Positions 1-64,000 of a stretch of 64,000 nucleotides of DNA are shown here, piece by piece. This stretch comes from Mesosutterella faecium (GTDB lineage: Bacteria; Pseudomonadota; Gammaproteobacteria; Burkholderiales; Burkholderiaceae_F). The notes under the pieces are model-generated. The model saw nothing but the letters and a program-made list of their open reading frames with translations, was not told the origin of the DNA and did not search any database. Numbering within the stretch: the first letter of the stretch is position 1; the number at the start of each line of letters is the position of its first letter. The stretch covers positions 124,001 to 188,000 of the forward strand of contig NZ_JAKZJU020000002.1 of NCBI RefSeq assembly GCF_022809315.2, in the 5' to 3' direction. A program made the translations under genes and the position numbers.

Positions 1-174
1 GGCGCCCAGCAGGACGCCCACGCCCGCCACAGTGAGGATCACCTTGAATGGGGCGATCCGGGACCCCACCGCTGAATTCAGAAAGTTGACGGCGTCATTG
101 CTGACGCCCACGAAAAGGTCTATCACGGCCAGCAGTGCCAAAAAGCCGAGAACGACCCAGAAGAAGATGTCCAT
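1..174 (-). CDS. PiT-family inorganic phosphate transporter, N-terminal part (cut by window edge)
   Basis: The minus strand opens with ATG at 174 and reads without a stop to base 1. The 58 visible residues form a first hydrophobic helix followed by the signature GVSNDAVNFLNSAVGSR, which is the conserved phosphate-binding repeat of PiT permeases. The start MDIFFWVVLGFLALLAVIDL resembles the long PiT proteins found in anaerobes. Family members carry phosphate into the cytoplasm with a cation. Four PhoB-like repeats lie about 105 bp upstream, so the gene is probably induced by phosphate starvation together with the pst operon at 21.3-25.5 kb. The rest of the gene lies outside the window. Confidence 0.85.
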   Translation of the reverse strand, partial: MDIFFWVVLGFLALLAVIDLFVGVSNDAVNFLNSAVGSRIAPFKVILTVAGVGVLLGA

Positions 175-279
175 TTGTCACCAGCTGCAGGATTGTTGAA
201 ATAGGGAAGAGGGCCTGAGAGCGTGAAGCCGCTCGTCCACGCTGTAAGTATGGAAAAAACCTGTGTCGGGATTGTTGCT

Positions 280-323
280 GGAAGATGACAGAAAGATGAC
301 GAAAATATGTCAATTTGATGACA
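280..323 (-). promoter_or_regulatory. Four tandem 11-bp PhoB-like boxes upstream of the PiT gene
   Basis: Read on the minus strand, four consecutive 11-bp units begin TGTCAT, TGACAT, CGTCAT and TGTCAT, each followed by a five-base A/T-rich spacer. The Pho box is known to be built of 11-bp direct repeats with a TGTCA core. The same four-unit layout occurs in front of pstS at 25624-25667, which supports the reading. Confidence 0.7.
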
Positions 324-468
324 AGGGGAAAAAGCCTTCGAAAGAGCGTCCCATCCACTTCCCGGGACTCGCCGCAGCCGGGCGCTCCGGCCCACTGCTC
401 TCCCGCACCCTCCCTTCCGGCCCTGTGAATATGTGAGCCCCTTCAACATTCACCCTGCAGAGAGTCAT

Positions 469-1461
469 ATGCAAAAGAGAGCCCTTTCCTCCTAAAACAG
501 CTGCGGTCCCGAAGCAAAGAAAATTTTCAACTTGCAGCGGCTGTACGTTGTGCGTTGCTCCTCGCAACGGGAGTCGGACTCCTCGCGGGTCCGAGGCAGG
601 CTTTTGCGGACGCGGACAAAGCCTACGCAGCTGGCGACGGCGCGGCGGCGAACAGCTCCAAATCGACCGCCCTCGGCTCCGATTCGAGCGCCACGGGAAC
701 TTCGTCGCTGGCAATCGGCGGCGCCACGGCCAATGGCAACTACACCATCGTGATCGGCGATTCCGCCCAGGCTTTGGAAACCGGCAGCCCCCTACGACAG
801 CTCGGCTGCCATCGGCTACAAGGCGTACGCTGACGGCGAGTGCGCCATCGCACTCGGCAGCTCTTCTAAAGCCGCGGGAATGGATTCCATCGGCATCGGT
901 TTTGGCAACCAAGGCCAGGGCGCCACGGGATCAAATTCCATCTCGATCGGCGTCCGGTCAACCGCAAGCGGCGAATACAGCGTCGCCCTCGGCCAGGACA
1001 GCACGGCCTCAGGCACACTCAGCATTGCGATGGGAGACGCTGCAAATGCAACCGGCAGTTATGTCCACGCCATGGGCTGCTTGTCAAAGACGAGCGCTAA
1101 TTCAGCCATCGCCATGGATAATCAGGCGGAAGCCGCCAGCAACAATGCTGTATCGCTGGGCGAGCGGGCGAAAGCTGCCGGAGGAAACAGCACCGCTTTG
1201 GGCGCCGAGGCGAATGCTGGCGGATTTAGCAGCATCGCAGCCGGCTATCAGTCGGCTGCATCCGGAAACTACTCCATGGCACTGGGCCAGCGGTCCGTGG
1301 CAAGCGGCGCTTCCTCCCAGGCGTTCGGCTACAACGCGACCGCAAGCGGCGAGGGAAGCCTCGCAAAACATACCGCTCGGCATGAAAGCGAACTCAATGC
1401 CGTCAAGGCATAGCTGAGCGAACTGAGAGCGATAGTTATGAAAAACACCAGTAGAACCTGA
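469..1461 (+). pseudogene. Broken trimeric autotransporter adhesin (YadA-like head joined to a tail scrap)
   Basis: Translation gives a signal peptide (ending GPRQAFA) and then many YadA-head repeats of the type SxALGxxSxASG (about 640-1350), so this was a surface adhesin. The reading frame is broken several times. No ATG is in frame with the signal peptide; the only nearby one, at 469, is in another frame and hits a stop after eight codons. A run of five C at 788-792 holds one base too many, because with four C the text reads on as GSPYDSSAAIGYKAY. The head then passes directly into ESELNAVKA and a TAG at 1411-1413. After that stop the same frame continues LSELRA, matching the tail ESELTAVKAQLSKLAA of the fragment at 25922-26275, so a CAG-to-TAG change is likely. 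The stalk and membrane anchor are absent. No functional product is expected. Confidence 0.8.
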
Positions 1462-1489
1462 GGCTTCCCCAGATACCCGGTCAGCCACT

Positions 1490-1546
1490 TAGGGCGGAGA
1501 AGCGGCGCCGGCAGAAGCAGCGGGAACAATCCCGTTGCTTCTTTTT
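1490..1546 (-). mobile_element. Possible relic of an IS1634-type transposase 3' end
   Basis: On the minus strand this stretch can be aligned with the last codons of the complete transposase at 54058-55788. Both start AAGAAGCARCGGGA and share CGCTGCTTCTG followed by similar CG-rich text. The relic reads KKQR, then after one missing base LFPLLLPAPLLRPKWL, against KKQRDFLSLLLSVPLPPKVL in the complete gene. Only about 57 bp are recognisable. The same bases form a hairpin followed by seven T on the plus strand and may now serve as a terminator. The rest of the 412-bp gap up to 1873 shows nothing else. Confidence 0.45.
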
Positions 1547-1873
1547 TTGCTGGAGCCCCTGCCGGCTTTTTAAGAGAAAGGCAGTCCTGCTGGCGCGGCC
1601 TCTGCCCGCCGCGCCCCGGAAAGAGCCTGGCGGTACTCAGACAGTGCTCTGGAGTTTCTCTCCGGTCCTTTTTCTCTTGGGAAGCAGGGCCTGCGCTCGA
1701 AGCGGCTTCCTCCGCGCTGTTTCAGGCCAATGCCCGCGCGCTACGCTTCGGTAAAATGGCCTTTAACGGTTTAAAAACTGAAGCTTGAGAAACGATTTCT
1801 ACCTCCCGCTGTTTGCGGACCTCCTTCATCCTTTTTTCAGTCAGACCCATCATTCCGGAATAAAAACATCGAG

Positions 1874-3625
1874 ATGGAACAGAACTTTACCCTGATCTCC
1901 ACCCTTGCCGCAGGCTTTGTCTTCGCGCTCGTCTTCGGCGTGATCGCCCAGCGCTTCCGCGTTCCTCCGCTGGTCGGCTACCTGCTTGCCGGCATCATCA
2001 TCTCACCCGCGACCCCGGGTTACGTCGCCGACGTCGAGCTCGCCCACCAGCTCTCTGAAATCGGCATCATGCTGCTGATGTTCGGCGTCGGGCTGCATTT
2101 TTCGCTCAAGGACCTGCTTCGCGTGAAGGCGATCGCGATCCCCGGAGCAGTAGCCCAGATGGCGCTCGCGACGCTGCTGGGCATGGTCGTCTCGCACCTC
2201 TGGGGCTGGAGCTGGGGGCAATGCTTCGTCTTCGGGCTGTCTCTGTCCTGTGCCTCCACCGTGGTGCTTCTCAAGGCGCTGGATTCAAAAGGGATCCTGA
2301 AGACCATGGACGGCCAGATTGCCGTGGGCTGGCTCGTGGTCGAGGACATTATGACGGTGGTGCTGCTCGTGCTGCTGCCGCCGCTTGCCGCAGTGCTGGG
2401 CGGCAGCATCGGGACGAGCACCGCAATGACCGCGGAAGGTTCCCAGCCCTTGTGGCTCATCTTTCTCTCGACGCTCGGGCGCGTCGCAGCCTTCATCGCC
2501 TTCATGCTGGTTTTCGGCAAGCGAGTGCTGCCGTGGCTGCTCTGGCAGGTCGCAAAGACAGGTTCGCGAGAGCTTTTCACGCTGTGCGTTCTTGCTTCGG
2601 CCATCGGCATCGCCTACGGCGCTTCGCTTGTTTTTGACGTCTCCTTCGCCCTCGGCGCCTTCTTCGCCGGCATGGTGATGCAGGAGTCGAAATACGCGCA
2701 CGCGGCCGCGATCGAGTCGCTACCGCTGCAGGACGCTTTCTCCGTCATTTTCTTCGTGGGCGTGGGCATGATGTTCGAACCCTCGATCCTCGTCTCCCAG
2801 CCTCTGCAGCTGCTGCTCACGCTTGCGATCATCATGCTCGGGAAATCGGCCGGCGCCTTCTTTCTCGTGCTGCTGTTCCGCAGGCCGCTGCATACTGCGC
2901 TCACGGTCGCCGCGGCGCTCGCCCAGATCGGCGAGTTCTCCTTCATTCTCGCGGGGCTTGGCGTCTCGCTGGGGCTGCTGCCCCGCGAGGGGATGAGCCT
3001 CATCCTCGCCGCGGCCATTCTCTCGATCGCTCTCAACCCTGTCGCCTTTGCGCTCGTGCCGAGCATCAAGGAAGGCATGAAGAAGCGCTGGAGCTTCGCG
3101 CTGGCGGCCGACCGACGGGCTGCCCGGGACTTCCGACAGGAGCATGTAAAGGACGAAGAAAAGCGCAAGGTCATCATCGTGGGAGGCGCCGCGGCCGGGG
3201 CGGAGGTCGCCCGGGCGCTCAAGGCCGAAGGCGTCCCCTTCACGATCGTGGAGGACGACCCGGCGCTGATCCGGGAGCTTGAGCGCGAGGGGCTCAGCGT
3301 CACTCCGGGCCCGGCCGAGAGCCTCGGTACGCTCGCTCAGGCGGGCGTGCAGGACGCCTCGCTGCTGCTGGTCGCGATGCCAAACAGCATACGAGCCATC
3401 CGGGCAGTCGGGGCCGCGAGGGAGCTCAACCCGGACCTGAAGAGCGCCGTCTTCGCGAAAAACGCGGCCGAGGCCGAGCGGTTCAGGGAAAACATCGGCA
3501 TCAACGAGGCCTTCTACGCTGAAAAGGAGCTCGCGCGCGCAGCCGCGCGGTTCGCGCTCGAGCAGGCCGGACGCGCGAGCCCGGAGGGAGCCGCCGCCCC
3601 AGGCGGGAAGCTCGCCCTGAGCTGA
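1874..3625 (+). CDS. ybaL: YbaL-type monovalent cation:proton antiporter (CPA2/Kef family)
   Basis: The 583-residue protein has about 12 membrane segments (residues 5-405) of the Na/H-exchanger fold and then a cytoplasmic RCK/TrkA-N domain (about residues 430-560). The stretch LVGYLLAGIIISPATPGYVAD followed by LLMFGVGLHFSLKDLLRVKAIAIPGA is highly typical of E. coli YbaL, whose length (558 aa) is similar. YbaL-family proteins sit in the inner membrane and are thought to exchange K+ or Na+ for protons. The RCK glycine motif is loose (GGAAAGAEVA), so nucleotide control may differ from KefB/KefC. The gene stands alone and converges on the aconitase gene across a shared hairpin terminator. Confidence 0.85.
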   Translation: MEQNFTLISTLAAGFVFALVFGVIAQRFRVPPLVGYLLAGIIISPATPGYVADVELAHQLSEIGIMLLMFGVGLHFSLKDLLRVKAIAIPGAVAQMALATLLGMVVSHLWGWSWGQCFVFGLSLSCASTVVLLKALDSKGILKTMDGQIAVGWLVVEDIMTVVLLVLLPPLAAVLGGSIGTSTAMTAEGSQPLWLIFLSTLGRVAAFIAFMLVFGKRVLPWLLWQVAKTGSRELFTLCVLASAIGIAYGASLVFDVSFALGAFFAGMVMQESKYAHAAAIESLPLQDAFSVIFFVGVGMMFEPSILVSQPLQLLLTLAIIMLGKSAGAFFLVLLFRRPLHTALTVAAALAQIGEFSFILAGLGVSLGLLPREGMSLILAAAILSIALNPVAFALVPSIKEGMKKRWSFALAADRRAARDFRQEHVKDEEKRKVIIVGGAAAGAEVARALKAEGVPFTIVEDDPALIRELEREGLSVTPGPAESLGTLAQAGVQDASLLLVAMPNSIRAIRAVGAARELNPDLKSAVFAKNAAEAERFRENIGINEAFYAEKELARAAARFALEQAGRASPEGAAAPGGKLALS

Positions 3626-3691
3626 GGGCGCCGCGAGCCGCGCCGGACGCATCCCCCGCGGGGCAAGGGCCCCGGGCTCCCATAAAAAAAT

Positions 3692-3737
3692 ATCCTCCCC
3701 ACCGGGGCCGGAGTGACCGTAGCCCCGAGGGGAGGAT
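3692..3737. terminator. Bidirectional hairpin terminator between ybaL and the aconitase gene
   Basis: ATCCTCCCC at 3692-3700 pairs with GGGGAGGAT at 3729-3737, with an inner CGGGGC/GCCCCG stem. An A7 tract just before it gives a T-run on the minus strand, and GATTTTTAC follows on the plus strand, so it can stop both convergent transcripts. Confidence 0.75.
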
Positions 3738-3816
3738 GCTGATTTTTACTTCCACCTGGGGAAAAGAGCGGGCGGAACCCGCGCCGCTCTTTCGCACTTT
3801 CCCGGAAAAAAGGGAA

Positions 3817-6228
3817 TCAGGCGGCCTTCTTCATCGCGTTCAGGGCCGAGCCCGCGCGGAACCAGGACAGCTGTTTCTCGTTGTAGGAGTGCGCAGCCTG
3901 GAAGCGGTCCTCGGTGCCGTCCTCGTGCTTGCAGACCACGGTGACCGTCTTGCCCGGGGCGAGCTCTTTCAGGCCCAGCACGGAGATCCGGTCCTTTTCA
4001 CGGATCTTGTCGTAGTCCTTCGGGTTTACGAAAGTCAGCGCGAGAATGCCCTGCTTCTTGAGGTTCGATTCATGGATTCGGGCCAGGCTCTTGGCCAGAA
4101 CCACAGAGACGTTGAGATAGCGCGGCTCCATGGCGGCGTGCTCGCGGGAAGAGCCCTCGCCGTAATTGTCGTCGCCGACAATCACGGAGTGAATGCCCTT
4201 GTTCTTATAGAGCCGGGCCGTCTTCGCCGGGGTTTCGTAGTCCTTGTTCACGACGTTCCAGACGCTCTGACTGCGGCCGTTGAAGGCGTTCACGGCGCGC
4301 TCGAGCAGGTTGTCGGAAATGCGGTCGATGTTGCCGCGGTAGGGCAGCCACTTTCCCCCCGGGGAGATGTGGTCGGTCGTGCACTTGCCCTTCGCCTTGA
4401 TGAGCAGCGGCAGATCCACGAAGTCCTTGCCGTCCCAGGCCGCGAACGGGGTGAGCAGGCGAATGCGCTCGGCGTTCGGGCTCACCTTGATTTCAATCTT
4501 CTTGAAATCCGGGATGACGCAGCCCTTCACGTTGGTGGCGAAGCCCTTCTTCGGCAGCTCCTCCCCGGTCGGGGCGGCCAGCTTGAAGCTCGCTCCGTTT
4601 GCGCCGGTGATGGTGTTCTTCAGGGGGTTGAAGCCCATATCGCCTTCGATGGCCATCGCGACTACCATTTCAGGGGAGGCGAGGAACGCCTGCGTCTTCT
4701 TGTTGCCGTCGTTGCGGCCGGCGAAGTTGCGGTTGAACGACTCGATGATGGTGTTCTTCTGCGAGGGATCGCCGATGTGGCGCTTCCACTGCCCGATGCA
4801 GGGACCGCAGGCGGTGGTCATCACGGTGGCGTTGAGCTTCTCGAAGGTCTGCAGGATGCCGTCGCGCTTGAGGGTCTCGCGGATGCGCACGGAGCCGGGC
4901 ACGACGATGAGCGGGGTCTTGATCTTCACGCCCTTGTCGAGGCACTGGCGTGCGATCGAAGCCGCGCGGGTGAAGTCCTCGTAGGAGGAGTTGGTGCAGG
5001 AACCGACGAGCGCCACCTCGATGTTCTGCGGCAGGCCCTTCGACTTCACCGTCTCGCCCACCTTGTCGATCGGCATCGCGGCGTCGGGAGAGAGCGGCCC
5101 GTTGATGTAGGGGGTGAGTTCGGAGAGGTTGATCTCGACCACGCGGTCGAAGAACTTTTCGGGGTGCGCGAGCACCTCGGGATCGGCGTGCAGGTCCTTG
5201 GCGACGCCGTCGGCCAGCGAAGCCACGGCCGCGCGGCCGGTCGCCTGGAGATAGGACTTCATGTGGGAATCGTAGGGGAAGACCGAGGAAGTCGAGCCCA
5301 CTTCAGCGCCCATGTTGCCGATCGTGGCCTTGCCGGTCGCGGAGAGCGTGTCGGCGCCGTCGCCGAAGTACTCGATCACGCAGTTCGTACCGCCCTTGGT
5401 GGAGAGGATGCCGGCCAGCTTCAGGATCACGTCCTTAGGCGAAGCCCAGCCCTGGAGGTGCCCGGTGAGCTTCACGCCAATCAGCTTCGGCATCTTGAGC
5501 TCCCACTCGGTGCCCATCAGGGCGTCGACCAGGTCGGCGCCGCCCACGCCGATCGCAAGCATCCCCAGGCCGCAGGCGGTCGGGGTGTGCGAGTCGGTAA
5601 CGAGCATCATGCCGCCCGGAAAGTCGTAGTTCTCGAGGAAGACCTGATGGCAGATGCCCGAGCCCGCGGGCCAGAAGTCAAAGCCGTAGCGGCGCGAGAC
5701 GTCGCGCAGGAAGTCGTAGGTCTCCTTGTTGAACTGATCGGCGAAGAGGATGTCCTTGCGGGCGCCGGCGTTCGCGGTGACAAGGTGGTCGCAGACCATC
5801 GCGGCGGGCAGCGCGATGCGGTCGCGCCCCGAGGTCATGAACTGCAGGATGGCCATGGGGCCGCCGATGTCGTGGGTCCCGGCGCGGTCAGGCCTGAACT
5901 CCGCGTAGGAGGCGCCGCGCTTGTATTCCTGAATGTTCTTCGGATCGTAAAGATGGGTGTAGAGGATCTTCTCGGAGAGCGTGAGAGGGCGGTTGAGCTT
6001 CGCGCGGACCGCGGCGAGACGGGACGGATAATTGCGGTAGAACGCCTGGATCATCGCGAAATCGCGGATGCTGGCCGTGGAGGCCTGCGCGGCCTTCTTG
6101 CCGGCGGCGGACGACGCCTTGGCCGAAACGAGGCCCGGCAGCGACATCGCGCTTACACCGGCCGCACCGATCGCTGTATCCTTGAGCAGGGTGCGGCGCG
6201 ACAACTGGAAACTCTTCTTGCCTTCCAT
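3817..6228 (-). CDS. Aconitate hydratase with an N-terminal twin-arginine (Tat) signal
   Basis: The 803-residue protein is a complete aconitase of the mitochondrial type: cluster ligands C411 (GSCTNSS), C474 and C477 (ACGPCIG), substrate motif TDSHTPT near 211, and a C-terminal swivel domain with GSSREHAA. Aconitases interconvert citrate and isocitrate through cis-aconitate and normally have no export signal. Here residues 9-16 read LSRRTLLK, a textbook Tat motif, followed by a hydrophobic stretch (AIGAAGVSAMSLPGLV) and an AKA-like cleavage site. The start at 6228 is chosen because AGGAGA lies 8 bases before the ATG; an upstream in-frame start would only lengthen the n-region. Tat carries folded, cofactor-loaded proteins, so a periplasmic Fe-S aconitase is plausible. 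The gene diverges from the sensor kinase at 6438, which may control it. Confidence 0.85.
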   Translation of the reverse strand: MEGKKSFQLSRRTLLKDTAIGAAGVSAMSLPGLVSAKASSAAGKKAAQASTASIRDFAMIQAFYRNYPSRLAAVRAKLNRPLTLSEKILYTHLYDPKNIQEYKRGASYAEFRPDRAGTHDIGGPMAILQFMTSGRDRIALPAAMVCDHLVTANAGARKDILFADQFNKETYDFLRDVSRRYGFDFWPAGSGICHQVFLENYDFPGGMMLVTDSHTPTACGLGMLAIGVGGADLVDALMGTEWELKMPKLIGVKLTGHLQGWASPKDVILKLAGILSTKGGTNCVIEYFGDGADTLSATGKATIGNMGAEVGSTSSVFPYDSHMKSYLQATGRAAVASLADGVAKDLHADPEVLAHPEKFFDRVVEINLSELTPYINGPLSPDAAMPIDKVGETVKSKGLPQNIEVALVGSCTNSSYEDFTRAASIARQCLDKGVKIKTPLIVVPGSVRIRETLKRDGILQTFEKLNATVMTTACGPCIGQWKRHIGDPSQKNTIIESFNRNFAGRNDGNKKTQAFLASPEMVVAMAIEGDMGFNPLKNTITGANGASFKLAAPTGEELPKKGFATNVKGCVIPDFKKIEIKVSPNAERIRLLTPFAAWDGKDFVDLPLLIKAKGKCTTDHISPGGKWLPYRGNIDRISDNLLERAVNAFNGRSQSVWNVVNKDYETPAKTARLYKNKGIHSVIVGDDNYGEGSSREHAAMEPRYLNVSVVLAKSLARIHESNLKKQGILALTFVNPKDYDKIREKDRISVLGLKELAPGKTVTVVCKHEDGTEDRFQAAHSYNEKQLSWFRAGSALNAMKKAA

Positions 6229-6383
6229 CTGATGTTCTCCTGAAAGCGGGCGGATCGCCTCTTGTCCGGGCTCCTGGCCACGCTCTTTTTCTGTGAAAAT
6301 CTGGATCATCTCCGGCGCTGTTCGGCCATAGGTCTTCCTATGGGGGCGGCTCCTGATGGCTTACATTGTTCTGCCGATCAACC

Positions 6384-6406
6384 ACTACGTAGTCTGACGG
6401 ACGTCA
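6384..6406. promoter_or_regulatory. Palindromes in the aconitase/sensor-kinase divergent promoter region
   Basis: The 209-bp gap between the two divergent start codons holds a perfect 10-bp palindrome ACTACGTAGT (6384-6393) and, right after it, inverted TGACG/CGTCA arms spaced by two bases (6395-6406). They are positioned to serve as an operator for the LuxR/FixJ-type regulator encoded at 8264. That link is inference. Confidence 0.4.
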
Positions 6407-6437
6407 AATACCGTTCGATCTACCACTTTTGAAATAG

Positions 6438-8267
6438 ATGCCTATACGAGTCCTCTGTCTTGCCGCCATCGCCCTGCTGCCGCTCGCAGTCCGGGCCGCT
6501 GAAGCCGCCTGGCCGGCGCTGCCCGTGCGGCCCGACGTGACAGTGGGCATCGTCGACTACACGAGCCCCTCGCACAACGAGCTCATCATCCCCGACACGC
6601 TTGAAGCGCTTCGAAAGAACCTCGGGCCCGAGCACGTCCTCGTGAAGCGCTACAGCCTCTCGGAGCTCGCCTCCGCGATTCAGAAAAGCGAGGTGGACGT
6701 CTTTCTCGCGTCCTCGGGCTTCTGCCGCACGATGGTGCCCTTCGGGGCAAGCGCGCTTGCCACGGTCGCCTCGGTCGAGAACCCCGACCCCAACCAGAAC
6801 GACGGGTCGGCCTTCGTGGTGCGTTCGGACTCCTCGGTTCGCACCCTCATGGATGCCTCGGGAAAGAGGCTCGGCGCCTCCTCGCCCACCGCCTTTCTGG
6901 GCTACCTCGTGGGCTTGGGCGAAGTGGCGCGCCAGGGCGGCAACCCGGATCGCTTCTTCTCCGAAACCCGCTTCTACGGCGGAGGCCTCGGTGCAGGCTC
7001 CATCCTCGAGGCGCTGCGCCGTGGCGAAGTGGACATCGGCATCTTCAGGCAGTGCTGGCTTGAAGACCACGTGCGGGCGAACCCCGCTGACCGCGGTCTC
7101 TTCCGCGTGGTCGACCCGAGGCCGGACTCCGGGAGGTGCCTGCGCTCAAGCAACCTCTACCCCACCTGGACCATCTCGACCGCGCCCGGGATCCGGCCCG
7201 ACACCTCGAAGCTCGTCGCCTCGGCGGTGCTCGACATGCCGCCCACCCGAAGCGGCCTCTACTGGAGCATCGCGACCGATTTCCGGCAGGTCGACGAACT
7301 CTACCGGACGCTGCGGCGCGGTCCCTACGCGTACCTCCGCGAATGGTCCGTAAAGCGGTTCCTCGCTGCCTTCTGGCCCGGGATCGTGATCGCGCTGATG
7401 CTCGTTGTGGGGCTGGCCGCCCATGCGCTTCGCACCGAGGTACTCGTGAAGCGGCGCACCGCACAGCTGCAAGAGGCGCTGCGGGTCCAGAAGAACTACC
7501 AGGCCCGCGCCCGCGCGGCGAACGAAAAGATCCGCACGATGGAAAAGATCGGGATCGTGGGCGAGCTCTGCTCTATTTTCGCGCACGAGATACGTCAGCC
7601 CCTCGGGGCGATCGCCCTTTACGCGCAGGGCCTGCGCTCGCTCGTGCGGCGGGGCTCGGCCTCCCCCGAGCAGCTCTCGCTCGCGCTCGACCGTATCGAG
7701 ACCCAGACCCAGCGGGCGAGCGACATCGTGGAGCGGGTACGCGCCTATGCGAGGTCGCGCAGCTCCCGGCGCGAGTCCTTCCTCCTCAACGACGCGGTGA
7801 GCCGCGCACAGGCCAATTTCGAGGCCTCGAGCACCCTGCACCCTAGGATCTCCCGCACGGACACCGGCCGCATCGCCTTCACGGGCGACCCCCTGGAGAT
7901 GGAACTCGTCGCCTACAACCTCATCAAAAACGCGGCGGAGGCGGTTCGCAGCCAGTCCGACGCATCTGTCGAGATTCTCCTCAGCCAGAACGCGACCCAC
8001 GCGCTGCTCTCGGTCTCGGACAACGGGCCGGCGCTTTCCCGCGAAGAGCTCGAGCTGCTCGCGGACCCCGGGGCGAGCTTCAGGAGCAGCAAGGCCGAAG
8101 GCCTGGGGCTGGGACTCCTCATCGTGAAAGCGATCATCGAAAAAAACGGCGGGCGGCTCTCCTATGAATCCTCCGGGAGCCGGGGCGTCACCGCCTGGGT
8201 GTTCCTGCCGCTTGAAAAGGCGGAGCGAGGACTAGGAAATGCCAGTCAGGACAAGGAGCTCACATGA
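6438..8267 (+). CDS. TtrS-like sensor histidine kinase with PhnD-type periplasmic sensor domain
   Basis: The 609-residue protein has a signal peptide (1-20), a periplasmic binding-protein domain of the phosphonate/tetrathionate type (about 30-295), one transmembrane helix (308-330), a coiled linker, and then a kinase. H383 in FAHEIRQP is the phosphorylated histidine. The N box is NLIKNAAEAV and the G2 box is GLGLGLLIVK. This layout is that of TtrS, which senses tetrathionate in Salmonella. The ligand here is unknown, and the divergent neighbour is an exported aconitase rather than a tetrathionate reductase, so a tricarboxylate or another ligand is possible. The stop overlaps the regulator's start as ATGA, showing translational coupling. 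Confidence 0.8.
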   Translation: MPIRVLCLAAIALLPLAVRAAEAAWPALPVRPDVTVGIVDYTSPSHNELIIPDTLEALRKNLGPEHVLVKRYSLSELASAIQKSEVDVFLASSGFCRTMVPFGASALATVASVENPDPNQNDGSAFVVRSDSSVRTLMDASGKRLGASSPTAFLGYLVGLGEVARQGGNPDRFFSETRFYGGGLGAGSILEALRRGEVDIGIFRQCWLEDHVRANPADRGLFRVVDPRPDSGRCLRSSNLYPTWTISTAPGIRPDTSKLVASAVLDMPPTRSGLYWSIATDFRQVDELYRTLRRGPYAYLREWSVKRFLAAFWPGIVIALMLVVGLAAHALRTEVLVKRRTAQLQEALRVQKNYQARARAANEKIRTMEKIGIVGELCSIFAHEIRQPLGAIALYAQGLRSLVRRGSASPEQLSLALDRIETQTQRASDIVERVRAYARSRSSRRESFLLNDAVSRAQANFEASSTLHPRISRTDTGRIAFTGDPLEMELVAYNLIKNAAEAVRSQSDASVEILLSQNATHALLSVSDNGPALSREELELLADPGASFRSSKAEGLGLGLLIVKAIIEKNGGRLSYESSGSRGVTAWVFLPLEKAERGLGNASQDKELT

Positions 8268-8902
8268 CAAACGTCCCTGAAGAACTGAAGAAAGGCAGCC
8301 TCATCCGGGCCGTGGATGACGACCCAGCGATCCGCGAGGCGCTCCAGTTCATGCTGGAGGCCGAGGGCTGGAGGATAAAGACTTACGCGGGAGGGCAGGA
8401 ATTCCTCACCGAAGACGCACCCTCGGTGCCGGGCTGCGCCATCATCGACGTGCGCATGCCCGGAATGTCGGGGCTCGAGCTGCAGCGCGAGATGAACGTG
8501 CGCGGCTACCGCCTCCCGGTCATCTTCCTCACGGGCCACGGCGACATTGACATGGCGGTGAGCGCGATGCGCGAGGGCGCGGTCGATTTCGTCCAGAAGC
8601 CGGTCGAGCAGGAGCGCATCCTCGAGGCGATCGCGAGAGCCGTCGACCGGGGCCGGCTCGGAGAGGGCGGCAGCCTGTTGCTGGGCGACATCCGCGCGCG
8701 GGTCTCGACGCTCACCGACCGTGAGCGCGAGGTGGCGGCCCTGATCGGAGCGGGACTCACCAACCGGCAGGTGGGCGAGAGGATCGGCATCACGGTGCGC
8801 ACGGCCGAGGGGCACCGCGCCGCGATCATACGCAAGCTAGGCGTGCGCGAGCCGCAGGCGATCGCCCGGTTCCTGAAAAGCCTCGAGGAACGGGAAGGCT
8901 GA
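8264..8902 (+). CDS. TtrR/FixJ-type response regulator
   Basis: The 212-residue protein has a receiver domain with acidic pocket D18-D20, phospho-acceptor D62 (IIDVRMPG), T90 and K112, and then a LuxR-type helix-turn-helix (about 145-205, LTDREREVAALIGAGLTNRQVGERI). It is the partner of the kinase at 6438, with which it overlaps by four bases. Its 3' end overlaps the convergent phosphoesterase gene by 66 bp. FixJ-like regulators bind short inverted repeats, and the ACTACGTAGT palindrome at 6384 is a candidate target. Confidence 0.85.
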   Translation: MTNVPEELKKGSLIRAVDDDPAIREALQFMLEAEGWRIKTYAGGQEFLTEDAPSVPGCAIIDVRMPGMSGLELQREMNVRGYRLPVIFLTGHGDIDMAVSAMREGAVDFVQKPVEQERILEAIARAVDRGRLGEGGSLLLGDIRARVSTLTDREREVAALIGAGLTNRQVGERIGITVRTAEGHRAAIIRKLGVREPQAIARFLKSLEEREG

Positions 8903-9847
8903 GCGCTGCGCTCCTGCGCCGCTGCCGACCTGGCCGAAGCGCTCGTCCTTAAGCGGCCCGGGCTCGTCCTCGCACCAGCGGTAGGCGGTGAGCGCGCCGC
9001 CGCTGCCCGCTCCGTAGTCCACGCAGGCGGCGAATTCAGACACGGGCCGGGGCTCGAGTCCGCAAAGGTTGTAGTGACCGAAGAAGGTGGGCTTTTCGGG
9101 CTTGAAGACGCACACGCTCTTTTCAAGCGGCAGGGGCGGTACGCGCTCGGGCGCCTCCATGAAAGCCGCGGCGCGGTAGCTCGCGGCCCGGTCGTCCCAC
9201 CAACGGATGCGCACGCGCCGCAGGAGCTTGCCGCGGCGGCTTCGGTAGGTGACCCCGGGCGGCAGTGGGAGCATGATGCCTGAAAGCACCCGCTCGAGCG
9301 CGTCATGCACCCTCCGGGCCCCGCGCTGCGTCTCGCCCCCGCGCGGGGGATTGAAGCGCCGGAACAGCGCTTCGCTCATGCGGCAGCCGCCCAGGGCCTG
9401 AGAGACCGTGCGCATCGCCTCCGGATCCCAGCAGGCGTGCACGGCCCGCAGGGGCCCAAGGTCGAGCCAGAGCGGCAGCGACATCATCCAGTCCAGAACC
9501 TCCTCGAAGTCCGGAGCGTTCTGGATGCGCCGCAGAAACGAGACGTGGCGCTCGCCGCGGTGGAAATTCTCGAGCCCCAGCCAGTCGCAGAGGTCGTTGT
9601 ACTCGTGATTGCCCATGAGGGCGAGGGCCGAACCCGAGCGCGTCATCGCCATCACGGTGCGCACCGTGGTGAGCTCGAAGTCGCCCCGATCGATCATGTC
9701 GCCCAGAAAGAGCGGCCTGCGGCCCGAAGGATGGCGCCAGACGTAGGGAGAGGACCGCTCGTAGCCCATCGAGTCGAAAAGCCGCTCGAGCAGCTCAAAG
9801 TGTCCGTGCACGTCCCCGATGATGTCCCAGCCCGGGCCCAGCGTCAT
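8837..9847 (-). CDS. Calcineurin-like metallophosphoesterase (PrpE/ApaH-like)
   Basis: This 336-residue soluble protein carries the full two-metal phosphoesterase set: GDVHGH (11-16), GDMIDRG, GNHEYN, a later HACWD and GHYN. These match the Ser/Thr phosphatase and symmetrical Ap4A hydrolase group. The substrate cannot be told from sequence. The C-terminal coding end overlaps the end of the response regulator on the other strand by 66 bp, and the last 30 or so residues are low in complexity, so the native stop may once have lain earlier. It is monocistronic. Confidence 0.8.
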   Translation of the reverse strand: MTLGPGWDIIGDVHGHFELLERLFDSMGYERSSPYVWRHPSGRRPLFLGDMIDRGDFELTTVRTVMAMTRSGSALALMGNHEYNDLCDWLGLENFHRGERHVSFLRRIQNAPDFEEVLDWMMSLPLWLDLGPLRAVHACWDPEAMRTVSQALGGCRMSEALFRRFNPPRGGETQRGARRVHDALERVLSGIMLPLPPGVTYRSRRGKLLRRVRIRWWDDRAASYRAAAFMEAPERVPPLPLEKSVCVFKPEKPTFFGHYNLCGLEPRPVSEFAACVDYGAGSGGALTAYRWCEDEPGPLKDERFGQVGSGAGAQRSAFPFLEAFQEPGDRLRLAHA

Positions 9848-9984
9848 TGTCTAATTTCCCCCTGCCTTTTCAAGGCTTACCGACTGCGGCCGAATTTTAG
9901 CAACATTCCGTGATGCTCTGATGACAGCCCGGGCAGACCGCGGGCCCTGCGATTAGAATAGGAAACCGCCTTGTCGTATATAAT

Positions 9985-10004
9985 TAATTATCATTCTCAT
10001 TTAA
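9985..10004 (+). promoter_or_regulatory. Fur-like box upstream of the ABC transporter operon
   Basis: The sequence AATTATCATTCTCATTTAA matches the Fur consensus GATAATGATAATCATTATC at about 11 of 19 positions, and its reverse strand contains TGAGAATGATAATT, a common betaproteobacterial Fur core. It lies 14 bases before the permease ATG, within the leader or core promoter, a placement suited to repression. Confidence 0.5.
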
Positions 10005-10017
10005 TTCAAGCCGAACC

Positions 10018-10773
10018 ATGCCGCGCAGGCTTCTCTATCTTGTGCTTCCGACGCTGCTTTTCGCCCTCTGGGAGGGGGCTTCGCACAGCGGCCGCATCCC
10101 CGCGATCCTGCTACCCACGCCCGAATCGGTCTTCGCGGCCTTCTGCGCGCTCGCCTCTGACGGGACGCTTGCCGCGCACATCGCCTCCTCGGCCCGGCGC
10201 GCCTTCACCGGATTCGTACTTTCGGCGCTGCTCGGCGTCGGGCTCGGGGTCTTCCTCGCGGGCCACGAGAACGCGCGCCACGCGGGCAGCCTCCTGCTCG
10301 AGGCACTGCGGGTGACTCCGCCGCTCTCGCTTGTGCCGCTGCTCATCCTGTGGCTCGGGATCGACGAGGCCCCGAAGATTGCGATTGTTTTCCTCGCAAG
10401 CTTCTTTCCCGTCTATATGAACGCGCTCTCCGCTGTGCGGAGCGTGGATCCAGGACTTAAGGAAGTAGCGCTGCTGCTGCATTTCTCACCCTTCGAGCGC
10501 TTCCGCTGCCTCACGCTGCCCGCGTCGCTGCCGGGAATCCTCACGGGCCTGCGGCTCGGCTTCGGCTACAGCTGGAGGGCTCTGGTGGGCGCGGAGCTCA
10601 TCGCCTCGTCCTCGGGGCTGGGCTTTCTCATCAGCGAATCAGCGGAGCTCTCGAAGACTGATGCGATCTTCGTGGGCATCATTACGATCGCGGTCCTCGG
10701 CGTGGCGGCCGACGCAGCGCTTCAGGCGCTTCTGAGCCTCGCTTCGGCCAGAATCAGGAGCGGCGGACGATGA
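10018..10773 (+). CDS. ABC transporter permease, SsuC/TauC family
   Basis: The 251-residue protein has six or so membrane helices and the EAA-type loop PASLPGILTGLRLGFGYSWRALVGAELIAS, typical of nitrate/sulfonate/taurine-type importers. It is the first gene of a tight operon and its stop overlaps the ATPase start (ATGA). There is no clear ribosome binding site before the ATG at 10018. The substrate is unknown; the nearby Fur-like box suggests something linked to iron supply rather than sulfonate. Confidence 0.8.
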   Translation: MPRRLLYLVLPTLLFALWEGASHSGRIPAILLPTPESVFAAFCALASDGTLAAHIASSARRAFTGFVLSALLGVGLGVFLAGHENARHAGSLLLEALRVTPPLSLVPLLILWLGIDEAPKIAIVFLASFFPVYMNALSAVRSVDPGLKEVALLLHFSPFERFRCLTLPASLPGILTGLRLGFGYSWRALVGAELIASSSGLGFLISESAELSKTDAIFVGIITIAVLGVAADAALQALLSLASARIRSGGR

Positions 10774-11534
10774 ATGCAGCCCTCATCTGCGAAAGCCTGT
10801 GCAAAACCTTCGAGACCCCGCGGGGCGCCGTGCGGCCGCTTCAGAACCTCTCGCTCCGGGCCGAGCCCGGGGAAATCGCTGCCGTGGTGGGCGAAAGCGG
10901 CTGCGGAAAGACCACGCTTCTGCGGATCATCGCCGGACTCGAGAGGGCCGAGGCCGGCCGGGTGCGGTTCGAGGGGGCGTCGGGCGAGCCCGCCTCGCCC
11001 CGGATCGGGGTCGTCTTCCAGGAGCACCGGCTCTTTCCCTGGATGACGGTGCGGGAGAACATCGAGCTCGCGGTGCGCCGGCTGCCGGCCCCGGAGCGGC
11101 GCCGCCGGTGCGGCGAAATCCTGGAGCTTGTGCGGCTTTCCGGATTTGAAGAGGCCTATCCCAGAGAGCTCTCCGGAGGGATGGCGCAGCGCGTGGGGCT
11201 CGCCCGGGCCTTGGTCGGCTCGCCCGATGTGCTTCTCATGGACGAGCCCTTCGGGGCGCTTGACGCGCTCACGCGCCACAGCCTCTACCGGGAGTTCGTC
11301 CGGGTGCACGCCGAGCGGCCCGCGACGACGTTGCTCATCACCCACGACGTCACCGAGGCGGTGCTGCTCGCGCGGCACGTCCACGAAATCGGCGGGGGGA
11401 GGCTGCTGCGGACCTTCGACGTCCCCTTCCCCTACCCGAGGACCCTGTCCACGCCGGGACTGGGCGGACTGAGCGACCGGATCCTCGCAACTTTTCTTCA
11501 ACCAAGCCTCAGCAGCATTCAACCCAAGGAGTGA
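10770..11534 (+). CDS. ABC transporter ATP-binding protein, SsuB/TauB family
   Basis: The 254-residue protein has Walker A GESGCGKTT (about 38-46), Q-loop FQEHRLFPW, signature LSGGMAQRVGLARAL, Walker B VLLMDEPFGALD and switch histidine THDVTEA. It powers the permease encoded four bases upstream and acts as a dimer on the inner face of the membrane. The end of the gene is followed within 10 bp by the binding-protein gene. Confidence 0.88.
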   Translation: MNAALICESLCKTFETPRGAVRPLQNLSLRAEPGEIAAVVGESGCGKTTLLRIIAGLERAEAGRVRFEGASGEPASPRIGVVFQEHRLFPWMTVRENIELAVRRLPAPERRRRCGEILELVRLSGFEEAYPRELSGGMAQRVGLARALVGSPDVLLMDEPFGALDALTRHSLYREFVRVHAERPATTLLITHDVTEAVLLARHVHEIGGGRLLRTFDVPFPYPRTLSTPGLGGLSDRILATFLQPSLSSIQPKE

Positions 11535-11540
11535 ATTTTT

Positions 11541-12491
11541 ATGAACCTCAAGCACTGGGCCGCGGCCTTTGCCGCCGCGGCAATCTTCACCGCCTCCGGC
11601 GCCGCGCTCGCCGCTATGCCCAAGGAACTCAACATCGTCTATGTGAAGGCTCCCTTCAATCTTCAGAACATGGTGATGAAGCAGCAGGGGCTGCTCGAGA
11701 AGGCCTTCGCGAAGGACGGAGTCAAAGTGAACTGGAAGACCATCACCTCCGGCTCCCAGCAGAGCCAGGCGATGGCAGCCGGCGCCGTGGACATCTCGGC
11801 CGTCATGAACACCGCCTCCCTTCTCATGGCCAACGGTGCGGGCAACCCGGTGCTTATCGCCAGCGGCGTCGCGCACCCGTCGGAGAATTTCGCGATCGTC
11901 GCGAAAAAGGGCGGTCCGGACTCGATCCGCGCGCTCAAGGGCAAAAAGGTAGTGGGGCCCCGCGGCACGGTGCTGCACCAGACGCTCGTGGCCGCGCTCG
12001 TTAAAAACGGCATGAAGCCCTTCGACGTCGAATTCATCTCGATGGGCATCCCCGCCGCGCTCTCGGCGGTCTCAAGCGGCCGGGCGGACGCGGCTCTGCT
12101 TGCGGCCTCCGCCATTGTGAAGGCCGAGGAGTCGGGCTGCCGGGTGATCACCCGCGCCACGGGTCTGGTGAACGTGAATCTGGTGATGACGGTGAGGAAG
12201 GGCTTTGCCGACCAGAGCCCGGAGGCCGTCGAGAAGGTCGTGCAGGTGCAGCGGGAAACCCTGAAGTGGATCCGCACGCACTGGAAGGAGGCGGTTGGAA
12301 TCGGCGCGAAGGAGCACGGCATCAGCTTTGCCCAGGCCGAGGCCCTCGCGAAGCGCTCGAATTACTACGACACCCTCACGGAAAAGGATCTGAAGGGGCT
12401 CGAAGAGGACCAGAAGTTCCTTGTCGACAACGGCATGATGGCCAGAAAGGTGAACGTGCGCTCGCTCGTGCTGCCGTCGGCGCTGCATTAA
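11541..12491 (+). CDS. ABC transporter substrate-binding protein, SsuA/TauA-like
   Basis: The 316-residue protein starts with a clear Sec signal (residues 1-25, ending ALAA) after an AGGAGT site eight bases before ATG. The mature part has the NMT1/SsuA layout: TSGSQQSQAMAAGAVDISAVMNTASLL around 70-97, LKGKKVVGPRGTVLHQTL, and a long helical C-terminus. It should capture the ligand in the periplasm and deliver it to the permease at 10018. No Cys lipobox is present, so it is a free periplasmic protein. The ligand is not predictable from sequence. Confidence 0.85.
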   Translation: MNLKHWAAAFAAAAIFTASGAALAAMPKELNIVYVKAPFNLQNMVMKQQGLLEKAFAKDGVKVNWKTITSGSQQSQAMAAGAVDISAVMNTASLLMANGAGNPVLIASGVAHPSENFAIVAKKGGPDSIRALKGKKVVGPRGTVLHQTLVAALVKNGMKPFDVEFISMGIPAALSAVSSGRADAALLAASAIVKAEESGCRVITRATGLVNVNLVMTVRKGFADQSPEAVEKVVQVQRETLKWIRTHWKEAVGIGAKEHGISFAQAEALAKRSNYYDTLTEKDLKGLEEDQKFLVDNGMMARKVNVRSLVLPSALH

Positions 12492-12588
12492 GATAAGCCG
12501 CAGGGGCGGGGCCGGGAAGAGCCGCCCTCCTTCTACCCCCGGCTCCGCCGGAAACGCTTCCTTTTTCCCCGCGAGGAGAACCGCCGCC

Positions 12589-13146
12589 ATGGAGCTCACG
12601 GCACCAGCCACCCTTCGGATCCGAGACCACGGGATCGAGCTCGCCATCCCCTTTGAAGCCTGCCGCCTCTACCACGGCGAGGACAGCATCGGGGGGCTCG
12701 CCTTCGGGTACCGGCTCGTGTGCTTTGCACTCTCGAAGCTCTCGCCCGGGCGGACCGCGGACCGCAGGGATTTCCGCTTCAAAACCGCCTTCCCCGGCCC
12801 GGGCGTGATCGACGCGCTCGAGATGACGACCCGCGCGGTCTCGCGGGGCGCGCTCGAGGTGATCCCGCCGGAGAGCGCCCCCCGCTGCGCCCCGGAGGCC
12901 GTCTACGGGCGGCTTTACTTTGAGGCTTCGCTCGGGGACCCGGGGCTTTGCCTCTGCGCGCGAGAGGGAATCATGAGCGAAGACTTCATCCGCACGGGCC
13001 GCTCCGTGAAGGCCGGAGGCCGCGATCCGGCACTTCTTGCACACTGGACGGAGTTGAAGCGAGCTCTCGCGCGGGCCGCGATGGCCGCGCGCGACGAGGA
13101 GCTCTTTGCCATCGTTCCCGAGGGCGGGGAGACGCGCAATGCCTGA
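12589..13146 (+). CDS. Uncharacterised protein, weakly FmdE-like, in the ABC operon
   Basis: The 185-residue soluble protein follows an AGGAG site. The part CRLYHGEDSIGGLAFGYRLVCFALSKL followed by FPGPGVIDALEM resembles the N-terminal pattern of FmdE-like proteins (HGHxCPGLAxGYR ... GPGxxDAIQ), although the cysteine after HGH is missing. FmdE-like proteins are associated with molybdopterin or metal metabolism, but their activity is poorly known. It sits 97 bp after the binding-protein gene and overlaps the next small gene by 8 bp, so it belongs to the same transcription unit. Function is open; the family link is tentative. Confidence 0.6.
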   Translation: MELTAPATLRIRDHGIELAIPFEACRLYHGEDSIGGLAFGYRLVCFALSKLSPGRTADRRDFRFKTAFPGPGVIDALEMTTRAVSRGALEVIPPESAPRCAPEAVYGRLYFEASLGDPGLCLCAREGIMSEDFIRTGRSVKAGGRDPALLAHWTELKRALARAAMAARDEELFAIVPEGGETRNA

Positions 13147-13450
13147 GAGCGTCATCACGCGCTGCAGCCAGAAAGGCGTCCGGGTGCTGGTCTACGGGCG
13201 CAGCAAAAGCCGCCCCGGCGAACCCGAGCGGCTCCTCTTTGAAGTAAAGGGCGCGCTTGAGAGCTGGAGCCCGGAGCGGGTGACCGTGACGGACTTTTCG
13301 GGGCTCGAGGCCGACTACGGCCCTGACGGGCGAGAGGACGACGACACCGATCTGATCGAACGGCTGCGCGCGGGAGACTCGAAGGCGATCTGGAGCGTCT
13401 TTTTCCTCGCGGCGGTGCTTCTTGTGGCCTGGGCGACGGGCAGCCTTTAG
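13139..13450 (+). CDS. Small protein with one C-terminal membrane helix
   Basis: The start at 13139 is chosen because it overlaps the end of the previous gene by 8 bp, as in a coupled operon; an earlier in-frame start would run far into that gene. The 103-residue product has a polar N-terminus with a small beta-rich stretch (RVLVYGRSKS...RLLFEVKG), an acidic middle (DGREDDDTDLIERL) and one hydrophobic helix at the end (AIWSVFFLAAVLLVAWATGSL). It is probably tail-anchored in the inner membrane. No family was recognised. It closes the five-gene ABC operon. Confidence 0.6.
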   Translation: MPESVITRCSQKGVRVLVYGRSKSRPGEPERLLFEVKGALESWSPERVTVTDFSGLEADYGPDGREDDDTDLIERLRAGDSKAIWSVFFLAAVLLVAWATGSL

Positions 13451-13481
13451 GCGGCAGCCCGGCCCCTGCCTTCAAGCGGCC

Positions 13482-15755
13482 TTACTGGATGTGCCCCCAC
13501 ATGAAGTAAATGGCGCTGTCGCCCCCAAAGGTGCGTCCCCCCACCAGGTAGATCGGCCCCACCCAGGTGTCGGCACCGAGGAAGACTCCCGCCGCGCTCT
13601 TCCAGCCCGGGTGCTCGCCGTCCAACTTGTTGTAGGCCCGGCCGCCTTCCACCGTCACCCCGGCCCAGACTGGAGCGCCGATCTGCGCGAGCCGCGAGCT
13701 CAGGTTCCTGTAGGCCATGAGGCGCGCGAATTCCATGTGGTCGCCCGAATAACGCCCGTAGCTCGAGCCCGACAGGTTGAAGGCGCCGCCCAGCTTGAAT
13801 GTGCCCTCAAGCGGCGAGCGGCCCGCCTTCACGGTCCCGGCGAAGGTCCAGGGGCCGGCCGTCGTCGCCCCGGTCGCGCTCAGCTCGTAGCCGGTCTTCA
13901 TGCCGCTTCTTCCCATCTCGTCCCAGAAACGCACCCCGAGCGCGTCGATCTTGTAGCCTGCGGTGGGGAAGCTCGTGCTATTCAGGCGGTCGAGCTTGAA
14001 GCGCACGAAGTTTCCGAAGCCGCGGGTGTCCCTCACGTCGCGCTCGCCCGTGCCCACGACGCGGTTGGGCTTGAGAAGCGTGTAGCCCAGCCCCGCGGTG
14101 GCCACGCCATAGCGGCCGAGCTCGTAGCCGAGCTCCACCGAGCCGATGAGCTGCTTGTTCTGCCAGGTGCCGGCCCGGATGTCGCCCTCGTAGACGTCAT
14201 AGTCCTCGCGCCCAATGGAAAAGCGCGGATTGAGGAACACGGGGCTTGCAACGCCCAGGGGCTGGTAGTAGCTCAGCTGCAGGCCCTCGTCCTCGCCGAT
14301 CTGCACGGCGGTCTTCAGCTCCCCGCCCCAGGCGTTGATCCAGCCGAGCGTGTGTTCGAGCATGAAGCTGAAGGTGTGGTCGTCGCGGAAATTGGTCTGC
14401 AAGCGACCGCCCACGCGGAAGGCCGAATACCCCCAGGTCTTCTCCTGTGGCTCGAAGACGAGCATCTCGGTGCCATCGGGGCCGGGCTCGAAATGGTAGG
14501 GCACGGAGAGGAAATCGTCGTCCTGCCAGATGCGCTGCGCCGCCCGCTCGACCTGCGCCGTGGTGACGACGTCGCCCCTCTTCAGCTTGATCTCGCGCTC
14601 GACGTTGACAGGGTTGACCACCTTGAGTCCCTCGACCCGCACGCCCGCGAGCACGTGCCGCCCGGTGATCTCGGTCGCGCTGCGGCGCTGCTCGCTCCAG
14701 GCGAGGAACTCGCTGCGGGGAACGGCGAGGCTGCGCAGCCTCGGCAGCACCTTTCTCGCCGCCTCCTCGCCCGCGCGGATGATCTCGTCGGCCTTGTCGA
14801 AGTCGCCCGAAGAGTACTGCTCGAGGTCGGGCACGATGAAGATGTCGCGCGGCGTGAGCTCGCTGATGCTCTTCTGCACGTTCTGCTCGGTGAGGATGTT
14901 GATCATCTGCCCCATGACGCCCGCGAGCGTGTTGAGCTTCGAGCGCGGGGAGAGCGGCGTGCCCACGTTCACCGCGATCACGATGTCGGCGCCCTGCTTC
15001 CTCGCCTCCTCGACCGGGAGGTTCTGCACGAGACCGCCGTCGGAGATGAGATGTCCCTTCCACTCGGCCGGCGCGAAGGCTCCCGGAATCGACATCGAGG
15101 CGCGCATCGCCTGTGAGAGCAGGATGTCCTTCTGCAGCACGAGGGCACGGCCCGTCTCAAGGTCGGTGCCGAAGGCCGCAAACGGGATCGGCAGCCGCGA
15201 GAGGTCCGTGATGCGGCTTGCCGGCTCGTTCACGCGCGACAGGAACAGATCGAGCTCCTGGGTCGTAATGATGCCGTAGGGCAGCGCGAAGCCCTGCGGC
15301 CCGATGCCGAGCTCCGTGTCGGAAAGCCCGTGCTCCTTGTCTTCTTTGCGCCGCCAGTTCATCTCGGCGCGGTCAGGCTTCGGCGCGAACATCTTCTGCC
15401 AGTTGACGCCTTTGATGATTTTCTCGATCTCCTCGGGGCTGTAGCCCTCAGCGTAGCCCCCGCCCACCATGGAGCCCATGGAGGTGGCGGTGATGAGGTC
15501 GACCTTCACGCCCGCTTCCTCGAGCACCTTGAGCACCCCCACGTGCGCGAACCCGCGGGCGCCGCCGCCCGAGAGCACGAGCCCGATCCTCGGACGCCGG
15601 ACGGTCTCGGGTCGCCTCTGGCCTGGCGAGGGGGCCGGAGCGGACTGAACCGCGGCGGGCTGCGTCTGCGGGGCAGGCGCGGGGGAGGAGAATCCGTCGG
15701 CCCGGACGCCGGAGGCGGCAAAGGAGAAAAGGACGAGAAAGGCGGCGAATTTCAT
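13482..15755 (-). CDS. Patatin-like phospholipase autotransporter (PlpD type, type Vd secretion)
   Basis: The 757-residue protein has a signal peptide (1-19), a Pro/Gln/Ala-rich linker, a patatin lipase domain (about 55-330), one POTRA domain (about 370-450) and a C-terminal Omp85-like beta-barrel. The oxyanion motif GGGARG is at 63-68, the nucleophile is S92 (TSMGS) and the aspartate is D239 (SDGG), so the dyad is intact. PlpD-type proteins place a phospholipase A at the cell surface or release it. The start at 15755 is preferred because an upstream in-frame start would put a Phe-rich stretch ahead of a normal signal peptide. The gene is monocistronic. The last residues (FMWGHIQ) are not the usual terminal Phe. 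Confidence 0.85.
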   Translation of the reverse strand: MKFAAFLVLFSFAASGVRADGFSSPAPAPQTQPAAVQSAPAPSPGQRRPETVRRPRIGLVLSGGGARGFAHVGVLKVLEEAGVKVDLITATSMGSMVGGGYAEGYSPEEIEKIIKGVNWQKMFAPKPDRAEMNWRRKEDKEHGLSDTELGIGPQGFALPYGIITTQELDLFLSRVNEPASRITDLSRLPIPFAAFGTDLETGRALVLQKDILLSQAMRASMSIPGAFAPAEWKGHLISDGGLVQNLPVEEARKQGADIVIAVNVGTPLSPRSKLNTLAGVMGQMINILTEQNVQKSISELTPRDIFIVPDLEQYSSGDFDKADEIIRAGEEAARKVLPRLRSLAVPRSEFLAWSEQRRSATEITGRHVLAGVRVEGLKVVNPVNVEREIKLKRGDVVTTAQVERAAQRIWQDDDFLSVPYHFEPGPDGTEMLVFEPQEKTWGYSAFRVGGRLQTNFRDDHTFSFMLEHTLGWINAWGGELKTAVQIGEDEGLQLSYYQPLGVASPVFLNPRFSIGREDYDVYEGDIRAGTWQNKQLIGSVELGYELGRYGVATAGLGYTLLKPNRVVGTGERDVRDTRGFGNFVRFKLDRLNSTSFPTAGYKIDALGVRFWDEMGRSGMKTGYELSATGATTAGPWTFAGTVKAGRSPLEGTFKLGGAFNLSGSSYGRYSGDHMEFARLMAYRNLSSRLAQIGAPVWAGVTVEGGRAYNKLDGEHPGWKSAAGVFLGADTWVGPIYLVGGRTFGGDSAIYFMWGHIQ

Positions 15756-15845
15756 GGCGCGCTGAAAACAAAATCTAAAACAAAAGAAAAACACCTTTAG
15801 GATAGCGTATCTGGGTTCGTCTTCCTATTAGCCGCCGGGGCAATC

Positions 15846-16547
15846 TCAGACGGCTTTCCTTATAAAAAAGAAGAAGATCGGGGCAAAGCCCGCGCTGGAA
15901 AAGAGCATGCGCGGGCGACCGAGGCTTTCCATAAGCTCGCAGCCGCAGCGCAGCACCCACTCGTCGCAACCCGCGGGCCCGAGGAGGGTGAGGCCGACCG
16001 GCGCGCCCTGCAGAGTACCCAGCGGCAGCGACAGCGAGGGCAGCCCCGCGAGTCCCGCCGGAGAAAGCACCGCAAAGGCGCTCGAACGGAAATGCTCCAT
16101 GTCCGCGTCGCTGCCCGAGTGAAGCGGCCCGGGGCCGGGCAGCGTCGGAAACACGAGGAGGCCGCCCCCGGCGAGCTCTTCGTCAAGAAAGGCTTTGATC
16201 CGGGAGCGCTCTTCGCGCCAGGGCCGCAGGTCCTCCGAAGCCGCCTCGCGCGCGAAGGCGAAGCGCTCGCGCACGCCGGGTCCAAGCGCGGGGTACACCT
16301 GCTCGATGAAGGAGCCCCAGCTGCGCCAGGCTTCGGCCGCCTGAAGGTGGCGGAAGGCTTCTGCGAAGCACCCGAGGGTACAGGGCGCAAGACGCGCCTC
16401 CTCCTCTCCGCCCCAGAGCGCGCGGGCCTCGGAAAGCGGCCTCGAGAAGGCCTCGTGCAGCTCCTTCGGGACCGCCGCCCAGGCGTCCGCGGGCAGCAGC
16501 AGCCGAGGCCTTGCGGGGAAGGCCTTTTCGTCGGGCCCGCAGAGCAC
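15846..16547 (-). pseudogene. Amidase signature family, C-terminal fragment
   Basis: The 233 codons match only the second half of amidase-signature enzymes: FAVLCGPDEKAFP near the front and AGLAGLPSLSLPLGTLQGAPVGLTLLGP near the end. The first half, with the catalytic Lys and two Ser, is missing, and a TGA lies eight codons before the GTG at 16547. The end (APIFFFFIRKAV) also looks improvised. It is a deletion remnant, probably inactive. Confidence 0.7.
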
Positions 16548-16708
16548 GGCAAAGGCGCGCTTCCTCCTTCAGACACGGGCTCTGTACTCACCGTCACGGC
16601 CGCAGCCGCTGGCTTTCTCCGGATGCAGAAAGCCCGCACCGAGGCCTGGGTCTTAAGGCGGGCACCGCCTTTGAAAGGAGGGAGGGCCTCCGGCGCCGCC
16701 TGTCCCTT

Positions 16709-17929
16709 TTAGTCCTGGCGGTAGTCCGCGAAGAAGTTTTTCAGCCTCGTGAGCGCCTCGGTGAGCTGCGGCACCTCCGAGAGGTAGACGATGCGGAAAT
16801 GATCCGGGTGAATCCAGTGGAAGCCCGCCCCGTGCGTGATGAGAATCTTCTCACGCTTCAGGAGGTCTAGCGCGAAGCGCTCGTCGTCCGTGATCCCGAA
16901 GCGCTTCGTGTCCATCTTCGGGAAGATGTAGAAGGCGGCGTCAGGCCGCTCGAAGGTGATGCCGGGGATTTCGGAGAGGAGCCTGCAGACGCAGTCGCGC
17001 TGCTCGTAGACGCGGCCTCCGGGCACGAGCATCTTCTCGGTTTCCTCGGGCATTGCGAGCGCCGGCGCGATGAGCGACTGCGCGGGCACGTTCGAGCAGA
17101 GCCGCATCGCAGAGAGCAGGTTCAGGCCCTCGATGTAGCCTTTCTTGCGCTCCTTGTTGCCCGCGAGGCACATCCAGCCGCAGCGGTAGCCCGCCATGAG
17201 GTGGGACTTCGAGAGCCCGTTCAGACTCACGGTGAGAAGGTCCGGCGCGAGCGAGGCAAGCGCCGTGTGCTTCTTGCCGTCCATCACGAGCCGGTCGTAG
17301 ATCTCGTCGGCAAAAAGGATCAGATCGTGCTCGCGGGCGATCTTCACGATGCCCTCAAGGATTTCCTTCGGATAGAGCACGCCGGTCGGATTGTTCGGGT
17401 TGATGACCACGATGCCCTTGGTGCGGTCCGTCACCTTCGAGGCCATGTCCTTCAGGTCCGGGTACCAGTGCGACTTCTCGTCGCAGATGTAGTGCACGGC
17501 CTTACCGCCCGCGAGAGTCACCGAGGCAGTCCACAGCGGATAGTCCGGTGCGGGCACGAGCACCTCGTCGCCGTTGTCGAGCAGCCCCTGCATCGACATC
17601 GTGATCAGCTCGCTTACGCCGTTGCCGGTGTAGATGTCGCCCACCCCCACGTTCGGGATGTCCTTCTTCCTGCAGTACTCGGCGATCGCCTCGCGGGCCG
17701 ACAGCAGTCCGTGGGAATCCGAGTACCCCTCGGTGTCGGGCAGGTTCTCGCGCAGCTTCTCGACCAGAGACTCGGGCGTCTTGAAGTTGAAGTAGGCGGG
17801 GTTCCCGATGTTGAGCTTCAGGACGTCTTCTCCCGCCCGGCACATGCGGTTCGCCTCATCCATGATGGGGCCGCGGATGTCGTAGCAGACATGATCGAGT
17901 TTATGCGACTTGAGGTAGGTCTTCTGCAT
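16709..17929 (-). CDS. alaA: Alanine aminotransferase, AlaA type (PLP fold type I)
   Basis: The 406-residue enzyme has all class I/II aminotransferase landmarks: LKLNIGNP (38-44), NPNNPTG (178-184), DEIYDRL, PLP lysine K241 in LNGLSKSHLMAGYRCGW, and the C-terminal FRIVYLSEV. It resembles E. coli AlaA, which makes alanine from pyruvate and glutamate in the cytoplasm. The length is as expected (AlaA 405 aa). The gene stands alone with no obvious operon partner. Confidence 0.85.
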   Translation of the reverse strand: MQKTYLKSHKLDHVCYDIRGPIMDEANRMCRAGEDVLKLNIGNPAYFNFKTPESLVEKLRENLPDTEGYSDSHGLLSAREAIAEYCRKKDIPNVGVGDIYTGNGVSELITMSMQGLLDNGDEVLVPAPDYPLWTASVTLAGGKAVHYICDEKSHWYPDLKDMASKVTDRTKGIVVINPNNPTGVLYPKEILEGIVKIAREHDLILFADEIYDRLVMDGKKHTALASLAPDLLTVSLNGLSKSHLMAGYRCGWMCLAGNKERKKGYIEGLNLLSAMRLCSNVPAQSLIAPALAMPEETEKMLVPGGRVYEQRDCVCRLLSEIPGITFERPDAAFYIFPKMDTKRFGITDDERFALDLLKREKILITHGAGFHWIHPDHFRIVYLSEVPQLTEALTRLKNFFADYRQD

Positions 17930-18040
17930 GATCAGAACCTTTGGCGCCGGATTTCGGGCGCAGGAATTTTTAGAAATTACTGAGGGATATTAGCTCAGGG
18001 AAGGCGCCCGGGCGGCCGGCCACCCCAAAACAGCGGGACG

Positions 18041-18096
18041 CCAAAAACAAAGTCCTGCCTTTCGGGGTGACGAGGATCCCCGCGAAAGGCAGGACT
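18041..18096 (-). terminator. Terminator of the classical autotransporter gene
   Basis: AGTCCTGCCTTTCGGGG at 18051 pairs with CCCCGCGAAAGGCAGGACT ending at 18096, apart from a small bulge. On the minus strand TTTGTTTTTGG follows the stem. Confidence 0.8.
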
Positions 18097-18154
18097 GGAG
18101 GAAAACGACAGGAAACTGCCCCGGGCCGCGTGCGGCCCGGGAGCTCAGGCCCTT

Positions 18155-20320
18155 TTACCAGACGTAGCGCAGGCCGACGTTCCAGCGCCAGTTTTCCTTG
18201 ATGTCGCCGCAGCTCGTGCGCTCGAGGTCGAGGTAGGTGTAGGCCTGCTTGCTGAGATTGAAGTTCGCGCCCACCGCGTACTCGACCCAGCCGCCGTCGA
18301 GCTCGTCCTTGTAGGAGCGGCTCGCCAGCGCGTTGCTCGCCTTGTACTTGTAGTCGCCCTCGAACTCATAGGCGCCGGAGACGCGGGCATAGATCGTGCC
18401 CTTCTTCTGCGGGAGGTTCAGGCCGGCGCGCACACCGAGCCGGCCCACCAGAGAATTGAAGTTGTCCTGGTCGATCGTGGTGCCGCTCGCGGAGCGGAAC
18501 TTGTCGCCGTCGACGAAGCTGTAGGTGAGCTCGGCCTGGGGCTCGACGAAGACGCTCTCGTTCACGTTCCAGTGCCAGCCCGCCTCTGCGCTCAGGCTGA
18601 AGGCGTTGTTGTCATAGGAGCCGCTGAAGCCGTTCAGGCTGAAGTCCGTGGAGATGCGTCCGTACTTGCCGATCAGGTCGACGAAGAGGCCCGAGTCATC
18701 CATCCAGGTGCCGTAGACGGAGAGCGTGTAGGTGTCGCCGTCTCCGCTGCCCTTCTTGTAGCTCGTGTCGCTGTCGGTGTAGCTGAAGGCCGCGCCGAGC
18801 TTCCAGTTGCGCGGCAAGCCGAAGTCCGCGCCCAGCTGAACGGAGTTGTTCTTCGTGGTGAGGCTCTGCGCCCCGTATTCCTGCTCGGAGCCGTAAACGC
18901 GGACCCAGGTGCCGACGCCCTTCGCGCTGTCGCGAAGCTCGCCCATGCGCTTTTCGAGGTCGTTCGTCTCATGGCGCCAGGTGAGGATGGAGGCCTTGGA
19001 CAAGGCGCCGAAGGCTTCCTGGCGGGAGTTCCTGCTCTCGACCACGGCGCCCACGGTTCCGTCGGCCTTGGTCTCGCGGGTGATCGCGCCCACGATGTCG
19101 CCTTCAGCCACGTTCTGCACGAGATCGACGCCCTGGGTGCCGCCGTTCACGCTGAGAGACCGCAGGGTGTCGAGGTCGGAGGCGCTAGAAGCCTGGTCGG
19201 CGGTGATGCCGACATAGTTTTCAGTGATCTTCGGAGTCGATCCGGAGGCGACCGAAGAGACGTTCACCTTGGCGCTCTTTAGCGTTCCGTTGGTCTTTTC
19301 GGCAGCAACGTTGAGGGTGCCGCCCGTGCCCGAGAGGGTGGTGACGTCAACCGACTGGGAAGGCGACTGCGTCACGTTGATGACGCCGTTGTCAAGCTTC
19401 ACGGAGTTCACGGCGAGGGCGGAGGACTTTTCGCCTTCCTCCCAGGGCTGAGGATCCGTCACGTTCCAGGCGGCGCCGTCGGAGAGCGCGAGGTTCAGCC
19501 CGGCCACCTGCCCGTTCTTCTGGATCTCCTCGTCGGTCCAGGATTCCGGAACCTGGCGGAAGACGTTGCCAGTCCAGGAGGAGCCGCTGCCCTTCAGATT
19601 GATGTTCACGGTGGCGTCGATCTCGTTGCCGGAGCCGGCAGCGCTGCCCGGCGTCTCGAAGGCGATGTCGCCCTTCAGGACCACGGTGCCGTCGCCCTTC
19701 TGGTTGATGTTGGTGGTGGAGTGTCCGCGCACGTCCATGAGCGACATGTTGTCGGTTGCCGTAAGGTCGCCGTTGATCTCAAGATAACCGTTGGAGTAGG
19801 CCGACATCGCGTATCCGTTCGGAGCGCTGATGGTGGTCTTTCCGCCGTTGATGACGACAGAGGCGGTACCTTCAGGCGCGGTTTCCTGATCCGTGTTGTT
19901 TTGCGTGAGCACGCTCCAGAAGCCGTCGGAGGTGACGCTGATGTTTTGCCCCGCGAGAACGACGTGCCCGCCCTTAAGGGCGAGGACTCCGATCGCGCTC
20001 TCCCCGCCTGTCGCGCTCACCGTCAGCCGGCTGGTTTCGGAAGTGCCGATGTTCAGCTCGCCGGAAGTTGAGGCCTGAATCGCCCTGGGATTGCCGTAAA
20101 CCGCAATAGTGTCGCCCGAGGCGGTACCGACGGCGCCGCTGCCGTTGGCATAGAGCGCCTGGCTGATGGGGTTCGCCTCCGATCCCACCGTAATCGAAGG
20201 ATCGCCGACCAGGTTAAATGAGGCAGACTGCTGGGCGTCGAGCGTGAGCGCGCCGGCAGACGCAGACAAGGCTGCCGCAGTTACAGCCACAGACAGAAGG
20301 CTCAGTGAATATTGCTTCAT
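18155..20320 (-). CDS. Autotransporter (type Va) with AIDA-type barrel
   Basis: The 721-residue protein starts MKQYSLSLLSVAVTAAALSASAG, a signal peptide. A passenger of about 420 residues follows, rich in Ser/Thr/Asn/Gly and fitting a right-handed beta-helix. The last 280 or so residues form the autotransporter barrel (GVGTWVRVYGSEQEYGA ... FFVEPQAELTYSF-like text ... NVGLRYVW). The alternating pattern and terminal aromatic residue are typical. The start at 20320 is preferred because GGGGGATG lies upstream and the signal peptide begins there. No protease motif was seen in the passenger, so adhesion is more likely than proteolysis. A strong terminator follows at 18041. Confidence 0.85.
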   Translation of the reverse strand: MKQYSLSLLSVAVTAAALSASAGALTLDAQQSASFNLVGDPSITVGSEANPISQALYANGSGAVGTASGDTIAVYGNPRAIQASTSGELNIGTSETSRLTVSATGGESAIGVLALKGGHVVLAGQNISVTSDGFWSVLTQNNTDQETAPEGTASVVINGGKTTISAPNGYAMSAYSNGYLEINGDLTATDNMSLMDVRGHSTTNINQKGDGTVVLKGDIAFETPGSAAGSGNEIDATVNINLKGSGSSWTGNVFRQVPESWTDEEIQKNGQVAGLNLALSDGAAWNVTDPQPWEEGEKSSALAVNSVKLDNGVINVTQSPSQSVDVTTLSGTGGTLNVAAEKTNGTLKSAKVNVSSVASGSTPKITENYVGITADQASSASDLDTLRSLSVNGGTQGVDLVQNVAEGDIVGAITRETKADGTVGAVVESRNSRQEAFGALSKASILTWRHETNDLEKRMGELRDSAKGVGTWVRVYGSEQEYGAQSLTTKNNSVQLGADFGLPRNWKLGAAFSYTDSDTSYKKGSGDGDTYTLSVYGTWMDDSGLFVDLIGKYGRISTDFSLNGFSGSYDNNAFSLSAEAGWHWNVNESVFVEPQAELTYSFVDGDKFRSASGTTIDQDNFNSLVGRLGVRAGLNLPQKKGTIYARVSGAYEFEGDYKYKASNALASRSYKDELDGGWVEYAVGANFNLSKQAYTYLDLERTSCGDIKENWRWNVGLRYVW

Positions 20321-20515
20321 TGTTATTTCATCCCCCTCAAAATTCGAATGTGCCACCGTGATTATTTCAACCGGTCCCTTGAGCCATGGCCTTCGCGGTC
20401 ATGTGTAAACTATTTTAAATAGTGCAAAATCTATAAATCCATGGGAGGGGGTAGAGTTTGTTCCATATTGACGTAGAGTATTTTGTGTATATTTTTCTGC
20501 CGGAAAATTCGGATT

Positions 20516-20544
20516 TTGACTTCTGAACTTTTTAGGTGTAAGGT
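20516..20544 (+). promoter_or_regulatory. Candidate promoter of the leader ORF and AbrB gene
   Basis: TTGACT at 20516-20521 is followed 17 bases later by TAAGGT at 20539-20544. The predicted transcript start near 20551 is about 30 bases before the small ORF at 20582. The -35 element is strong and the -10 weak. The flanking stretch from 20321 to 20515 is AT-rich and shows no gene. Confidence 0.45.
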
Positions 20545-20581
20545 TCAAAGACATATTTATATTCTGAGGATAGGTTTTCTG

Positions 20582-20689
20582 ATGATCCGCCAGCTGTCCC
20601 ATTTCGACAGCATGTGCATGTGCATGTGCCAGATGACGCGGCTTTCCAAAGCTGTAGCGTCCGGTTCTGCACGGTCAGAAAAAAGATAG
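20582..20689 (+). CDS. Met/Cys-rich 35-residue leader ORF
   Basis: ATG at 20582 follows AGGATAGG with a seven-base gap. The short product contains MCMCMCQM in the middle, encoded by ATG and TGC codons from 20612 to 20635. An intrinsic terminator starts 37 bp after the stop and the AbrB gene 104 bp after it. Runs of one or two amino acids in a short ORF before a terminator are typical of ribosome-mediated attenuators, which here would sense charged tRNA-Cys or tRNA-Met. The segment GCGGCTTT (20638-20645) just after these codons can pair with AGAGCCGC in the terminator stem. It was judged from this arrangement, not from homology. Confidence 0.5.
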   Translation: MIRQLSHFDSMCMCMCQMTRLSKAVASGSARSEKR

Positions 20690-20726
20690 TCCTTAAAGCA
20701 GAAAACCAGATCCGCTACAAAGAGAA

Positions 20727-20757
20727 GAGCCGCAGACAAAACTGCGGCTCTTTTTTT
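20727..20757 (+). terminator. Intrinsic terminator between leader ORF and AbrB gene (candidate attenuator)
   Basis: GAGCCGCAG (20727-20735) pairs perfectly with CTGCGGCTC (20742-20750) around an ACAAAA loop, followed by seven T. Only 36 bases separate the T-run from the AbrB start codon, too few for a separate promoter, so AbrB transcription probably has to pass this terminator. Confidence 0.85.
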
Positions 20758-20793
20758 ATTCGCATTCGTTTATTCAGGCAGGGAGAATTCAAC

Positions 20794-21030
20794 ATGGCAA
20801 ATCGTCTTACCATTAAGGGCCAGGTCACCATTCCGAAGGAAGTCCGGGATTTTCTGGGGCTCAAGAGCGGGGACTCGCTCGTTGAGTTTCGGATCAATCC
20901 GGCCGGCGCGGTCGAAGTCGTGAAGGCGGCCCCCAAAAACCGGGCCTCGGAATCGCGCCGCTCTTCGGCGCGATGTCATGCGCGCCCCGGCATCGACGTC
21001 CTGTCGCTGCTCTCCGGGGTCTGCATCTGA
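20794..21030 (+). CDS. AbrB/SpoVT-type DNA-binding protein (PrlF/MazE-like swapped hairpin)
   Basis: The 78-residue protein begins MANRLTIKGQVTIPKEVRDFLGLKSGD, the canonical AbrB/SpoVT swapped-hairpin DNA-binding domain (residues 1-45). A short, poorly conserved tail ends SLLSGVCI. AGGGAGA lies eight bases before the ATG. In this family some members are antitoxins, but no toxin gene follows: the next 260 bp have no gene before phoU on the other strand. It may therefore be a stand-alone regulator, or an orphan antitoxin. An upstream terminator and leader ORF suggest attenuation control. Confidence 0.8.
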   Translation: MANRLTIKGQVTIPKEVRDFLGLKSGDSLVEFRINPAGAVEVVKAAPKNRASESRRSSARCHARPGIDVLSLLSGVCI

Positions 21031-21181
21031 GCCTTCTGCGCGCCTGAAAAAAGACGCGGCTTTAAGAAAAAAGAAGAGAAGCCCCCTTCCCTCTTTTTCA
21101 GGCATGGTCCGCTGAAAGCCCGGCACCCGCACCCCGGGGCCCTCCCTCCCCTCGAGGAAGGAGTTCCCCCAAAAGCGCAGG

Positions 21182-21211
21182 CGGCCCGCCACGAGGATTC
21201 GAGGCGGGCCG
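21182..21211 (-). terminator. Hairpin downstream of phoU
   Basis: CGGCCCGCC (21182-21190) and GGCGGGCCG (21203-21211) form a nine-pair stem. A weaker hairpin with a TTTTT tail on the minus strand lies between it and phoU (21224-21245). One or both probably end the pst transcript. Confidence 0.45.
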
Positions 21212-21290
21212 GAGGAATAAAAAGCGGCAGTGCCTTTTTTTTAAAAGAGCATTGCCAAAAAGGGCTGAGCTTGTATCTTGGCTCTCGGTC

Positions 21291-22010
21291 TCAGCCTTCC
21301 ACCGAGTCGGGGCGAACGCTGCCTGGCCCCGGCTCCGTGTAAAACTCATGATGGATGTCTGCTCCCTCGCAGATGTAGATCACGGTCTCCGCAATGTTCT
21401 TCACGTGGTCGCCCACCCGCTCGATGGATTTGGCGATCCAGGCCGCGATGATCTCGGAGCGCAGGGCTTCGCGCTTCACCCCGTGGGTTTCGATGAGGCC
21501 GGCGATCAGGGCATGGAACACGTCGTCGATGCCGCGGTCAAGCCCGATCACCTGCCGGGCCACGACCGCGTCGCGGTCCTTGAGGGACCGAAGCGCCTCG
21601 CGGATCATGAGGTCCGCGGTGCTGAAGGCGGGCGCGAGGGCCGCGGCCATCGTCTTGCGGGCCGGGTCGGCCGGATCGAAGTAGCCGATCGTCCGGGCGA
21701 TGTTCCTTGCCTCGTCGCCCATGCGCTCCAGATCCACCGAGACGCGACTCACGCCGAGCATCAGCCGCAGGTCTCCGGCCGCAGGCTGCCGGCGGGCGAA
21801 TATCGACTCGATCTCCCGGTCGATTCTCACCTCCCAGCCGTTTACCTCGGAGTCCTTGCGGACCACCTCTTCGGCCCGGCCGTCGTCAAAGGCCTGCAGC
21901 GCGGCGCCGGCAAGCGCGAGCTGCGCGCGCACGAGCTGCCCCATCGAAAGCGTGTGGGCGAGCAGCTCTTCGAGCTCACCGTCGAATTTCGCGACAATAT
22001 GCGCGTTCAT
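21291..22010 (-). CDS. phoU: Phosphate signalling regulator PhoU
   Basis: The 239-residue all-helical protein has the two PhoU three-helix repeats; each carries the metal-binding pattern E/DxxxD seen as SVDLERMGDEARNIA (about 90-104) and KSIERVGDHVKNIAE (about 194-208). PhoU links the Pst transporter to the PhoR/PhoB system and keeps the Pho regulon off when phosphate is plentiful. It closes the pstSCAB-phoU operon, 27 bp after pstB. No phoB or phoR lies in the window. Confidence 0.93.
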   Translation of the reverse strand: MNAHIVAKFDGELEELLAHTLSMGQLVRAQLALAGAALQAFDDGRAEEVVRKDSEVNGWEVRIDREIESIFARRQPAAGDLRLMLGVSRVSVDLERMGDEARNIARTIGYFDPADPARKTMAAALAPAFSTADLMIREALRSLKDRDAVVARQVIGLDRGIDDVFHALIAGLIETHGVKREALRSEIIAAWIAKSIERVGDHVKNIAETVIYICEGADIHHEFYTEPGPGSVRPDSVEG

Positions 22011-22037
22011 CTCTTCTTCTCCTTTTTCCGCGCCCGG

Positions 22038-22841
<804 letters not shown>

Positions 22842-22865
22842 AGTGGCTTGCTTTCCAAATAACCG

Positions 22866-23729
22866 TTAGTGTTTGCCGCGGCGGAACTCTCGGATGAGAA
22901 TGGCCGCAAGGCTCATGGCGAAGACGAGCACCACAAGAACCACGGAGGCGCCGTACTGCAGGGGCCTGGTCGCCTCGATGTCGGTGCCGGAGGTCGCCAT
23001 CACGTAGATGTGATAGGGCAGTGCCATCACCGGCTCGAAGGGCGAGACGCCCTCCTTCGGCGTGAAGAAGACCGCGCCCGTGTACATGATCGCGGCGGTT
23101 TCGCCCGCGGCGCGGGCGAGCGCGAGGATCGCGCCGGTCATGATGCCCGGCAACGCCGAGGGCAGCACGATCTTCATGATCGTTTCGCGGCGCGTGGCCC
23201 CGAGGGCGAGGCTCGCCTCACGCCAGTCGCCCGGAACCTGCTTCAAGGCGCTTTCCGTCGTGTTGATGATGATGGGCAGCGACAGCACTGCAAGCGTGAG
23301 GATCCCCGAAAGGAGGCTCACCCCGAACCCGCAGAAGACGGAGAAGAACGTTAGGCCGAACAGCCCGAAGACAATCGAGGGGACGCCTGCGAGGTTCGCG
23401 ATCGAAAGCCGCAGCAGCACCACCGCAGGCGTGTCGCGGCTGTACTCGTTCAGGTACACGGCGCTAGCCACCCCGAGGGGCAGCGCGAAGAAAAGCGCCC
23501 CCAGCGCGAGCAGCGCCGTGCCGACGATGCAGGGGAAGACCCCGCCCGCGGTCATCATGTCGCGCGGCGGCTGCGTGAGGAAATCCCAGCCGAGCACGGG
23601 CCAGGCATTCACGATGAGCACGCCCAGCACGCCGAAAAGCGCAAGGACGCTCGCCGCCGCCGCGAGTCTCATGGCCGCAAAGCCTGCGATGCCCGCGGCC
23701 TGCCGCAGCCCGAAGTTTTTGAGTTTCAT
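22866..23729 (-). CDS. pstA: Phosphate ABC transporter permease PstA
   Basis: The 287-residue protein has six membrane helices and the PstA loop WREASLALGATRRETIMKIVLPSALPGIMTGAILALARAAGETA. GGAGG in the end of pstC precedes the ATG, and the two genes overlap by four bases (ATGA), pointing to coupled translation and equal amounts of both permeases. Confidence 0.93.
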   Translation of the reverse strand: MKLKNFGLRQAAGIAGFAAMRLAAAASVLALFGVLGVLIVNAWPVLGWDFLTQPPRDMMTAGGVFPCIVGTALLALGALFFALPLGVASAVYLNEYSRDTPAVVLLRLSIANLAGVPSIVFGLFGLTFFSVFCGFGVSLLSGILTLAVLSLPIIINTTESALKQVPGDWREASLALGATRRETIMKIVLPSALPGIMTGAILALARAAGETAAIMYTGAVFFTPKEGVSPFEPVMALPYHIYVMATSGTDIEATRPLQYGASVVLVVLVFAMSLAAILIREFRRGKH

Positions 23730-24628
23730 GATCCCTCCTTCAGCGCAAAGCGCCGGGTGAGGTTCCAGGCGATCACGTTGAAGACGAACGTAATGAAGAA
23801 AAGGACCAGGCCTGCGGCATAAAGCGCGTGGTAGTGCTCGCCGCCCACGGCGGCCTCGGCCATTTCAGCAGCGATGCCGGCGGTGAGAGGACGCACGGGG
23901 TCAAAGAGACTTTCGGGAAGGATGCCGGCCCCGCCCGCGACCATGAGAACTACCATCGTTTCGCCGATCGCACGCGAAATCGCAAGCATCACGGCCGTGC
24001 CGATACCGCCCAGGGCCCAGCGCAGCTCCACGCGGCAGAGGGTCTCCCAGCGGGTGGCTCCGAGCCCGAGGCTTGCCTCGCGCATCTGGGCGGGCACGTT
24101 GTTAAGCGCGTCCTCGGAGATTGAGGCGATCGTCGGCACGCACATGAAGGCGAGCATCAGCCCCGCGTTGAAGAGGTTGAGCCCCGTGGTGAGGTTGAAC
24201 GTCTGCTGTAGCCAGGGCGCCACGACCACAAGGCCGAAAAAGCCGATCACCACCGAGGGCAGCGCCGCCATGAGCTCGATCACGGGCTTGAGGAAGCGGG
24301 TCACCGCCGGAGGAAAGGCGCAGTGCATGGCCGCGGCGGTGAGCACTCCGATCGGCACCGCGATCACGGTCGTCACGGCGGCGACCGAAAGAGATCCCAC
24401 GATCATGGCCCCGATTCCGAAAACCGGAGGATCATCAGTCGGGTACCACTCCGTGGAGAAGAAAAACTGATGCAGGGGGACGTCCCTCAGAATCGGAAAC
24501 GCCTGCGTGAAAAGAAACACGACAATGGCCGCGAGCGCGAGAACGCTCACGGCTGCAACGGCTGCGAGGGAATTTCTGAAAAGCCCCTCGTGCCTGTCGC
24601 CCGCGGGGGCGGCCGCAGAAGAAGTCAT
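23726..24628 (-). CDS. pstC: Phosphate ABC transporter permease PstC
   Basis: The 300-residue protein has six to seven membrane helices and the typical loop REASLGLGATRWETLCRVELRWALGGIGTAVMLAISRAIGETMVV. It pairs with PstA in the inner membrane. It starts 89 bp after pstS; a stem-loop in that gap may allow more PstS than permease to be made. Confidence 0.93.
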   Translation of the reverse strand: MTSSAAAPAGDRHEGLFRNSLAAVAAVSVLALAAIVVFLFTQAFPILRDVPLHQFFFSTEWYPTDDPPVFGIGAMIVGSLSVAAVTTVIAVPIGVLTAAAMHCAFPPAVTRFLKPVIELMAALPSVVIGFFGLVVVAPWLQQTFNLTTGLNLFNAGLMLAFMCVPTIASISEDALNNVPAQMREASLGLGATRWETLCRVELRWALGGIGTAVMLAISRAIGETMVVLMVAGGAGILPESLFDPVRPLTAGIAAEMAEAAVGGEHYHALYAAGLVLFFITFVFNVIAWNLTRRFALKEGS

Positions 24629-24650
24629 TCGATTGAGCCTTGCATTAAAG

Positions 24651-24688
24651 GCTCCCGCGAAAGGGAGGAGAGAAACCCCCGCGGGAGC
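24651..24688. terminator. Stem-loop between pstS and pstC
   Basis: GCTCCCGCG (24651-24659) pairs with CGCGGGAGC (24680-24688). On the minus strand only three T follow, so it may stabilise the pstS message or partly terminate it. On the plus strand ACTTTTTTC follows and would make a better terminator. Confidence 0.5.
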
Positions 24689-24717
24689 ACTTTTTTCAGT
24701 AGGAACAGCCGGACCGG

Positions 24718-25548
24718 TTATTTGCCAAGAGGAACGTAGCCCGCCTTGGCGACATACTGCTGGCCGCTCCTGCTCAGGGTGTAGTCGATCAGCTTCTTCG
24801 CGTCGCCCGCGGGAGCCTTGGCGGTGAAGAGGAAGAGGTCGCGGGCGATCGGCCAGGTCTTCTTGCGGGCGGCTTCAGCGGAGGGCTTGACGCCGTTCAC
24901 CGAGAGGCCCTTCACCTGCTTGCCGAGATAGCCCACGCCGATGTACCCGATTGCGTTGGGGTTGCCGGCCACAGCCTGGACAACGCCGCCGTTCGAGCTC
25001 TGCAGCAGCGCGCGCTGGGAGACGCGAGTCTTGCCCATCACGAGCTCCTGCCAGCATTCGAACGTGCCGGAGGAGGAGTCGCGGCCGACCACGACGATCG
25101 GGGCGTCAGAACCGCCCACTTCCTTCCAGTTCTTCACGTTGCCGGCGAAGATCCCGCGGATCTGATCCTTGGATAGGCCCGCCACCTTGTTCTTCGGGTT
25201 CACCACCGGAATGATGGCGTCATGAGCGATCGTGATCTTCACGGGCTTGATGCCGTGCGCTCCGAAGTCAGCCACTTCCTTTTCCTTCATGTCGCGGCTG
25301 GACATGGCGATGTCGGTCGTGCCGTCGCGCAGAGCCTTGATGCCGTTGCCGGACCCGGTTCCGGAGATCGTCACCGTGATGTCCCTGTGCTGCTTGTGGA
25401 AGGCCTCGGTCACCTGCTGCATGATCGGTAGCACCGTGGTGGAGCCGTTCAGGTTCAGGGTGCCGGCGAAGGCAGAGGAGGAGAACATCACGGAGGCGGC
25501 CAAAAGGGCAGCGACGGCAGCCTTGGAACGCAGGAACTTGAGAGTCAT
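24718..25548 (-). CDS. pstS: Periplasmic phosphate-binding protein PstS
   Basis: The 276-residue protein has a Sec signal (residues 1-28, ending SSAFA) and the phosphate-binding motifs of the PBP family: NGSTTVLPI, SGTGSGNGI, TDIAMSSRDM and GRDSSSGTFECW. It is of the shorter PstS type common in anaerobes and clostridia. As the first gene of pstSCAB-phoU it lies behind four PhoB-like boxes (25624-25667). It captures phosphate and hands it to PstCA. Confidence 0.93.
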   Translation of the reverse strand: MTLKFLRSKAAVAALLAASVMFSSSAFAGTLNLNGSTTVLPIMQQVTEAFHKQHRDITVTISGTGSGNGIKALRDGTTDIAMSSRDMKEKEVADFGAHGIKPVKITIAHDAIIPVVNPKNKVAGLSKDQIRGIFAGNVKNWKEVGGSDAPIVVVGRDSSSGTFECWQELVMGKTRVSQRALLQSSNGGVVQAVAGNPNAIGYIGVGYLGKQVKGLSVNGVKPSAEAARKKTWPIARDLFLFTAKAPAGDAKKLIDYTLSRSGQQYVAKAGYVPLGK

Positions 25549-25623
25549 CTTTTATTTTTCCATCAGTAGAAAAGAAATCAAGTGCGGGTGCTTTCCTCCC
25601 GCACAGGTTGAAAGTATGGAGAG

Positions 25624-25667
25624 GCGTTGTGTCAGCCCCGTGACGGTTTTGTGACGGATTGATGACA
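25624..25667 (-). promoter_or_regulatory. Four tandem PhoB-like boxes upstream of pstS
   Basis: On the plus strand GTGTCA, GTGACG, GTGACG and ATGACA end at 25634, 25645, 25656 and 25667, exactly 11 bases apart. Read on the minus strand these are TGTCAT, CGTCAC, CGTCAC and TGACAC. The layout equals that before the PiT gene at 280-323. The remaining bases up to 25921 hold a GGCCTGCCG/CGGCAGGCC inverted repeat and AT-rich text but no gene. Confidence 0.75.
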
Positions 25668-25921
25668 GAAAAATAAATTCACTCAGGCTTTTGATTTTTT
25701 TGTATTAGACGCAGGCCTGCCGTCAAACAGGCGGCAGGCCCTGAGGAAAAATCCGGCTGGCGGAAAAAGGGATTTCCCCCGTTTTTTCCATAACCAGCCC
25801 CTGCCGAGAGGTCCTGCGGCAGGCGCCTCTCAAACCCCCTGTGCCAGGTTGAACAACTTACATTATTTTAAATGTCAAAAAATATTAATATCATTTTTAT
25901 GAACTTGCTTTCTGCAATTGA

Positions 25922-26275
25922 AACGCGGCGGTCTTATGCGCGTTCTGGTACACAGCAGACTCCGGCAACCTCCTCGTGTCTGCGGGGTACTCAATCAGCG
26001 GGGTCAGCTCCAATATGCTTAACGCCGGCCTCATCTACCGCTTCGGCAGCGACTTCAGGCACGCCGTGGACTACAGGCAGGTCGCGCTTGACGCTAAGAA
26101 CCGCTCGAATGATCTCCAGGCACAGCTTTCTGCCTCCAGGACCTGCGAGGAAAACATGGCCAAAGACCTGCAGGCGGCCCGCGATCATTCCAATCAGCTG
26201 GAGTCCGAGCTGACTGCTGTCAAGGCGCAGCTTTCCAAGCTGGCTGCAAAGGTGGAGGCGCTTTCCGCCAAGTAA
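25922..26275 (+). pseudogene. 3' fragment of a YadA-like trimeric adhesin (anchor end plus coiled tail)
   Basis: Directly after an in-frame TGA (25919-25921) the frame reads AFWYTADSGNLLVSAGYS and NAGLIYRFGSDFRHAVDYRQ, which closely follows the membrane anchor of the big adhesin at 31960 (AFWYPTDSGNLLLSAGYA, NAGLTYRFGGNFRHAVDYRQ). A coiled coil of about 80 residues ends ESELTAVKAQLSKLAAKVEALSAK. Signal peptide, head and stalk are absent, so no adhesin can be made. It could be a leftover of a deleted gene or a donor for recombination. Confidence 0.8.
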
Positions 26276-26876
26276 GCCGCTTAAACGGAAAGAAGCCCTT
26301 GGCTCCCTCCGCCCGACAGGGAGCCGGGAAACGAGAGAAGGGGATTTTTCAATCGAAGAATCCCGGTGGGATCTCCGCCTCAAGGCATACGAGCCGGGGA
26401 TCCCTTTTGTTATGCCCCCTGCCACGGCCGGCGCCAGCTTTGTCTACAGGAAATCAGCCATCCGGGATGATTTGGCCAGCCCGATCCGACTGACTTGCTT
26501 CGCCTTGCCTAGCGGCTTTCCCCTTCCAAAGAACCTCTCTCTTTCACAGGCCGGTCCTTTCCGGACTCCTGGCGTCCCTGACGGAAAGGTGCGGGCAATG
26601 GCGGCGATTCACTTTTTATAATTTTTAATTAGATTTATAAAAACAGTGATTCTTAATTTTTTCAACATTAGAAATTCAGAAATACTGTGCTGAAATTTAG
26701 ATCCGCAGCCTAAAGCCTCCAATGGCTGTCTGAACTGCGCTGCGGCCTCCTTGCGCCTGCTATTCCCGGCAGCACCATGCGCCCTTTCAACCTCTTAGAA
26801 AATCCTCTTGCTGCTTTTTCGCGCGTTTAAACTTGAATCCCGGCGCGTTCCGCGCCTGACTTCGGAAAATCACGCC
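26276..26876 (+). other. Gene-free stretch between the adhesin fragment and the LysR gene
   Basis: A GGCTCCCT/AGGGAGCC hairpin lies near 26299-26323 and a strongly AT-rich block at 26620-26700 that may hold the LysR promoter. No convincing coding sequence or RNA was found. Confidence 0.5.
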
Positions 26877-27893
26877 ATGGCCGAGCCGCTTCCCAGCAGA
26901 AACATCAGTCTGAAAAAAAGCCTTTTCAACAAGGACTTTGAGATCTTCCTGAGCCTCTGCGAGACTCGCTCCTTTCGAAAGACGGCGCAGCTCGCGGAGC
27001 TGTCAGTCGCCTCGGTCTCGCGAATTTTGAGCGAGCTCGAGGCCTCGCTGGGGGTCCTTTTGTTCGACCGCTCGCGCCGCCCCGCCTCGCTCACGGCCGA
27101 AGGCCGCCGCCTGGAAAGCGAGCTGCGCCCCTGCATGCGGCAGTTTGAAAAAAGCGTTACGGAAATCCGGCTCATGAGCCGCATCAGGCCTTCCCTCAGG
27201 ATCGGCTTCATCGACAGCTTTTCCTACGACATCGCCCCGGCCTTCATCAGAAAAATGGCCCCGTCGCTGCAGAGGATCTCGTGCCTCACGGGAGGCGCGG
27301 ACCGCCTCTGCGAGCGGCTTGCCGCTCGGGAAGTGGACGTCATCCTTTCCATCAACCCCTGCTTTGAAGCCCCGGGGCTGCGCCGCTTCAAGCTGCTCAC
27401 CGAACCCTCGGTCATCATTTTCCCACGCAGCGCAGCCCCCGCAGCCTTCAGTCCGGGCAGCTGGCGGGAGCTCGCCTTCTGCGGTCTGCCCTTCATCCAC
27501 AACTACCGCTCGAGCGGCGGGGGCAGGCTTGAGGACGGGCATTTCCAGACCCACGACATCCCCGTCTGCGGCAACATCTACACCGACAGCATCGGGATGC
27601 GCATGAAGCTCGTGGCCCAGGGGCTGGGCTGGGCCATTATCCGACCGCTGTCTCTGCTGCAGCACCTGGAGCTCCTCGAGGAGTTGCGCGTCCTGCCCTC
27701 TCCTCCGCCGGGACTGTCAAGATCCATCTACGTCCTTGCGGAAGCGAGCGTCCCCTCCGAGCTCTTCACCCGGATCATCACGGAGCTGCACGGCATCATC
27801 CGGGACGATATCCTCGGGCGCATCGCGCCGCTGCTGCCGCAGGGGACTGCGGGCATCGAGCTCCGTCCTCTGCCCGAAGCCCTGAAGGACTAG
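26877..27893 (+). CDS. LysR-family transcriptional regulator
   Basis: With the start at 26877 (in-frame ATG close to the domain) the product has 338 residues. The N-terminal winged helix reads FEIFLSLCETRSFRKTAQLAELSVASVSRILSELEASLGVLLFDRSRR (about 20-70), and an effector-binding domain follows. It converges tail to tail on the amidohydrolase gene: the two stop codons share the palindrome CTAG. Its targets are unknown; the amidohydrolase and DcuC carrier next door are candidates. Confidence 0.8.
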   Translation: MAEPLPSRNISLKKSLFNKDFEIFLSLCETRSFRKTAQLAELSVASVSRILSELEASLGVLLFDRSRRPASLTAEGRRLESELRPCMRQFEKSVTEIRLMSRIRPSLRIGFIDSFSYDIAPAFIRKMAPSLQRISCLTGGADRLCERLAAREVDVILSINPCFEAPGLRRFKLLTEPSVIIFPRSAAPAAFSPGSWRELAFCGLPFIHNYRSSGGGRLEDGHFQTHDIPVCGNIYTDSIGMRMKLVAQGLGWAIIRPLSLLQHLELLEELRVLPSPPPGLSRSIYVLAEASVPSELFTRIITELHGIIRDDILGRIAPLLPQGTAGIELRPLPEALKD

Positions 27894-29110
27894 CCCTGGC
27901 AGGCCTGCCCGAAGGCAAACGGAATGGCCGCCATCACGGCTGCGGCATCTGAGAGCACCGCGTCGTTTACGAGAAAGGCGGGATCGTGCTGAGGCTGGCC
28001 AACGCCCTTTCCCTCGTCCTTCATGCCCATGAAGTAAAGACAGGACGGAACCCGGGCGGAATATTCACGAAAGTCCTCCGAGCCCGTGAGCATGTCGACG
28101 TCCTTCACACGCCCGCTTCCTAGAATCGCGCCTGCCGCGCTGCGCACCACCGAGACCATCGCCGGGTTATTCATCACGGCCGGCCCGTTGATGAGGAGGC
28201 TGTATTCGGTCCTGCAGCGATGGGCCTGCGCGGTGAGCGATGCAAGCTCCCCCAGCCGCTTGCCCATAAACCGCACTAGATCCTCGCGCGCTGCCCGGAT
28301 CGTGCCCGAGAGCGTCACTTCCTGCGGGATCACGTTGGTCGCGGTCCCCCCGTGGATGGTGCCCACCGTGATCAGTGCGGGTTCGATCGGACTCGTTTCC
28401 CGCGAGACGATCGTCTGCAGACCGCAGACGATCTGGGAGGCCGTCGTGACCGGATCGCACCCCAGGTGAGGGCTCGCGCCGTGAGTGCCCTTGCCGATCA
28501 CCTTCAGGCTGAAGCGCCCCGAAGCCATCATAGTCGCGCCCTCGCGGACAAAGACCTTCCCGGCCTCGAATATCCCCCAGACGTGCATGCCGAACATCGC
28601 GTCCACGCCTTCGAGCGCGCCGCTGCGCACGACGTAGCCCGCCCCAGAGAGCGGCTTTTCAAAAATCTTCGTGCGCGTCTCTTCCGCGGGCTGGAAAAAG
28701 ATTTTCACCCGCACCGGCAGATCTTTCTCGTATAGCTTCAGGATTCGGGCGGCAGCGAGCATGCAGGCGGCATGGGCGTCATGCCCGCAGGCGTGCATGA
28801 CCCCGGGGTTCTTCGACTGGTAGAGCAGCCCTGTCTGCTCGGCAATCGGCAGAGCGTCGATGTCGCAGCGCAGCCCCACGCAGCGGCCGCCCTGCCCCAC
28901 GTACGTGCAAAGCCCCGTTCCGACCGGGCCGAACCCCACCTGGATGTCCCTGTAGCCAAAGGACTCAAGCTCCCTGCGGATGAACTCCGTGGTGCCCGTC
29001 TCCTTGAAGGAAAGCTCGGGGTTCTCGTGCAGATGGTGCCTCCAGCCCACGATCGAGTCCTGCATTGCGCGGGCCTCGGCCTTGATTGCCTCATAAATAT
29101 CAGGATTCAT
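27890..29110 (-). CDS. M20-family amidohydrolase (hippurate/aminobenzoyl-glutamate hydrolase type)
   Basis: The 406-residue cytoplasmic enzyme has the metal ligands of the M20D group: HACGHDAH (about 107-114), PAEE, a later MHVWG histidine and the dimerisation part GTHGASPHLG. These enzymes remove N-acyl or N-aminoacyl groups from amino acids or short peptides. It is 90 bp downstream of a DcuC-type carrier on the same strand, so uptake of the acyl-amino acid and its hydrolysis may go together. The true substrate cannot be read from sequence. Confidence 0.85.
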   Translation of the reverse strand: MNPDIYEAIKAEARAMQDSIVGWRHHLHENPELSFKETGTTEFIRRELESFGYRDIQVGFGPVGTGLCTYVGQGGRCVGLRCDIDALPIAEQTGLLYQSKNPGVMHACGHDAHAACMLAAARILKLYEKDLPVRVKIFFQPAEETRTKIFEKPLSGAGYVVRSGALEGVDAMFGMHVWGIFEAGKVFVREGATMMASGRFSLKVIGKGTHGASPHLGCDPVTTASQIVCGLQTIVSRETSPIEPALITVGTIHGGTATNVIPQEVTLSGTIRAAREDLVRFMGKRLGELASLTAQAHRCRTEYSLLINGPAVMNNPAMVSVVRSAAGAILGSGRVKDVDMLTGSEDFREYSARVPSCLYFMGMKDEGKGVGQPQHDPAFLVNDAVLSDAAAVMAAIPFAFGQACQG

Positions 29111-29200
29111 ATTGCGCCTCTTTTATGTCCGCCCGGGCCGTCCCTTCCTCCCCCTCCCCCCAAAAAAATGAGAGAAAGAGGCGGTCGGGACCGGCCTGCT

Positions 29201-30571
29201 TCAGCCCAGAAGAAGATAGTTGCCGATCATCATCACGATCCAGCCCCCGAGCATCGGGATTGCCGTGCGGCGGATGATGGCGATCGGCGTGATGCCGGCC
29301 GCGGCAGCCACCACAATCGTGGCGCCCGCCACTGGCGAGATACCGCGGGCGAGCCCCGCCGTAAACTGCATGGAGGAGATGAGCTGGGTCACGTCCCCGC
29401 CCAGGCCCGCGGCCACATCGGTCGCGATGGACCCCAGACTCGTGAGCGCGCCCACGCCGCTGCCTGTGAGGAAGGCGACGATCGCGATCAGGCCCGAAAG
29501 GACACCGGCCATCCCGGTCATGCCGAAGCCACCGTAGTTCGCGCATTTGAGCAGCAGGTCGATCAGACCGCAGAGCTTGATGCCGGTCGCGAAGATCTGG
29601 GCCGCAATGATGAGGGACACAATCGTGGTGAAGAGCGACCCCATGCCCTTGATCATCGCCATCGCGTCCTCGCAGACCTTCATCAGGTCGCGGCGGCGGA
29701 TGAGCTCGACCACGACGCCGATGATCCAGGAAAGAAAGAGCGCGGTCACGGTGTTGAGCTGGATCGACTGGTAGCCGAACTTCGAGAACACGCAAAGGAG
29801 CGCGATCGGCAGGACCGGCAGAATCGCATAGCCCGAGGGGCCGACCGGCATCAGCTTTCCGCTGTCAAAGACGGAGTCCGTGTAGACGTCGTCATTCTTC
29901 CGGTCGTAGTAGCGCTGGACGAAGAAGTTGAGCACCGCGATCGTGATGATCATGGGGATCGCGACCGGCAGCTGGTACTGGACGAAATAGACGATCGGCT
30001 CGATGTTGGCGATTTTCGCCGCAAAAAGCGCCGTGCCCGTGCCGGGCCCCATTCCGATCGTGCCCGAGCAGAAGATAGCGGCCGCTGCACCCGCCCGGGA
30101 GACGCCGAGCTTGAGCAGGATCGGGTACATCGTGGTGAGCAGCAGCATCGCCAGCCCTCCGTGGCTCGGGACGACCGGGCACATCGCCGCGCCCAGCATG
30201 TAGCAGAGCGCGAGCACGAGATACGGGCTCTTGAGCGCCTTAAGCGGGGAAATGCAGACCTTCACCAGGGCGCCCGAAGCGCCTATGCGCTCCATGTACT
30301 TCGCGAAGCCCCCGGCCACCATGATGATCATACCGATGCCGGCCACCTGCTTCACGCTCGCGAGCCGGATCAGGTCGATGAGGTCGAACCAGACAAGCCC
30401 CGTGGACTTCGCGCCCTTAGGCAAAATGTGGTCGGCCCCGAACAGGATCGCAATGGCGATCATGATCAGGCCCGAGCCCAGAAGGACAATGACAGTGGGA
30501 TATCGCTTGATGACGAGCCACCCTGTGGCAATGGTCACAAGCACCGCTAGAAATGACGCCAGATATTCCAT
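29201..30571 (-). CDS. DcuC-family C4-dicarboxylate/anion carrier
   Basis: The 456-residue protein has 12 or so membrane helices and the DcuC landmarks GFAKYMERIGASGALV, GAAMCPVVPSHGGLAMLL and ARGISPVAGATIVVAAAAGITPIAIIRRTAIPM. DcuC proteins move succinate, fumarate and related acids across the inner membrane in anaerobes. It lies upstream of the amidohydrolase at 27890, probably in one operon, so an acylated amino acid or dipeptide-like anion is an alternative cargo. A second, different DcuC gene is at 62139. Confidence 0.82.
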   Translation of the reverse strand: MEYLASFLAVLVTIATGWLVIKRYPTVIVLLGSGLIMIAIAILFGADHILPKGAKSTGLVWFDLIDLIRLASVKQVAGIGMIIMVAGGFAKYMERIGASGALVKVCISPLKALKSPYLVLALCYMLGAAMCPVVPSHGGLAMLLLTTMYPILLKLGVSRAGAAAAIFCSGTIGMGPGTGTALFAAKIANIEPIVYFVQYQLPVAIPMIITIAVLNFFVQRYYDRKNDDVYTDSVFDSGKLMPVGPSGYAILPVLPIALLCVFSKFGYQSIQLNTVTALFLSWIIGVVVELIRRRDLMKVCEDAMAMIKGMGSLFTTIVSLIIAAQIFATGIKLCGLIDLLLKCANYGGFGMTGMAGVLSGLIAIVAFLTGSGVGALTSLGSIATDVAAGLGGDVTQLISSMQFTAGLARGISPVAGATIVVAAAAGITPIAIIRRTAIPMLGGWIVMMIGNYLLLG

Positions 30572-31155
30572 GGTGAGGTCTCCTCATGAAAACCGCCTGT
30601 TGTTCTGGAATTGCGCGGATTCAGAAACAACTATCTGACTTCACGTGAAATTTTTAAATCATGTTTCGCGCCGCGAAAACTGACGTTTTGTTTTCTGCCG
30701 GTTCTGCGGCTGGCAAAATCGTTTCTAAATAACCCCAGGAAAAAGAGGGCCGGCGCCGGCAGAATCATCCTTTCATTGTTTTTAACAGTTATAAACAATC
30801 GTTCTATGATTTTTTCAATGTAAAAATAAAAACAGCCGCTCCGGCGGCCCGGACGCCGTGCGCTCGGGGAAAAAGCGGAAGCGCTCCTGCCTTGAGGGCG
30901 GAAGAACAAAGAAGGACTTCCCCGTCTTTCCCCAAAGGGGCAGGAGCCTGGCAGGCGGTTTCTTTTTGCCCGCCGCCCCGAAAGCCCTGGCAGGGCCCGC
31001 TTTTTTCCCCGGCGCTGAGACTTCAGGGAAGGCCCCCCGGCCCTGCCCCACCCTTTCCTTCCTGCCCTCTTTTATCTATCCCCTGCGCTCAAGGCCCCGG
31101 CGCCCCTCTTTCGGAGGAGAGGGAAAACCTGAGTGGCTTTGTCGGGTATTATTCG
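30572..31155. other. Gene-free stretch before ahpC
   Basis: It holds a perfect 12-bp palindrome GCCGGCGCCGGC (30749-30760), a short hairpin GCCCTGGCAGGGC followed by T6 (30984-31004), and the upstream part of the ahpC promoter. Open frames exist but lack ribosome sites and natural protein character. Confidence 0.5.
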
Positions 31156-31174
31156 TAAAATAAAAATCATTCTC
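31156..31174 (+). promoter_or_regulatory. Fur-like box overlapping the ahpC promoter
   Basis: The bases from 31156 match the 19-bp Fur consensus at 14 positions; the reverse strand reads GAGAATGATTTTTATTT. TTGTCG at 31139 and TAAAAA at 31161 could be the -35 and -10, so the box covers the -10. Fur or the related PerR are candidate binders; no OxyR-type motif was obvious. Confidence 0.5.
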
Positions 31175-31245
31175 GATACGAACCAAAGGGCCTCGATCGC
31201 AGAAACGCTTTTTTCGGCCCTTTTATTACGCCAAGGAAAACATTC

Positions 31246-31809
31246 ATGTCTCTCATCAACAAGGAAGTTGCCGACTTCACCGCCTCCGCCTACCAGGCCG
31301 ACAAGTTCATCACTGTGAGCAAGAAGGACATTCTCGGCAAGTGGTCCGTCTTCATGTTCTATCCCGCGGACTTCACTTTCGTGTGCCCGACCGAGCTCTC
31401 CGACCTGAACGACCAGTACGAGGCCTTCAAGAAGATCGGCTGCGAAGTCTTCTCCGTGTCGACCGACTCCCAGTTCGTGCACAAGGCCTGGCACGACGCC
31501 TCGGAGACGATCCGCGCGCTGCGCTTCCCGATGCTCTCGGACAGCAACCATGAGCTCTCCCGCGACTTCGGCGTGCTCATTGAAAAGGCGGGCCAGGCCG
31601 AGCGCGGCACCTTCGTCGTGGATCCCGACGGCCGCATCAAGGCCTACGAAGTGGTGGACGGCAACATCGGCCGCAACGCCGAGGAGCTGCTGCGCCAGGT
31701 CGAAGCCCTGCAGTATGTGCGCGAGCACGGCGACCTCGCCTGCCCGGCGCGCTGGAAGCCCGGCAAGAAGACCCTGAAGCCCGGCATTGATCTCGTCGGC
31801 AAGATCTGA
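31246..31809 (+). CDS. ahpC: Alkyl hydroperoxide reductase peroxiredoxin AhpC
   Basis: The 187-residue protein is a full-length typical 2-Cys peroxiredoxin: peroxidatic C47 in DFTFVCPTE and resolving C166 in GDLACPARW. It reduces hydrogen peroxide, organic peroxides and peroxynitrite in the cytoplasm. No ahpF reductase gene is near. The last 80 codons are repeated at 37002-37244, on the far side of the big adhesin gene, so the two ahpC ends form a direct repeat around it. A Fur-like box overlaps the promoter. Confidence 0.95.
   Translation: MSLINKEVADFTASAYQADKFITVSKKDILGKWSVFMFYPADFTFVCPTELSDLNDQYEAFKKIGCEVFSVSTDSQFVHKAWHDASETIRALRFPMLSDSNHELSRDFGVLIEKAGQAERGTFVVDPDGRIKAYEVVDGNIGRNAEELLRQVEALQYVREHGDLACPARWKPGKKTLKPGIDLVGKI
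31567..31809 (+). repeat. Direct repeat copy A (3' end of ahpC)
   Basis: These 243 bp, from codon F108 to the stop of ahpC, recur at 37002-37244 in the same direction with only two differences that I can see. The match begins and ends sharply. Confidence 0.92.
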
Positions 31810-31871
31810 TTTCCTTTTCCCGGGGGCTAACCCCGGGAAACATGTCGGAAATACTTCACCGCCGCAAAAAC

Positions 31872-31908
31872 AAATTCCCGACTAACAGTTCAAGTTAACC
31901 GGGAATTT
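31872..31908. terminator. Terminator between ahpC and the adhesin gene
   Basis: AAATTCCCG (31872-31880) pairs with CGGGAATTT (31900-31908), followed by AGTTTTAAG. The two genes converge here. A second inverted repeat TTTCCCGGGG/CCCCGGGAAA at 31816-31840 is closer to ahpC. Confidence 0.65.
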
Positions 31909-31959
31909 AGTTTTAAGAAGCTCCTTTAAAAGTCGTTGGGAGCTACGAAGTTAAATCAC

Positions 31960-34900
31960 TTAATGAAGCAGAGATTCGACCTTCGCCGCCAACGCATTGA
32001 ACTTTTCCTTCATCTTCCCGAGTTCAGACTCAAGAGTGCTGGCTCGTGCCTCTGCTTTGTCACGGCTCTTTATGAGTTCATCCACCTTTTCCGCAAGGCT
32101 GTTCTCGCGTGTTATAGAGGCTGACAGCCGTCCCTCCAGGTCATTTGAACGGCTGACGGCCTGTTGCGCCAGCTGGCGGTAATCGACAGCGTGCCTGAAG
32201 TTTCCGCCAAACCTGTATGTCAGGCCAGCGTTGATCATGTTGGAATCAGAGCCGCTGTTCGCATAGCCTGCTGAAAGCAGAAGATTGCCAGAATCAGTCG
32301 GATACCAGAAAGCTCCGATGGAAGCCGCCGTCCTGTCTTTATAGTGTCCAACGCCTGCGGCTAGCATGAACCGGTGATCCGGATCGAAGTCGACAGGATG
32401 GAGTGCCGCCAGGGCAGCTGCGTCGGCTCCTGCCTGGTTAATGCGCCGGCTCATATGATTGTTCAGCCGCTGGATCTGGTAGTCGACAAAGCCAACATTG
32501 GCGGCGCTCGTAGGATCGCTCGGGTTGGTGGCAACCCCGGTGAGGACACGTGTCTGGCCCATGCCGCCCGTGATGTCAATCGTGGAGGCGGTTCCTCCCG
32601 CATCGATCGTGATCGTATCGCCATCTGTCTGAACAAGCGAAGACATTTTGTTCACATTCTGGATGGCTGTGTAGACAGTGCCGCCGGAAACAAGCCCGGT
32701 ATTGCCATTTTCGACTGAGCCCGTTCCGAGTTTTTCCTGCCAGGAAGCCACATCGTCTGCGCTTAGGTTGCTTGCATTTCGATCAGCTTTCTTGTCCATG
32801 TCTTCTTTCATGACGGACTTGATCGCGTTATCGGAGACATTGACGGTGTAAGTATCGGCAGTGCCTTCCGAACCTTTGGTGACCGTCGTGTTCTGCCCGG
32901 CCAGTACCTTTATCGACTCCTTTGCGAGGTTTCTGATGACGCCCTTCCCGCTTTCGCTGACATTTCCTAAATCCGTCTTCGCATAGTTCTGATCCAAATT
33001 GCCAACGGTCGCATTGATTGAGCTGATCGCAGAATCAAGGAGGTTGATATTCTGGCCGGCTGTATTGCCCGAACTGACAATGGTGCCGTCAGCGGAACGA
33101 GTTTCCGCATAAACAGTCTTTCCTGTCACAAGGCCGCTGCTGTTTGAATCCACTGTCCCAGTTCCGAGAGCACGTTGCCAGTTCGCAGTATTTATGACCG
33201 ATGTGTCTGCATTGACGATACTGCTTGCCGCCTTGTCAAGGGCTGTGATGTTTTGCCCCGTGGTCTGTTCCGGCTTTACATATGCGCCGGCCTGAGACGG
33301 GCGGACTTCGTCGTAAATTCCGCCGCTGGTGACAAGAGCCTGGCTGTTTTTGCTGACTTGATCGCTGATGTCTGCGCCAGGCGAATTAGTTTTCACGGCA
33401 AGATTAAAACTCTTTACTCCCTGGTTATTCGTGGTTTCATTGACTGTCACCGAGCCATCAGAGCTGGAAATATTGATGAGTTTGGTGATGTTTTCCTTGC
33501 CTGCCGCAGAAATATTGTCCAAATCGCTTGAGGCCCGTTTTCCGATCTGAGCATCCAAGACAGACAAGTTCTGAGCAACAGAATTGTTCGGCTGGATGTA
33601 ATTGCCTGCAGCGGTCGGGCGGACTTCCCTGTAGAGGATTCCGCCGGTCACTAGGCCGGCATTGCCGGAAGCGACGGCTCCATTGCCAAGTTTGTTTTGC
33701 CAGGCCTGAATATCGGCCTCCGAGAGGTTGTCAGCGGCCAGGTTCGCCTTTGCATCCAGATCTCCCTGAACCGCTCCCTTGATGCTGTCGCTGCTCACAT
33801 TGACTGCGTAGGTCTTCGCGTCCCCCTCTGCGCCTTCCGTGACCGTCGTGTTGGTGCCGGCCACCACCTTCACCGACTCCTTCGCGAGGCCGCGGACCGC
33901 GGCCTTGCCGGCGTCCGTGACGTTCGAAAGGTCGGTCTTCGAATAAGTGTTCCCCAGCCCGCTGATCGTCGAGTTGATCGTCCCGATGTCTGTGGCGTTC
34001 TGGGCGGCCTTGTCGGCATTGGCCTTCACATGCGTGTCAAGCAAGGCCAGGTTCTCGCCCGCAGTCTTCGCCGACTTCACATAATTCCCATCAGCTTCCG
34101 GACGTACTTCGGTATAAACCGAACCGCCCGTCACGAGGCCTATGTTGCCAGAGGCGACTGAACCGTTGCCCAGTTTGCCCTGCCAGGCCTGCACATGGGC
34201 CTCCGACAGGTTGTCAGCCGCGAGGTTAGCCTTAGCATCCAGGTCTGCCTTAACCGCACCCTTGATGCTGTCATTGCTCACATTGACTGCGTAGGTCTTC
34301 GCGTCCCCCTCTGCGCCTTCCGTGACCGTCGTGTTGGTGCCGGCCACCACCTTCACCGACTCCTTCGCGAGGCCGCGGACCGCGGCCTTGCCGGCGTCCG
34401 TGACGTTCGAAAGGTCGGTCTTCGAATAAGTGTTCCCCAGCCCGCTGATCGTCGAGTTGATCGTCCCGATGTCTGTGGCGTTCTGGGCGGCCTTGTCGGC
34501 ATTGGCCTTCACATGCGTGTCAAGCAAGGCCAGGTTCTCGCCCGCAGTCTTCGCCGACTTCACATAATTCCCATCAGCTTCCGGACGTACTTCGGTATAA
34601 ACCGAACCGCCCGTCACGAGGCCTGTGTTGCCAGAGGCGACTGAACCGTTGCCCAGTTTGCCCTGCCAGGCCTGAATATCGGCCTCCGAGAGGTTGTCAG
34701 CGGCCAGGTTCGCCTTCGCATCCAGATCTCCCTGAACCGCTCCCTTGATGCTGTCGCTGCTCACATTGACTGCGTAGGTCTTCGCGTCCCCCTCTGCGCC
34801 TTCCGTGACCGTCGTGTTGGTGCCGGCCACCACCTTCACCGACTCCTTCGCGAGGCCGCGGACCGCGGCCTTGCCGGCGTCCGTGACGTTCGAAAGGTCG

Positions 34901-36728
34901 GTTTTCGAATAAGTGTTCCCCAGCCCGGCGATCGTCGCGTTCACCGTCCCGATGTCCGCGGCGTTCTGGGCCGCCTTGTCGGCATTGGCCTTCACATGCG
35001 TGTCAAGGGCGGCGAGGTTCTCGCCTGTGGTCTGCGCCGACTTCACATAAGCCCCGTCGGAAGCCGGGCGAACTTCTTTATAAACAGCGCCTCCTGAAAC
35101 AGCATTCGAGTCATTTTCTGCCACTGTGTCGCTGACAGTGGCCCCGGGGATATTAACTTTAAGGTCGTAGCTCTTTGCACCGCTTGTCGAATTGACGTTT
35201 TCGGTGACAGAAACCGTGCCATCGCTGCTGGAAACAGATTCAACAATCTGATTCATGGCGGCGGCGTCCTGTGCGTTCACGCCGTTTGCGATCCTCACGA
35301 TTCGGTTGTTTTTCGCTGCTGCTTCAGCCTGGGTGTCGCTCGAACCAAAGGACACTGTGCGGGTCGTGTCCGCAGCGCTGCCGGTGCCGATCGCCACGGC
35401 GTCTCTCGCGGTAACCGACGCGGAGGAGCCGATGGCTACGCTGTTTGAAGCAGCCTCAGAAGTGGACGCGCCATTGCCCCCAACAACAACGGAGTAGGCT
35501 CCGGCCGCTGTTCCATTCTGACCGCCAACGACGGTTGAATAGTTTCCGGAAGCGGTGTTTTGATAGCCGCCGTCTAAAGTGGAATATTCACCAGAACCGG
35601 TGTTGCCGAAGCCGCCGTTAACCGCTGAATAGTCTCCTGATGCCTTGTTCAGGTAACCGCCGTTAATTGCGGAGTATTTACCTGAAGTTGCGTTGTTATT
35701 GCCCCCAACAATGGTGGAGTATTCACTGCGGACTTGATTGCCGCTACCGCCAATGGCAGTTGCATAATCTGCATAAATGCTATTGGCATTGCCGCCGATT
35801 ATCGTTGCAAATTGGCTAGAGGCGGTGTGTGACGAACCACCGACTATGACTGAATAGTCTCCTGAAGCGTTATTCGATGAACCACCATCAATAGTTGCAT
35901 ATTTCCCAACGATCAGATTCGACGCGCCCCCGTTGATAGTCCCATAGGGATCTAGAACCGTATTAGAGGATCCTCCGTTGATCGTGCCGAACTCGGGCTG
36001 CTCAGAGCTGCTTGTCGACAGATTCCAAATATGATTATTGCTGCCGCCATTAATCGTTGCGTAATTTGCCCTGGCCTGACCGGCCTGTCCTCCATTTATC
36101 GTCGCAAAATCAGCAGACGCAACGGCATATGTCACAGAAGTATCAGACCATGCTCCCCCGCCACCGTTAATCGTTGAGAATTTGCCTGACGCGGCGTTGT
36201 ACTTTCCCCCGTTGACAGTCGCATATTCCCCGTCGGTCTGCACAATATAGCCACCGTTTATGGTCCCATATTTCCCATTGACTCGCGATATGAAGCTGCC
36301 GTTTATAGTTCCATAATCGGCATTTGCCTCAATTGCTGTGTACCGACCGCCATTTATCGTGCTGTGAACTGCGCTTGCCCTAACTCCGGCGCCGCCGTTA
36401 ATGGTCGAGTAGTCCCCTTGCGCAAAATTCTTCTCGGAATAAGTTCCCGTGCCAGGGCTTTCGAATGTCCCTGTAGTATCGCTACCGCCGTTGATGGTTG
36501 AATATTTTCCAGAGGCGGTTCCTTCCTGCCCCCCGTTAATTGTCGAATAATCGCCCGTGGCCGTGTTCCCCTGGCCGCCATTTACTGTTGAAAAGTCACC
36601 GGCCAGTGCCTGAGGCGCGCAAAAGGAAGAAATCAATAAGCTGCAGAAAACGGCAACTGGAGTCTTTTTAAAGCGAGCGGAATTTACCCCCCCCCAAAAA
36701 AAATACACCTGTAATAATTTGATTTCAT
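31960..36728 (-). CDS. Giant trimeric autotransporter adhesin, phase-variable, currently out of frame
   Basis: From V (just after the G-run) to the stop, 1575 codons are open: signal-peptide core PVAVFCSLLISSFCAPQALA, a head of about 25 TINGG-type YadA repeats, a long stalk with three near-identical 161-residue repeats, a YadA membrane anchor ending NAGLTYRF and then an unusual 82-residue coiled coil. Trimeric adhesins of this class stick to host cells or matrix. The best start is ATG at 36728, with AGGA six bases ahead. From there the frame runs 14 codons, through T8 and G9, into TAA. With ten G (or seven) it would enter the long frame and give about 1589 residues. The gene therefore looks switched off by a slipped G tract. 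An alternative TTG start far upstream is in frame but has no ribosome site. Confidence 0.85.
33640..35090 (-). repeat. Three 483-bp tandem repeats in the adhesin stalk
   Basis: The same text (for example GATGCTGTC...GCTCACATTGAC) recurs at 33781, 34264 and 34747, exactly 483 bp (161 codons) apart. Each unit encodes KTDLSNVTDAGKAAVRGLAKE, then a VAGTNTTVTEGAEGDAKTY stretch, then a WQGKLGNGSVASGN-like part. The identity is highest between about 33700 and 35060 and fades at both ends. Confidence 0.9.
36687..36703 (-). repeat. Homopolymer tract T8-G9 (coding strand) near the adhesin start
   Basis: On the plus strand nine C (36687-36695) are followed by eight A (36696-36703). On the coding strand this is T8 then G9, located 25 bases inside the gene when read from the ATG at 36728. 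A change of one G shifts the frame of the entire adhesin. Confidence 0.95.
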
Positions 36729-36812
36729 TTAATTTCCTCAGACAATTTAAGTGGAATTCTTTGGCTTTGTTTTCTTTATAAACGTAAAGACTCGTTAACA
36801 AATACCTTAAAT

Positions 36813-36841
36813 ATTTAACTCATGTATAAAAAATGTGTCAA
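36813..36841 (-). promoter_or_regulatory. Candidate promoter of the adhesin gene
   Basis: On the minus strand a perfect TTGACA (36836-36841) is followed after 17 bases by TTAAAT (36813-36818). The transcript would start near 36806, about 78 bases before the ATG at 36728. Confidence 0.55.
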
Positions 36842-37001
36842 TAGGGCTTGAGTTCCCAAGCTCCTCTTTAACAAATCACCGCGTTGAATAAGTTAAATTA
36901 AGAAATTTTATGTATATAAGTGATAATTCACTGATTTATTTAAATATCATGATCATTTTGGTAGCGCAGTGGACAGTCATATCGAAGGAGCACAGGGATG
37001 A

Positions 37002-37244
37002 TTCGGCGTGCTCATTGAAAAGGCGGGCCAGGCCGAGCGCGGCACCTTCGTCGTGGATCCCGACGGCCGCATCAAGGCCTACGAGGTGGTCGACGGCAAC
37101 ATCGGCCGCAACGCCGAGGAGCTGCTGCGCCAGGTCGAAGCCCTGCAGTATGTGCGCGAGCACGGCGACCTCGCCTGCCCGGCGCGCTGGAAGCCCGGCA
37201 AGAAGACCCTGAAGCCCGGCATTGATCTCGTCGGCAAGATCTGA
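37002..37244 (+). pseudogene. ahpC 3' fragment, direct repeat copy B
   Basis: The 80 codons FGVLIEKAGQ to VGKI plus the stop equal the end of ahpC at 31567-31809, with two silent changes (GAA to GAG, GTG to GTC). The peroxidatic cysteine part is missing, so it cannot act as a peroxiredoxin. Upstream text shows no ahpC similarity. Recombination with copy A would remove the adhesin gene and leave one intact ahpC. Confidence 0.92.
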
Positions 37245-37249
37245 CCGCC

Positions 37250-37280
37250 CTTTTCCCGGGAGCCCGCCTCCCGGGAAAAG
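37250..37280. terminator. Hairpin after the ahpC fragment
   Basis: CTTTTCCCGGGAG (37250-37262) and CTCCCGGGAAAAG (37268-37280) form a perfect 13-pair stem. A shorter hairpin of similar type lies at the same place after the full ahpC, which suggests both descend from the original ahpC terminator. Confidence 0.6.
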
Positions 37281-37420
37281 CGGCCGGAAATGCCAGAACG
37301 ATGCGATTTGCGGGCGGCGGATTAACGATCCCCTGAAGGGTTCTTATTCTGCCGCCCGCCTGCCGTCTCACGCCCGGCGCTGAGGCCGTCAGACTGCCCG
37401 CAGGAAACCGTGCGCCGCTC

Positions 37421-38422
37421 TCACTTATAGTAAGTTTTGTACCACTGGGCGAATTTCCCCAGCCCTTCTTCAATGGTCGTTTCCGGCTTAAAGTCAAAGT
37501 CGCGCTGCAGCTCGCTCACATCGGCATAGGTCTGGTACACATCGCCGGGCTGCATGGGCAGATATTCCTTTTTGGCCTTTTTCCCCAGGGCCTGCTCCAG
37601 CACCTCGATGAAATGCATGAGCTTTTCCGGCTTATGGTTTCCGATGTTATAGACTTTGTAGGCGTCTCCCAGTTCATTTTTTCTGGGCGGATTGCACAGC
37701 ATGTGCTCCATGCCGGTCACGATGTCGTCCACGTAGGTAAAGTCCCGGTACATGTCCCCGTGGTTGTAAATCTGGATCGCCTCTCCCCGGCGGATTTTAT
37801 TGGCAAACTTGAAATAGGCCATGTCCGGGCGGCCAAAAGGCCCGTAAACCGTAAAGAAGCGCAGTCCCGTTGCCGGAATCCCGTAGAGATGGCTGTAGGC
37901 ATAAGCCATCAGCTCGTCAGACTTCTTGGTCGCCGCATAGAGGCTGATGGGATGATCCACATTATCGGCCGTTGAAAACGGCGTTTTCTGCTGATTGCCA
38001 TACACGGACGAGCTCGATGCGAAGAGCAGATGCGCGACTTGATGACGGCGGCAGGCCTCCAGGATATTGAAAAAGCCCACAATGTTGGAATCAATATAAG
38101 AACGGGGATGGTCGATGCTGTAGCGCACCCCGGCCTGGGCCGCCAGATTCACAACGATATCCGGATGAAAGGACTCAAAGACCCCCGCCACGGCCTTTTC
38201 ATCGGCCAAATCCCCTTTGACAAAGGTAAATCCCGGAAAACGGGCAAGGATGTCCAGGCGGCTTTTCTTTAAAGAAACCTCATAGTAATCATTGAGGTTG
38301 TCAAACCCAAGGACAGAGGCTCCGAGCGAGAGCAGCCGCCGGGCCAGATGAAAGCCTATAAAACCGGCCGCCCCGGTGATCAATACTTTGCTTGTTTTGT
38401 CAAACGCTTTGAAATCTGCCAT
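37421..38422 (-). CDS. UDP-glucuronate 4-epimerase-like NAD-dependent sugar epimerase
   Basis: The 333-residue protein is a short-chain (extended) dehydrogenase: GAAGFIGFHLARRLL near 16-30 binds NAD, and S-S-S-S-VYG then YAATKKSDE give the catalytic Ser and YxxxK. The parts DYYEVSLKKSRLDIL and FGRPDMAYFKF are typical of UDP-glucuronate 4-epimerases (capsule/LPS precursor UDP-galacturonate). The ATG at 38422 is preferred over a GTG four codons earlier. The GC content is visibly lower than in neighbouring housekeeping genes, and together with the GT8 gene upstream it may form an acquired surface-polysaccharide pair. Confidence 0.82.
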   Translation of the reverse strand: MADFKAFDKTSKVLITGAAGFIGFHLARRLLSLGASVLGFDNLNDYYEVSLKKSRLDILARFPGFTFVKGDLADEKAVAGVFESFHPDIVVNLAAQAGVRYSIDHPRSYIDSNIVGFFNILEACRRHQVAHLLFASSSSVYGNQQKTPFSTADNVDHPISLYAATKKSDELMAYAYSHLYGIPATGLRFFTVYGPFGRPDMAYFKFANKIRRGEAIQIYNHGDMYRDFTYVDDIVTGMEHMLCNPPRKNELGDAYKVYNIGNHKPEKLMHFIEVLEQALGKKAKKEYLPMQPGDVYQTYADVSELQRDFDFKPETTIEEGLGKFAQWYKTYYK

Positions 38423-38596
38423 AGCAGTCGGCACCCTGTCTTCTCTGTTTTAGCCGCGGGGAAAAACAGCCCGCGCATAGGCTTTCTAATTGGCTTCGCC
38501 TGATTCTTCAGCCTGGCTGATTAGAAATAATCGCCGAAGCACGGCCCTTTAGATTTTACAGCGATCCGTAAATCCCTATTGCGGCAGCAGAATCGT

Positions 38597-39607
38597 TTAA
38601 AGATGCAGTTTATAGCGCATCCGCAGCCACGAATACCAAAATATCCCCTTAAAATATCCCGCCAGATTTCCATGCTTTTTCTGATATCGTCCCCACTGTT
38701 GGAAATCATGATAATTTTCAGGTTTTTTAATCGGCAGAATATTCGTAACAGTGGGCCAGGGCGATAAAGCATTATATTTGCGCCATTGGGCATCGAAGGG
38801 CGTCAGGACCATGTTCCACGGCTTTCTTCTTCCGGCCCAGTGAATAAACACTCCCTGATCAGTATCATAATCATCTCCGCCGTCCGTTATATTATAGGCA
38901 TGCGGCAGAAAATAAAGATTTCCGTCAAAAACCAAATTCAGTATATCCTGGCTTTGCCCTAAAAAACGCTCTTTCGGTTCGCATTGGAAAGAAAAGGCTT
39001 TTTCCGTAATATGGTCTTTCTCCCACTGCTTACAGTCCACTAGCATAATGCCATCGTTGAAATATCTTCCATTCTTTAGCTTCAAATATTCAGATCTGTA
39101 TTTGACGGAATCAGGACGATCAGCGGCCGCGGCTATGGCATAGCCTTTCATATCCAGGTGCATCAGAGGCTTTAATGAAGAAATGCACATGGTATCGGAG
39201 TCCGCATAAATATACCTGTCTGCATATTTTCCCAATACCTTCGGCATATAAAGTCTGACGTAGGTTACACGTGAGAAACGTGAAACCTTAATATGGAAAT
39301 CCTTAAACGGCTCCATATTCACACGATATAAATAGCAGCAGCAGTGAAATTTCTGGGCTGTTTTCCTAATGTTTTCCTCACTGCCATCGCTGTACCCGTC
39401 TGTAAAAATGTGAAATGAAAGCGACGCACCCTTATTGTTTTCTATGACAGAAACCATTGAGGCGCCCATAAACGGAATATACGCATCGTTAACGTTATAA
39501 GAAACGTGAATTTGCTCCCGGGCATCGTCGGCTGGCAGATAATTAAATATTTTTTCTGACGCAATAAAATGAGATACATCAAAAAACGACGATTCAAACT
39601 GTTTCAC
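38597..39607 (-). CDS. Glycosyltransferase family 8 (LPS-type hexosyltransferase)
   Basis: The 336-residue protein has the GT8 fold motifs: HVSYNVNDAYIPFMGASMVSVIENN at the front, the metal-binding YADSDT (DxD) in the middle, YFNDGIMLVD, and a late HWAGRRKPW. GT8 members such as WaaJ/WaaI add galactose or glucose to the LPS core from UDP-sugars. It has the lowest GC of any gene in the window, a sign of transfer. It lies 174 bp upstream of the epimerase on the same strand. Confidence 0.82.
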   Translation of the reverse strand: MKQFESSFFDVSHFIASEKIFNYLPADDAREQIHVSYNVNDAYIPFMGASMVSVIENNKGASLSFHIFTDGYSDGSEENIRKTAQKFHCCCYLYRVNMEPFKDFHIKVSRFSRVTYVRLYMPKVLGKYADRYIYADSDTMCISSLKPLMHLDMKGYAIAAAADRPDSVKYRSEYLKLKNGRYFNDGIMLVDCKQWEKDHITEKAFSFQCEPKERFLGQSQDILNLVFDGNLYFLPHAYNITDGGDDYDTDQGVFIHWAGRRKPWNMVLTPFDAQWRKYNALSPWPTVTNILPIKKPENYHDFQQWGRYQKKHGNLAGYFKGIFWYSWLRMRYKLHL

Positions 39608-39924
39608 GATCCTGTTCCTCCGAAGCCGCAGAGATTATTCACAAGCATAAATTAATCAATCAGGCGCATGATCAACGATCCAGGCAGCAAATAGGGTAAT
39701 TACCGGATTTCAATGAGTCAAGCATTGGTAATTAAAGGCATTTAAGAAATAAGGGCGCCCTTTTGTTTTCCAATGAAGGTTTCATGGCGGATGGCCGCTG
39801 AGTAATGCTCCGCCACAGGGGCTGACCCTCTCATTAATACAGCGTGAAAAGCCTGTACAGAAATGCGGCTCTCAGAGGACATCCTTCTGTCGTCCGGCAC
39901 ACGGCAGACGGTCCGCCCGGGAGT
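39608..39924. other. Gene-free stretch upstream of the GT8 gene
   Basis: AT-rich near 39640-39760 and likely to hold the GT8 promoter. No convincing coding sequence, repeat or RNA was found. Confidence 0.5.
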
Positions 39925-39966
39925 AAAAAAAGCATCGAGAATTGTTCACGATGCTTGATTTTTTCG
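39925..39966. terminator. Terminator of the small periplasmic protein gene
   Basis: AGCATCG (39931-39937) pairs with CGATGCT (39949-39955). On the minus strand seven T follow the stem; on the plus strand GATTTTTTC follows. Confidence 0.75.
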
Positions 39967-40030
39967 AACCTCCCGGAGTCCTGGAAGACCAGAAAACCGG
40001 GAGCCCGAGCTTCAGGCAGCCTTAAAGCTT

Positions 40031-40465
40031 TCAGCGCCTTCCGTCCGGGCGGTCTCCCGGACCCCCGCGCTGCGGAGCCGGCCCCCTCGCATCGCGCGCA
40101 GGCGGCATGGCGGCCGGATGCCGACGGCGGTATTCAGGGGCGTAATGATGGCGGTACCAGTCGTTCTTCACGAAACGCACCGGACGGCCGCAGGCGTCGT
40201 AGCGGCTGCAGTAGTGCCTCCAGTCGCGGCGTTGGGCTTCCGGAACGTTGAGATACAGGATCGAGGTCCCGGCGATCGCCGCGCCGATCGCGACGATCGG
40301 GGTCGAGTTCCAGACGTCAGGCCGCAGGCCGTTCATCATCGGGATAGCGCCCCAATAGCCCGAGTCGCCGATTGAAATATTGACCTGGGTGGCCGCACCG
40401 GCCTGAGCCGCACCGATCATGAGCGCGGCTGCTGCCGCAGCAGCCTTGCCTGCCATGCTGTTCAT
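40031..40465 (-). CDS. Small exported protein with Pro/Arg-rich tail (uncharacterised)
   Basis: The 144-residue product starts at 40465, with GGAG seven bases before the ATG, and has a signal peptide (MNSMAGKAAAAAAALMIGAAQAGA). The mature part begins TQVNISIGDSGYWGAIP and has the conserved core YCSRYDACGRPVRFVKNDWYRHHYAPEYRRRH seen in small periplasmic proteins of Burkholderiales. The two cysteines could form a disulfide. The tail is rich in Pro, Arg and Gly. The function of the family is not known. Confidence 0.7.
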   Translation of the reverse strand: MNSMAGKAAAAAAALMIGAAQAGAATQVNISIGDSGYWGAIPMMNGLRPDVWNSTPIVAIGAAIAGTSILYLNVPEAQRRDWRHYCSRYDACGRPVRFVKNDWYRHHYAPEYRRRHPAAMPPARDARGPAPQRGGPGDRPDGRR

Positions 40466-40596
40466 GTGATTCTCCTTTTCCGGGCCCCGGAGAGAAGCCC
40501 GGTGCTCACAGGCATACCCGTCCGGAGCGGAGGAAACCGTCACGAATTTTAAGTTTGGGCCCGGAATGGTTACAGCCTGTTGTCAGCTGTAACAAA

Positions 40597-41751
40597 TCAA
40601 GCCGCGCCGGGCTTGAGCAGATCGCGGGTGAGGCGCTTGTAGATCTCAAGCGCGTTGGTCACCTGCTCGGGGACCCCGTACTCGTTGTCGCCGTGCATGT
40701 TGCCGCCTGAGGGCCCGAAAGTGACCACAGGAATGCCGAGCGAGACCGCGAGAATGTTGGAGTCGCACACCGAGGGGTCGTAGGCTACCGGCAAATCCAC
40801 TCCGGTCACATCGCGGTAGTGGCGCTGCAGGGTCCGCACGAGCACGTGGTCTTCCGGTATGGCGAAGGCCTGCATGTAGGGGCTCTTGCGGGGCTTGAGC
40901 CGCACGGAGACCTTGCCGCCGAGGCCCAGGGCGTTCGCCGCCTCCATGATCTGCGAGATACAGAGTTCCGCGGTCTCGCCGGGCACCACGTAGCGGTCGA
41001 CGAACATGTAGCAGCTGTCGGGGACAACAAGCGCCCCGGCGCTGCCGCCGCTCAAGTAACGGACGCACCAGGTCCCGCGGTTGAGCTTCGGGTGAGAGAG
41101 CGTGGGCAGCGCTTCGATCGCGGCGGCGAGCTTCCCCGCGCTGATGAGGGCGTTCTCCCCCACCTGCGGGTAGCGGCTCGCGTGGCCGGCCTTGCCCTTC
41201 ACCGTCACCTCGAAGCTGAAGCGTCCGCGGAAGCCCACTGCGACGTTGTCATAGCGGCACTCGGCCATCAAGGCGAGGTCCGCATGGATCACGTTCTCTC
41301 GCACGAGCTCGTAGGTGCCCTGCGAGAGCCCCTCCTCATCGGAGACGAAGCAGGCCATGATCTTCCCTGCGAACTCGCTGCGGTGGGCGCTGAAGTAGCC
41401 GATGGTTGAGAGGATGGCGGCGTCTCCTCCCTTCATGTCCATGGCTCCGCGGCCGTAGACCTTCCCGTCGATCAGCGTAGGCTTGAAGGGATCGGTCACC
41501 CAGGCCTCGCGGTTCACGTCCACCGTATCGATGTGGCCGATGAAAAGCAGCGTCGGGCCGGGCCTTCCGCTGTCGAGAACCGTCCAGACCGAGGGGCGCT
41601 CGTTCTTCTCGTCTTCCGGGAAATAGCTCATATGCACGATGAGCCCGAAGGACTCGAGCGTTTTCTTCACATACTCCGCGGCCTTAGCCTCGTGGCCCAT
41701 GACGGAGTCGATGCTGATCAGGTCGTACCAGCGCTGAAGAACTTCTTCCAT
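40597..41751 (-). CDS. M20-family metallopeptidase (ArgE/DapE group)
   Basis: The 384-residue cytoplasmic enzyme has the M20A metal-binding set: FIGHIDTVDV, GRGAMDMKGGDAA, SDEEGLSQGT and MHGDNEYG near the end, plus a dimerisation domain with GKAGHASRYP. Related enzymes hydrolyse N-acyl amino acids or dipeptides. It begins 18 bp after an NhaC-family transporter gene on the same strand, so the two form an operon in which the carrier may import the substrate. The exact substrate is not predictable. Confidence 0.82.
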   Translation of the reverse strand: MEEVLQRWYDLISIDSVMGHEAKAAEYVKKTLESFGLIVHMSYFPEDEKNERPSVWTVLDSGRPGPTLLFIGHIDTVDVNREAWVTDPFKPTLIDGKVYGRGAMDMKGGDAAILSTIGYFSAHRSEFAGKIMACFVSDEEGLSQGTYELVRENVIHADLALMAECRYDNVAVGFRGRFSFEVTVKGKAGHASRYPQVGENALISAGKLAAAIEALPTLSHPKLNRGTWCVRYLSGGSAGALVVPDSCYMFVDRYVVPGETAELCISQIMEAANALGLGGKVSVRLKPRKSPYMQAFAIPEDHVLVRTLQRHYRDVTGVDLPVAYDPSVCDSNILAVSLGIPVVTFGPSGGNMHGDNEYGVPEQVTNALEIYKRLTRDLLKPGAA

Positions 41752-41769
41752 GATTTTCTCCCCTTTGAG

Positions 41770-43194
41770 TCAGTTCGCCTCGGAAGCGGCCCCGGCCTGC
41801 GAATTCCCGCTACGGCGGGGCAGCTTTGCCGAGCCGATGCCCGTGAGTGCGATGAAAGCCGAAAAGACAATGGACAGCCAGAGCATCGGCGCATAGGGCA
41901 GGAACGCGAGGTTCGCGACGCCCAGCGTCGCCGCCGTGTAGGAGCCGGTCGTCGACCAAGGCACGAGCGGAGCAAGCCCCGTGCCGGTGTCGAGCATCAT
42001 GCGCATCAGGTTCTTGCGGTCGAGCCCGTACTCCGAGAACATATCCTTCGTCATCGCGCCGATCACCGGATAGCTCACGTAGTAGGCGCCCGTGATGAGG
42101 AAAAAGAGCGCGTGCAGGCACATGATCGAAAAGCTCATCACGCGGGGGCTCGTAGCAAGGCGCTTCACGAAGTCGAGCAGCACGTCGGCCACGCCCGCGG
42201 TGCGCAACGGCGCGCCGAAGATGCCCGCCGCCATCAGCAGCCCGATCGTGCTCAGCATGCTGGTGAAGCCGCCGCGGTTGAGCATTTTGTCAACGAAGGC
42301 CGACCCGGAATGCCCGGAGTAGCCGCTGTAGAGGCTGGTGAGGACGGTCTTCAAGTCCATGCCCTGAAGAATCATGGCGAGGACCGCGGCCACCGCAATG
42401 CCGGCCACGAACGTGGGCAGCGTGGGCTTCTTCCAGACGATGAGCCCCACCACGACCACGAGCGGAAGCAGCGTGATCACCGACAGGTTGAAGGTGTGTG
42501 CGAGAGTCGTGAGGATCTCGTCGTAGACTGCGCTTTCAGCCACGCCGCTCTGGAAGGAGCTGCCGTATATGAAGAAGAAGACGAGGCTGATCAGGTAGGC
42601 CGGCCCCGTGGTGAGAAGCGCGTGCCAGATCCCGGACATGAGCGGGGTGTCCGTAACGGTGGCCGTGATCACGGTCGAGTCGCTCAGGGGCGAGATCTTG
42701 TCGCCGAAGAACGCCCCCACGCAGACCGCGCCGGCGGCGGCCTCCATCGGGACGCCCAGGCCGGAGGCGACGCCCATGCAGGCGACGCCCACGGTGGCGA
42801 GCGTTCCCCAAGAGGTGCCCGCGAAGGTGCTCATCAGCGTGCACAGAATGCAGGCGACCGGCAGGAAGAGCGCCGGAGTGATCACCTGCATGCCGTAGTA
42901 GACCATGACGGGGATGGTGCCCGCGGCCATCCAGCTTCCGATCAGGACGCCCACGGCGAGCAGAATGAGCATTGCGATCAGCATCGAGGCGATGATGTCC
43001 TTGATGCCCGTCTGCAACTTCGAGTACGGGACGCCGAAAAGCACCGCCATAAGGCACATGACGACGCCGTCCACAGCAAGCACGATGCGGACGTTCACGG
43101 AGAGACCCATGAGGCCGTAGACAATGATGAGGACGCCCACGACAAGCATTGAAAGGGCCTGCCAGGGCTTCACGATGGTATGTTCTGATTTCAC
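41770..43194 (-). CDS. nhaC: NhaC-family Na+/H+ antiporter or amino-acid/organic-anion carrier
   Basis: Taking the GTG at 43194 (GGAAAG six bases ahead) gives 474 residues with about 11 membrane helices. The NhaC hallmarks GTSWGTLATVGVA and GDKISPLSDSTVITATVTDTPLMSGI are present. NhaC proteins exchange sodium for protons, and some relatives carry malate/lactate. Coupling with a peptidase gene 18 bp downstream suggests substrate import as an alternative role. An in-frame ATG at 43278 would add 28 residues lacking membrane-protein character. Confidence 0.8.
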   Translation of the reverse strand: MKSEHTIVKPWQALSMLVVGVLIIVYGLMGLSVNVRIVLAVDGVVMCLMAVLFGVPYSKLQTGIKDIIASMLIAMLILLAVGVLIGSWMAAGTIPVMVYYGMQVITPALFLPVACILCTLMSTFAGTSWGTLATVGVACMGVASGLGVPMEAAAGAVCVGAFFGDKISPLSDSTVITATVTDTPLMSGIWHALLTTGPAYLISLVFFFIYGSSFQSGVAESAVYDEILTTLAHTFNLSVITLLPLVVVVGLIVWKKPTLPTFVAGIAVAAVLAMILQGMDLKTVLTSLYSGYSGHSGSAFVDKMLNRGGFTSMLSTIGLLMAAGIFGAPLRTAGVADVLLDFVKRLATSPRVMSFSIMCLHALFFLITGAYYVSYPVIGAMTKDMFSEYGLDRKNLMRMMLDTGTGLAPLVPWSTTGSYTAATLGVANLAFLPYAPMLWLSIVFSAFIALTGIGSAKLPRRSGNSQAGAASEAN

Positions 43195-43696
43195 TTCATT
43201 CTTTCCGTTTAAGAAAACCCACCCGCCTCCGGTGCTGCTTGAAAAAAGGAGGAAGGAGACGAAAAGGCCAGAACCCAACCGGGAACTCAGCCTTTTTCCC
43301 CTTCGGGGCGAACGAAAAGAATGTTCTTCGAAAAAAGAAAAAGCGCGAGAGTAACCGGCAGCGCTCCGCCCGCGCGAACGACCGTCCCGCGGGCGACAGT
43401 CCGCAGGATCTTCTCCTGCGGCCCAGATCCGAAAAACTCTGAAGCAGCTTCTTCGGTCTTCGGCGGTTCCCCCTTTGGCAGCTTCCGGCTCTTCAGCCCT
43501 TTGTGTGGAAGCCGCGACTCATGAGTCCCGCGCCTCTGCCTTGTAACGAAATATTTTAGAAACTAATGCTTCCCGCGGCAATGAGGACTGTGCCTTAGTC
43601 TTTTAGGCCGCCGGGGCGGCCCCTTCACCCGCCGAAGTCTTAACTCCCTCTGGGTAACGGGGCCTTCAAGACCGGAGCCCGGGGCCTGGGGGGGGG
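43195..43696. other. Gene-free stretch between nhaC and ygfZ
   Basis: It contains a perfect 12-bp palindrome GACTCATGAGTC (43516-43527) about 320 bp upstream of nhaC. No gene, RNA or long repeat was found. Confidence 0.5.
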
Positions 43697-44587
43697 TCAG
43701 CGCTGCTTTTCGATGAGGGCGTAGAAAGCCTCGCCCGCGCTCACCGACTCGACCACGGTGCCGCCCGGGCATTCGCCCCCGGCGCCCGGCAGCGGCTCAT
43801 GCGAGCAGAGGATTTCAGGCTGACGCTTCAGGCGCTCGGGATGGTTCTGCAGCCGCGCGATCACCTCCTGGCCCGGGTAGCAGCCCTTGTTGAAGGAGAC
43901 CCCGCCCAGTTTCTCAAGCCCCACCGCCTGGGGGAGAAAGCGGCCCGAGGTAACCGCAAAGACCATGGGCAGGCCGCAGGAGATGTCGGCGAGCCACCAC
44001 AGCCCCTCGGGGGCCTTCGGGGCGTCAAGACGCGAAAGCGCCCCAGGCTCCCCGAGGACGATCACTCGCGGGAACGCGGCCTCAAACGCCGGCACCCGCC
44101 CGGGATCCGCGTCTGACACCCGCACCGCGGTGAGCCCCTCGGAGCGCGAGGCCTCCCAGGGCTTTTCAGGCACCGAGAGCCCCGCCGCCTCGAGCACCCG
44201 CGCGGCCCCGCCCCCGGCAAGGCCGGAAACGCAGAGGCTTTCGGTGACATCCTCGAACTTCACCTTCGAACGGAAGACATAGAGACGTATTTTTTTCAGG
44301 AATGCCGGGGCGAGGCCGCGCGGAATGAGAAGAAGAAAGCTCTCGGTAGCCTCGCGCACGATCCGCGGGGCGGCGATCAGCCGCCCCTGGGCGTCAGCCC
44401 AGCCGGTGAGCTTCGCCCCCTCGCCAATGTCAGAGATGCGGCTGCAGAAGAGCCGGTCGAAAAATCCAAGCGCATCCGCGCCTGAGGCGCGGATTACCGA
44501 AAGCGACTCAAGCGGCGAGAGCGCCGCCCCCTGCCCGAGCCCGCGGCAGTCCTGCGGGCTTACCGCCCAGCTTCCTTCCTGCATCAT
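43697..44587 (-). CDS. ygfZ: YgfZ/GcvT-like folate-binding protein
   Basis: The 296-residue protein has the invariant YgfZ motif KGCYPGQE near residue 220 with its functional cysteine, and the surrounding YgfZ/T-protein fold (SVIRASGADALGFF near the front). YgfZ uses folate to help build or repair certain Fe-S clusters. The start at 44587 follows AAGGAG; the frame stays open 150 codons further upstream, but that part belongs to the decayed ATPase gene. It is convenient that the exported aconitase and other Fe-S enzymes are encoded in the same genome. Confidence 0.82.
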   Translation of the reverse strand: MMQEGSWAVSPQDCRGLGQGAALSPLESLSVIRASGADALGFFDRLFCSRISDIGEGAKLTGWADAQGRLIAAPRIVREATESFLLLIPRGLAPAFLKKIRLYVFRSKVKFEDVTESLCVSGLAGGGAARVLEAAGLSVPEKPWEASRSEGLTAVRVSDADPGRVPAFEAAFPRVIVLGEPGALSRLDAPKAPEGLWWLADISCGLPMVFAVTSGRFLPQAVGLEKLGGVSFNKGCYPGQEVIARLQNHPERLKRQPEILCSHEPLPGAGGECPGGTVVESVSAGEAFYALIEKQR

Positions 44588-44679
44588 GGCCTGATGGCTC
44601 CTTTTCATCCTGGCTGCAGGCGCTTTTCGCGCGCCTGTGCTCCACAATGCAGGAAAGGATACCCGAGTTGGAGAAAAAC

Positions 44680-45467
44680 TGCGTTCCCTGGGGAGCCCGC
44701 TTGACCGTGTTCCCCCTGAGCACGCCAAAATTGTCGAGCCTTCCCGGATCAGCAGATCAATCTCCCGCTTTACCGTATCTCGGTAAAAGTAAAAGAGCGT
44801 CTTCTTCCCGTTGCGACGCCAGCTCTTCAAGATTTCCATGACGACGAAATTTTCGAAGAACACACCTGCGTTGTATGCCTGCCTCAGCGCTGAGAGCCAG
44901 GCGGCTGGCGCAGCCACGCGGCAAATTCTGTGTCCGTGAAGTAGAGCCGGGACTTTTTGATGAGTGTTTGCCCAATATTCTCGCAAAAGGGCGAAAGCAG
45001 ATAGACGCCCCCCGCCGCCACGACCCCATTGAGCCATCCCCAGGCCGTTTCTGCCGCGACGCCGGCTTCCTTTTGAAGCGGGCCGAGAGCGAATTCCTGT
45101 CCATTGCGGGCGTCCAGAACTGCGACGAACTTCTCAAAGACCGGGATGTGCCGAACCCCGGCTGCCGGGATGCCCTTTTCAACGAACGCTCCGGGCAGAT
45201 TCTCAAAAAACGGCCCTTCTGATCCGGATCATTCTGCGCCGCCGCGGGCCAGGAACCCTGCCCGATGATCTGCCGGATCTCTTCCTGTGTCAGGGAATCG
45301 AGGCTGTCCGGAGAAAGATCTCCGGCCGACAGAAAAAGTCTCTGCCGCAGTCCTTCCCCCTGGCGTTCATAAAGATTCAGGGGAAAAAGCTCAGAGGAGA
45401 CCGCTCGTCTGGGCGAAGCCCTGGTGATCACGACCTCCCGCATCCGGGGAAGACAACCGGAGTTCAA
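44680..45467 (-). pseudogene. AAA+ ATPase with DUF4143 domain, decayed
   Basis: Three frames together give the usual order of these proteins: REVVITRASPRRAVSSELFPLNLYER, then FVEKGIPAAGVRHIPVFEKFVAVLDARNGQEF with a winged-helix part (VAAETAWGWLNGVVAAGGVYLLSP), then YNAGVFFENFVVMEILKSWRRNGKKTLFYFYRD and EIDLLIRE. The N-terminal Walker A region is missing and at least two frameshifts separate the parts. Such ATPases are common orphan genes in gut bacteria, of unclear role. Confidence 0.75.
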
Positions 45468-45688
45468 AGGTTTCAGACCGCCTATGGGAGCACCTCATCT
45501 GAATGGCTGAAGAAAAACAGAGCTCTTGTGCATTCAGGCTGCCCCCGCAGGCACCCGGGGCAAAAAATCACTGCTGCACAAAGGGCTTTGCCTTTATTGA
45601 GCCAGAGCTCAATGAAATAAAGACAACAGTCTCTGCTTCCTGCGCCTTCCTGACTGCCCGGGGCTGCTCTCCAGCCTGCTGCCCAGTC

Positions 45689-45722
45689 AAACGCCCCGGA
45701 AAGCGAAGCCTTCCGGGGCGTT
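45689..45722 (-). terminator. Terminator of the iron-type ABC operon
   Basis: AACGCCCCGGAA (45689-45700) pairs with TTCCGGGGCGTT (45711-45722) around AGCGAAGCC; GTTTGACT follows on the minus strand. The rest of the 45468-45754 gap shows no gene. Confidence 0.65.
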
Positions 45723-45754
45723 GCTGTTCTTCTTAAGAAGCTGTTTTTCCGGGC

Positions 45755-46846
45755 TCAGCGGCGGATCACGACGCCAGCCTCGGGAGTGAAGGCCGCCTCG
45801 ATGATCGTGCCCTGCTCCACGAGCTTCGTGCCGGGCAGGAACGGCACCGACATCGAGAAGGGCTTTTTCTGCCCGGAGCCGGGCAGCACCACTTCGTAGT
45901 CGACCCGGTCGCCCTCGAAGTAGCGGTTTACGATCTCAAGCGGGAAGCCCGATTCGCCGGGCTGCGCAATCCGAAGATTTTCGGGACGCACGACAAGCAG
46001 CGCCTCTTCGGCTTTCTTCGGGGGATTCTGCCGGCCCATGCGGGCGCGCAGCTTCCGGCCGCCCACCTCGAAGAGCGCGTAGCCGTTCTCGTCGGAATCG
46101 AGCCGCCCCTCGATCAGGTTCGCCTGTCCGATGAAGTCCGCGACAAAGGCCGTGGCCGGGTCCTCGTAAAGCTCCATCGGAGTGCCGAGCTGCTCGATGT
46201 GGCCGTGGTTCATCACCATGATGCGGTCCGACATCGTGAGCGCCTCCTTCTGGTCGTGCGTGACGTAGAGGCAGGTGACGCCGAGTTCCTGCTGGATGCG
46301 GCGGATTTCGGAGCGCATGTGCAGCCTCAGCTTCGCATCGAGGTTCGAAAGCGGCTCGTCCATGAGCAGCAGCTGTGGACGCAGCACGAGTACGCGGGCA
46401 AGCGCAACGCGCTGCTGCTCGCCGCCCGAGAGCTGGTTGGGATAGCGGTGCTCGGCCTTTTCGAGGCCCACCATCGCGAGCCCCTCGCGCACTTTCTTCG
46501 CGATTTCAGAGGAGGACTCGCCCCTCACTTTCAGGCCGTAGGCGACGTTGTCGAAAATCCTCATGTGAGGAAAGAGCGCGTAGTTCTGGAAGACGAAACC
46601 CATATTGCGCTCGTTCGCGGGGAGGCTCGTGACGTCGCGGCCGTCGAGCAGGATGCTGCCGTCGGTGGGCGAGGCAAAGCCCGCGACCATGCGCAGCGTC
46701 GTGGTCTTCCCGCAGCCCGAGGGTCCGAGGAAGGTGAGGAACTCGCCCGGGGTCACCTCGAGGTTCACATGGTCGACCGCCCAGAACTTTTCATTGTCCT
46801 TCACATAGCTGCGGCAGAGATTTTTAAGGGTAAGAGCAACCGACAT
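45755..46846 (-). CDS. ABC transporter ATPase, FbpC/AfuC/PotA type
   Basis: The 363-residue ATPase has Walker A GPSGCGKTTTLR, Q-loop FQNYALFPHM, signature LSGGEQQRVALARVL, Walker B LLLMDEPLSNLD, switch THDQKEAL and a C-terminal TOBE domain (from about 280). The type matches ferric-iron and aminoethylphosphonate importers. It starts one base after the stop of the permease gene, so the two are made together. A Fur-like box before the operon favours iron. Confidence 0.88.
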   Translation of the reverse strand: MSVALTLKNLCRSYVKDNEKFWAVDHVNLEVTPGEFLTFLGPSGCGKTTTLRMVAGFASPTDGSILLDGRDVTSLPANERNMGFVFQNYALFPHMRIFDNVAYGLKVRGESSSEIAKKVREGLAMVGLEKAEHRYPNQLSGGEQQRVALARVLVLRPQLLLMDEPLSNLDAKLRLHMRSEIRRIQQELGVTCLYVTHDQKEALTMSDRIMVMNHGHIEQLGTPMELYEDPATAFVADFIGQANLIEGRLDSDENGYALFEVGGRKLRARMGRQNPPKKAEEALLVVRPENLRIAQPGESGFPLEIVNRYFEGDRVDYEVVLPGSGQKKPFSMSVPFLPGTKLVEQGTIIEAAFTPEAGVVIRR

Positions 46847-46847
46847 T

Positions 46848-48518
46848 TCAGTGAACTCCGATAGCGTCGCCGCTGCGGCAGAACAGGCGCGCGAGAAGCG
46901 CCATCACGCCCGAGGCGATGAAAATGAGGATGATGAGGACGATGGAGAAGGCGCAGGCCTGGGCGAACTGCAGCTCGGTCATGCACTCGAGAATCCGGGT
47001 CGTGATGAGCGACCACTGCACCGACACGAGGAAGATCGTCGCGCTGATGGCGGTCATCGAGTGGATGAAGAGGTAGCGCATGCCGGCGAGCACCGCGGGC
47101 AGCACCATCGGGACCGTGATCGAGAAGAAAGTACGCACCGAGGAGGCTCCGAGGCTGCGGCTCGCCTCCTCGATCGAGGGGTCAATCTGGGTGAGCGTGG
47201 CGATCACGTTCCGGATGCCGGCCGAGGAGTAGCGGAACACATAGGCCGCGATCAGGATGTAGATGGTGCCGGTGAGCACGATCGGCTCGCTGTTGAAGGC
47301 GAGCACGTAGGCGATGCCCACCACGGTGCCGGGCAGCGTGTAGTTAAGGAGCGAGACGGTCTCGAGCAGCTTGCTGCCGCGCACCCGCAGCCTCGTGGTG
47401 ACATAGCCCACGACCACGGCGAGCAGCCCGCCCAGGGGCGTGCCGATCACGGCGATGAGCAGCGTGTCCTTGATCGCCTTCATGCCGAAGGTGAAGACGT
47501 ACTCGTAGTTCTCGAGAGTGAACTCGTTGTTCACGCCCCAGACCTTCACGACTGAACCAAGCAGGATGATGGCGTAGATGTAGAGGATGAAGGCCGAGAG
47601 CAGCGCCACCACGCCGACGATGAGCGAGGAGAGCAGCAGCCCCGGACCCTTCACGCTGCTTCTGCCGCCCGCCTTGCCGGTCACCGTGACGTAGCTCTTC
47701 CTGCCCACCCAGTAGTTCTGCAGAAAGTAGACGACTAGGGCGGGGATGAGGAGCATGAACGACAGGGCTGAACCGCCCTTGAAGTCATACATGCCGGTGA
47801 TCTGCAGGTAAGCCTGCGTCGGCAGCACCGGGAAGGAGTGGCCGCCCAGGACCTGCGGCGTCGCGAAGTCGGCGAGCGAGCAGGAGAAAACGAGCAGAAA
47901 GGCGTTGGCGATGCCCGGGGCCGCAAGCGGCAGCGTCACCGTGCGGAACACCCTCAGGCTCGAGGCGCCGAGCGAATAGGCTGCGTCTTCGAGGTTGGGG
48001 TCGATGCGCGAGAGAATCGTCGAGAGCGTCATGAAGGCGACCGGGAAGTACGTGAGCGACTCGGAAATGTAGGTGCCCCAGAAGCCGTAGAAATTGAAGT
48101 CGTCGATGCCGAGGAAATCGAGCAGAATGCCGTTCGGACCGAGCGAGAGGGTGAGCGCGATGCTGCTCGTGAAAGGCGGGGAGATGAGCGGCAGCAGCGT
48201 GACCGCGCTCACCGCGAGCTTGAGCCAGGTAGGCAGCCCGAGGCGGGTCACCGCGTAGGCGAAGATGAAGCCGAGGATCGTGCCGGTGAGCCCCACCGAG
48301 CAGCCGAGCAGGATGCTGTTCACCGCGGCGCGCTGATCGTACCAGCTGCCGAGGAAGGGCTTCAGGTTGTCGAGCGTGAAGCTGCCGTCCACGAAGAAGG
48401 CAACGCCCAGAAGCCGCAGGAAAGGATAGATGACGAAAACGCCCAGCAGCAGCCAGAGCATGAGAACCGTCAGTTTCGTGCTCAGGTCGCGCTGCGTCGT
48501 TGCTGCGCTGTAAGCCAT
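46848..48518 (-). CDS. Double-length ABC permease, FbpB/AfuB type
   Basis: The 556-residue protein has two fused permease halves with about 12 membrane helices. Each half has an EAA loop: EDAAYSLGASSLRVFRTVTLPLAAPGIANA and EEASRSLGASSVRTFFSITVPMVLPAVLAG. Fused permeases of this kind serve ferric iron, phosphonate or hexose-phosphate importers. It lies between the binding-protein gene and the ATPase gene. Confidence 0.88.
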   Translation of the reverse strand: MAYSAATTQRDLSTKLTVLMLWLLLGVFVIYPFLRLLGVAFFVDGSFTLDNLKPFLGSWYDQRAAVNSILLGCSVGLTGTILGFIFAYAVTRLGLPTWLKLAVSAVTLLPLISPPFTSSIALTLSLGPNGILLDFLGIDDFNFYGFWGTYISESLTYFPVAFMTLSTILSRIDPNLEDAAYSLGASSLRVFRTVTLPLAAPGIANAFLLVFSCSLADFATPQVLGGHSFPVLPTQAYLQITGMYDFKGGSALSFMLLIPALVVYFLQNYWVGRKSYVTVTGKAGGRSSVKGPGLLLSSLIVGVVALLSAFILYIYAIILLGSVVKVWGVNNEFTLENYEYVFTFGMKAIKDTLLIAVIGTPLGGLLAVVVGYVTTRLRVRGSKLLETVSLLNYTLPGTVVGIAYVLAFNSEPIVLTGTIYILIAAYVFRYSSAGIRNVIATLTQIDPSIEEASRSLGASSVRTFFSITVPMVLPAVLAGMRYLFIHSMTAISATIFLVSVQWSLITTRILECMTELQFAQACAFSIVLIILIFIASGVMALLARLFCRSGDAIGVH

Positions 48519-48626
48519 GATGAGATAGGTCTAAAAGGCTGTGCGGAAAAGCGCGGGCGGCTGCGGGAAAAAGCGGCCCCGGGTAAGAAAAGCGGGCCGC
48601 GGCAGCGGCCGCCGCGCGCGAAAGCG

Positions 48627-48655
48627 GTCCCTTTTCGGAAGCTTCCGGAAGGGAC
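48627..48655. other. Stem-loop between binding-protein and permease genes
   Basis: GTCCCTT (48627) and AAGGGAC (48649-48655) enclose a second stem GGAAGCTTCC. It probably protects the binding-protein message or reduces read-through, giving more binding protein than permease. The rest of the 176-bp gap is GC-rich with no gene. Confidence 0.5.
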
Positions 48656-48694
48656 TTCGCGCCTGCGGGGAAAAGGCAGGCGCGGTCGCGTTTC

Positions 48695-49684
48695 TTACTT
48701 GATCACTTCGTTGATCCAGCGCTCGGTGTAGGCCTTGCGGTGCGCGCCCTTCCAGGCGACGTCCACCGACACGGTCTTGATCTTCGAGAGATCAAGCAGC
48801 GGGTTCGTCGTCTTCACGTCGCGGCGGGTCGGGACGTAGTTGATCTTGTTCTTCACGATGAACTCGGCGAATTTCTTGGAGGCCGCCCAGTCAACGAACT
48901 TCTTCGCCTCGGCCGAGTGCTTCGCGCCCTTCACCACGCCGGTCGCCTCGATTCCGAAGCTCACGCCGTCGGACGGATAGGTGATCACGACCGGGTAGCC
49001 CTGCTGCTGGATGTCCAGGGCGTCGACGATGTAGAAGATGCCCGAGGCGCACTGGCCGGTCGCGATCGGCATCGCGCCGCCCGCGCCGCTCTTCGTGTAC
49101 ATCTGCACGTTGGCGTTGAGCTTCTTCTGGAACTTGAAGGCTTCTTTCTCGCCCTTCACCTTGACCAGGGAGTAGATGCGCTCGGTGGCGGTGCCGGAGG
49201 TGCGGGCGTCGGCCATCTGAAGGTTGTTCTTGTAGCGGGGGTCAAGCAGGTCGTCCCACTTGGTCGGGGGATTCATGTGATTCTTCTTCAGGAACTTGGT
49301 GTTCGTGAGGAAGCAAAGCGGGATAATGCCGATGCCGGTCCAGTGATTCTTGGGATCGCGGAACTGAGCCGGAATCGCGTCGGAATCCTTCGGGCGGTAG
49401 GACTCGAACACGCCCTCGCGGACGCCCGCGGCGTAGGTGTCGGCCGGGCCTCCGAGCATCACGTCAACCTGGGGATTCTTCTTTTCCGCGGTGAGCCTCG
49501 CCAGCGCCTCTCCCGAGGAGAAACGCAGGAAGTTCACCTTGATGCCGGTATCCTTCGTGAACTGCGCGAAAACCTTGGAGGCGTACTTTTCGGGCATGAT
49601 CGAATACGCATTCAGTTCTGCCGCGGACACCGAGCCCGCCAGCACACAAAGCCCCATGAAGAGGGCCGAGAGCCTGAGTTTCAT
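48695..49684 (-). CDS. Periplasmic iron-type substrate-binding protein (AfuA/FbpA family)
   Basis: The 329-residue protein has a Sec signal (1-22, ending SAA) after AAGGA, and the mature start ELNAYSIMPEKYASKVFAQFTKDTGIKVNFLRFSSGEALARL is typical of the AfuA/IdiA family (extracellular binding protein family 1). The motif GGPADTYAAGVREG follows. These proteins bind ferric iron, ferric-sugar phosphates or aminoethylphosphonate. A Fur-like box lies 236 bp upstream. The start at 49684 is the only one leaving a proper signal peptide. Confidence 0.85.
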   Translation of the reverse strand: MKLRLSALFMGLCVLAGSVSAAELNAYSIMPEKYASKVFAQFTKDTGIKVNFLRFSSGEALARLTAEKKNPQVDVMLGGPADTYAAGVREGVFESYRPKDSDAIPAQFRDPKNHWTGIGIIPLCFLTNTKFLKKNHMNPPTKWDDLLDPRYKNNLQMADARTSGTATERIYSLVKVKGEKEAFKFQKKLNANVQMYTKSGAGGAMPIATGQCASGIFYIVDALDIQQQGYPVVITYPSDGVSFGIEATGVVKGAKHSAEAKKFVDWAASKKFAEFIVKNKINYVPTRRDVKTTNPLLDLSKIKTVSVDVAWKGAHRKAYTERWINEVIK

Positions 49685-49919
49685 AAATTTATCCTTTTGG
49701 TATGGTCCGTGCGCCCTCCGTAAGCCGCTTGCACAGGGCGACATGGCGCCGTCCGGGCCGAGCCGGTGGGAGGCTCTTTCGGAAGCGCGCTTTTTTATAC
49801 CTAAAAAGTCATGACAAGGCAAGTGCTTATAACCCCTTTTACCATCCGCTCCGTTGCCTTCAGCTTTCCAGGGGAAGGACCTTCGGTTTGATCCATGTCA
49901 ATCTGCACCGTTCTTTTAT

Positions 49920-49957
49920 TGCTAATGATTCTTATTTCCAATATGATTCTCGCATCA
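49920..49957. promoter_or_regulatory. Fur-like box(es) between the iron ABC operon and the csoR pseudogene
   Basis: From 49921, GCTAATGATTCTTATTTCC matches the Fur consensus at 13 of 19 positions; the reverse strand reads AAATAAGAATCATTA. A partial second copy (ATATGATTCTCGCAT) follows at once. The rest of the gap from 49685 to 50134 shows no gene. Confidence 0.5.
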
Positions 49958-50134
49958 GGTCCACGGGGTCGGACCTGGTGAAAGCAGACAAGACCGCGGA
50001 GCGTCTCCTCTTCGCCGTCTTTGGGTAACTTTAGGGTGTGGCGCACTCGCTGCCACACCCCTTTTTTCCCTGCGCTCTTTTATACTGTGATTTTCAACGG
50101 CTTAATTTTCAGGGCTGCATTTTCAGGGCTGCAA

Positions 50135-50412
50135 ATGAGACAGTGCATGGATGCGCCCAATCTGCATCGCCGGCTGAGAAAATCATCGGCCAGGTCCAGG
50201 CTATCGACCGCATGGTCGACGAGGACATCCCCTGCGAGGACGTGCTCTCGCAGATCAACGCGGCCAAGACCGCCCTGCACCGCTGCGGGCAGATCGCGCT
50301 CGAAGACCACATCAGGCACTGCGTCCGCGACGGCATCGAGCACGGAGACGCCGAAAAGACGATCGAGAGCTTCACGAAGGCGGTCGAGCGCTTCTCCAAC
50401 ATGGGCCGGTGA
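50135..50412 (+). pseudogene. CsoR/FrmR-family metal-sensing repressor, frameshifted
   Basis: The ATG at 50135 reads MRQCMDAPNLHRRLRK and then leaves the family. If one A is added to the A4 run at 50179-50182 the text continues IIGQVQAIDRMVDEDIPCEDVLSQINAAKTALH and DHIRHCVRDGIEHG. That is a full CsoR-like repressor with the metal ligands Cys, His and Cys. CsoR-family repressors sense Cu(I) and control copper exporters; a copper-ATPase pseudogene follows. Either the gene is dead or one base was missed in sequencing. Confidence 0.75.
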
Positions 50413-50490
50413 GGGCGCGACGGCCGGATGGCTTGACAGGGAGCGGGGGCGCATTATACCGATACCCCTATGTGTGTAAGGAACAGCCAT

Positions 50491-51246
50491 GTCCTTCTCC
50501 CTCGGGCTCGAGCGCCGGGAAGGCCTCAGCCGCAGCATACCCGTGCTTCTTCTTGCCGTCGCGACCCTGGCGGCGAGCCTGTTTTTCCCGGGCCGCTTCA
50601 TGCTTTGACATCCGCGCCGACGTCCTCGTCACGATCGCCCTTGCCGCCTCAATCGCCCCGGACGAGGTTTTCGCCGCAGGCGAGGTCGCGCTTATCATGC
50701 AGCTGGGCTCCCTGCTCGAGGATAAAACGGCCGCGCGGGTATCGAGCGGCTCGTGAGGATCACGCTGAAGACGGCCCGCGTCCTCTCGGGCGGAGCCGAA
50801 AAAGTGATCCCCGCCTCTGAAGTGCGCCTAGGCGACCGGCTCCGGGGCCTGCCCGGCGAAACCGTTCCGGTCGACGGCGCCATCGTTTCGAGCTCAGCCT
50901 CGGTTGACGAGTCGGTCATAACCGGGGAACCGATTCCCGTGGGCAAAACCGCGGGCAGCGAGGTCACCGGCGGCACCACGAACCAGTTCGGGGCCTTCGT
51001 GATGAGGAGGGCCTGCCGCACCTGCGGGACCTCTCGAGGCGGATGATGACGACGATCAGGCTGAACTTCGCCTTCGCGATGTCGCTCAACCTTGTCGCGG
51101 TCGCCCTCGCTGCGGCGGGAATTCTCAACCCTGTCACCGGCGCCCTGGTCCACAACGCGGGCTCGGTCTTCGTGATCGTCTGCTCGGCGCTGCTGCTCAA
51201 CTGGGAGAAAGGAGGCGGCTCCGGGCGCGCGGCGCTTGAAACCTGA
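50491..51246 (+). pseudogene. P1B-type metal-exporting ATPase with catalytic core deleted
   Basis: Frames combined give an N-terminal membrane part (DIRADVLVTIALAASIAPDEVFAAGEVALIMQLG), the actuator domain with its TGE loop (SVDESVITGEPIPVGKTAG), and the last helices (MTTIRLNFAFAMSLNLVAVALAAAGILNP). Between actuator and last helices the phosphorylation (DKTGT) and nucleotide domains, about 350 residues, are missing. At least two frameshifts occur as well. The ATG at 50491 is 78 bp after the csoR pseudogene, so the two once formed a metal-sensing and export operon. Confidence 0.8.
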
Positions 51247-51281
51247 AGGCCCTGCCGCAGGCTTCGGGGTTCTTCCGGCCC

Positions 51282-52076
51282 CTAGCCGGGGCCGCCCGAA
51301 GCCTGCAGGGCGCCCATCGCCCCGGCCTGCGCCTGCTCGAGGGTCTCGCGACGGTAACCCCAGCCCGCGAGGCACCCCTCCCCGGGGGTCTGATTGAGGA
51401 GATGAAAACGGACCCCGCGCCGCACGAAACTGCCCGCGCAGTGCCAGTGCCCAAAATACCAGTCCCTCACCCGCGGCAGCCTCTGAAAGATGCGCTCGAG
51501 CGCGTCCTCCGTCGCGCGCCCGGAGATCCACTCGGGCTTCAGGCCGCAGATCCCGCACACCTTGTCAAGGCAGCCCGCGGGGCAGGTGTGGGAGACCACG
51601 GCATCGACCGAATCGAGGTCGCTGCGCTTGAGAATCCGCTCGAGCTCCTCCTGTCCCATCTCCTCTTCGGCAAACCAGGTCCTGCCCTCCTCGCGGTACG
51701 CGCGGTCGATGGAGAAGGCCCCGCCCGCGAAAAGCACGCGCCGGCCCCGGATCACCGCGGTGCTGCCGCGCGGCGCGTAGAAGAGACCGGGCGCGACGTG
51801 GATCGGCTTTTCCCAGCCGCGGGTTTCCACGAGGCGACGCAGCAACGCGTGGTTTTCATGGTTGCCGTCGCAGAAGAAAATCCGGGTGCCGGGATGCCGC
51901 AGCCCCTCGTGGAAAAAGCCCTCCCCGGCGCCTTCCTCGAAGTCGCTCCGGCGCCAGTAGCCGAAGTCTCCCGCCACGATGCAGACCGAGGGCCGGAGGA
52001 TCCCGAGCGCCCCCTGCAGGAAGGAAAAGTCGGCGTGCGTGTCGCCGCAGAAAAGCACCTTGTCGAGGCCGTGCAT
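51282..52076 (-). CDS. Calcineurin-like metallophosphoesterase
   Basis: The 264-residue protein has GDTHADF, GDFGYWRR, GNHEN, a central SHTCP and GHWH, the five metal-binding blocks of the phosphoesterase fold. The closest pattern is that of small cytosolic phosphoesterases often encoded near mobile elements. The ATG at 52076 follows GGAG; a TTG five codons earlier is the only alternative. The substrate is unknown. It is the second phosphoesterase of the window, unrelated in detail to the one at 8837. Confidence 0.8.
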   Translation of the reverse strand: MHGLDKVLFCGDTHADFSFLQGALGILRPSVCIVAGDFGYWRRSDFEEGAGEGFFHEGLRHPGTRIFFCDGNHENHALLRRLVETRGWEKPIHVAPGLFYAPRGSTAVIRGRRVLFAGGAFSIDRAYREEGRTWFAEEEMGQEELERILKRSDLDSVDAVVSHTCPAGCLDKVCGICGLKPEWISGRATEDALERIFQRLPRVRDWYFGHWHCAGSFVRRGVRFHLLNQTPGEGCLAGWGYRRETLEQAQAGAMGALQASGGPG

Positions 52077-52240
52077 GCGAGCAGTCTCCAAAGAAAGAAG
52101 GCGGGAAAAGCCCCGGAGCGGCAGGCGCCGCCCGGACCGGACTCATTTTATTATGGTGGAGGGCGCGGCACGCCGCCCCCGGCTTAGAGCAGGGGAAGGA
52201 CGCATTTTCGCGCGCACCGCTGAAAAAAGGAGGGCGGGCA

Positions 52241-53206
52241 ATGGAAGGAAAGAAAAAGGCAGGGGCCGGCAGCCACCCCGCGGGCTGGACCGAAGGCGCG
52301 GAAGAGCTCCGCATCAAAGTCCGCGGGCCCATGATCCGGGTCATTTCCGAAGCGGTCTATTCGCAGGCGATCGGATCCCGGCAGGCCACGCAGCTGCGGA
52401 TGACGCTTTTCGTGCCGAACTCGCCCGGAGCGCACCCCGCGGTGCTCTTTTTCCCGGGCGGCGGGTGGCTGCAGGCCGCAAAGGATCGCTTCATCGAGTG
52501 CCGCCTCGCCCTCGCCCGGGCGGGCTTCGTGGCGGCAAGCGCCGAGTACCGGACCCTCCCGCAGGCCTTTCCCGCCCAAGTGCAGGACGGCCGTGCGGCC
52601 GTGCGGTTCCTGAGGGCGCACGCCTCCGATTTTTCGGTCGATCCGACGCGCATCGGCGTCATGGGGAACTCCGCGGGCGGCTGGCTCGCGCTCATGGTGG
52701 CTTTCAGCGGCTCCCGCAAAGGCTGGGACTCGGACGAATGGAAGGACTTTTCGTCTGCGGTGCAGGCCTGCTGCGCGCTGCATCCCGTGACGCAGCTCTC
52801 AAGCCTCTCCGAAGGACTTTCACCTGAAGGCCGCGCCGCGCACTCGGGACCGGCCTCGGCCGAATCGCTCCTGCTGCACGGCATCTCCTTTTCCGGCGCG
52901 GGCCGAGCGCTCGACCCCAAAGAGGAGGCTGCCGCAGGGGCTAGCCCCGAAGCGCTTCTGCGGCGGCGCCGCAGGGGCTGCGCGCTGCCTCCCGTGCTCC
53001 TGATGCACGGCACAGCCGACCGGCTGGTCTCGCCGCTGCAAAGCGCCGCACTCTATGAGCGGCTTCGGGCCCTGGGCTCGCCCGCCCGGTACCTGCTGCT
53101 CGAAGGCGTCGACCACTCTTCCGATCCCTCCTGGTACCAGGAGGAGGTGGGCCGCGAGATCGTCCGCTTCTTCCGTCAGGCGCTCGGAGCGGTCAGGGAG
53201 GCCTAA
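52241..53206 (+). CDS. Alpha/beta hydrolase, BD-FAE/esterase type
   Basis: The 321-residue protein has the hydrolase landmarks FFPGGGWL (oxyanion HGG-like), GNSAGGWLAL (nucleophile Ser), a late HGTADRLV (Asp) and GVDHSSDP (His). This set matches carbohydrate-type acetyl or feruloyl esterases (BD-FAE). No signal peptide is seen, so it is cytoplasmic. Its end overlaps by a few bases the ancestral end of the decayed cupin gene on the other strand. Confidence 0.78.
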   Translation: MEGKKKAGAGSHPAGWTEGAEELRIKVRGPMIRVISEAVYSQAIGSRQATQLRMTLFVPNSPGAHPAVLFFPGGGWLQAAKDRFIECRLALARAGFVAASAEYRTLPQAFPAQVQDGRAAVRFLRAHASDFSVDPTRIGVMGNSAGGWLALMVAFSGSRKGWDSDEWKDFSSAVQACCALHPVTQLSSLSEGLSPEGRAAHSGPASAESLLLHGISFSGAGRALDPKEEAAAGASPEALLRRRRRGCALPPVLLMHGTADRLVSPLQSAALYERLRALGSPARYLLLEGVDHSSDPSWYQEEVGREIVRFFRQALGAVREA

Positions 53207-54022
53207 GGCGCGGGCTTCCGATCCAGCTTTTCAAGCTCTGAGGAGGCCACGGGCTCCATCCATTTGGTCTTCGCACCCTCGCCCGGCACCTCGATCGCGA
53301 CGTACTGGTCAGCTGCCCCAGGCGGCCCCGTACCGGTACTTTACTCCTGCGGGGATCGAAACCGTGCCGCCCGGCAGAGGCTCGTGCAAGGGTCTGCCCC
53401 ACTCCTGAAACCAGCCGTGGCCGGAGACCGCGATCAGGATCTGACCGCCGCCGCGGGCAGCCTCGTGTACGTGCCAGTTGTTCACGACGCCCGGGGCGAA
53501 GGTGACGTTGTAGACGCCCATCGGGGAACCGGCGAGCTTCGTGACGAAACTGTTGCCGGTGAAGTAGCGGGCATTGGCGGTGTTGGGCTGCCCCACGGGG
53601 AAGGCGGAAAGTCCTTCGGGCGCGGCCGCGGTGTGCTTCCCGTCGTCCGCGTACACCTTGCGGATGATCGGAAACGCGCTCCAGGCCTTGGACCAGCCGC
53701 AGTAGAAGGTGAGGTGCGTGACCAGCGCCACGGCCTCCTCGCGCTTGCCGCCGTACCTTCGCCCGAGGATCGGGTGCGAGCGCAGCTGCGGATACAACCC
53801 AGCCGAAAAGAGCGCCGCGATCGTGATGAGGCTGCGGTCGCGCAGCGACAGCTCCCGCTCCCTCGCCCAGACCTGCCCGAAAAGCACATCGTCGTTCAGA
53901 TGGGCGAACTGCGGCGCGAGGTCTCCCGGGCGGTCGTGGCCCGCCGTCTGCTTTTCAAGCCCCGCAGCGGGGTGCAATGCGAGGACAATGGCGGCCGCCA
54001 GCCCTGCAATGCATTTCTTCAT
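53204..54022 (-). pseudogene. Exported carboxymuconolactone decarboxylase-like/cupin fusion, C-terminal frameshift
   Basis: From ATG at 54022 (GGAGAA nine bases ahead) come a signal peptide, a CMD-like domain (LSLRDRSLITIAALFSAG) and a cupin domain (VNNWHVHEAARGGGQILIAVSGHGWFQEWG), then a stop at 53309. In the next frame the missing end is still present (QYVAIEVPGEGAKTKWMEPVASSELEKLD) and runs to about 53204, so one frameshift removed the last 30 or so residues. Proteins of this type are often co-encoded with hydrolases and reductases and may detoxify or modify aromatic compounds. The truncated form might retain some activity. Confidence 0.72.
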
Positions 54023-54033
54023 GATGCTTCTCC

Positions 54034-55952
54034 CCTAAACTCCCGGTTAACTGATCCCTAACGCAGGACTTTAGGCGGGAGGGGCACCGACAGAAGCAGC
54101 GAGAGAAAATCCCGCTGCTTCTTCGTTATGGGCCGCGTCACCCAGGCATTGCCGCTGGGGCGTTTGTCCGCCTTGATGCACCTTAGCTTTGCCAGCAGGC
54201 AGTCAATCGAGTTGTGCGGGAGAGAGACTCTCGGAGCAGCACAGTCGCGGGCCCGCTTCAGCATCATGAGCCTGATGGCGGCGGCCAGAGTGCAGATGAA
54301 CAGCTTTCCAATGTACCCGGTCTGCGAGCAGCGCAGACGGTCTCCGTCTACCTGGTTCTTGAACTGGTTGAAGTCGAGTTCGACCCGTCCCCTCAGGCGA
54401 TAAGCCCAAAGAGCGCGGAAGGGATCCTCTTCCTCATTGGTCCGCAGAACAAACATGCCGGCATAGCGGCAGGCGTCCCGCATTGCGTCATCTTTCCTGA
54501 CCCATCTCAGCGCTCCGTTCCTGCCAGAGACCTTTTCTACAAAGCGCCCGCAGCTTCTCCACAGGTCATCGGGCCGCCTGCCGCCTTCATTGAGGATGTC
54601 CAGCAGATCCTCGATTCTGGCCGCCAGCTGCTTCATCTCAAGCTCATCTCCTCCCGGAAAGCGGTAAAGGTGGACGTAGACCGGTTTTCCAACGGGGCCG
54701 AAATCCGTATTCCGGGTCCAGTCTTCCTTGATCGTCCTTGCGTACACCTCGAGCCTGGGGTTGTAGAAGCTCACGTCGCGCAGAGACGCGCTGTAGCGGT
54801 CAAGCGCACGCAGGACTGAGTCTTCGGCCCTGCGGACGCCTTGAATGAAGCGCAGCTCGAGATCGAGCATCTTCTGCACGTTATAGAGGCTCCCATAGCC
54901 TCGGTCCGTCACAAGAACCGTGTCTTCAAGGTCAAATCCGGCGCTTTTCATCCGGTAAAGAATGTCGCTCAGGGCGGTGACGTCATTGACGGAGCCCGCA
55001 TAGGCATGCGCATAGGCAATGTCGCCGGTGGCCTGGTCGCAGACAAAGGTGTAGTTGATCTGCCTGAGCTCTGGATCGCGTTTGGCATGCCCGAATTCAG
55101 CATCATCGATGGTAGTCGAGTACGTGGAGACGGAAGTGTTGTCCAAGGCGTAAAAAGTCTTCTCCTGCCGGCTTCTCGCCTGCTCGAGAATCCTCTGGTG
55201 CCGCAGGGCAAAGTAACTCTCGACATTCTTCTGCTTCACGCTTTCCATCAGTTCGCTGATGCGCTGGGAGCTGAGCCGGCTGCGGGTCTGGAGGTAAACG
55301 TTGCGCCGCCAGTCCTCGCAGGCGGCCATTGATCCCCCGTTGTCAAGCTTGTAAATGGCAAGCGCCAGCAGGTCATTGGCATCGTCTCCGAAGACTGCTT
55401 TCAAATCGCTGCGCATCCCGGATTGATCGGCAATGGACTCGGCCGCCCAGGTCACGCCGGCGCTGAGCGTCTCATCCAGCTCCGGATCTTCCTCTGGCTT
55501 GGGTCCGGGTGCGGCCGGAAAGTCCTGCCGGTAGGTCACTTCATCCACGAGGGTTTTGTCGACTCCGTAAAAGAAGTCACCTTCGGCATAGGCGGGAAAA
55601 TCAGCCAGGAAGCGCTTCCCAAACGACACTCTGCCATCCTCATGCAGCCGCCCCGCATAGCGTTTCGCGCTGCGGCAGGACTGCTTTTTCACTGGATCCC
55701 AGCGTGTCTGATAGGCATAGACGTAAGAAAGTCCTTGGGCGTTTGTTTCAACAGTGAAATGCCATCTGTCAGGGTTGTTTCGACGCATGGGACAGCCTTT
55801 ATGATCATTATTAATAAAATATGGATCATTTTACATTATAAAAGAAAACTCCACAATTTCTTTTTCAAAGAAATCACGGAGTTATCAACTTTAATAAGAG
55901 GTTGTTTGACTTACGTCATCCTTTTTCTTGATCAGTTAAATGGGAGTTTGGG
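54034..55952 (-). mobile_element. IS1634-type insertion sequence, complete, with 6-bp target duplication
   Basis: Terminal inverted repeats start at 54034 (CCTAAACTCCC, then TTAACTGATC) and end at 55952 (reverse strand CCCAAACTCCC, then TTAACTGATC). The flanks carry a direct duplication TTCTCC at 54028-54033 and 55953-55958. The element is 1919 bp, with one transposase gene. Clean repeats and duplication point to a recent insertion. Confidence 0.88.
54058..55788 (-). CDS. Transposase, IS1634/IS4 type (DDE)
   Basis: The 576-residue protein has the spaced acidic triad of the IS4-like DDE transposases: D in FYALDNTSVSTYS, D in TVLVTDRGYGSLYN and E in LRGRVELDFNQFKNQ (YREK-like region). The frame is intact, so the element may still be mobile. 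The stop is formed only two bases inside the left repeat. A similar but ruined 3' end is seen at 1490-1546. Confidence 0.9.
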   Translation of the reverse strand: MRRNNPDRWHFTVETNAQGLSYVYAYQTRWDPVKKQSCRSAKRYAGRLHEDGRVSFGKRFLADFPAYAEGDFFYGVDKTLVDEVTYRQDFPAAPGPKPEEDPELDETLSAGVTWAAESIADQSGMRSDLKAVFGDDANDLLALAIYKLDNGGSMAACEDWRRNVYLQTRSRLSSQRISELMESVKQKNVESYFALRHQRILEQARSRQEKTFYALDNTSVSTYSTTIDDAEFGHAKRDPELRQINYTFVCDQATGDIAYAHAYAGSVNDVTALSDILYRMKSAGFDLEDTVLVTDRGYGSLYNVQKMLDLELRFIQGVRRAEDSVLRALDRYSASLRDVSFYNPRLEVYARTIKEDWTRNTDFGPVGKPVYVHLYRFPGGDELEMKQLAARIEDLLDILNEGGRRPDDLWRSCGRFVEKVSGRNGALRWVRKDDAMRDACRYAGMFVLRTNEEEDPFRALWAYRLRGRVELDFNQFKNQVDGDRLRCSQTGYIGKLFICTLAAAIRLMMLKRARDCAAPRVSLPHNSIDCLLAKLRCIKADKRPSGNAWVTRPITKKQRDFLSLLLSVPLPPKVLR

Positions 55953-55965
55953 TTCTCCCTGTCTG

Positions 55966-57014
55966 TCAAAATGTGAGCGGCTCTAAGCGCAGGCCCGCCT
56001 GCTCAAGGTCGGCTTCCATCAGGGAGGCGATCTGCGCGTTGTTCTCCTCCTCGAAAAGGAAGTGGCTGTTGCCGCGGATGCCCTTTTCCGGCAGCGACAC
56101 GACGCGGCACTCGACACCGCGCTCGGAAAGCGCCTTTGCAAAGACCCGCGCGCTCTCAAGCGACTTCTGCCAGAAGGCGGTGGAGTCGATGTCCTTCGGA
56201 CCGTTTCCGATGTAGTCGCCGTAGTAGAAAATCACGGGAATGCGGGCCCGGGCTGCGGCCTCGAACTCCGGGGAGCCGGGCTGAGGCGCGCGCCCGGGCT
56301 CGATCAGCACGAGGGCGGAGGCCTCGCTCAGATCCGTCTGGAAAGCCACCGAGCAACCCTGCGAGTGCGCGATGTAGACCGGCTTCCTGCCGGTCTTCGC
56401 GCGGGCGTCCTTCAGCACCTCGGTGAGGGCAGAGCCGGCCACGCGGGCGTCAAAGGAACCGGTGTTGGGCGTCATCTGCCTGAAGAACTGGTTCTGGGCG
56501 GCGGCGCCCTGCGGGAACTGCGAGCTCGCGTAGCGCTCCAGGGCCACGCGCCCGATGCGGAAGTGCGTGTACCAGGCCTGATCGCCGGGAAGGTAGTCCT
56601 TGCCGCGGCCCTTCTGCGTGGCGTCGAGCGCGTCGCCGGTCAGGGAAACCGCAGCCTCGGCTGGTCGACGAGAAACACCGGGTGTCCCATTTCGAGGAAG
56701 AGCTGCGCGAACCCCGGGCGGCCGTCCGGCGTCGTCATCCATCCGGTGCGCGACTGCCCGTAGCCGTGCAGGAACACGACCGGGGCCCTGCCGGCGCGCG
56801 CCGGGATCTGGTAGAAGACACTCGCGTGGTCAACGTGCGCCGTGTTGCCGGCGCGGGTAAAGTCAAGCCAGTTGCGCTTTGCGTCGTAGGCACCCGGTAG
56901 CGGCCCGGCCACCGTGCCGCCGGAGGAAAACACGCCCTGCTCCGCAATGGCGAGCGGGGCGGCCTGGGCGGCGGTCCCGGAAAGTGCGGCGGCCATAACC
57001 AAACGTTTAAGCAT
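55966..57014 (-). pseudogene. Exported alpha/beta hydrolase, frameshifted
   Basis: ATG at 57014 starts a signal peptide (MLKRLVMAAALSGTAAQAA) and the text PVVFLHGYGQSRTGWMTTPDGRPGFAQLFLEMGHPVFLVDQPR. The frame then breaks near 56660. In another frame the protein continues EAAVSLTGDALDATQKGRG and has the nucleophile elbow AHSQGCSV and the late histidine GNSHFLF. Without the break it would have about 340 residues. Its original stop lay 13 bases before the ribosome site of the cupin gene, now separated by the IS element, so the two formed an operon divergent from the LysR gene at 57136. Confidence 0.75.
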
Positions 57015-57135
57015 ATCCACTCGCAGCCCTTTACAAAAACAATCTTTATATATGAATATATTGAAGAAAAATAATAATATACAATGGCAAAAACGCATTG
57101 CACAATCATCTTGACTTATAGCAGGATCGTCTACT

Positions 57136-58047
57136 ATGCCCCGCCTTGTTGAAATCGGTCTGCTGCTGCAGCTTGAAGCCTTCTCAAGGCTGGGAACGCT
57201 CTCGGCCGCGGCCGAGGAGCTGCACATCACCCAGCCCGCGCTCACCCGCTCCATGAAAAAGCTGGAGGACCGGCTCGGTGTGACGCTCTTCGTAAGGGGC
57301 AGGAACCGCCTGGAGCTCAATGACAACGGGCGGCTTGCGGCCCGCCTCGCCGCCCAGGCGGTGGCGGCCGACGAGCAACTCGTACGCGAGGTGCGCGCGG
57401 CCGACCTCATGCGCCGCACCATCTCGGTGGGCTGCTGCGCGCCGGTGCCGCTGCAGGAGGTCACGCTCGCCCTTCAGCGCCTTTTCCAAGGCAAGACCGT
57501 GGCGGCCTCGATCGTCCCGGACCCGAGGCTGCTGCCCGGGCTGCTCGAGGGGACGCTACAGCTCGCGGTGACGCACGTCCGGCCGCAGGAGCCGGGCCTG
57601 TGGTCCGAGCCCTGCGGAGAGGAAACGCTGTTCATCGCGATGCCGCCCGATCATCCGCTCGCGGGGCGCGTGAGCGTGCGCTTCAGCGACCTCGAGGACG
57701 TCCCCTTCCTGCAGTTCTCTGAGGTGGGCTTCTGGTCCGAGCTCGTCCGGTCCCGGATCCCGAGGCCGCACCTGCTGCTGCAGCAAAACCGCGAAGACTT
57801 CACCGAAATCGCTGCCGCCACGGACCTGCCCACTTTCTTTACCGATTATTTCTTCAGCCGCGGCGACCGGATCACGCGCAACCGCAGGATCATTCCGATC
57901 GACGACCCCGAGGCCCGAGCGGTCTACTACCTGGTCTGCCGCGAGACGGACCTGCCGAAATTCAGGCCTCTTTACGCGCGGCTGCCGCTTTTCGGCAGGA
58001 CGCTGCGCCCCGGCCCGGGCAAAAAGCCGGCGGGCAGCGAGCCCTGA
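57136..58047 (+). CDS. LysR-family transcriptional regulator
   Basis: The 303-residue protein has the LysR winged helix (LLQLEAFSRLGTLSAAAEELHITQPALTRSMKKLEDRLGVTLF, about 10-52) and an effector domain. It diverges from the hydrolase-cupin operon across a 121-bp AT-rich gap, the usual LysR arrangement, so it probably controls that (now damaged) operon and perhaps the reductase gene downstream. A PhnD-like or aromatic ligand cannot be predicted from sequence. Confidence 0.85.
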   Translation: MPRLVEIGLLLQLEAFSRLGTLSAAAEELHITQPALTRSMKKLEDRLGVTLFVRGRNRLELNDNGRLAARLAAQAVAADEQLVREVRAADLMRRTISVGCCAPVPLQEVTLALQRLFQGKTVAASIVPDPRLLPGLLEGTLQLAVTHVRPQEPGLWSEPCGEETLFIAMPPDHPLAGRVSVRFSDLEDVPFLQFSEVGFWSELVRSRIPRPHLLLQQNREDFTEIAAATDLPTFFTDYFFSRGDRITRNRRIIPIDDPEARAVYYLVCRETDLPKFRPLYARLPLFGRTLRPGPGKKPAGSEP

Positions 58048-58051
58048 ATCC

Positions 58052-58894
58052 TTAGTCTGCGTCGAAGTTCGGATGCATGTTCGCGTAGCTCGCGAGCACT
58101 TCGGGCGTGGCCGTGTAGTAGCGGCGGGTGCCGTCGAGCCTGGCGATCCTCGCCAAGTCCTCTCCGCTCAGGCTGAAGTCGAAGATGTCCGCGTTTTCAT
58201 CGACGTGGACCGGGCTCTTCGAGCCCGGAATCACGATAAAGCCCATCTGCACGTGCCAGCGCAGGATGACTTGGGCGGGCGTCTTGCCGTAGCGCGCGGC
58301 GAGCTCCGCAAAGAGCGGGTGATCGATCAGGCTGCGGTCGCCGTGTCCGAGGGGGTACCAGGACATCAGCCGAATCCCCTCGGGATCGAGCTTCTTCCTC
58401 AGCTCGGTCTGAGCGAAAAACGGATGGGCCTCGGTCTGCAGGACCTGGGGCTTCACGCGGGCCCCGGCGAACAACTGCGCGAGCTCCGGCGCCTCGAAGT
58501 CCGAGATGCCGATCGCGCGGATCTTGCCCGCCTCGTAGGCTCGCTCGAGCTGCTCATAGCCCGCCTGCCAGTTCCCGGCGGGCTGGTGGATGAACAGCAG
58601 GTCGATGTAGTCGGTGCCGAGCCGCCTGAGGGTTTTGTCGACCGCCTGGGGGGCCTCGTAGACGCTCACCCAGAGCTTGGTCGACAGAAAAACGCTGCGG
58701 CGGGGCAGCCCCGACTCGCGGATCGCGCGGCCCACGGCGATTTCATTGCAGTAGGCATTGGCCGTGTCGATCAGGCTGTAGCCGTGCGCGAGAGCGTGAC
58801 GCACCGCTTTCTCCGCGTCCCTCGGGGCGATGAGAAAGGTGCCGAGCCCGAGCGCGGGGATCCGGACTCCGTTGTTCAGTTCAAAGCTGTCCAT
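58052..58894 (-). CDS. Aldo/keto reductase
   Basis: The 280-residue protein has the AKR signature set: GLGTFLI, LIDTANAYCNE (catalytic Asp, Tyr), FLSTKLW (Lys), IDLLFIHQP (His) and the cofactor end VIPGSKSPVHVDEN. It is of the small bacterial AKR5-like type that reduces aldehydes or ketones with NADPH. AAGGGA precedes the ATG at 58894. It ends five bases from the LysR stop and lies 54 bp after a flavodoxin pseudogene on the same strand. Confidence 0.85.
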   Translation of the reverse strand: MDSFELNNGVRIPALGLGTFLIAPRDAEKAVRHALAHGYSLIDTANAYCNEIAVGRAIRESGLPRRSVFLSTKLWVSVYEAPQAVDKTLRRLGTDYIDLLFIHQPAGNWQAGYEQLERAYEAGKIRAIGISDFEAPELAQLFAGARVKPQVLQTEAHPFFAQTELRKKLDPEGIRLMSWYPLGHGDRSLIDHPLFAELAARYGKTPAQVILRWHVQMGFIVIPGSKSPVHVDENADIFDFSLSGEDLARIARLDGTRRYYTATPEVLASYANMHPNFDAD

Positions 58895-58947
58895 GATTTT
58901 TTCCCTTTTGTCGTCGTTTGCAGAAATTGCAGAAAGTGATCCGGGCC

Positions 58948-59448
58948 TCAGAAGCCCTGGGAGGCGAGGAAGCGCCACACCTCCGAGTCGGAAGGCACAC
59001 CCATGAAGCAGACGCCGCGGCGCCATCTGCCGCCGCGGGCGGCCTTCTTCAGGTGCCGACCGCTCAAGCCGTAGGGCGAGCCCTGGGAGGTCGCAAACGG
59101 AATCACCGTCCGGTCCCCGAAGTCGACGCGGCGCATGAACTCATCGAACACCCAGGGGGCTTCGCCCCACCAGAGGAGATATAGCCGATGAAGACCGTGC
59201 CCACGCCTTCAAGCCTCGGGCAAGAGGGGAGATCAAGCTCGACCCTGCGCCCGGGCGTCCCCATGCTCGCGGTTCACCCGCGAGGCGCGGTCCGTCCAGT
59301 CGAGGTCCGCGCTGCTGTAGGGACGCGCGGGCCGGATCTCAAGCGTGCGACCGCCGGCGGCCGAGGCGATTTTTTCGGCCGCACGGCGCGTAGTGCCAGT
59401 GACCGAGAAGTAAGTCACCAGGACCGAACCTTTGTTCTGTTCCGTCAT
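58948..59448 (-). pseudogene. Flavodoxin-like protein, frameshifted
   Basis: ATG at 59448 gives VLVTYFSVTGTTRRAAEKIA, the FMN phosphate loop of flavodoxins. Two frame changes (near 59232 and 59185) are needed to continue LDLPSCPRLEGVGTVFIGY and LLWWGEAPWVFDEFMRRVDFGDRTVIPFATSQGSP, and the end GVPSDSEVWRFLASQGF. Such proteins are small flavin carriers, commonly next to aldo/keto reductases and hydrolases. As it stands only an 71-residue stub could be made. Confidence 0.75.
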
Positions 59449-59672
59449 TTTTATGATCCTCAGTCATTATCCTTTTCGTGACGGATGGAAATTTAGTCTC
59501 TGAAATCCGGCTAGTACAATGCTTTATCAGGCTTCTGCTATAACAATTGATTATATTAGCCGGGCGGCGCCCCTTCGGCTGGGAGCCTGCCGCGGCGCGA
59601 CCGGCCGTATACTCGAAGCTGAACCGGAAGAGGAAAACTCCCCCCGCTTTACCCCCGAAACCTTCTGCAAAC

Positions 59673-60590
59673 ATGGACAGCACCAACTCCAACCTCCGCG
59701 CGGGACTCGCGGCCGGGCTGCTCGCCAACGGCATCTGGGGGCTTTTTCCCCTTTACTGGCATCTGCTCGGCGGGGCAGCCTCCACCGAAATCCTCGCCCA
59801 CCGCATCGTCTGGTGCCTGGTCTCGCTTGCGGCCGCCCTCGCGCTTACGGGACGGCTCGGGGCATGCGCGCGGGCGGTGCGGGCACTCGCCTCCGACCGC
59901 AGGCTCGCGCTCACGCTTTTCGCCGCCACGGTCTTCGCGAGCGCGAACTGGCTCATCAACATCGTGGGGGCCAACACGGACCGGGTGGTGGAGCTCGGCA
60001 TCGGGATGTTCATCACGCCGCTGGCCACCGTGGGCCTCGGCATGGCGTTCTTTCACGAGCAGCTCTCAAGGACGCGCGTCGCCGCAGTGGCGCTCGCCGC
60101 GGCCGGGGTCCTCATCATGATCTTCGAGCTCGGGCGCTTTCCCTGGATCGCAATCGGGGTGTCGGCCTCCTGGGCCGTGTACGGGGCGCTCAAGAAAACC
60201 GTCCGGATGGACCCCTGGTACAGCATCACCGTGGAGCACGCGATGATGGCTCCGTTTGCGCTGGCCTGGCTCGCATGGCTCGCCGCCTCGGGCGAAGGCG
60301 TGTTTCTCGCTCCCGGGCGCGCCGCGCTGTCGCTCGAGCTCATGGGAACCGGCCTTCTCACCCTGATCCCGATGGTCTCCTTTTCCATCGCGGCGCAGAA
60401 GCTACCGCTCATCCTCCTGGGCATCATTCAGTATCTGAACCCGGTGATGACGCTGCTGCTCGGGCTCTTCTGGTTCGGCGAGCCGATCAGCCGGGGCGAG
60501 GTGATACCGCTCCTTTTCATCTGGTCGGGCATCGCGCTCTACCTTGTGCCTTCGGCCGTTACGGCGCTGCGTGAAAAAGCCCGGGAGTAG
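59673..60590 (+). CDS. rarD: RarD/EamA-family transporter
   Basis: From ATG at 59673 the product has 305 residues with about 10 membrane helices and the RarD features NGIWGLFPLYWHLL (near 20), EILAHRIVW and IGIIQYLNPVMTLLLGLF-like text. RarD proteins belong to the drug/metabolite transporter superfamily; cargo is unknown. The stop TAG at 60588 is supplied by the end of the IS3-type element, so the native C-terminus may have been slightly altered. Confidence 0.8.
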   Translation: MDSTNSNLRAGLAAGLLANGIWGLFPLYWHLLGGAASTEILAHRIVWCLVSLAAALALTGRLGACARAVRALASDRRLALTLFAATVFASANWLINIVGANTDRVVELGIGMFITPLATVGLGMAFFHEQLSRTRVAAVALAAAGVLIMIFELGRFPWIAIGVSASWAVYGALKKTVRMDPWYSITVEHAMMAPFALAWLAWLAASGEGVFLAPGRAALSLELMGTGLLTLIPMVSFSIAAQKLPLILLGIIQYLNPVMTLLLGLFWFGEPISRGEVIPLLFIWSGIALYLVPSAVTALREKARE

Positions 60591-60641
60591 ACTGCCCCAA
60601 AAAGTTAAGACACCCCATATTATTCAAAAGGAGTGCCTACC

Positions 60642-61193
60642 ATGGTCAAACGCCTCACCTTCCAAGAACGCATCAATGTCGTCAAATACGCCGCGAGGCA
60701 CGGCAACTCAGGCGCCGCCCGCCACTTCGGCATTGCCGCAACGCAGGTGGATTCCTGGGTGGCATTTGAGAAGGCCGGCTGCCGCGAGCTCTACGATCCC
60801 GCTTACAAGTCGCCTGAAATCACTGAGGAGCTGCTTCGGAGCATCTTTTCCGACCTGGACAACGGATTATCGCTGTTGCAAGCCTGCATCAAATATGGCT
60901 TCAAGAACACAGGCAACCTCAGTGTCGTCTTGAAGAAAGCAAGAAGCGGAAAGCCCCTGCCGGTGCGGCGCGGCCGTCGGCCAAAGAATCCCAGGTCCCG
61001 GGCTCCTGACCCGCTTGACGAAAAGCTGCCGGAGATAAAGCCCGGAGCCACCAGGCAGGAGCTCGAGGAACTGTGCAGGAAGCAGGCAGGCCTGCTCAAG
61101 GCATTTAAGGAGGAGCGCGAATGCAGGGTTGACCTGTTAAAAAAATTCGAGGCCTTAGTCCACGACTCACTCAAAAGCAGCGGCGGGCGCTGA
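60642..61193 (+). CDS. IS3-type OrfA (helix-turn-helix protein)
   Basis: The 183-residue protein begins MVKRLTFQERINVVKYAARHGNSGAARHFGIAATQVDSWV, an HTH domain, and has a second HTH-like part and a leucine-rich end. AGGAG lies eight bases before the ATG. A run of seven A at 61139-61145 near the end could permit -1 frameshifting into OrfB, whose frame is open from there to 61230 or so. Confidence 0.8.
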   Translation: MVKRLTFQERINVVKYAARHGNSGAARHFGIAATQVDSWVAFEKAGCRELYDPAYKSPEITEELLRSIFSDLDNGLSLLQACIKYGFKNTGNLSVVLKKARSGKPLPVRRGRRPKNPRSRAPDPLDEKLPEIKPGATRQELEELCRKQAGLLKAFKEERECRVDLLKKFEALVHDSLKSSGGR

Positions 61194-61195
61194 TT

Positions 61196-62019
61196 GTGAA
61201 AGCGATCGATAAACTAAGGCGAAACTATCCGCTGGCCCGGACAAGTACGCCGCCGCCAAACAGGGCATCCTGGAGACCTGGAAGTGCCACAGGAGCTGCT
61301 ACGGGTATGACCGCCTGCCCCATGTCCTCAAGGCCGGGACTGACCTCTCCCTGGACCGCAAGACCGTGTACAGGCTGATGAAGGAGATGGGCATCGCCGG
61401 CAGGACTGCCCGGCGCAAGTACAGCTCCTGCAAGGGCGATGCGCACTGATGCATTCCCAATGAGCTCAAGCGGGATTTCAACCCGCCGGCTCCGTTCAGG
61501 AGCTTCGTCACCGACATCTCGATGTTCAGCGTCCATGGCCAGTGGGTGTACCTCTCGCCCATCATGGACTTGTACAGCCGCGAGATTGTCGGGCTTTCCT
61601 GCGGCACCAGCCAGGGCCTGTCCCTGATCAAAGCCATGCTCGATGACTTCAAGCGAAACATGGATGCGCGCGGCGTCAGCCTGGCAGGATCGCTGCTGCA
61701 CAGCGACATGGGATGGCAGTACCAGCACAGCACTTACCGCTGTGCCCTGGCCCGGACGGGGATGCGGCAAAGCATGAGCCGCAAGGGTAACTGCCTTGAC
61801 AATGCAATCATCGAGATTTTCTTCGGGAGGCTCAAAGTGGAGCTGTCCTACGGGCAGGAGCGGAAATTCAAAACCGCTCAGGAACTGATCGACGCCTTGC
61901 CGGACATGATCCGCTGGTACAACCAGGAGCGCATCAGCAAGCGCACAGGCTGGAAAACCCCTGCTGAATACTCTGCAGAATATGAAAGCGCCCGACGGAT
62001 GGCGGGCGCTTTGGGATAA
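61196..62019 (+). pseudogene. IS3-type OrfB transposase, inactivated
   Basis: GTG at 61196 starts VKAIDKLRRNYPLA; then one base is off near 61236 before DKYAAAKQGILETW and CYGYDRLPHVLKAG (the HTH_21 part), and a TGA stands in frame at 61450. The catalytic rve domain follows: SFVTDISMF, LHSDMGWQYQ and MSRKGNCLDNAIIEIFF, with D, D and E still present. The two lesions should abolish the full-length enzyme. Confidence 0.8.
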
Positions 62020-62096
62020 GATTCAACTCAAAAACAGAGTGTCTAAACTTTAAGGGTTAGTCTACCCTCCACCCCCTTTTTGTCTTCGCGGCCCCC

Positions 62097-62120
62097 GCCC
62101 GGGCTGAAAGCCCGGCGGGA
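62097..62120 (-). terminator. Hairpin after the second DcuC gene
   Basis: CCGCCCGGGCT (62097-62107) pairs with AGCCCGGCGG (62111-62120) across a three-base loop. No T-run follows on the minus strand, so it may be a weak or factor-aided terminator. Confidence 0.4.
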
Positions 62121-62138
62121 AGTGCCTTCATTTTCCCT

Positions 62139-63464
62139 TCAGTTAAGCGTGTACATCGCGATCGTCACCACGACCACCGCGATCAGAACCGGCAACGCGG
62201 TGCGCTTGACGACCTGCATCGGGTTCGCGCCCGCGATGCCAGCCAGAATGATGACGCCACCGGCCACCGGGGACATCGAGCGGCCAAGGCCTGCCGCGAT
62301 CTGGGCCACAGCGCCTAGCTGGACCACCGTCATGCCGAAGTCGGCCGCATGGGGCGTGATCGCCTCATTGAAGGCGAGCGCTGCGGCGTTGCCCGAGCCC
62401 GAAATAACAGCCATGATGAAGGGGCCGGCCGCAGCCGAGAACATAGCGACCGACTGCGAGCCCTTCATGGCGTTCACGAGCGCGCCCGTAAGCCCGATCG
62501 ACTTCATGCCGGCCGCAAAAAGAGCGGCTGCAGCGATCAGGATCACCACGTTGTTGAAGCCGTCGCCCGCGCCCTTGCAGAAGCGCTTCGAGCACTCGCC
62601 CGCGGGCTGCTTGTGCACGAGCCCCACAATCATGCCGAGCGCCGTGCCGATCAGCATGCACACCGGCACCGAGAAGGTCTTGGTGGGCAACAGCCCCACC
62701 TGCTTGGAGGCGATCACGAGCAGGAAGAGCGGGACGATCGGGATGAGCGCCATGATCGGGTTTACCTTGAAGTCCCCGTTCACGCCCGAGACCTTCTCGT
62801 CAACGTCCTTCGTACTCCCGACGCCTTCCTTGAGGAAGAAGCAGACCGCGGCGAGCACCACAGCGGCAACAACCACGCCGATCGCCGAGGGCAGCGCCTC
62901 CTGCATGATCACCACCATCGCGTCGGCCTCCGGGATCTCGCCCGCCTTATAGGCGATCGTGGCGATCTGAGGATTGAACATGAGCCCCGGGCTGATCACC
63001 GAGCCCCAGGTTCCGAGGAAGACGGCCGCGGCGGCCATCACCGGACGGACCCGGAGCGCGATGAGCGCCGGGATGAGCAGCACGCCGACGGCGGCCGCGA
63101 CGCCCGCGGCCGAGGGCAGCACGATGTTCATGAGCCAGGTGATGATCACCGCGCCCGGCACCACGATCGCCGGCACGTGGGTGAGCGGCCGCACGAGGGC
63201 GTTCACCAGGTGATCGGAGCACTTCGTGTAGGTCATGACCGCGCCGAAGCCCATCACCGTGACGATGGTGGGCACGAGGCCGCCGTTGACGAGCTGCTTC
63301 ACGAAAGCGTTCACCGCAGCCGACACCGTGGTGTCGGAGCCGACGATGAACTGCCCGATCACGGCCATGAGCAGGCCCGAGAGCGCGAGAACGAGCCGCG
63401 CCTCATAGTTTTTATAGATGAAGTAGAAGGTGATCAGTACGATCGCAAGGCCAATCCATATCAT
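62139..63464 (-). CDS. DcuC-family anion carrier
   Basis: The 441-residue protein has 12 or so helices and DcuC landmarks: VMGFGAVMTYTKCSDHLV, GTWGSVISPGLMFNPQIATIA and GRSMSPVAGGVIILAGIAGANPMQVVKRTALPVL. It differs clearly from the DcuC protein at 29201. It lies 88 bp downstream of a lyase gene of the fumarase/argininosuccinate lyase superfamily on the same strand; exchange of fumarate, succinate or a related anion for the lyase pathway would make sense. Confidence 0.82.
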   Translation of the reverse strand: MIWIGLAIVLITFYFIYKNYEARLVLALSGLLMAVIGQFIVGSDTTVSAAVNAFVKQLVNGGLVPTIVTVMGFGAVMTYTKCSDHLVNALVRPLTHVPAIVVPGAVIITWLMNIVLPSAAGVAAAVGVLLIPALIALRVRPVMAAAAVFLGTWGSVISPGLMFNPQIATIAYKAGEIPEADAMVVIMQEALPSAIGVVVAAVVLAAVCFFLKEGVGSTKDVDEKVSGVNGDFKVNPIMALIPIVPLFLLVIASKQVGLLPTKTFSVPVCMLIGTALGMIVGLVHKQPAGECSKRFCKGAGDGFNNVVILIAAAALFAAGMKSIGLTGALVNAMKGSQSVAMFSAAAGPFIMAVISGSGNAAALAFNEAITPHAADFGMTVVQLGAVAQIAAGLGRSMSPVAGGVIILAGIAGANPMQVVKRTALPVLIAVVVVTIAMYTLN

Positions 63465-63552
63465 GCCTTATCTCCTTTAAGTGCCCCGGCGGGCCTTCCT
63501 CTGGAGGCAGGGGAAAGGCTTCGCTTCAGCTTGAAAAAATCCGATTCCGCCT

Positions 63553-64000
63553 TTAAAGCAACGCCTCGAAGGCCGCATCGAGCTTCGCCTTCGCCTCGTC
63601 GATCGCCTCGCAGCGCGAGGCGACCCAGCGCTCGTCCTCAGAGAGCCGCCTGCCCGCGGCCTCGAGCCCCGCCTTCGTCGAGGCGGGGGCGGGGGAGCCT
63701 GTGCCTACCCTCGTACGGACCACGTAGCCGGGCGAGAGGTACCTGCGGAACTCTTCTTCGGACATCGGCAGCTCCTCCTCCTTGCCGAGCAGTTTTGCCG
63801 TCACCTCGCGGAAACACTGCTGCGCCTTCTCGTAGGGGAAGTTCTTCGGGATCCAGCCCTCGCTGCGCGCCACGGTCACCACGGCACTCGCGAAGTTGTG
63901 CCCAACCCTGAAGGGCAGGGCGAACTCCATCTGCAGCCCTTCGGCTAGCGCCATCGTGCAGGTCCAGTCGTTTTCCAGCTCCTCTAGCGCCCGGTCCTTG
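63553..64000 (-). CDS. Fumarase/aspartase-superfamily lyase (argininosuccinate-lyase-like), C-terminal part
   Basis: The frame is open to the window edge and 148 codons are visible. FALPFRVGHNFASAVVTVARSEG resembles the C-terminal domain of argininosuccinate lyases (GxPFRxxHxxVG), preceded by LENDWTCTMALAEGL. The rest of the enzyme lies beyond the window, so the substrate cannot be fixed. It is directly upstream of the DcuC carrier, with which it probably forms an operon. Confidence 0.6.
   Translation of the reverse strand, partial: KDRALEELENDWTCTMALAEGLQMEFALPFRVGHNFASAVVTVARSEGWIPKNFPYEKAQQCFREVTAKLLGKEEELPMSEEEFRRYLSPGYVVRTRVGTGSPAPASTKAGLEAAGRRLSEDERWVASRCEAIDEAKAKLDAAFEALL

What the first reader, a model, noticed from the sequence alone, without database searches (positions are those of the whole stretch)
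36687..36728. Giant adhesin gene controlled by a slipping G tract, caught in the off state
The sequence shows AGGA, six bases and ATG (36728), then eleven codons and a run T8-G9. With nine G the frame hits TAA after 14 codons. Adding one G (or removing two) joins the ATG exactly to a signal peptide and a 1575-codon trimeric adhesin frame. A perfect TTGACA promoter lies upstream. G or C tracts in adhesin genes are an established phase-variation device in Neisseria, Haemophilus and Moraxella; in this type of gut betaproteobacterium I know of no description.
Basis: partly seen in the sequence, partly recalled or inferred. Interest (0 to 1): 0.9.

Follow-up and report, generated by a model that had tools for sequence, protein, structure and literature searches.

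The report
Phase-variable giant adhesin gene
A very long surface-adhesin gene begins with a run of nine Gs that, at the assembled length, leaves its start codon out of register with the rest of the gene, and the same layout recurs in other outer-membrane genes of this genome and its relatives, so it is probably a known type of random on/off switch in a bacterial lineage where I found no description of it.

Summary
On the minus strand AGGA, ATG (36728), T8 and G9 (36703-36687) precede a 1575-codon frame; at this length the ATG frame stops just after the tract. The long frame has a signal-peptide-like start and a YadA anchor above its cut-off: a trimeric autotransporter adhesin. New evidence: (1) G/C runs in the genome are bimodal: 30 of length 7, 1 of 8, 10 of 9 or more. 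(2) Two further type V genes here have a tract between ATG and mature protein, also out of register; one has an intact tract-free paralog. (3) One of them has an ortholog in relative G004 with C9 instead of C10, in another register, yet dN/dS is 0.13. (4) The module ATG-leader-tract-signal peptide recurs in four more family genes, in differing registers; 0 of 24 inspected loci outside the family show it. Slipped-strand phase variation, as in Moraxella Hag/MID, is the best reading. Against: one long tract is in frame in an Obg gene, five look intergenic, and MutS is present. Switching, and the true off state, are not shown: no reads or same-species genomes were available.

The parts
36735..36738 (-). 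AGGA, candidate ribosome-binding site
   Evidence: sequence
36684..36728 (-). ATG frame as it stands: 14 codons and TAA
36696..36703 (-). T8 run
36687..36695 (-). G9 run, the proposed slipping tract
31960..36801 (-). long open frame of the trimeric autotransporter adhesin (stop included; upstream limit is a TTG)
36601..36686 (-). signal-peptide-like segment in the long frame (basic residues, hydrophobic stretch, ALA)
   Evidence: no signal-peptide predictor used
33641..35050 (-). stalk repeat array, 483-bp unit, 2.9 copies, 93% matches
32209..32385 (-). YadA-like membrane anchor (PF03895)
31963..32208 (-). coiled-coil-like extension after the anchor
36836..36841 (-). TTGACA hexamer; promoter not supported by the scan
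31567..31840 (+). direct repeat, left copy, covering the 3' part of the peroxiredoxin gene (31246-31809)
37002..37278 (+). direct repeat, right copy, 95.7% identical

Best explanation
The gene encodes a trimeric autotransporter adhesin (type Vc). Its translation is gated by the T8-G9 tract that lies between the ATG with a ribosome-binding site and the signal peptide. Slipped-strand mispairing during replication changes the tract length. In one of three registers the ATG is joined to the signal peptide and passenger and the adhesin is made; in the other two, translation from the ATG ends early and no adhesin is made. The assembled copy is in a non-joined register, i.e. off. It is one of several contingency loci of this kind in the genome. 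Shown: the anatomy, the frames, the recurrence, the length and register difference of one orthologous tract at a sister gene, purifying selection on that sister gene. Inferred: slippage in living cells, on/off expression, adhesion.
For: Frames and anatomy. YadA anchor; sequence relatives with solved structures, UspA1 and a cell-surface protein. Excess of long G/C runs. Sister trimeric adhesin (L062) with ATG, leader, C10 and signal peptide, whose long frame has no ATG/GTG/TTG between its last stop and the tract. Its G004 ortholog has C9 and another register; dN/dS 0.133 over 748 codons. Classical autotransporter (L072) with C11 inside the signal peptide, out of register, beside an intact tract-free paralog. 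Four more family genes with the module. Over eight genes the registers are 0 (2), 1 (2) and 2 (4): as random length change predicts.
Against: No tract-length variation was seen in this gene itself: no ortholog in the other 4 genomes of the genus (G004 lacks the gene) and only the own copy among the 120 listed protein matches, next best 41% identity. MutS is present in 5 of 5 genus genomes, which would be expected to lower slippage. Long tracts also occur where switching is implausible: of the 10 own runs of 9 or more, one is in frame inside an Obg gene and five look intergenic. The nine-G form of the family pattern is not clearly enriched (6 of 67 genomes, control 4 of 67).
Confidence: 0.82

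Rival explanations
1. Start elsewhere: translation begins at an in-frame GTG (36708) or TTG (36801), so the adhesin is on at nine G. The tract would still lie inside the coding sequence, so length changes would still switch it; only the on/off label changes.
For: Both codons are in the long frame before the tract.
Against: By eye neither has a well-placed purine-rich site, while the ATG has AGGA at six bases. In the sister adhesin and its G004 ortholog the long frame has no such start before the tract.
Confidence: 0.1
2. Sequencing error: the homopolymer was miscounted in the assembly and the gene is in register in the real genome.
For: Homopolymers are a known weak point of long-read assemblies (recalled); no reads were available.
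Against: A G10 tract in an Obg gene of the same assembly is in frame. Three type V genes here and one in another assembly are all out of register. Even if true, the locus would still be a candidate switch.
Confidence: 0.12
3. Decay: the adhesin gene is a pseudogene inactivated by one frameshift.
For: The ATG frame is cut short at the printed length; lineage-specific decay of autotransporter genes is reported in Campylobacter (PMC7168839, passages read).
Against: The lesion sits at a long tract and the rest is open for 1575 codons. The sister adhesin, out of register in two species, has dN/dS 0.133.
Confidence: 0.07
4. Programmed slippage: RNA polymerase or the ribosome shifts frame at the tract, so a constant fraction of protein is made without DNA change.
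For: T8-G9 is a plausible slippery site (general knowledge).
Against: The own sister adhesin and its G004 ortholog are in different registers, and two family genes are in register; a fixed shift would need one register.
Confidence: 0.06

Closest known systems
Moraxella catarrhalis Hag/MID
   Same: [quoted passage not shown] 6 to 10 G among five strains (PMC7302503, passages read).
   Different: Unrelated lineage. Here the G run follows a T8 run and precedes the signal peptide; length variation is shown only for a sister gene between species, not within a population.
Moraxella UspA1
   Same: Sequence relative of the passenger in the structure database; a G tract controls its expression.
   Different: Its tract lies upstream of the ORF and alters transcription.
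Campylobacter CapC/CapD autotransporters
   Same: CapD has a poly-G tract within the coding sequence or none (PMC7168839, passages read).
   Different: Treated there as one autotransporter group with a conserved C-terminal beta-barrel; not shown to be trimeric. In that paper tract length did not explain the inactive state of CapC genes.
Bordetella homopolymeric-tract loci (fimX promoter, tcfA, bapC)
   Same: Homopolymeric tracts with allelic polymorphism, in three genes within single cultures (PMC1891110, abstract and outline read).
   Different: Different genes in Bordetella; trimeric adhesins are not named in the abstract.

Membership tests
Trimeric autotransporter adhesin (type Vc) | C-terminal YadA-like anchor | tested here: met
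   PF03895 38.7 bits, cut-off 22.7, on the C-terminal piece. The whole-protein scan did not list it.
Trimeric autotransporter adhesin (type Vc) | YadA-type head or stalk repeats | tested here: inconclusive
   PF05658 head repeat 19.1 bits, below its cut-off of 25; sequence matches to UspA1 structures.
Trimeric autotransporter adhesin (type Vc) | Sec signal peptide | tested here: inconclusive
   Hydrophobic segment after basic residues; no predictor available.
Trimeric autotransporter adhesin (type Vc) | Adhesion and trimer formation | not testable with these tools
   Needs experiment.
Simple-sequence contingency (phase-variable) locus | Mononucleotide tract longer than chance between the start and the body of a gene | tested here: met
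Simple-sequence contingency (phase-variable) locus | Tract length differs among copies of the locus | tested here: inconclusive
   No ortholog of this gene to compare. For the sister adhesin C10 against C9 in G004.
Simple-sequence contingency (phase-variable) locus | Reversible change within a clonal population with changed expression | not testable with these tools
   No reads and no expression data.

The most novel reading that the evidence does not exclude
This bacterial family has a distributed set of phase-variable type V secretion genes built on one module, ATG-short leader-poly G/C-signal peptide, which has come to sit in front of unrelated trimeric and classical autotransporters in at least four genera. 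The window's adhesin adds two further layers: a 483-bp repeat array in the stalk, and gain or loss of the whole 5.2-kb gene between direct repeats of a peroxiredoxin gene end.
Probability: 0.5. Interest if true: 0.6.

Novelty: new member of a known kind. Interest (0 to 1): 0.5.

Why it matters
If true, members of this lineage can randomly show or hide giant adhesins and autotransporters, a tactic I know mainly from mucosal pathogens. Routine annotation gives such genes wrong starts: the sister adhesin of this genome appears in the protein database as a 733-residue protein beginning inside its signal peptide. Existing isolate and metagenome reads could test the switch directly.

Tried and rejected
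Strain-level variation: a protein search with residues 1-420 found only the own copy, next best 41% identity, among the 120 listed of 568 matches. The one scan of species genomes found 3 loci, from Acidaminococcus and Selenomonadaceae, at 37-39%. Exact flank words in viral contigs gave 0 matches; plasmid and phage records gave none.

Naming the organism: a peroxiredoxin search gave no name that settles the genus among the 120 listed of 7999.

Family assignment of the whole protein failed (one weak, unrelated match below its cut-off; 0 NCBIfam families); the C-terminal piece worked.

Promoter: none accepted on the minus strand. Loss of MutS as the cause of long tracts: rejected, MutS found in 5 of 5 genus genomes; MutL was not searched.

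A phosphoethanolamine-transferase-like gene (L063; matches below the NCBIfam cut-offs, above the Pfam cut-off for PF00884) has C12 near a possible start; the matching place in G002 has C7 with 1 difference in the 107 bases before it. The lengths and registers differ, but a start after the tract is possible, so I did not count it among the switch genes.

Rows dropped: one search printed 8 of 11 family C-tract loci (L126, L131, L132 failed its filters), 8 of 8 family G-tract loci, and 24 of the 26 fetched loci from the order sample (L192, L206 failed); by my hand count 29 distinct loci outside the family were listed, so 3 were not fetched. One of the 24 (L197) has a 377-codon frame with a hydrophobic start, out of register; by eye it looks like a FAD-binding enzyme.

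Full report
What is there. On the minus strand a candidate ribosome site (AGGA, 36738-36735) and an ATG (36728) are followed by T8 (36703-36696) and G9 (36695-36687); at this length the ATG frame is 14 codons and ends at a TAA directly after the tract. A different frame stays open for 1613 codons, 36801 to 31960. After the tract it shows basic residues and a hydrophobic stretch ending in ALA, like a signal peptide. Its C-terminal piece matches the YadA anchor above the curated cut-off and is 49% identical over 150 residues to the anchor region of a paralog in the same genome. Part of the passenger matches UspA1 in the structure database. The head-repeat model stays below its cut-off. I call it a trimeric autotransporter adhesin.

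Is the tract more than chance? T8-G9 occurs once in the genome. G or C runs in the genome number 30 of length 7, 1 of length 8, and 10 of 9 or more: five of 9, two of 10, and one each of 11, 12 and 21. Over the 5 genus genomes the counts are 131, 17 and 26; one of the 5, G001, has no run of 8 or more. Chance gives a steady fall, not a rise at 9 and above (8e-6 to 7e-4 for the own genome under fall-offs of 0.25 to 0.4). Of the 10 own runs, 3 lie 31 to 72 bases after the ATG of type V secretion genes, 1 lies at a possible start of a phosphoethanolamine-transferase-like gene, 1 is in frame inside an Obg gene and 5 look intergenic. With about 13 type V genes in the genome (7 rows, one a fragment, and 7), 3 of 10 within 90 bases of such a start has a chance near 1e-8, but that test was chosen after seeing the result. 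Against all genes, with an assumed 2300, it is 0.04 for 3 and 0.006 for 4. Long tracts alone do not prove a switch.

Sister genes in the same genome. A second trimeric adhesin (L062:9395-11677, minus; PF03895 and PF05662) has AGGA, ATG, a short leader, C10 and then a signal peptide. Its ATG frame is 14 codons and stops directly after the tract, and its long frame has no ATG, GTG or TTG between its last stop and the tract. A classical autotransporter (L072, PF03797) has C11 inside the signal peptide: the ATG frame carries the start of the signal peptide and ends after 48 codons, while the mature part is in another frame. The neighbouring tract-free paralog (75% identical) reads a similar signal peptide and continues in one frame into the same mature sequence, so the tract gene is one gene split between two frames. 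Other adhesins have no tract near the start, for example L064 with an ordinary extended signal peptide (PF13018).

Length variation and selection. The ortholog of the second adhesin in relative G004 has C9 instead of C10 and lies in the other non-joined register. Over 748 codons after the tract dS is 0.405 and dN 0.054, ratio 0.133. A gene that reads off in two assemblies but is kept by purifying selection is what phase variation predicts and not what decay predicts. The window gene has no ortholog to compare; its internal repeats give dN/dS of 0.19 to 0.34. The tract-bearing autotransporter against its paralog gives 0.34, against 0.23 for an in-frame yardstick pair.

Recurrence in the family. 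The pattern AGGA, 4-9 bases, ATG, 15-45 bases, nine C matched 11 of 67 family genomes, the reversed control 2 of 67. The nine-G form matched 6 of 67, control 4 of 67, so that form alone is not clearly enriched. Among 8 C loci and 8 G loci analysed, 7 have a frame of at least 499 codons to the edge of the stretch, with a strongly hydrophobic segment near its beginning: G061, G035, G072, the own sister adhesin, G004 and G023 with C tracts, and the window gene with G. Six of the 7 carry an autotransporter or YadA domain; the seventh (G023) is cut by a contig end and has none. In 399 genomes of the order the C pattern matched 26, of which 24 lie among the 386 outside the family; the control matched 13 of 399 (hand counts). 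Of 24 loci analysed outside the family none has such a frame; one (L197) has a 377-codon frame with a hydrophobic start that by eye looks like a FAD-binding enzyme. With L072 the eight genes lie in register 0 (2), 1 (2) and 2 (4) relative to their ATG. A fixed programmed frameshift does not fit; random slippage does.

The adhesin as an island. In G004 the window stretch 15297-31840 is 98.2% identical and 37401-39610 is 96.1% identical, and the adhesin between is missing. In the window it lies between an intact peroxiredoxin-like gene (31246-31809) and a second, truncated copy of that gene's end (37002-37278 against 31567-31840, 95.7%). This is the footprint expected of an insertion by recombination at that gene end, and the repeats could also remove it (inference; an assembly artefact was not excluded).

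Comparison with the known. Moraxella Hag is a trimeric autotransporter with translational phase variation through a G tract near the beginning of its ORF (PMC1931440, passages read; 6 to 10 G in five strains, PMC7302503, passages read). The device in the window works like that. Campylobacter CapD (PMC7168839, passages read) and Bordetella tracts (PMC1891110, abstract and outline read) are further precedents. In the held open-access library I saw no description for this lineage: Sutterella with phase variation (3 papers, unrelated by title and abstract start), Sutterella with autotransporter (11 papers, likewise), Sutterella with trimeric autotransporter adhesin (3 papers, likewise), Sutterellaceae with phase-variable (none), Burkholderiales with homopolymeric tract and phase variation (none), and two wider gut-commensal searches (none). 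None of those papers was opened.

Limits. No reads, no same-species genome and no expression data. MutS is present in 5 of 5 genus genomes, so switching may be slow. Whether the window copy is truly off depends on the ATG being the start and on the assembled length.

Noticed in passing
window 31841-37001 with 31567-31840 and 37002-37278: The adhesin is missing from the close relative G004 and is flanked here by direct repeats of a peroxiredoxin gene end (277 bp, 95.7% identical).
   Followed up: partly
window 33641-35050: 483-bp repeat array (2.9 copies, 93% matches) in the adhesin stalk, a possible source of length variation.
   Followed up: partly
window 25919-26263: Remnant of the C-terminal end of a similar trimeric adhesin, with a stop inside; a similar piece is in G004 (C23:163033-163374).
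   Followed up: no
window 18155-20356: Frame whose C-terminal part matches the classical autotransporter L072 (G000:C2:142164-143006).
   Followed up: no
window 43351-43546 and 43688-43696: Lysine riboswitch (RF00168) on the minus strand; a C9 run on the minus strand lies directly after a stop codon before it.
   Followed up: no
L147:2374-3410: Relative G035 has three similar short genes in tandem, each preceded by a ribosome site, an ATG and a small ORF with a G9 or G10 tract; not identified.
   Followed up: partly
L117:2455-2464: G004 has a G10 tract about 120-130 bases upstream of a porin-like start (by eye), possibly a promoter-type switch.
   Followed up: no
L062:15181-15201: A G21 run that looks intergenic, the longest G/C run in the own genome.
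   Followed up: no
L063:6301-7959: Phosphoethanolamine-transferase-like gene with C12 near a possible start; the matching place in G002 has C7.
   Followed up: partly
window 31963-32208: Coiled-coil-like extension after the YadA anchor, also seen in genus paralogs and in the solved cell-surface protein 9gh4.
   Followed up: no
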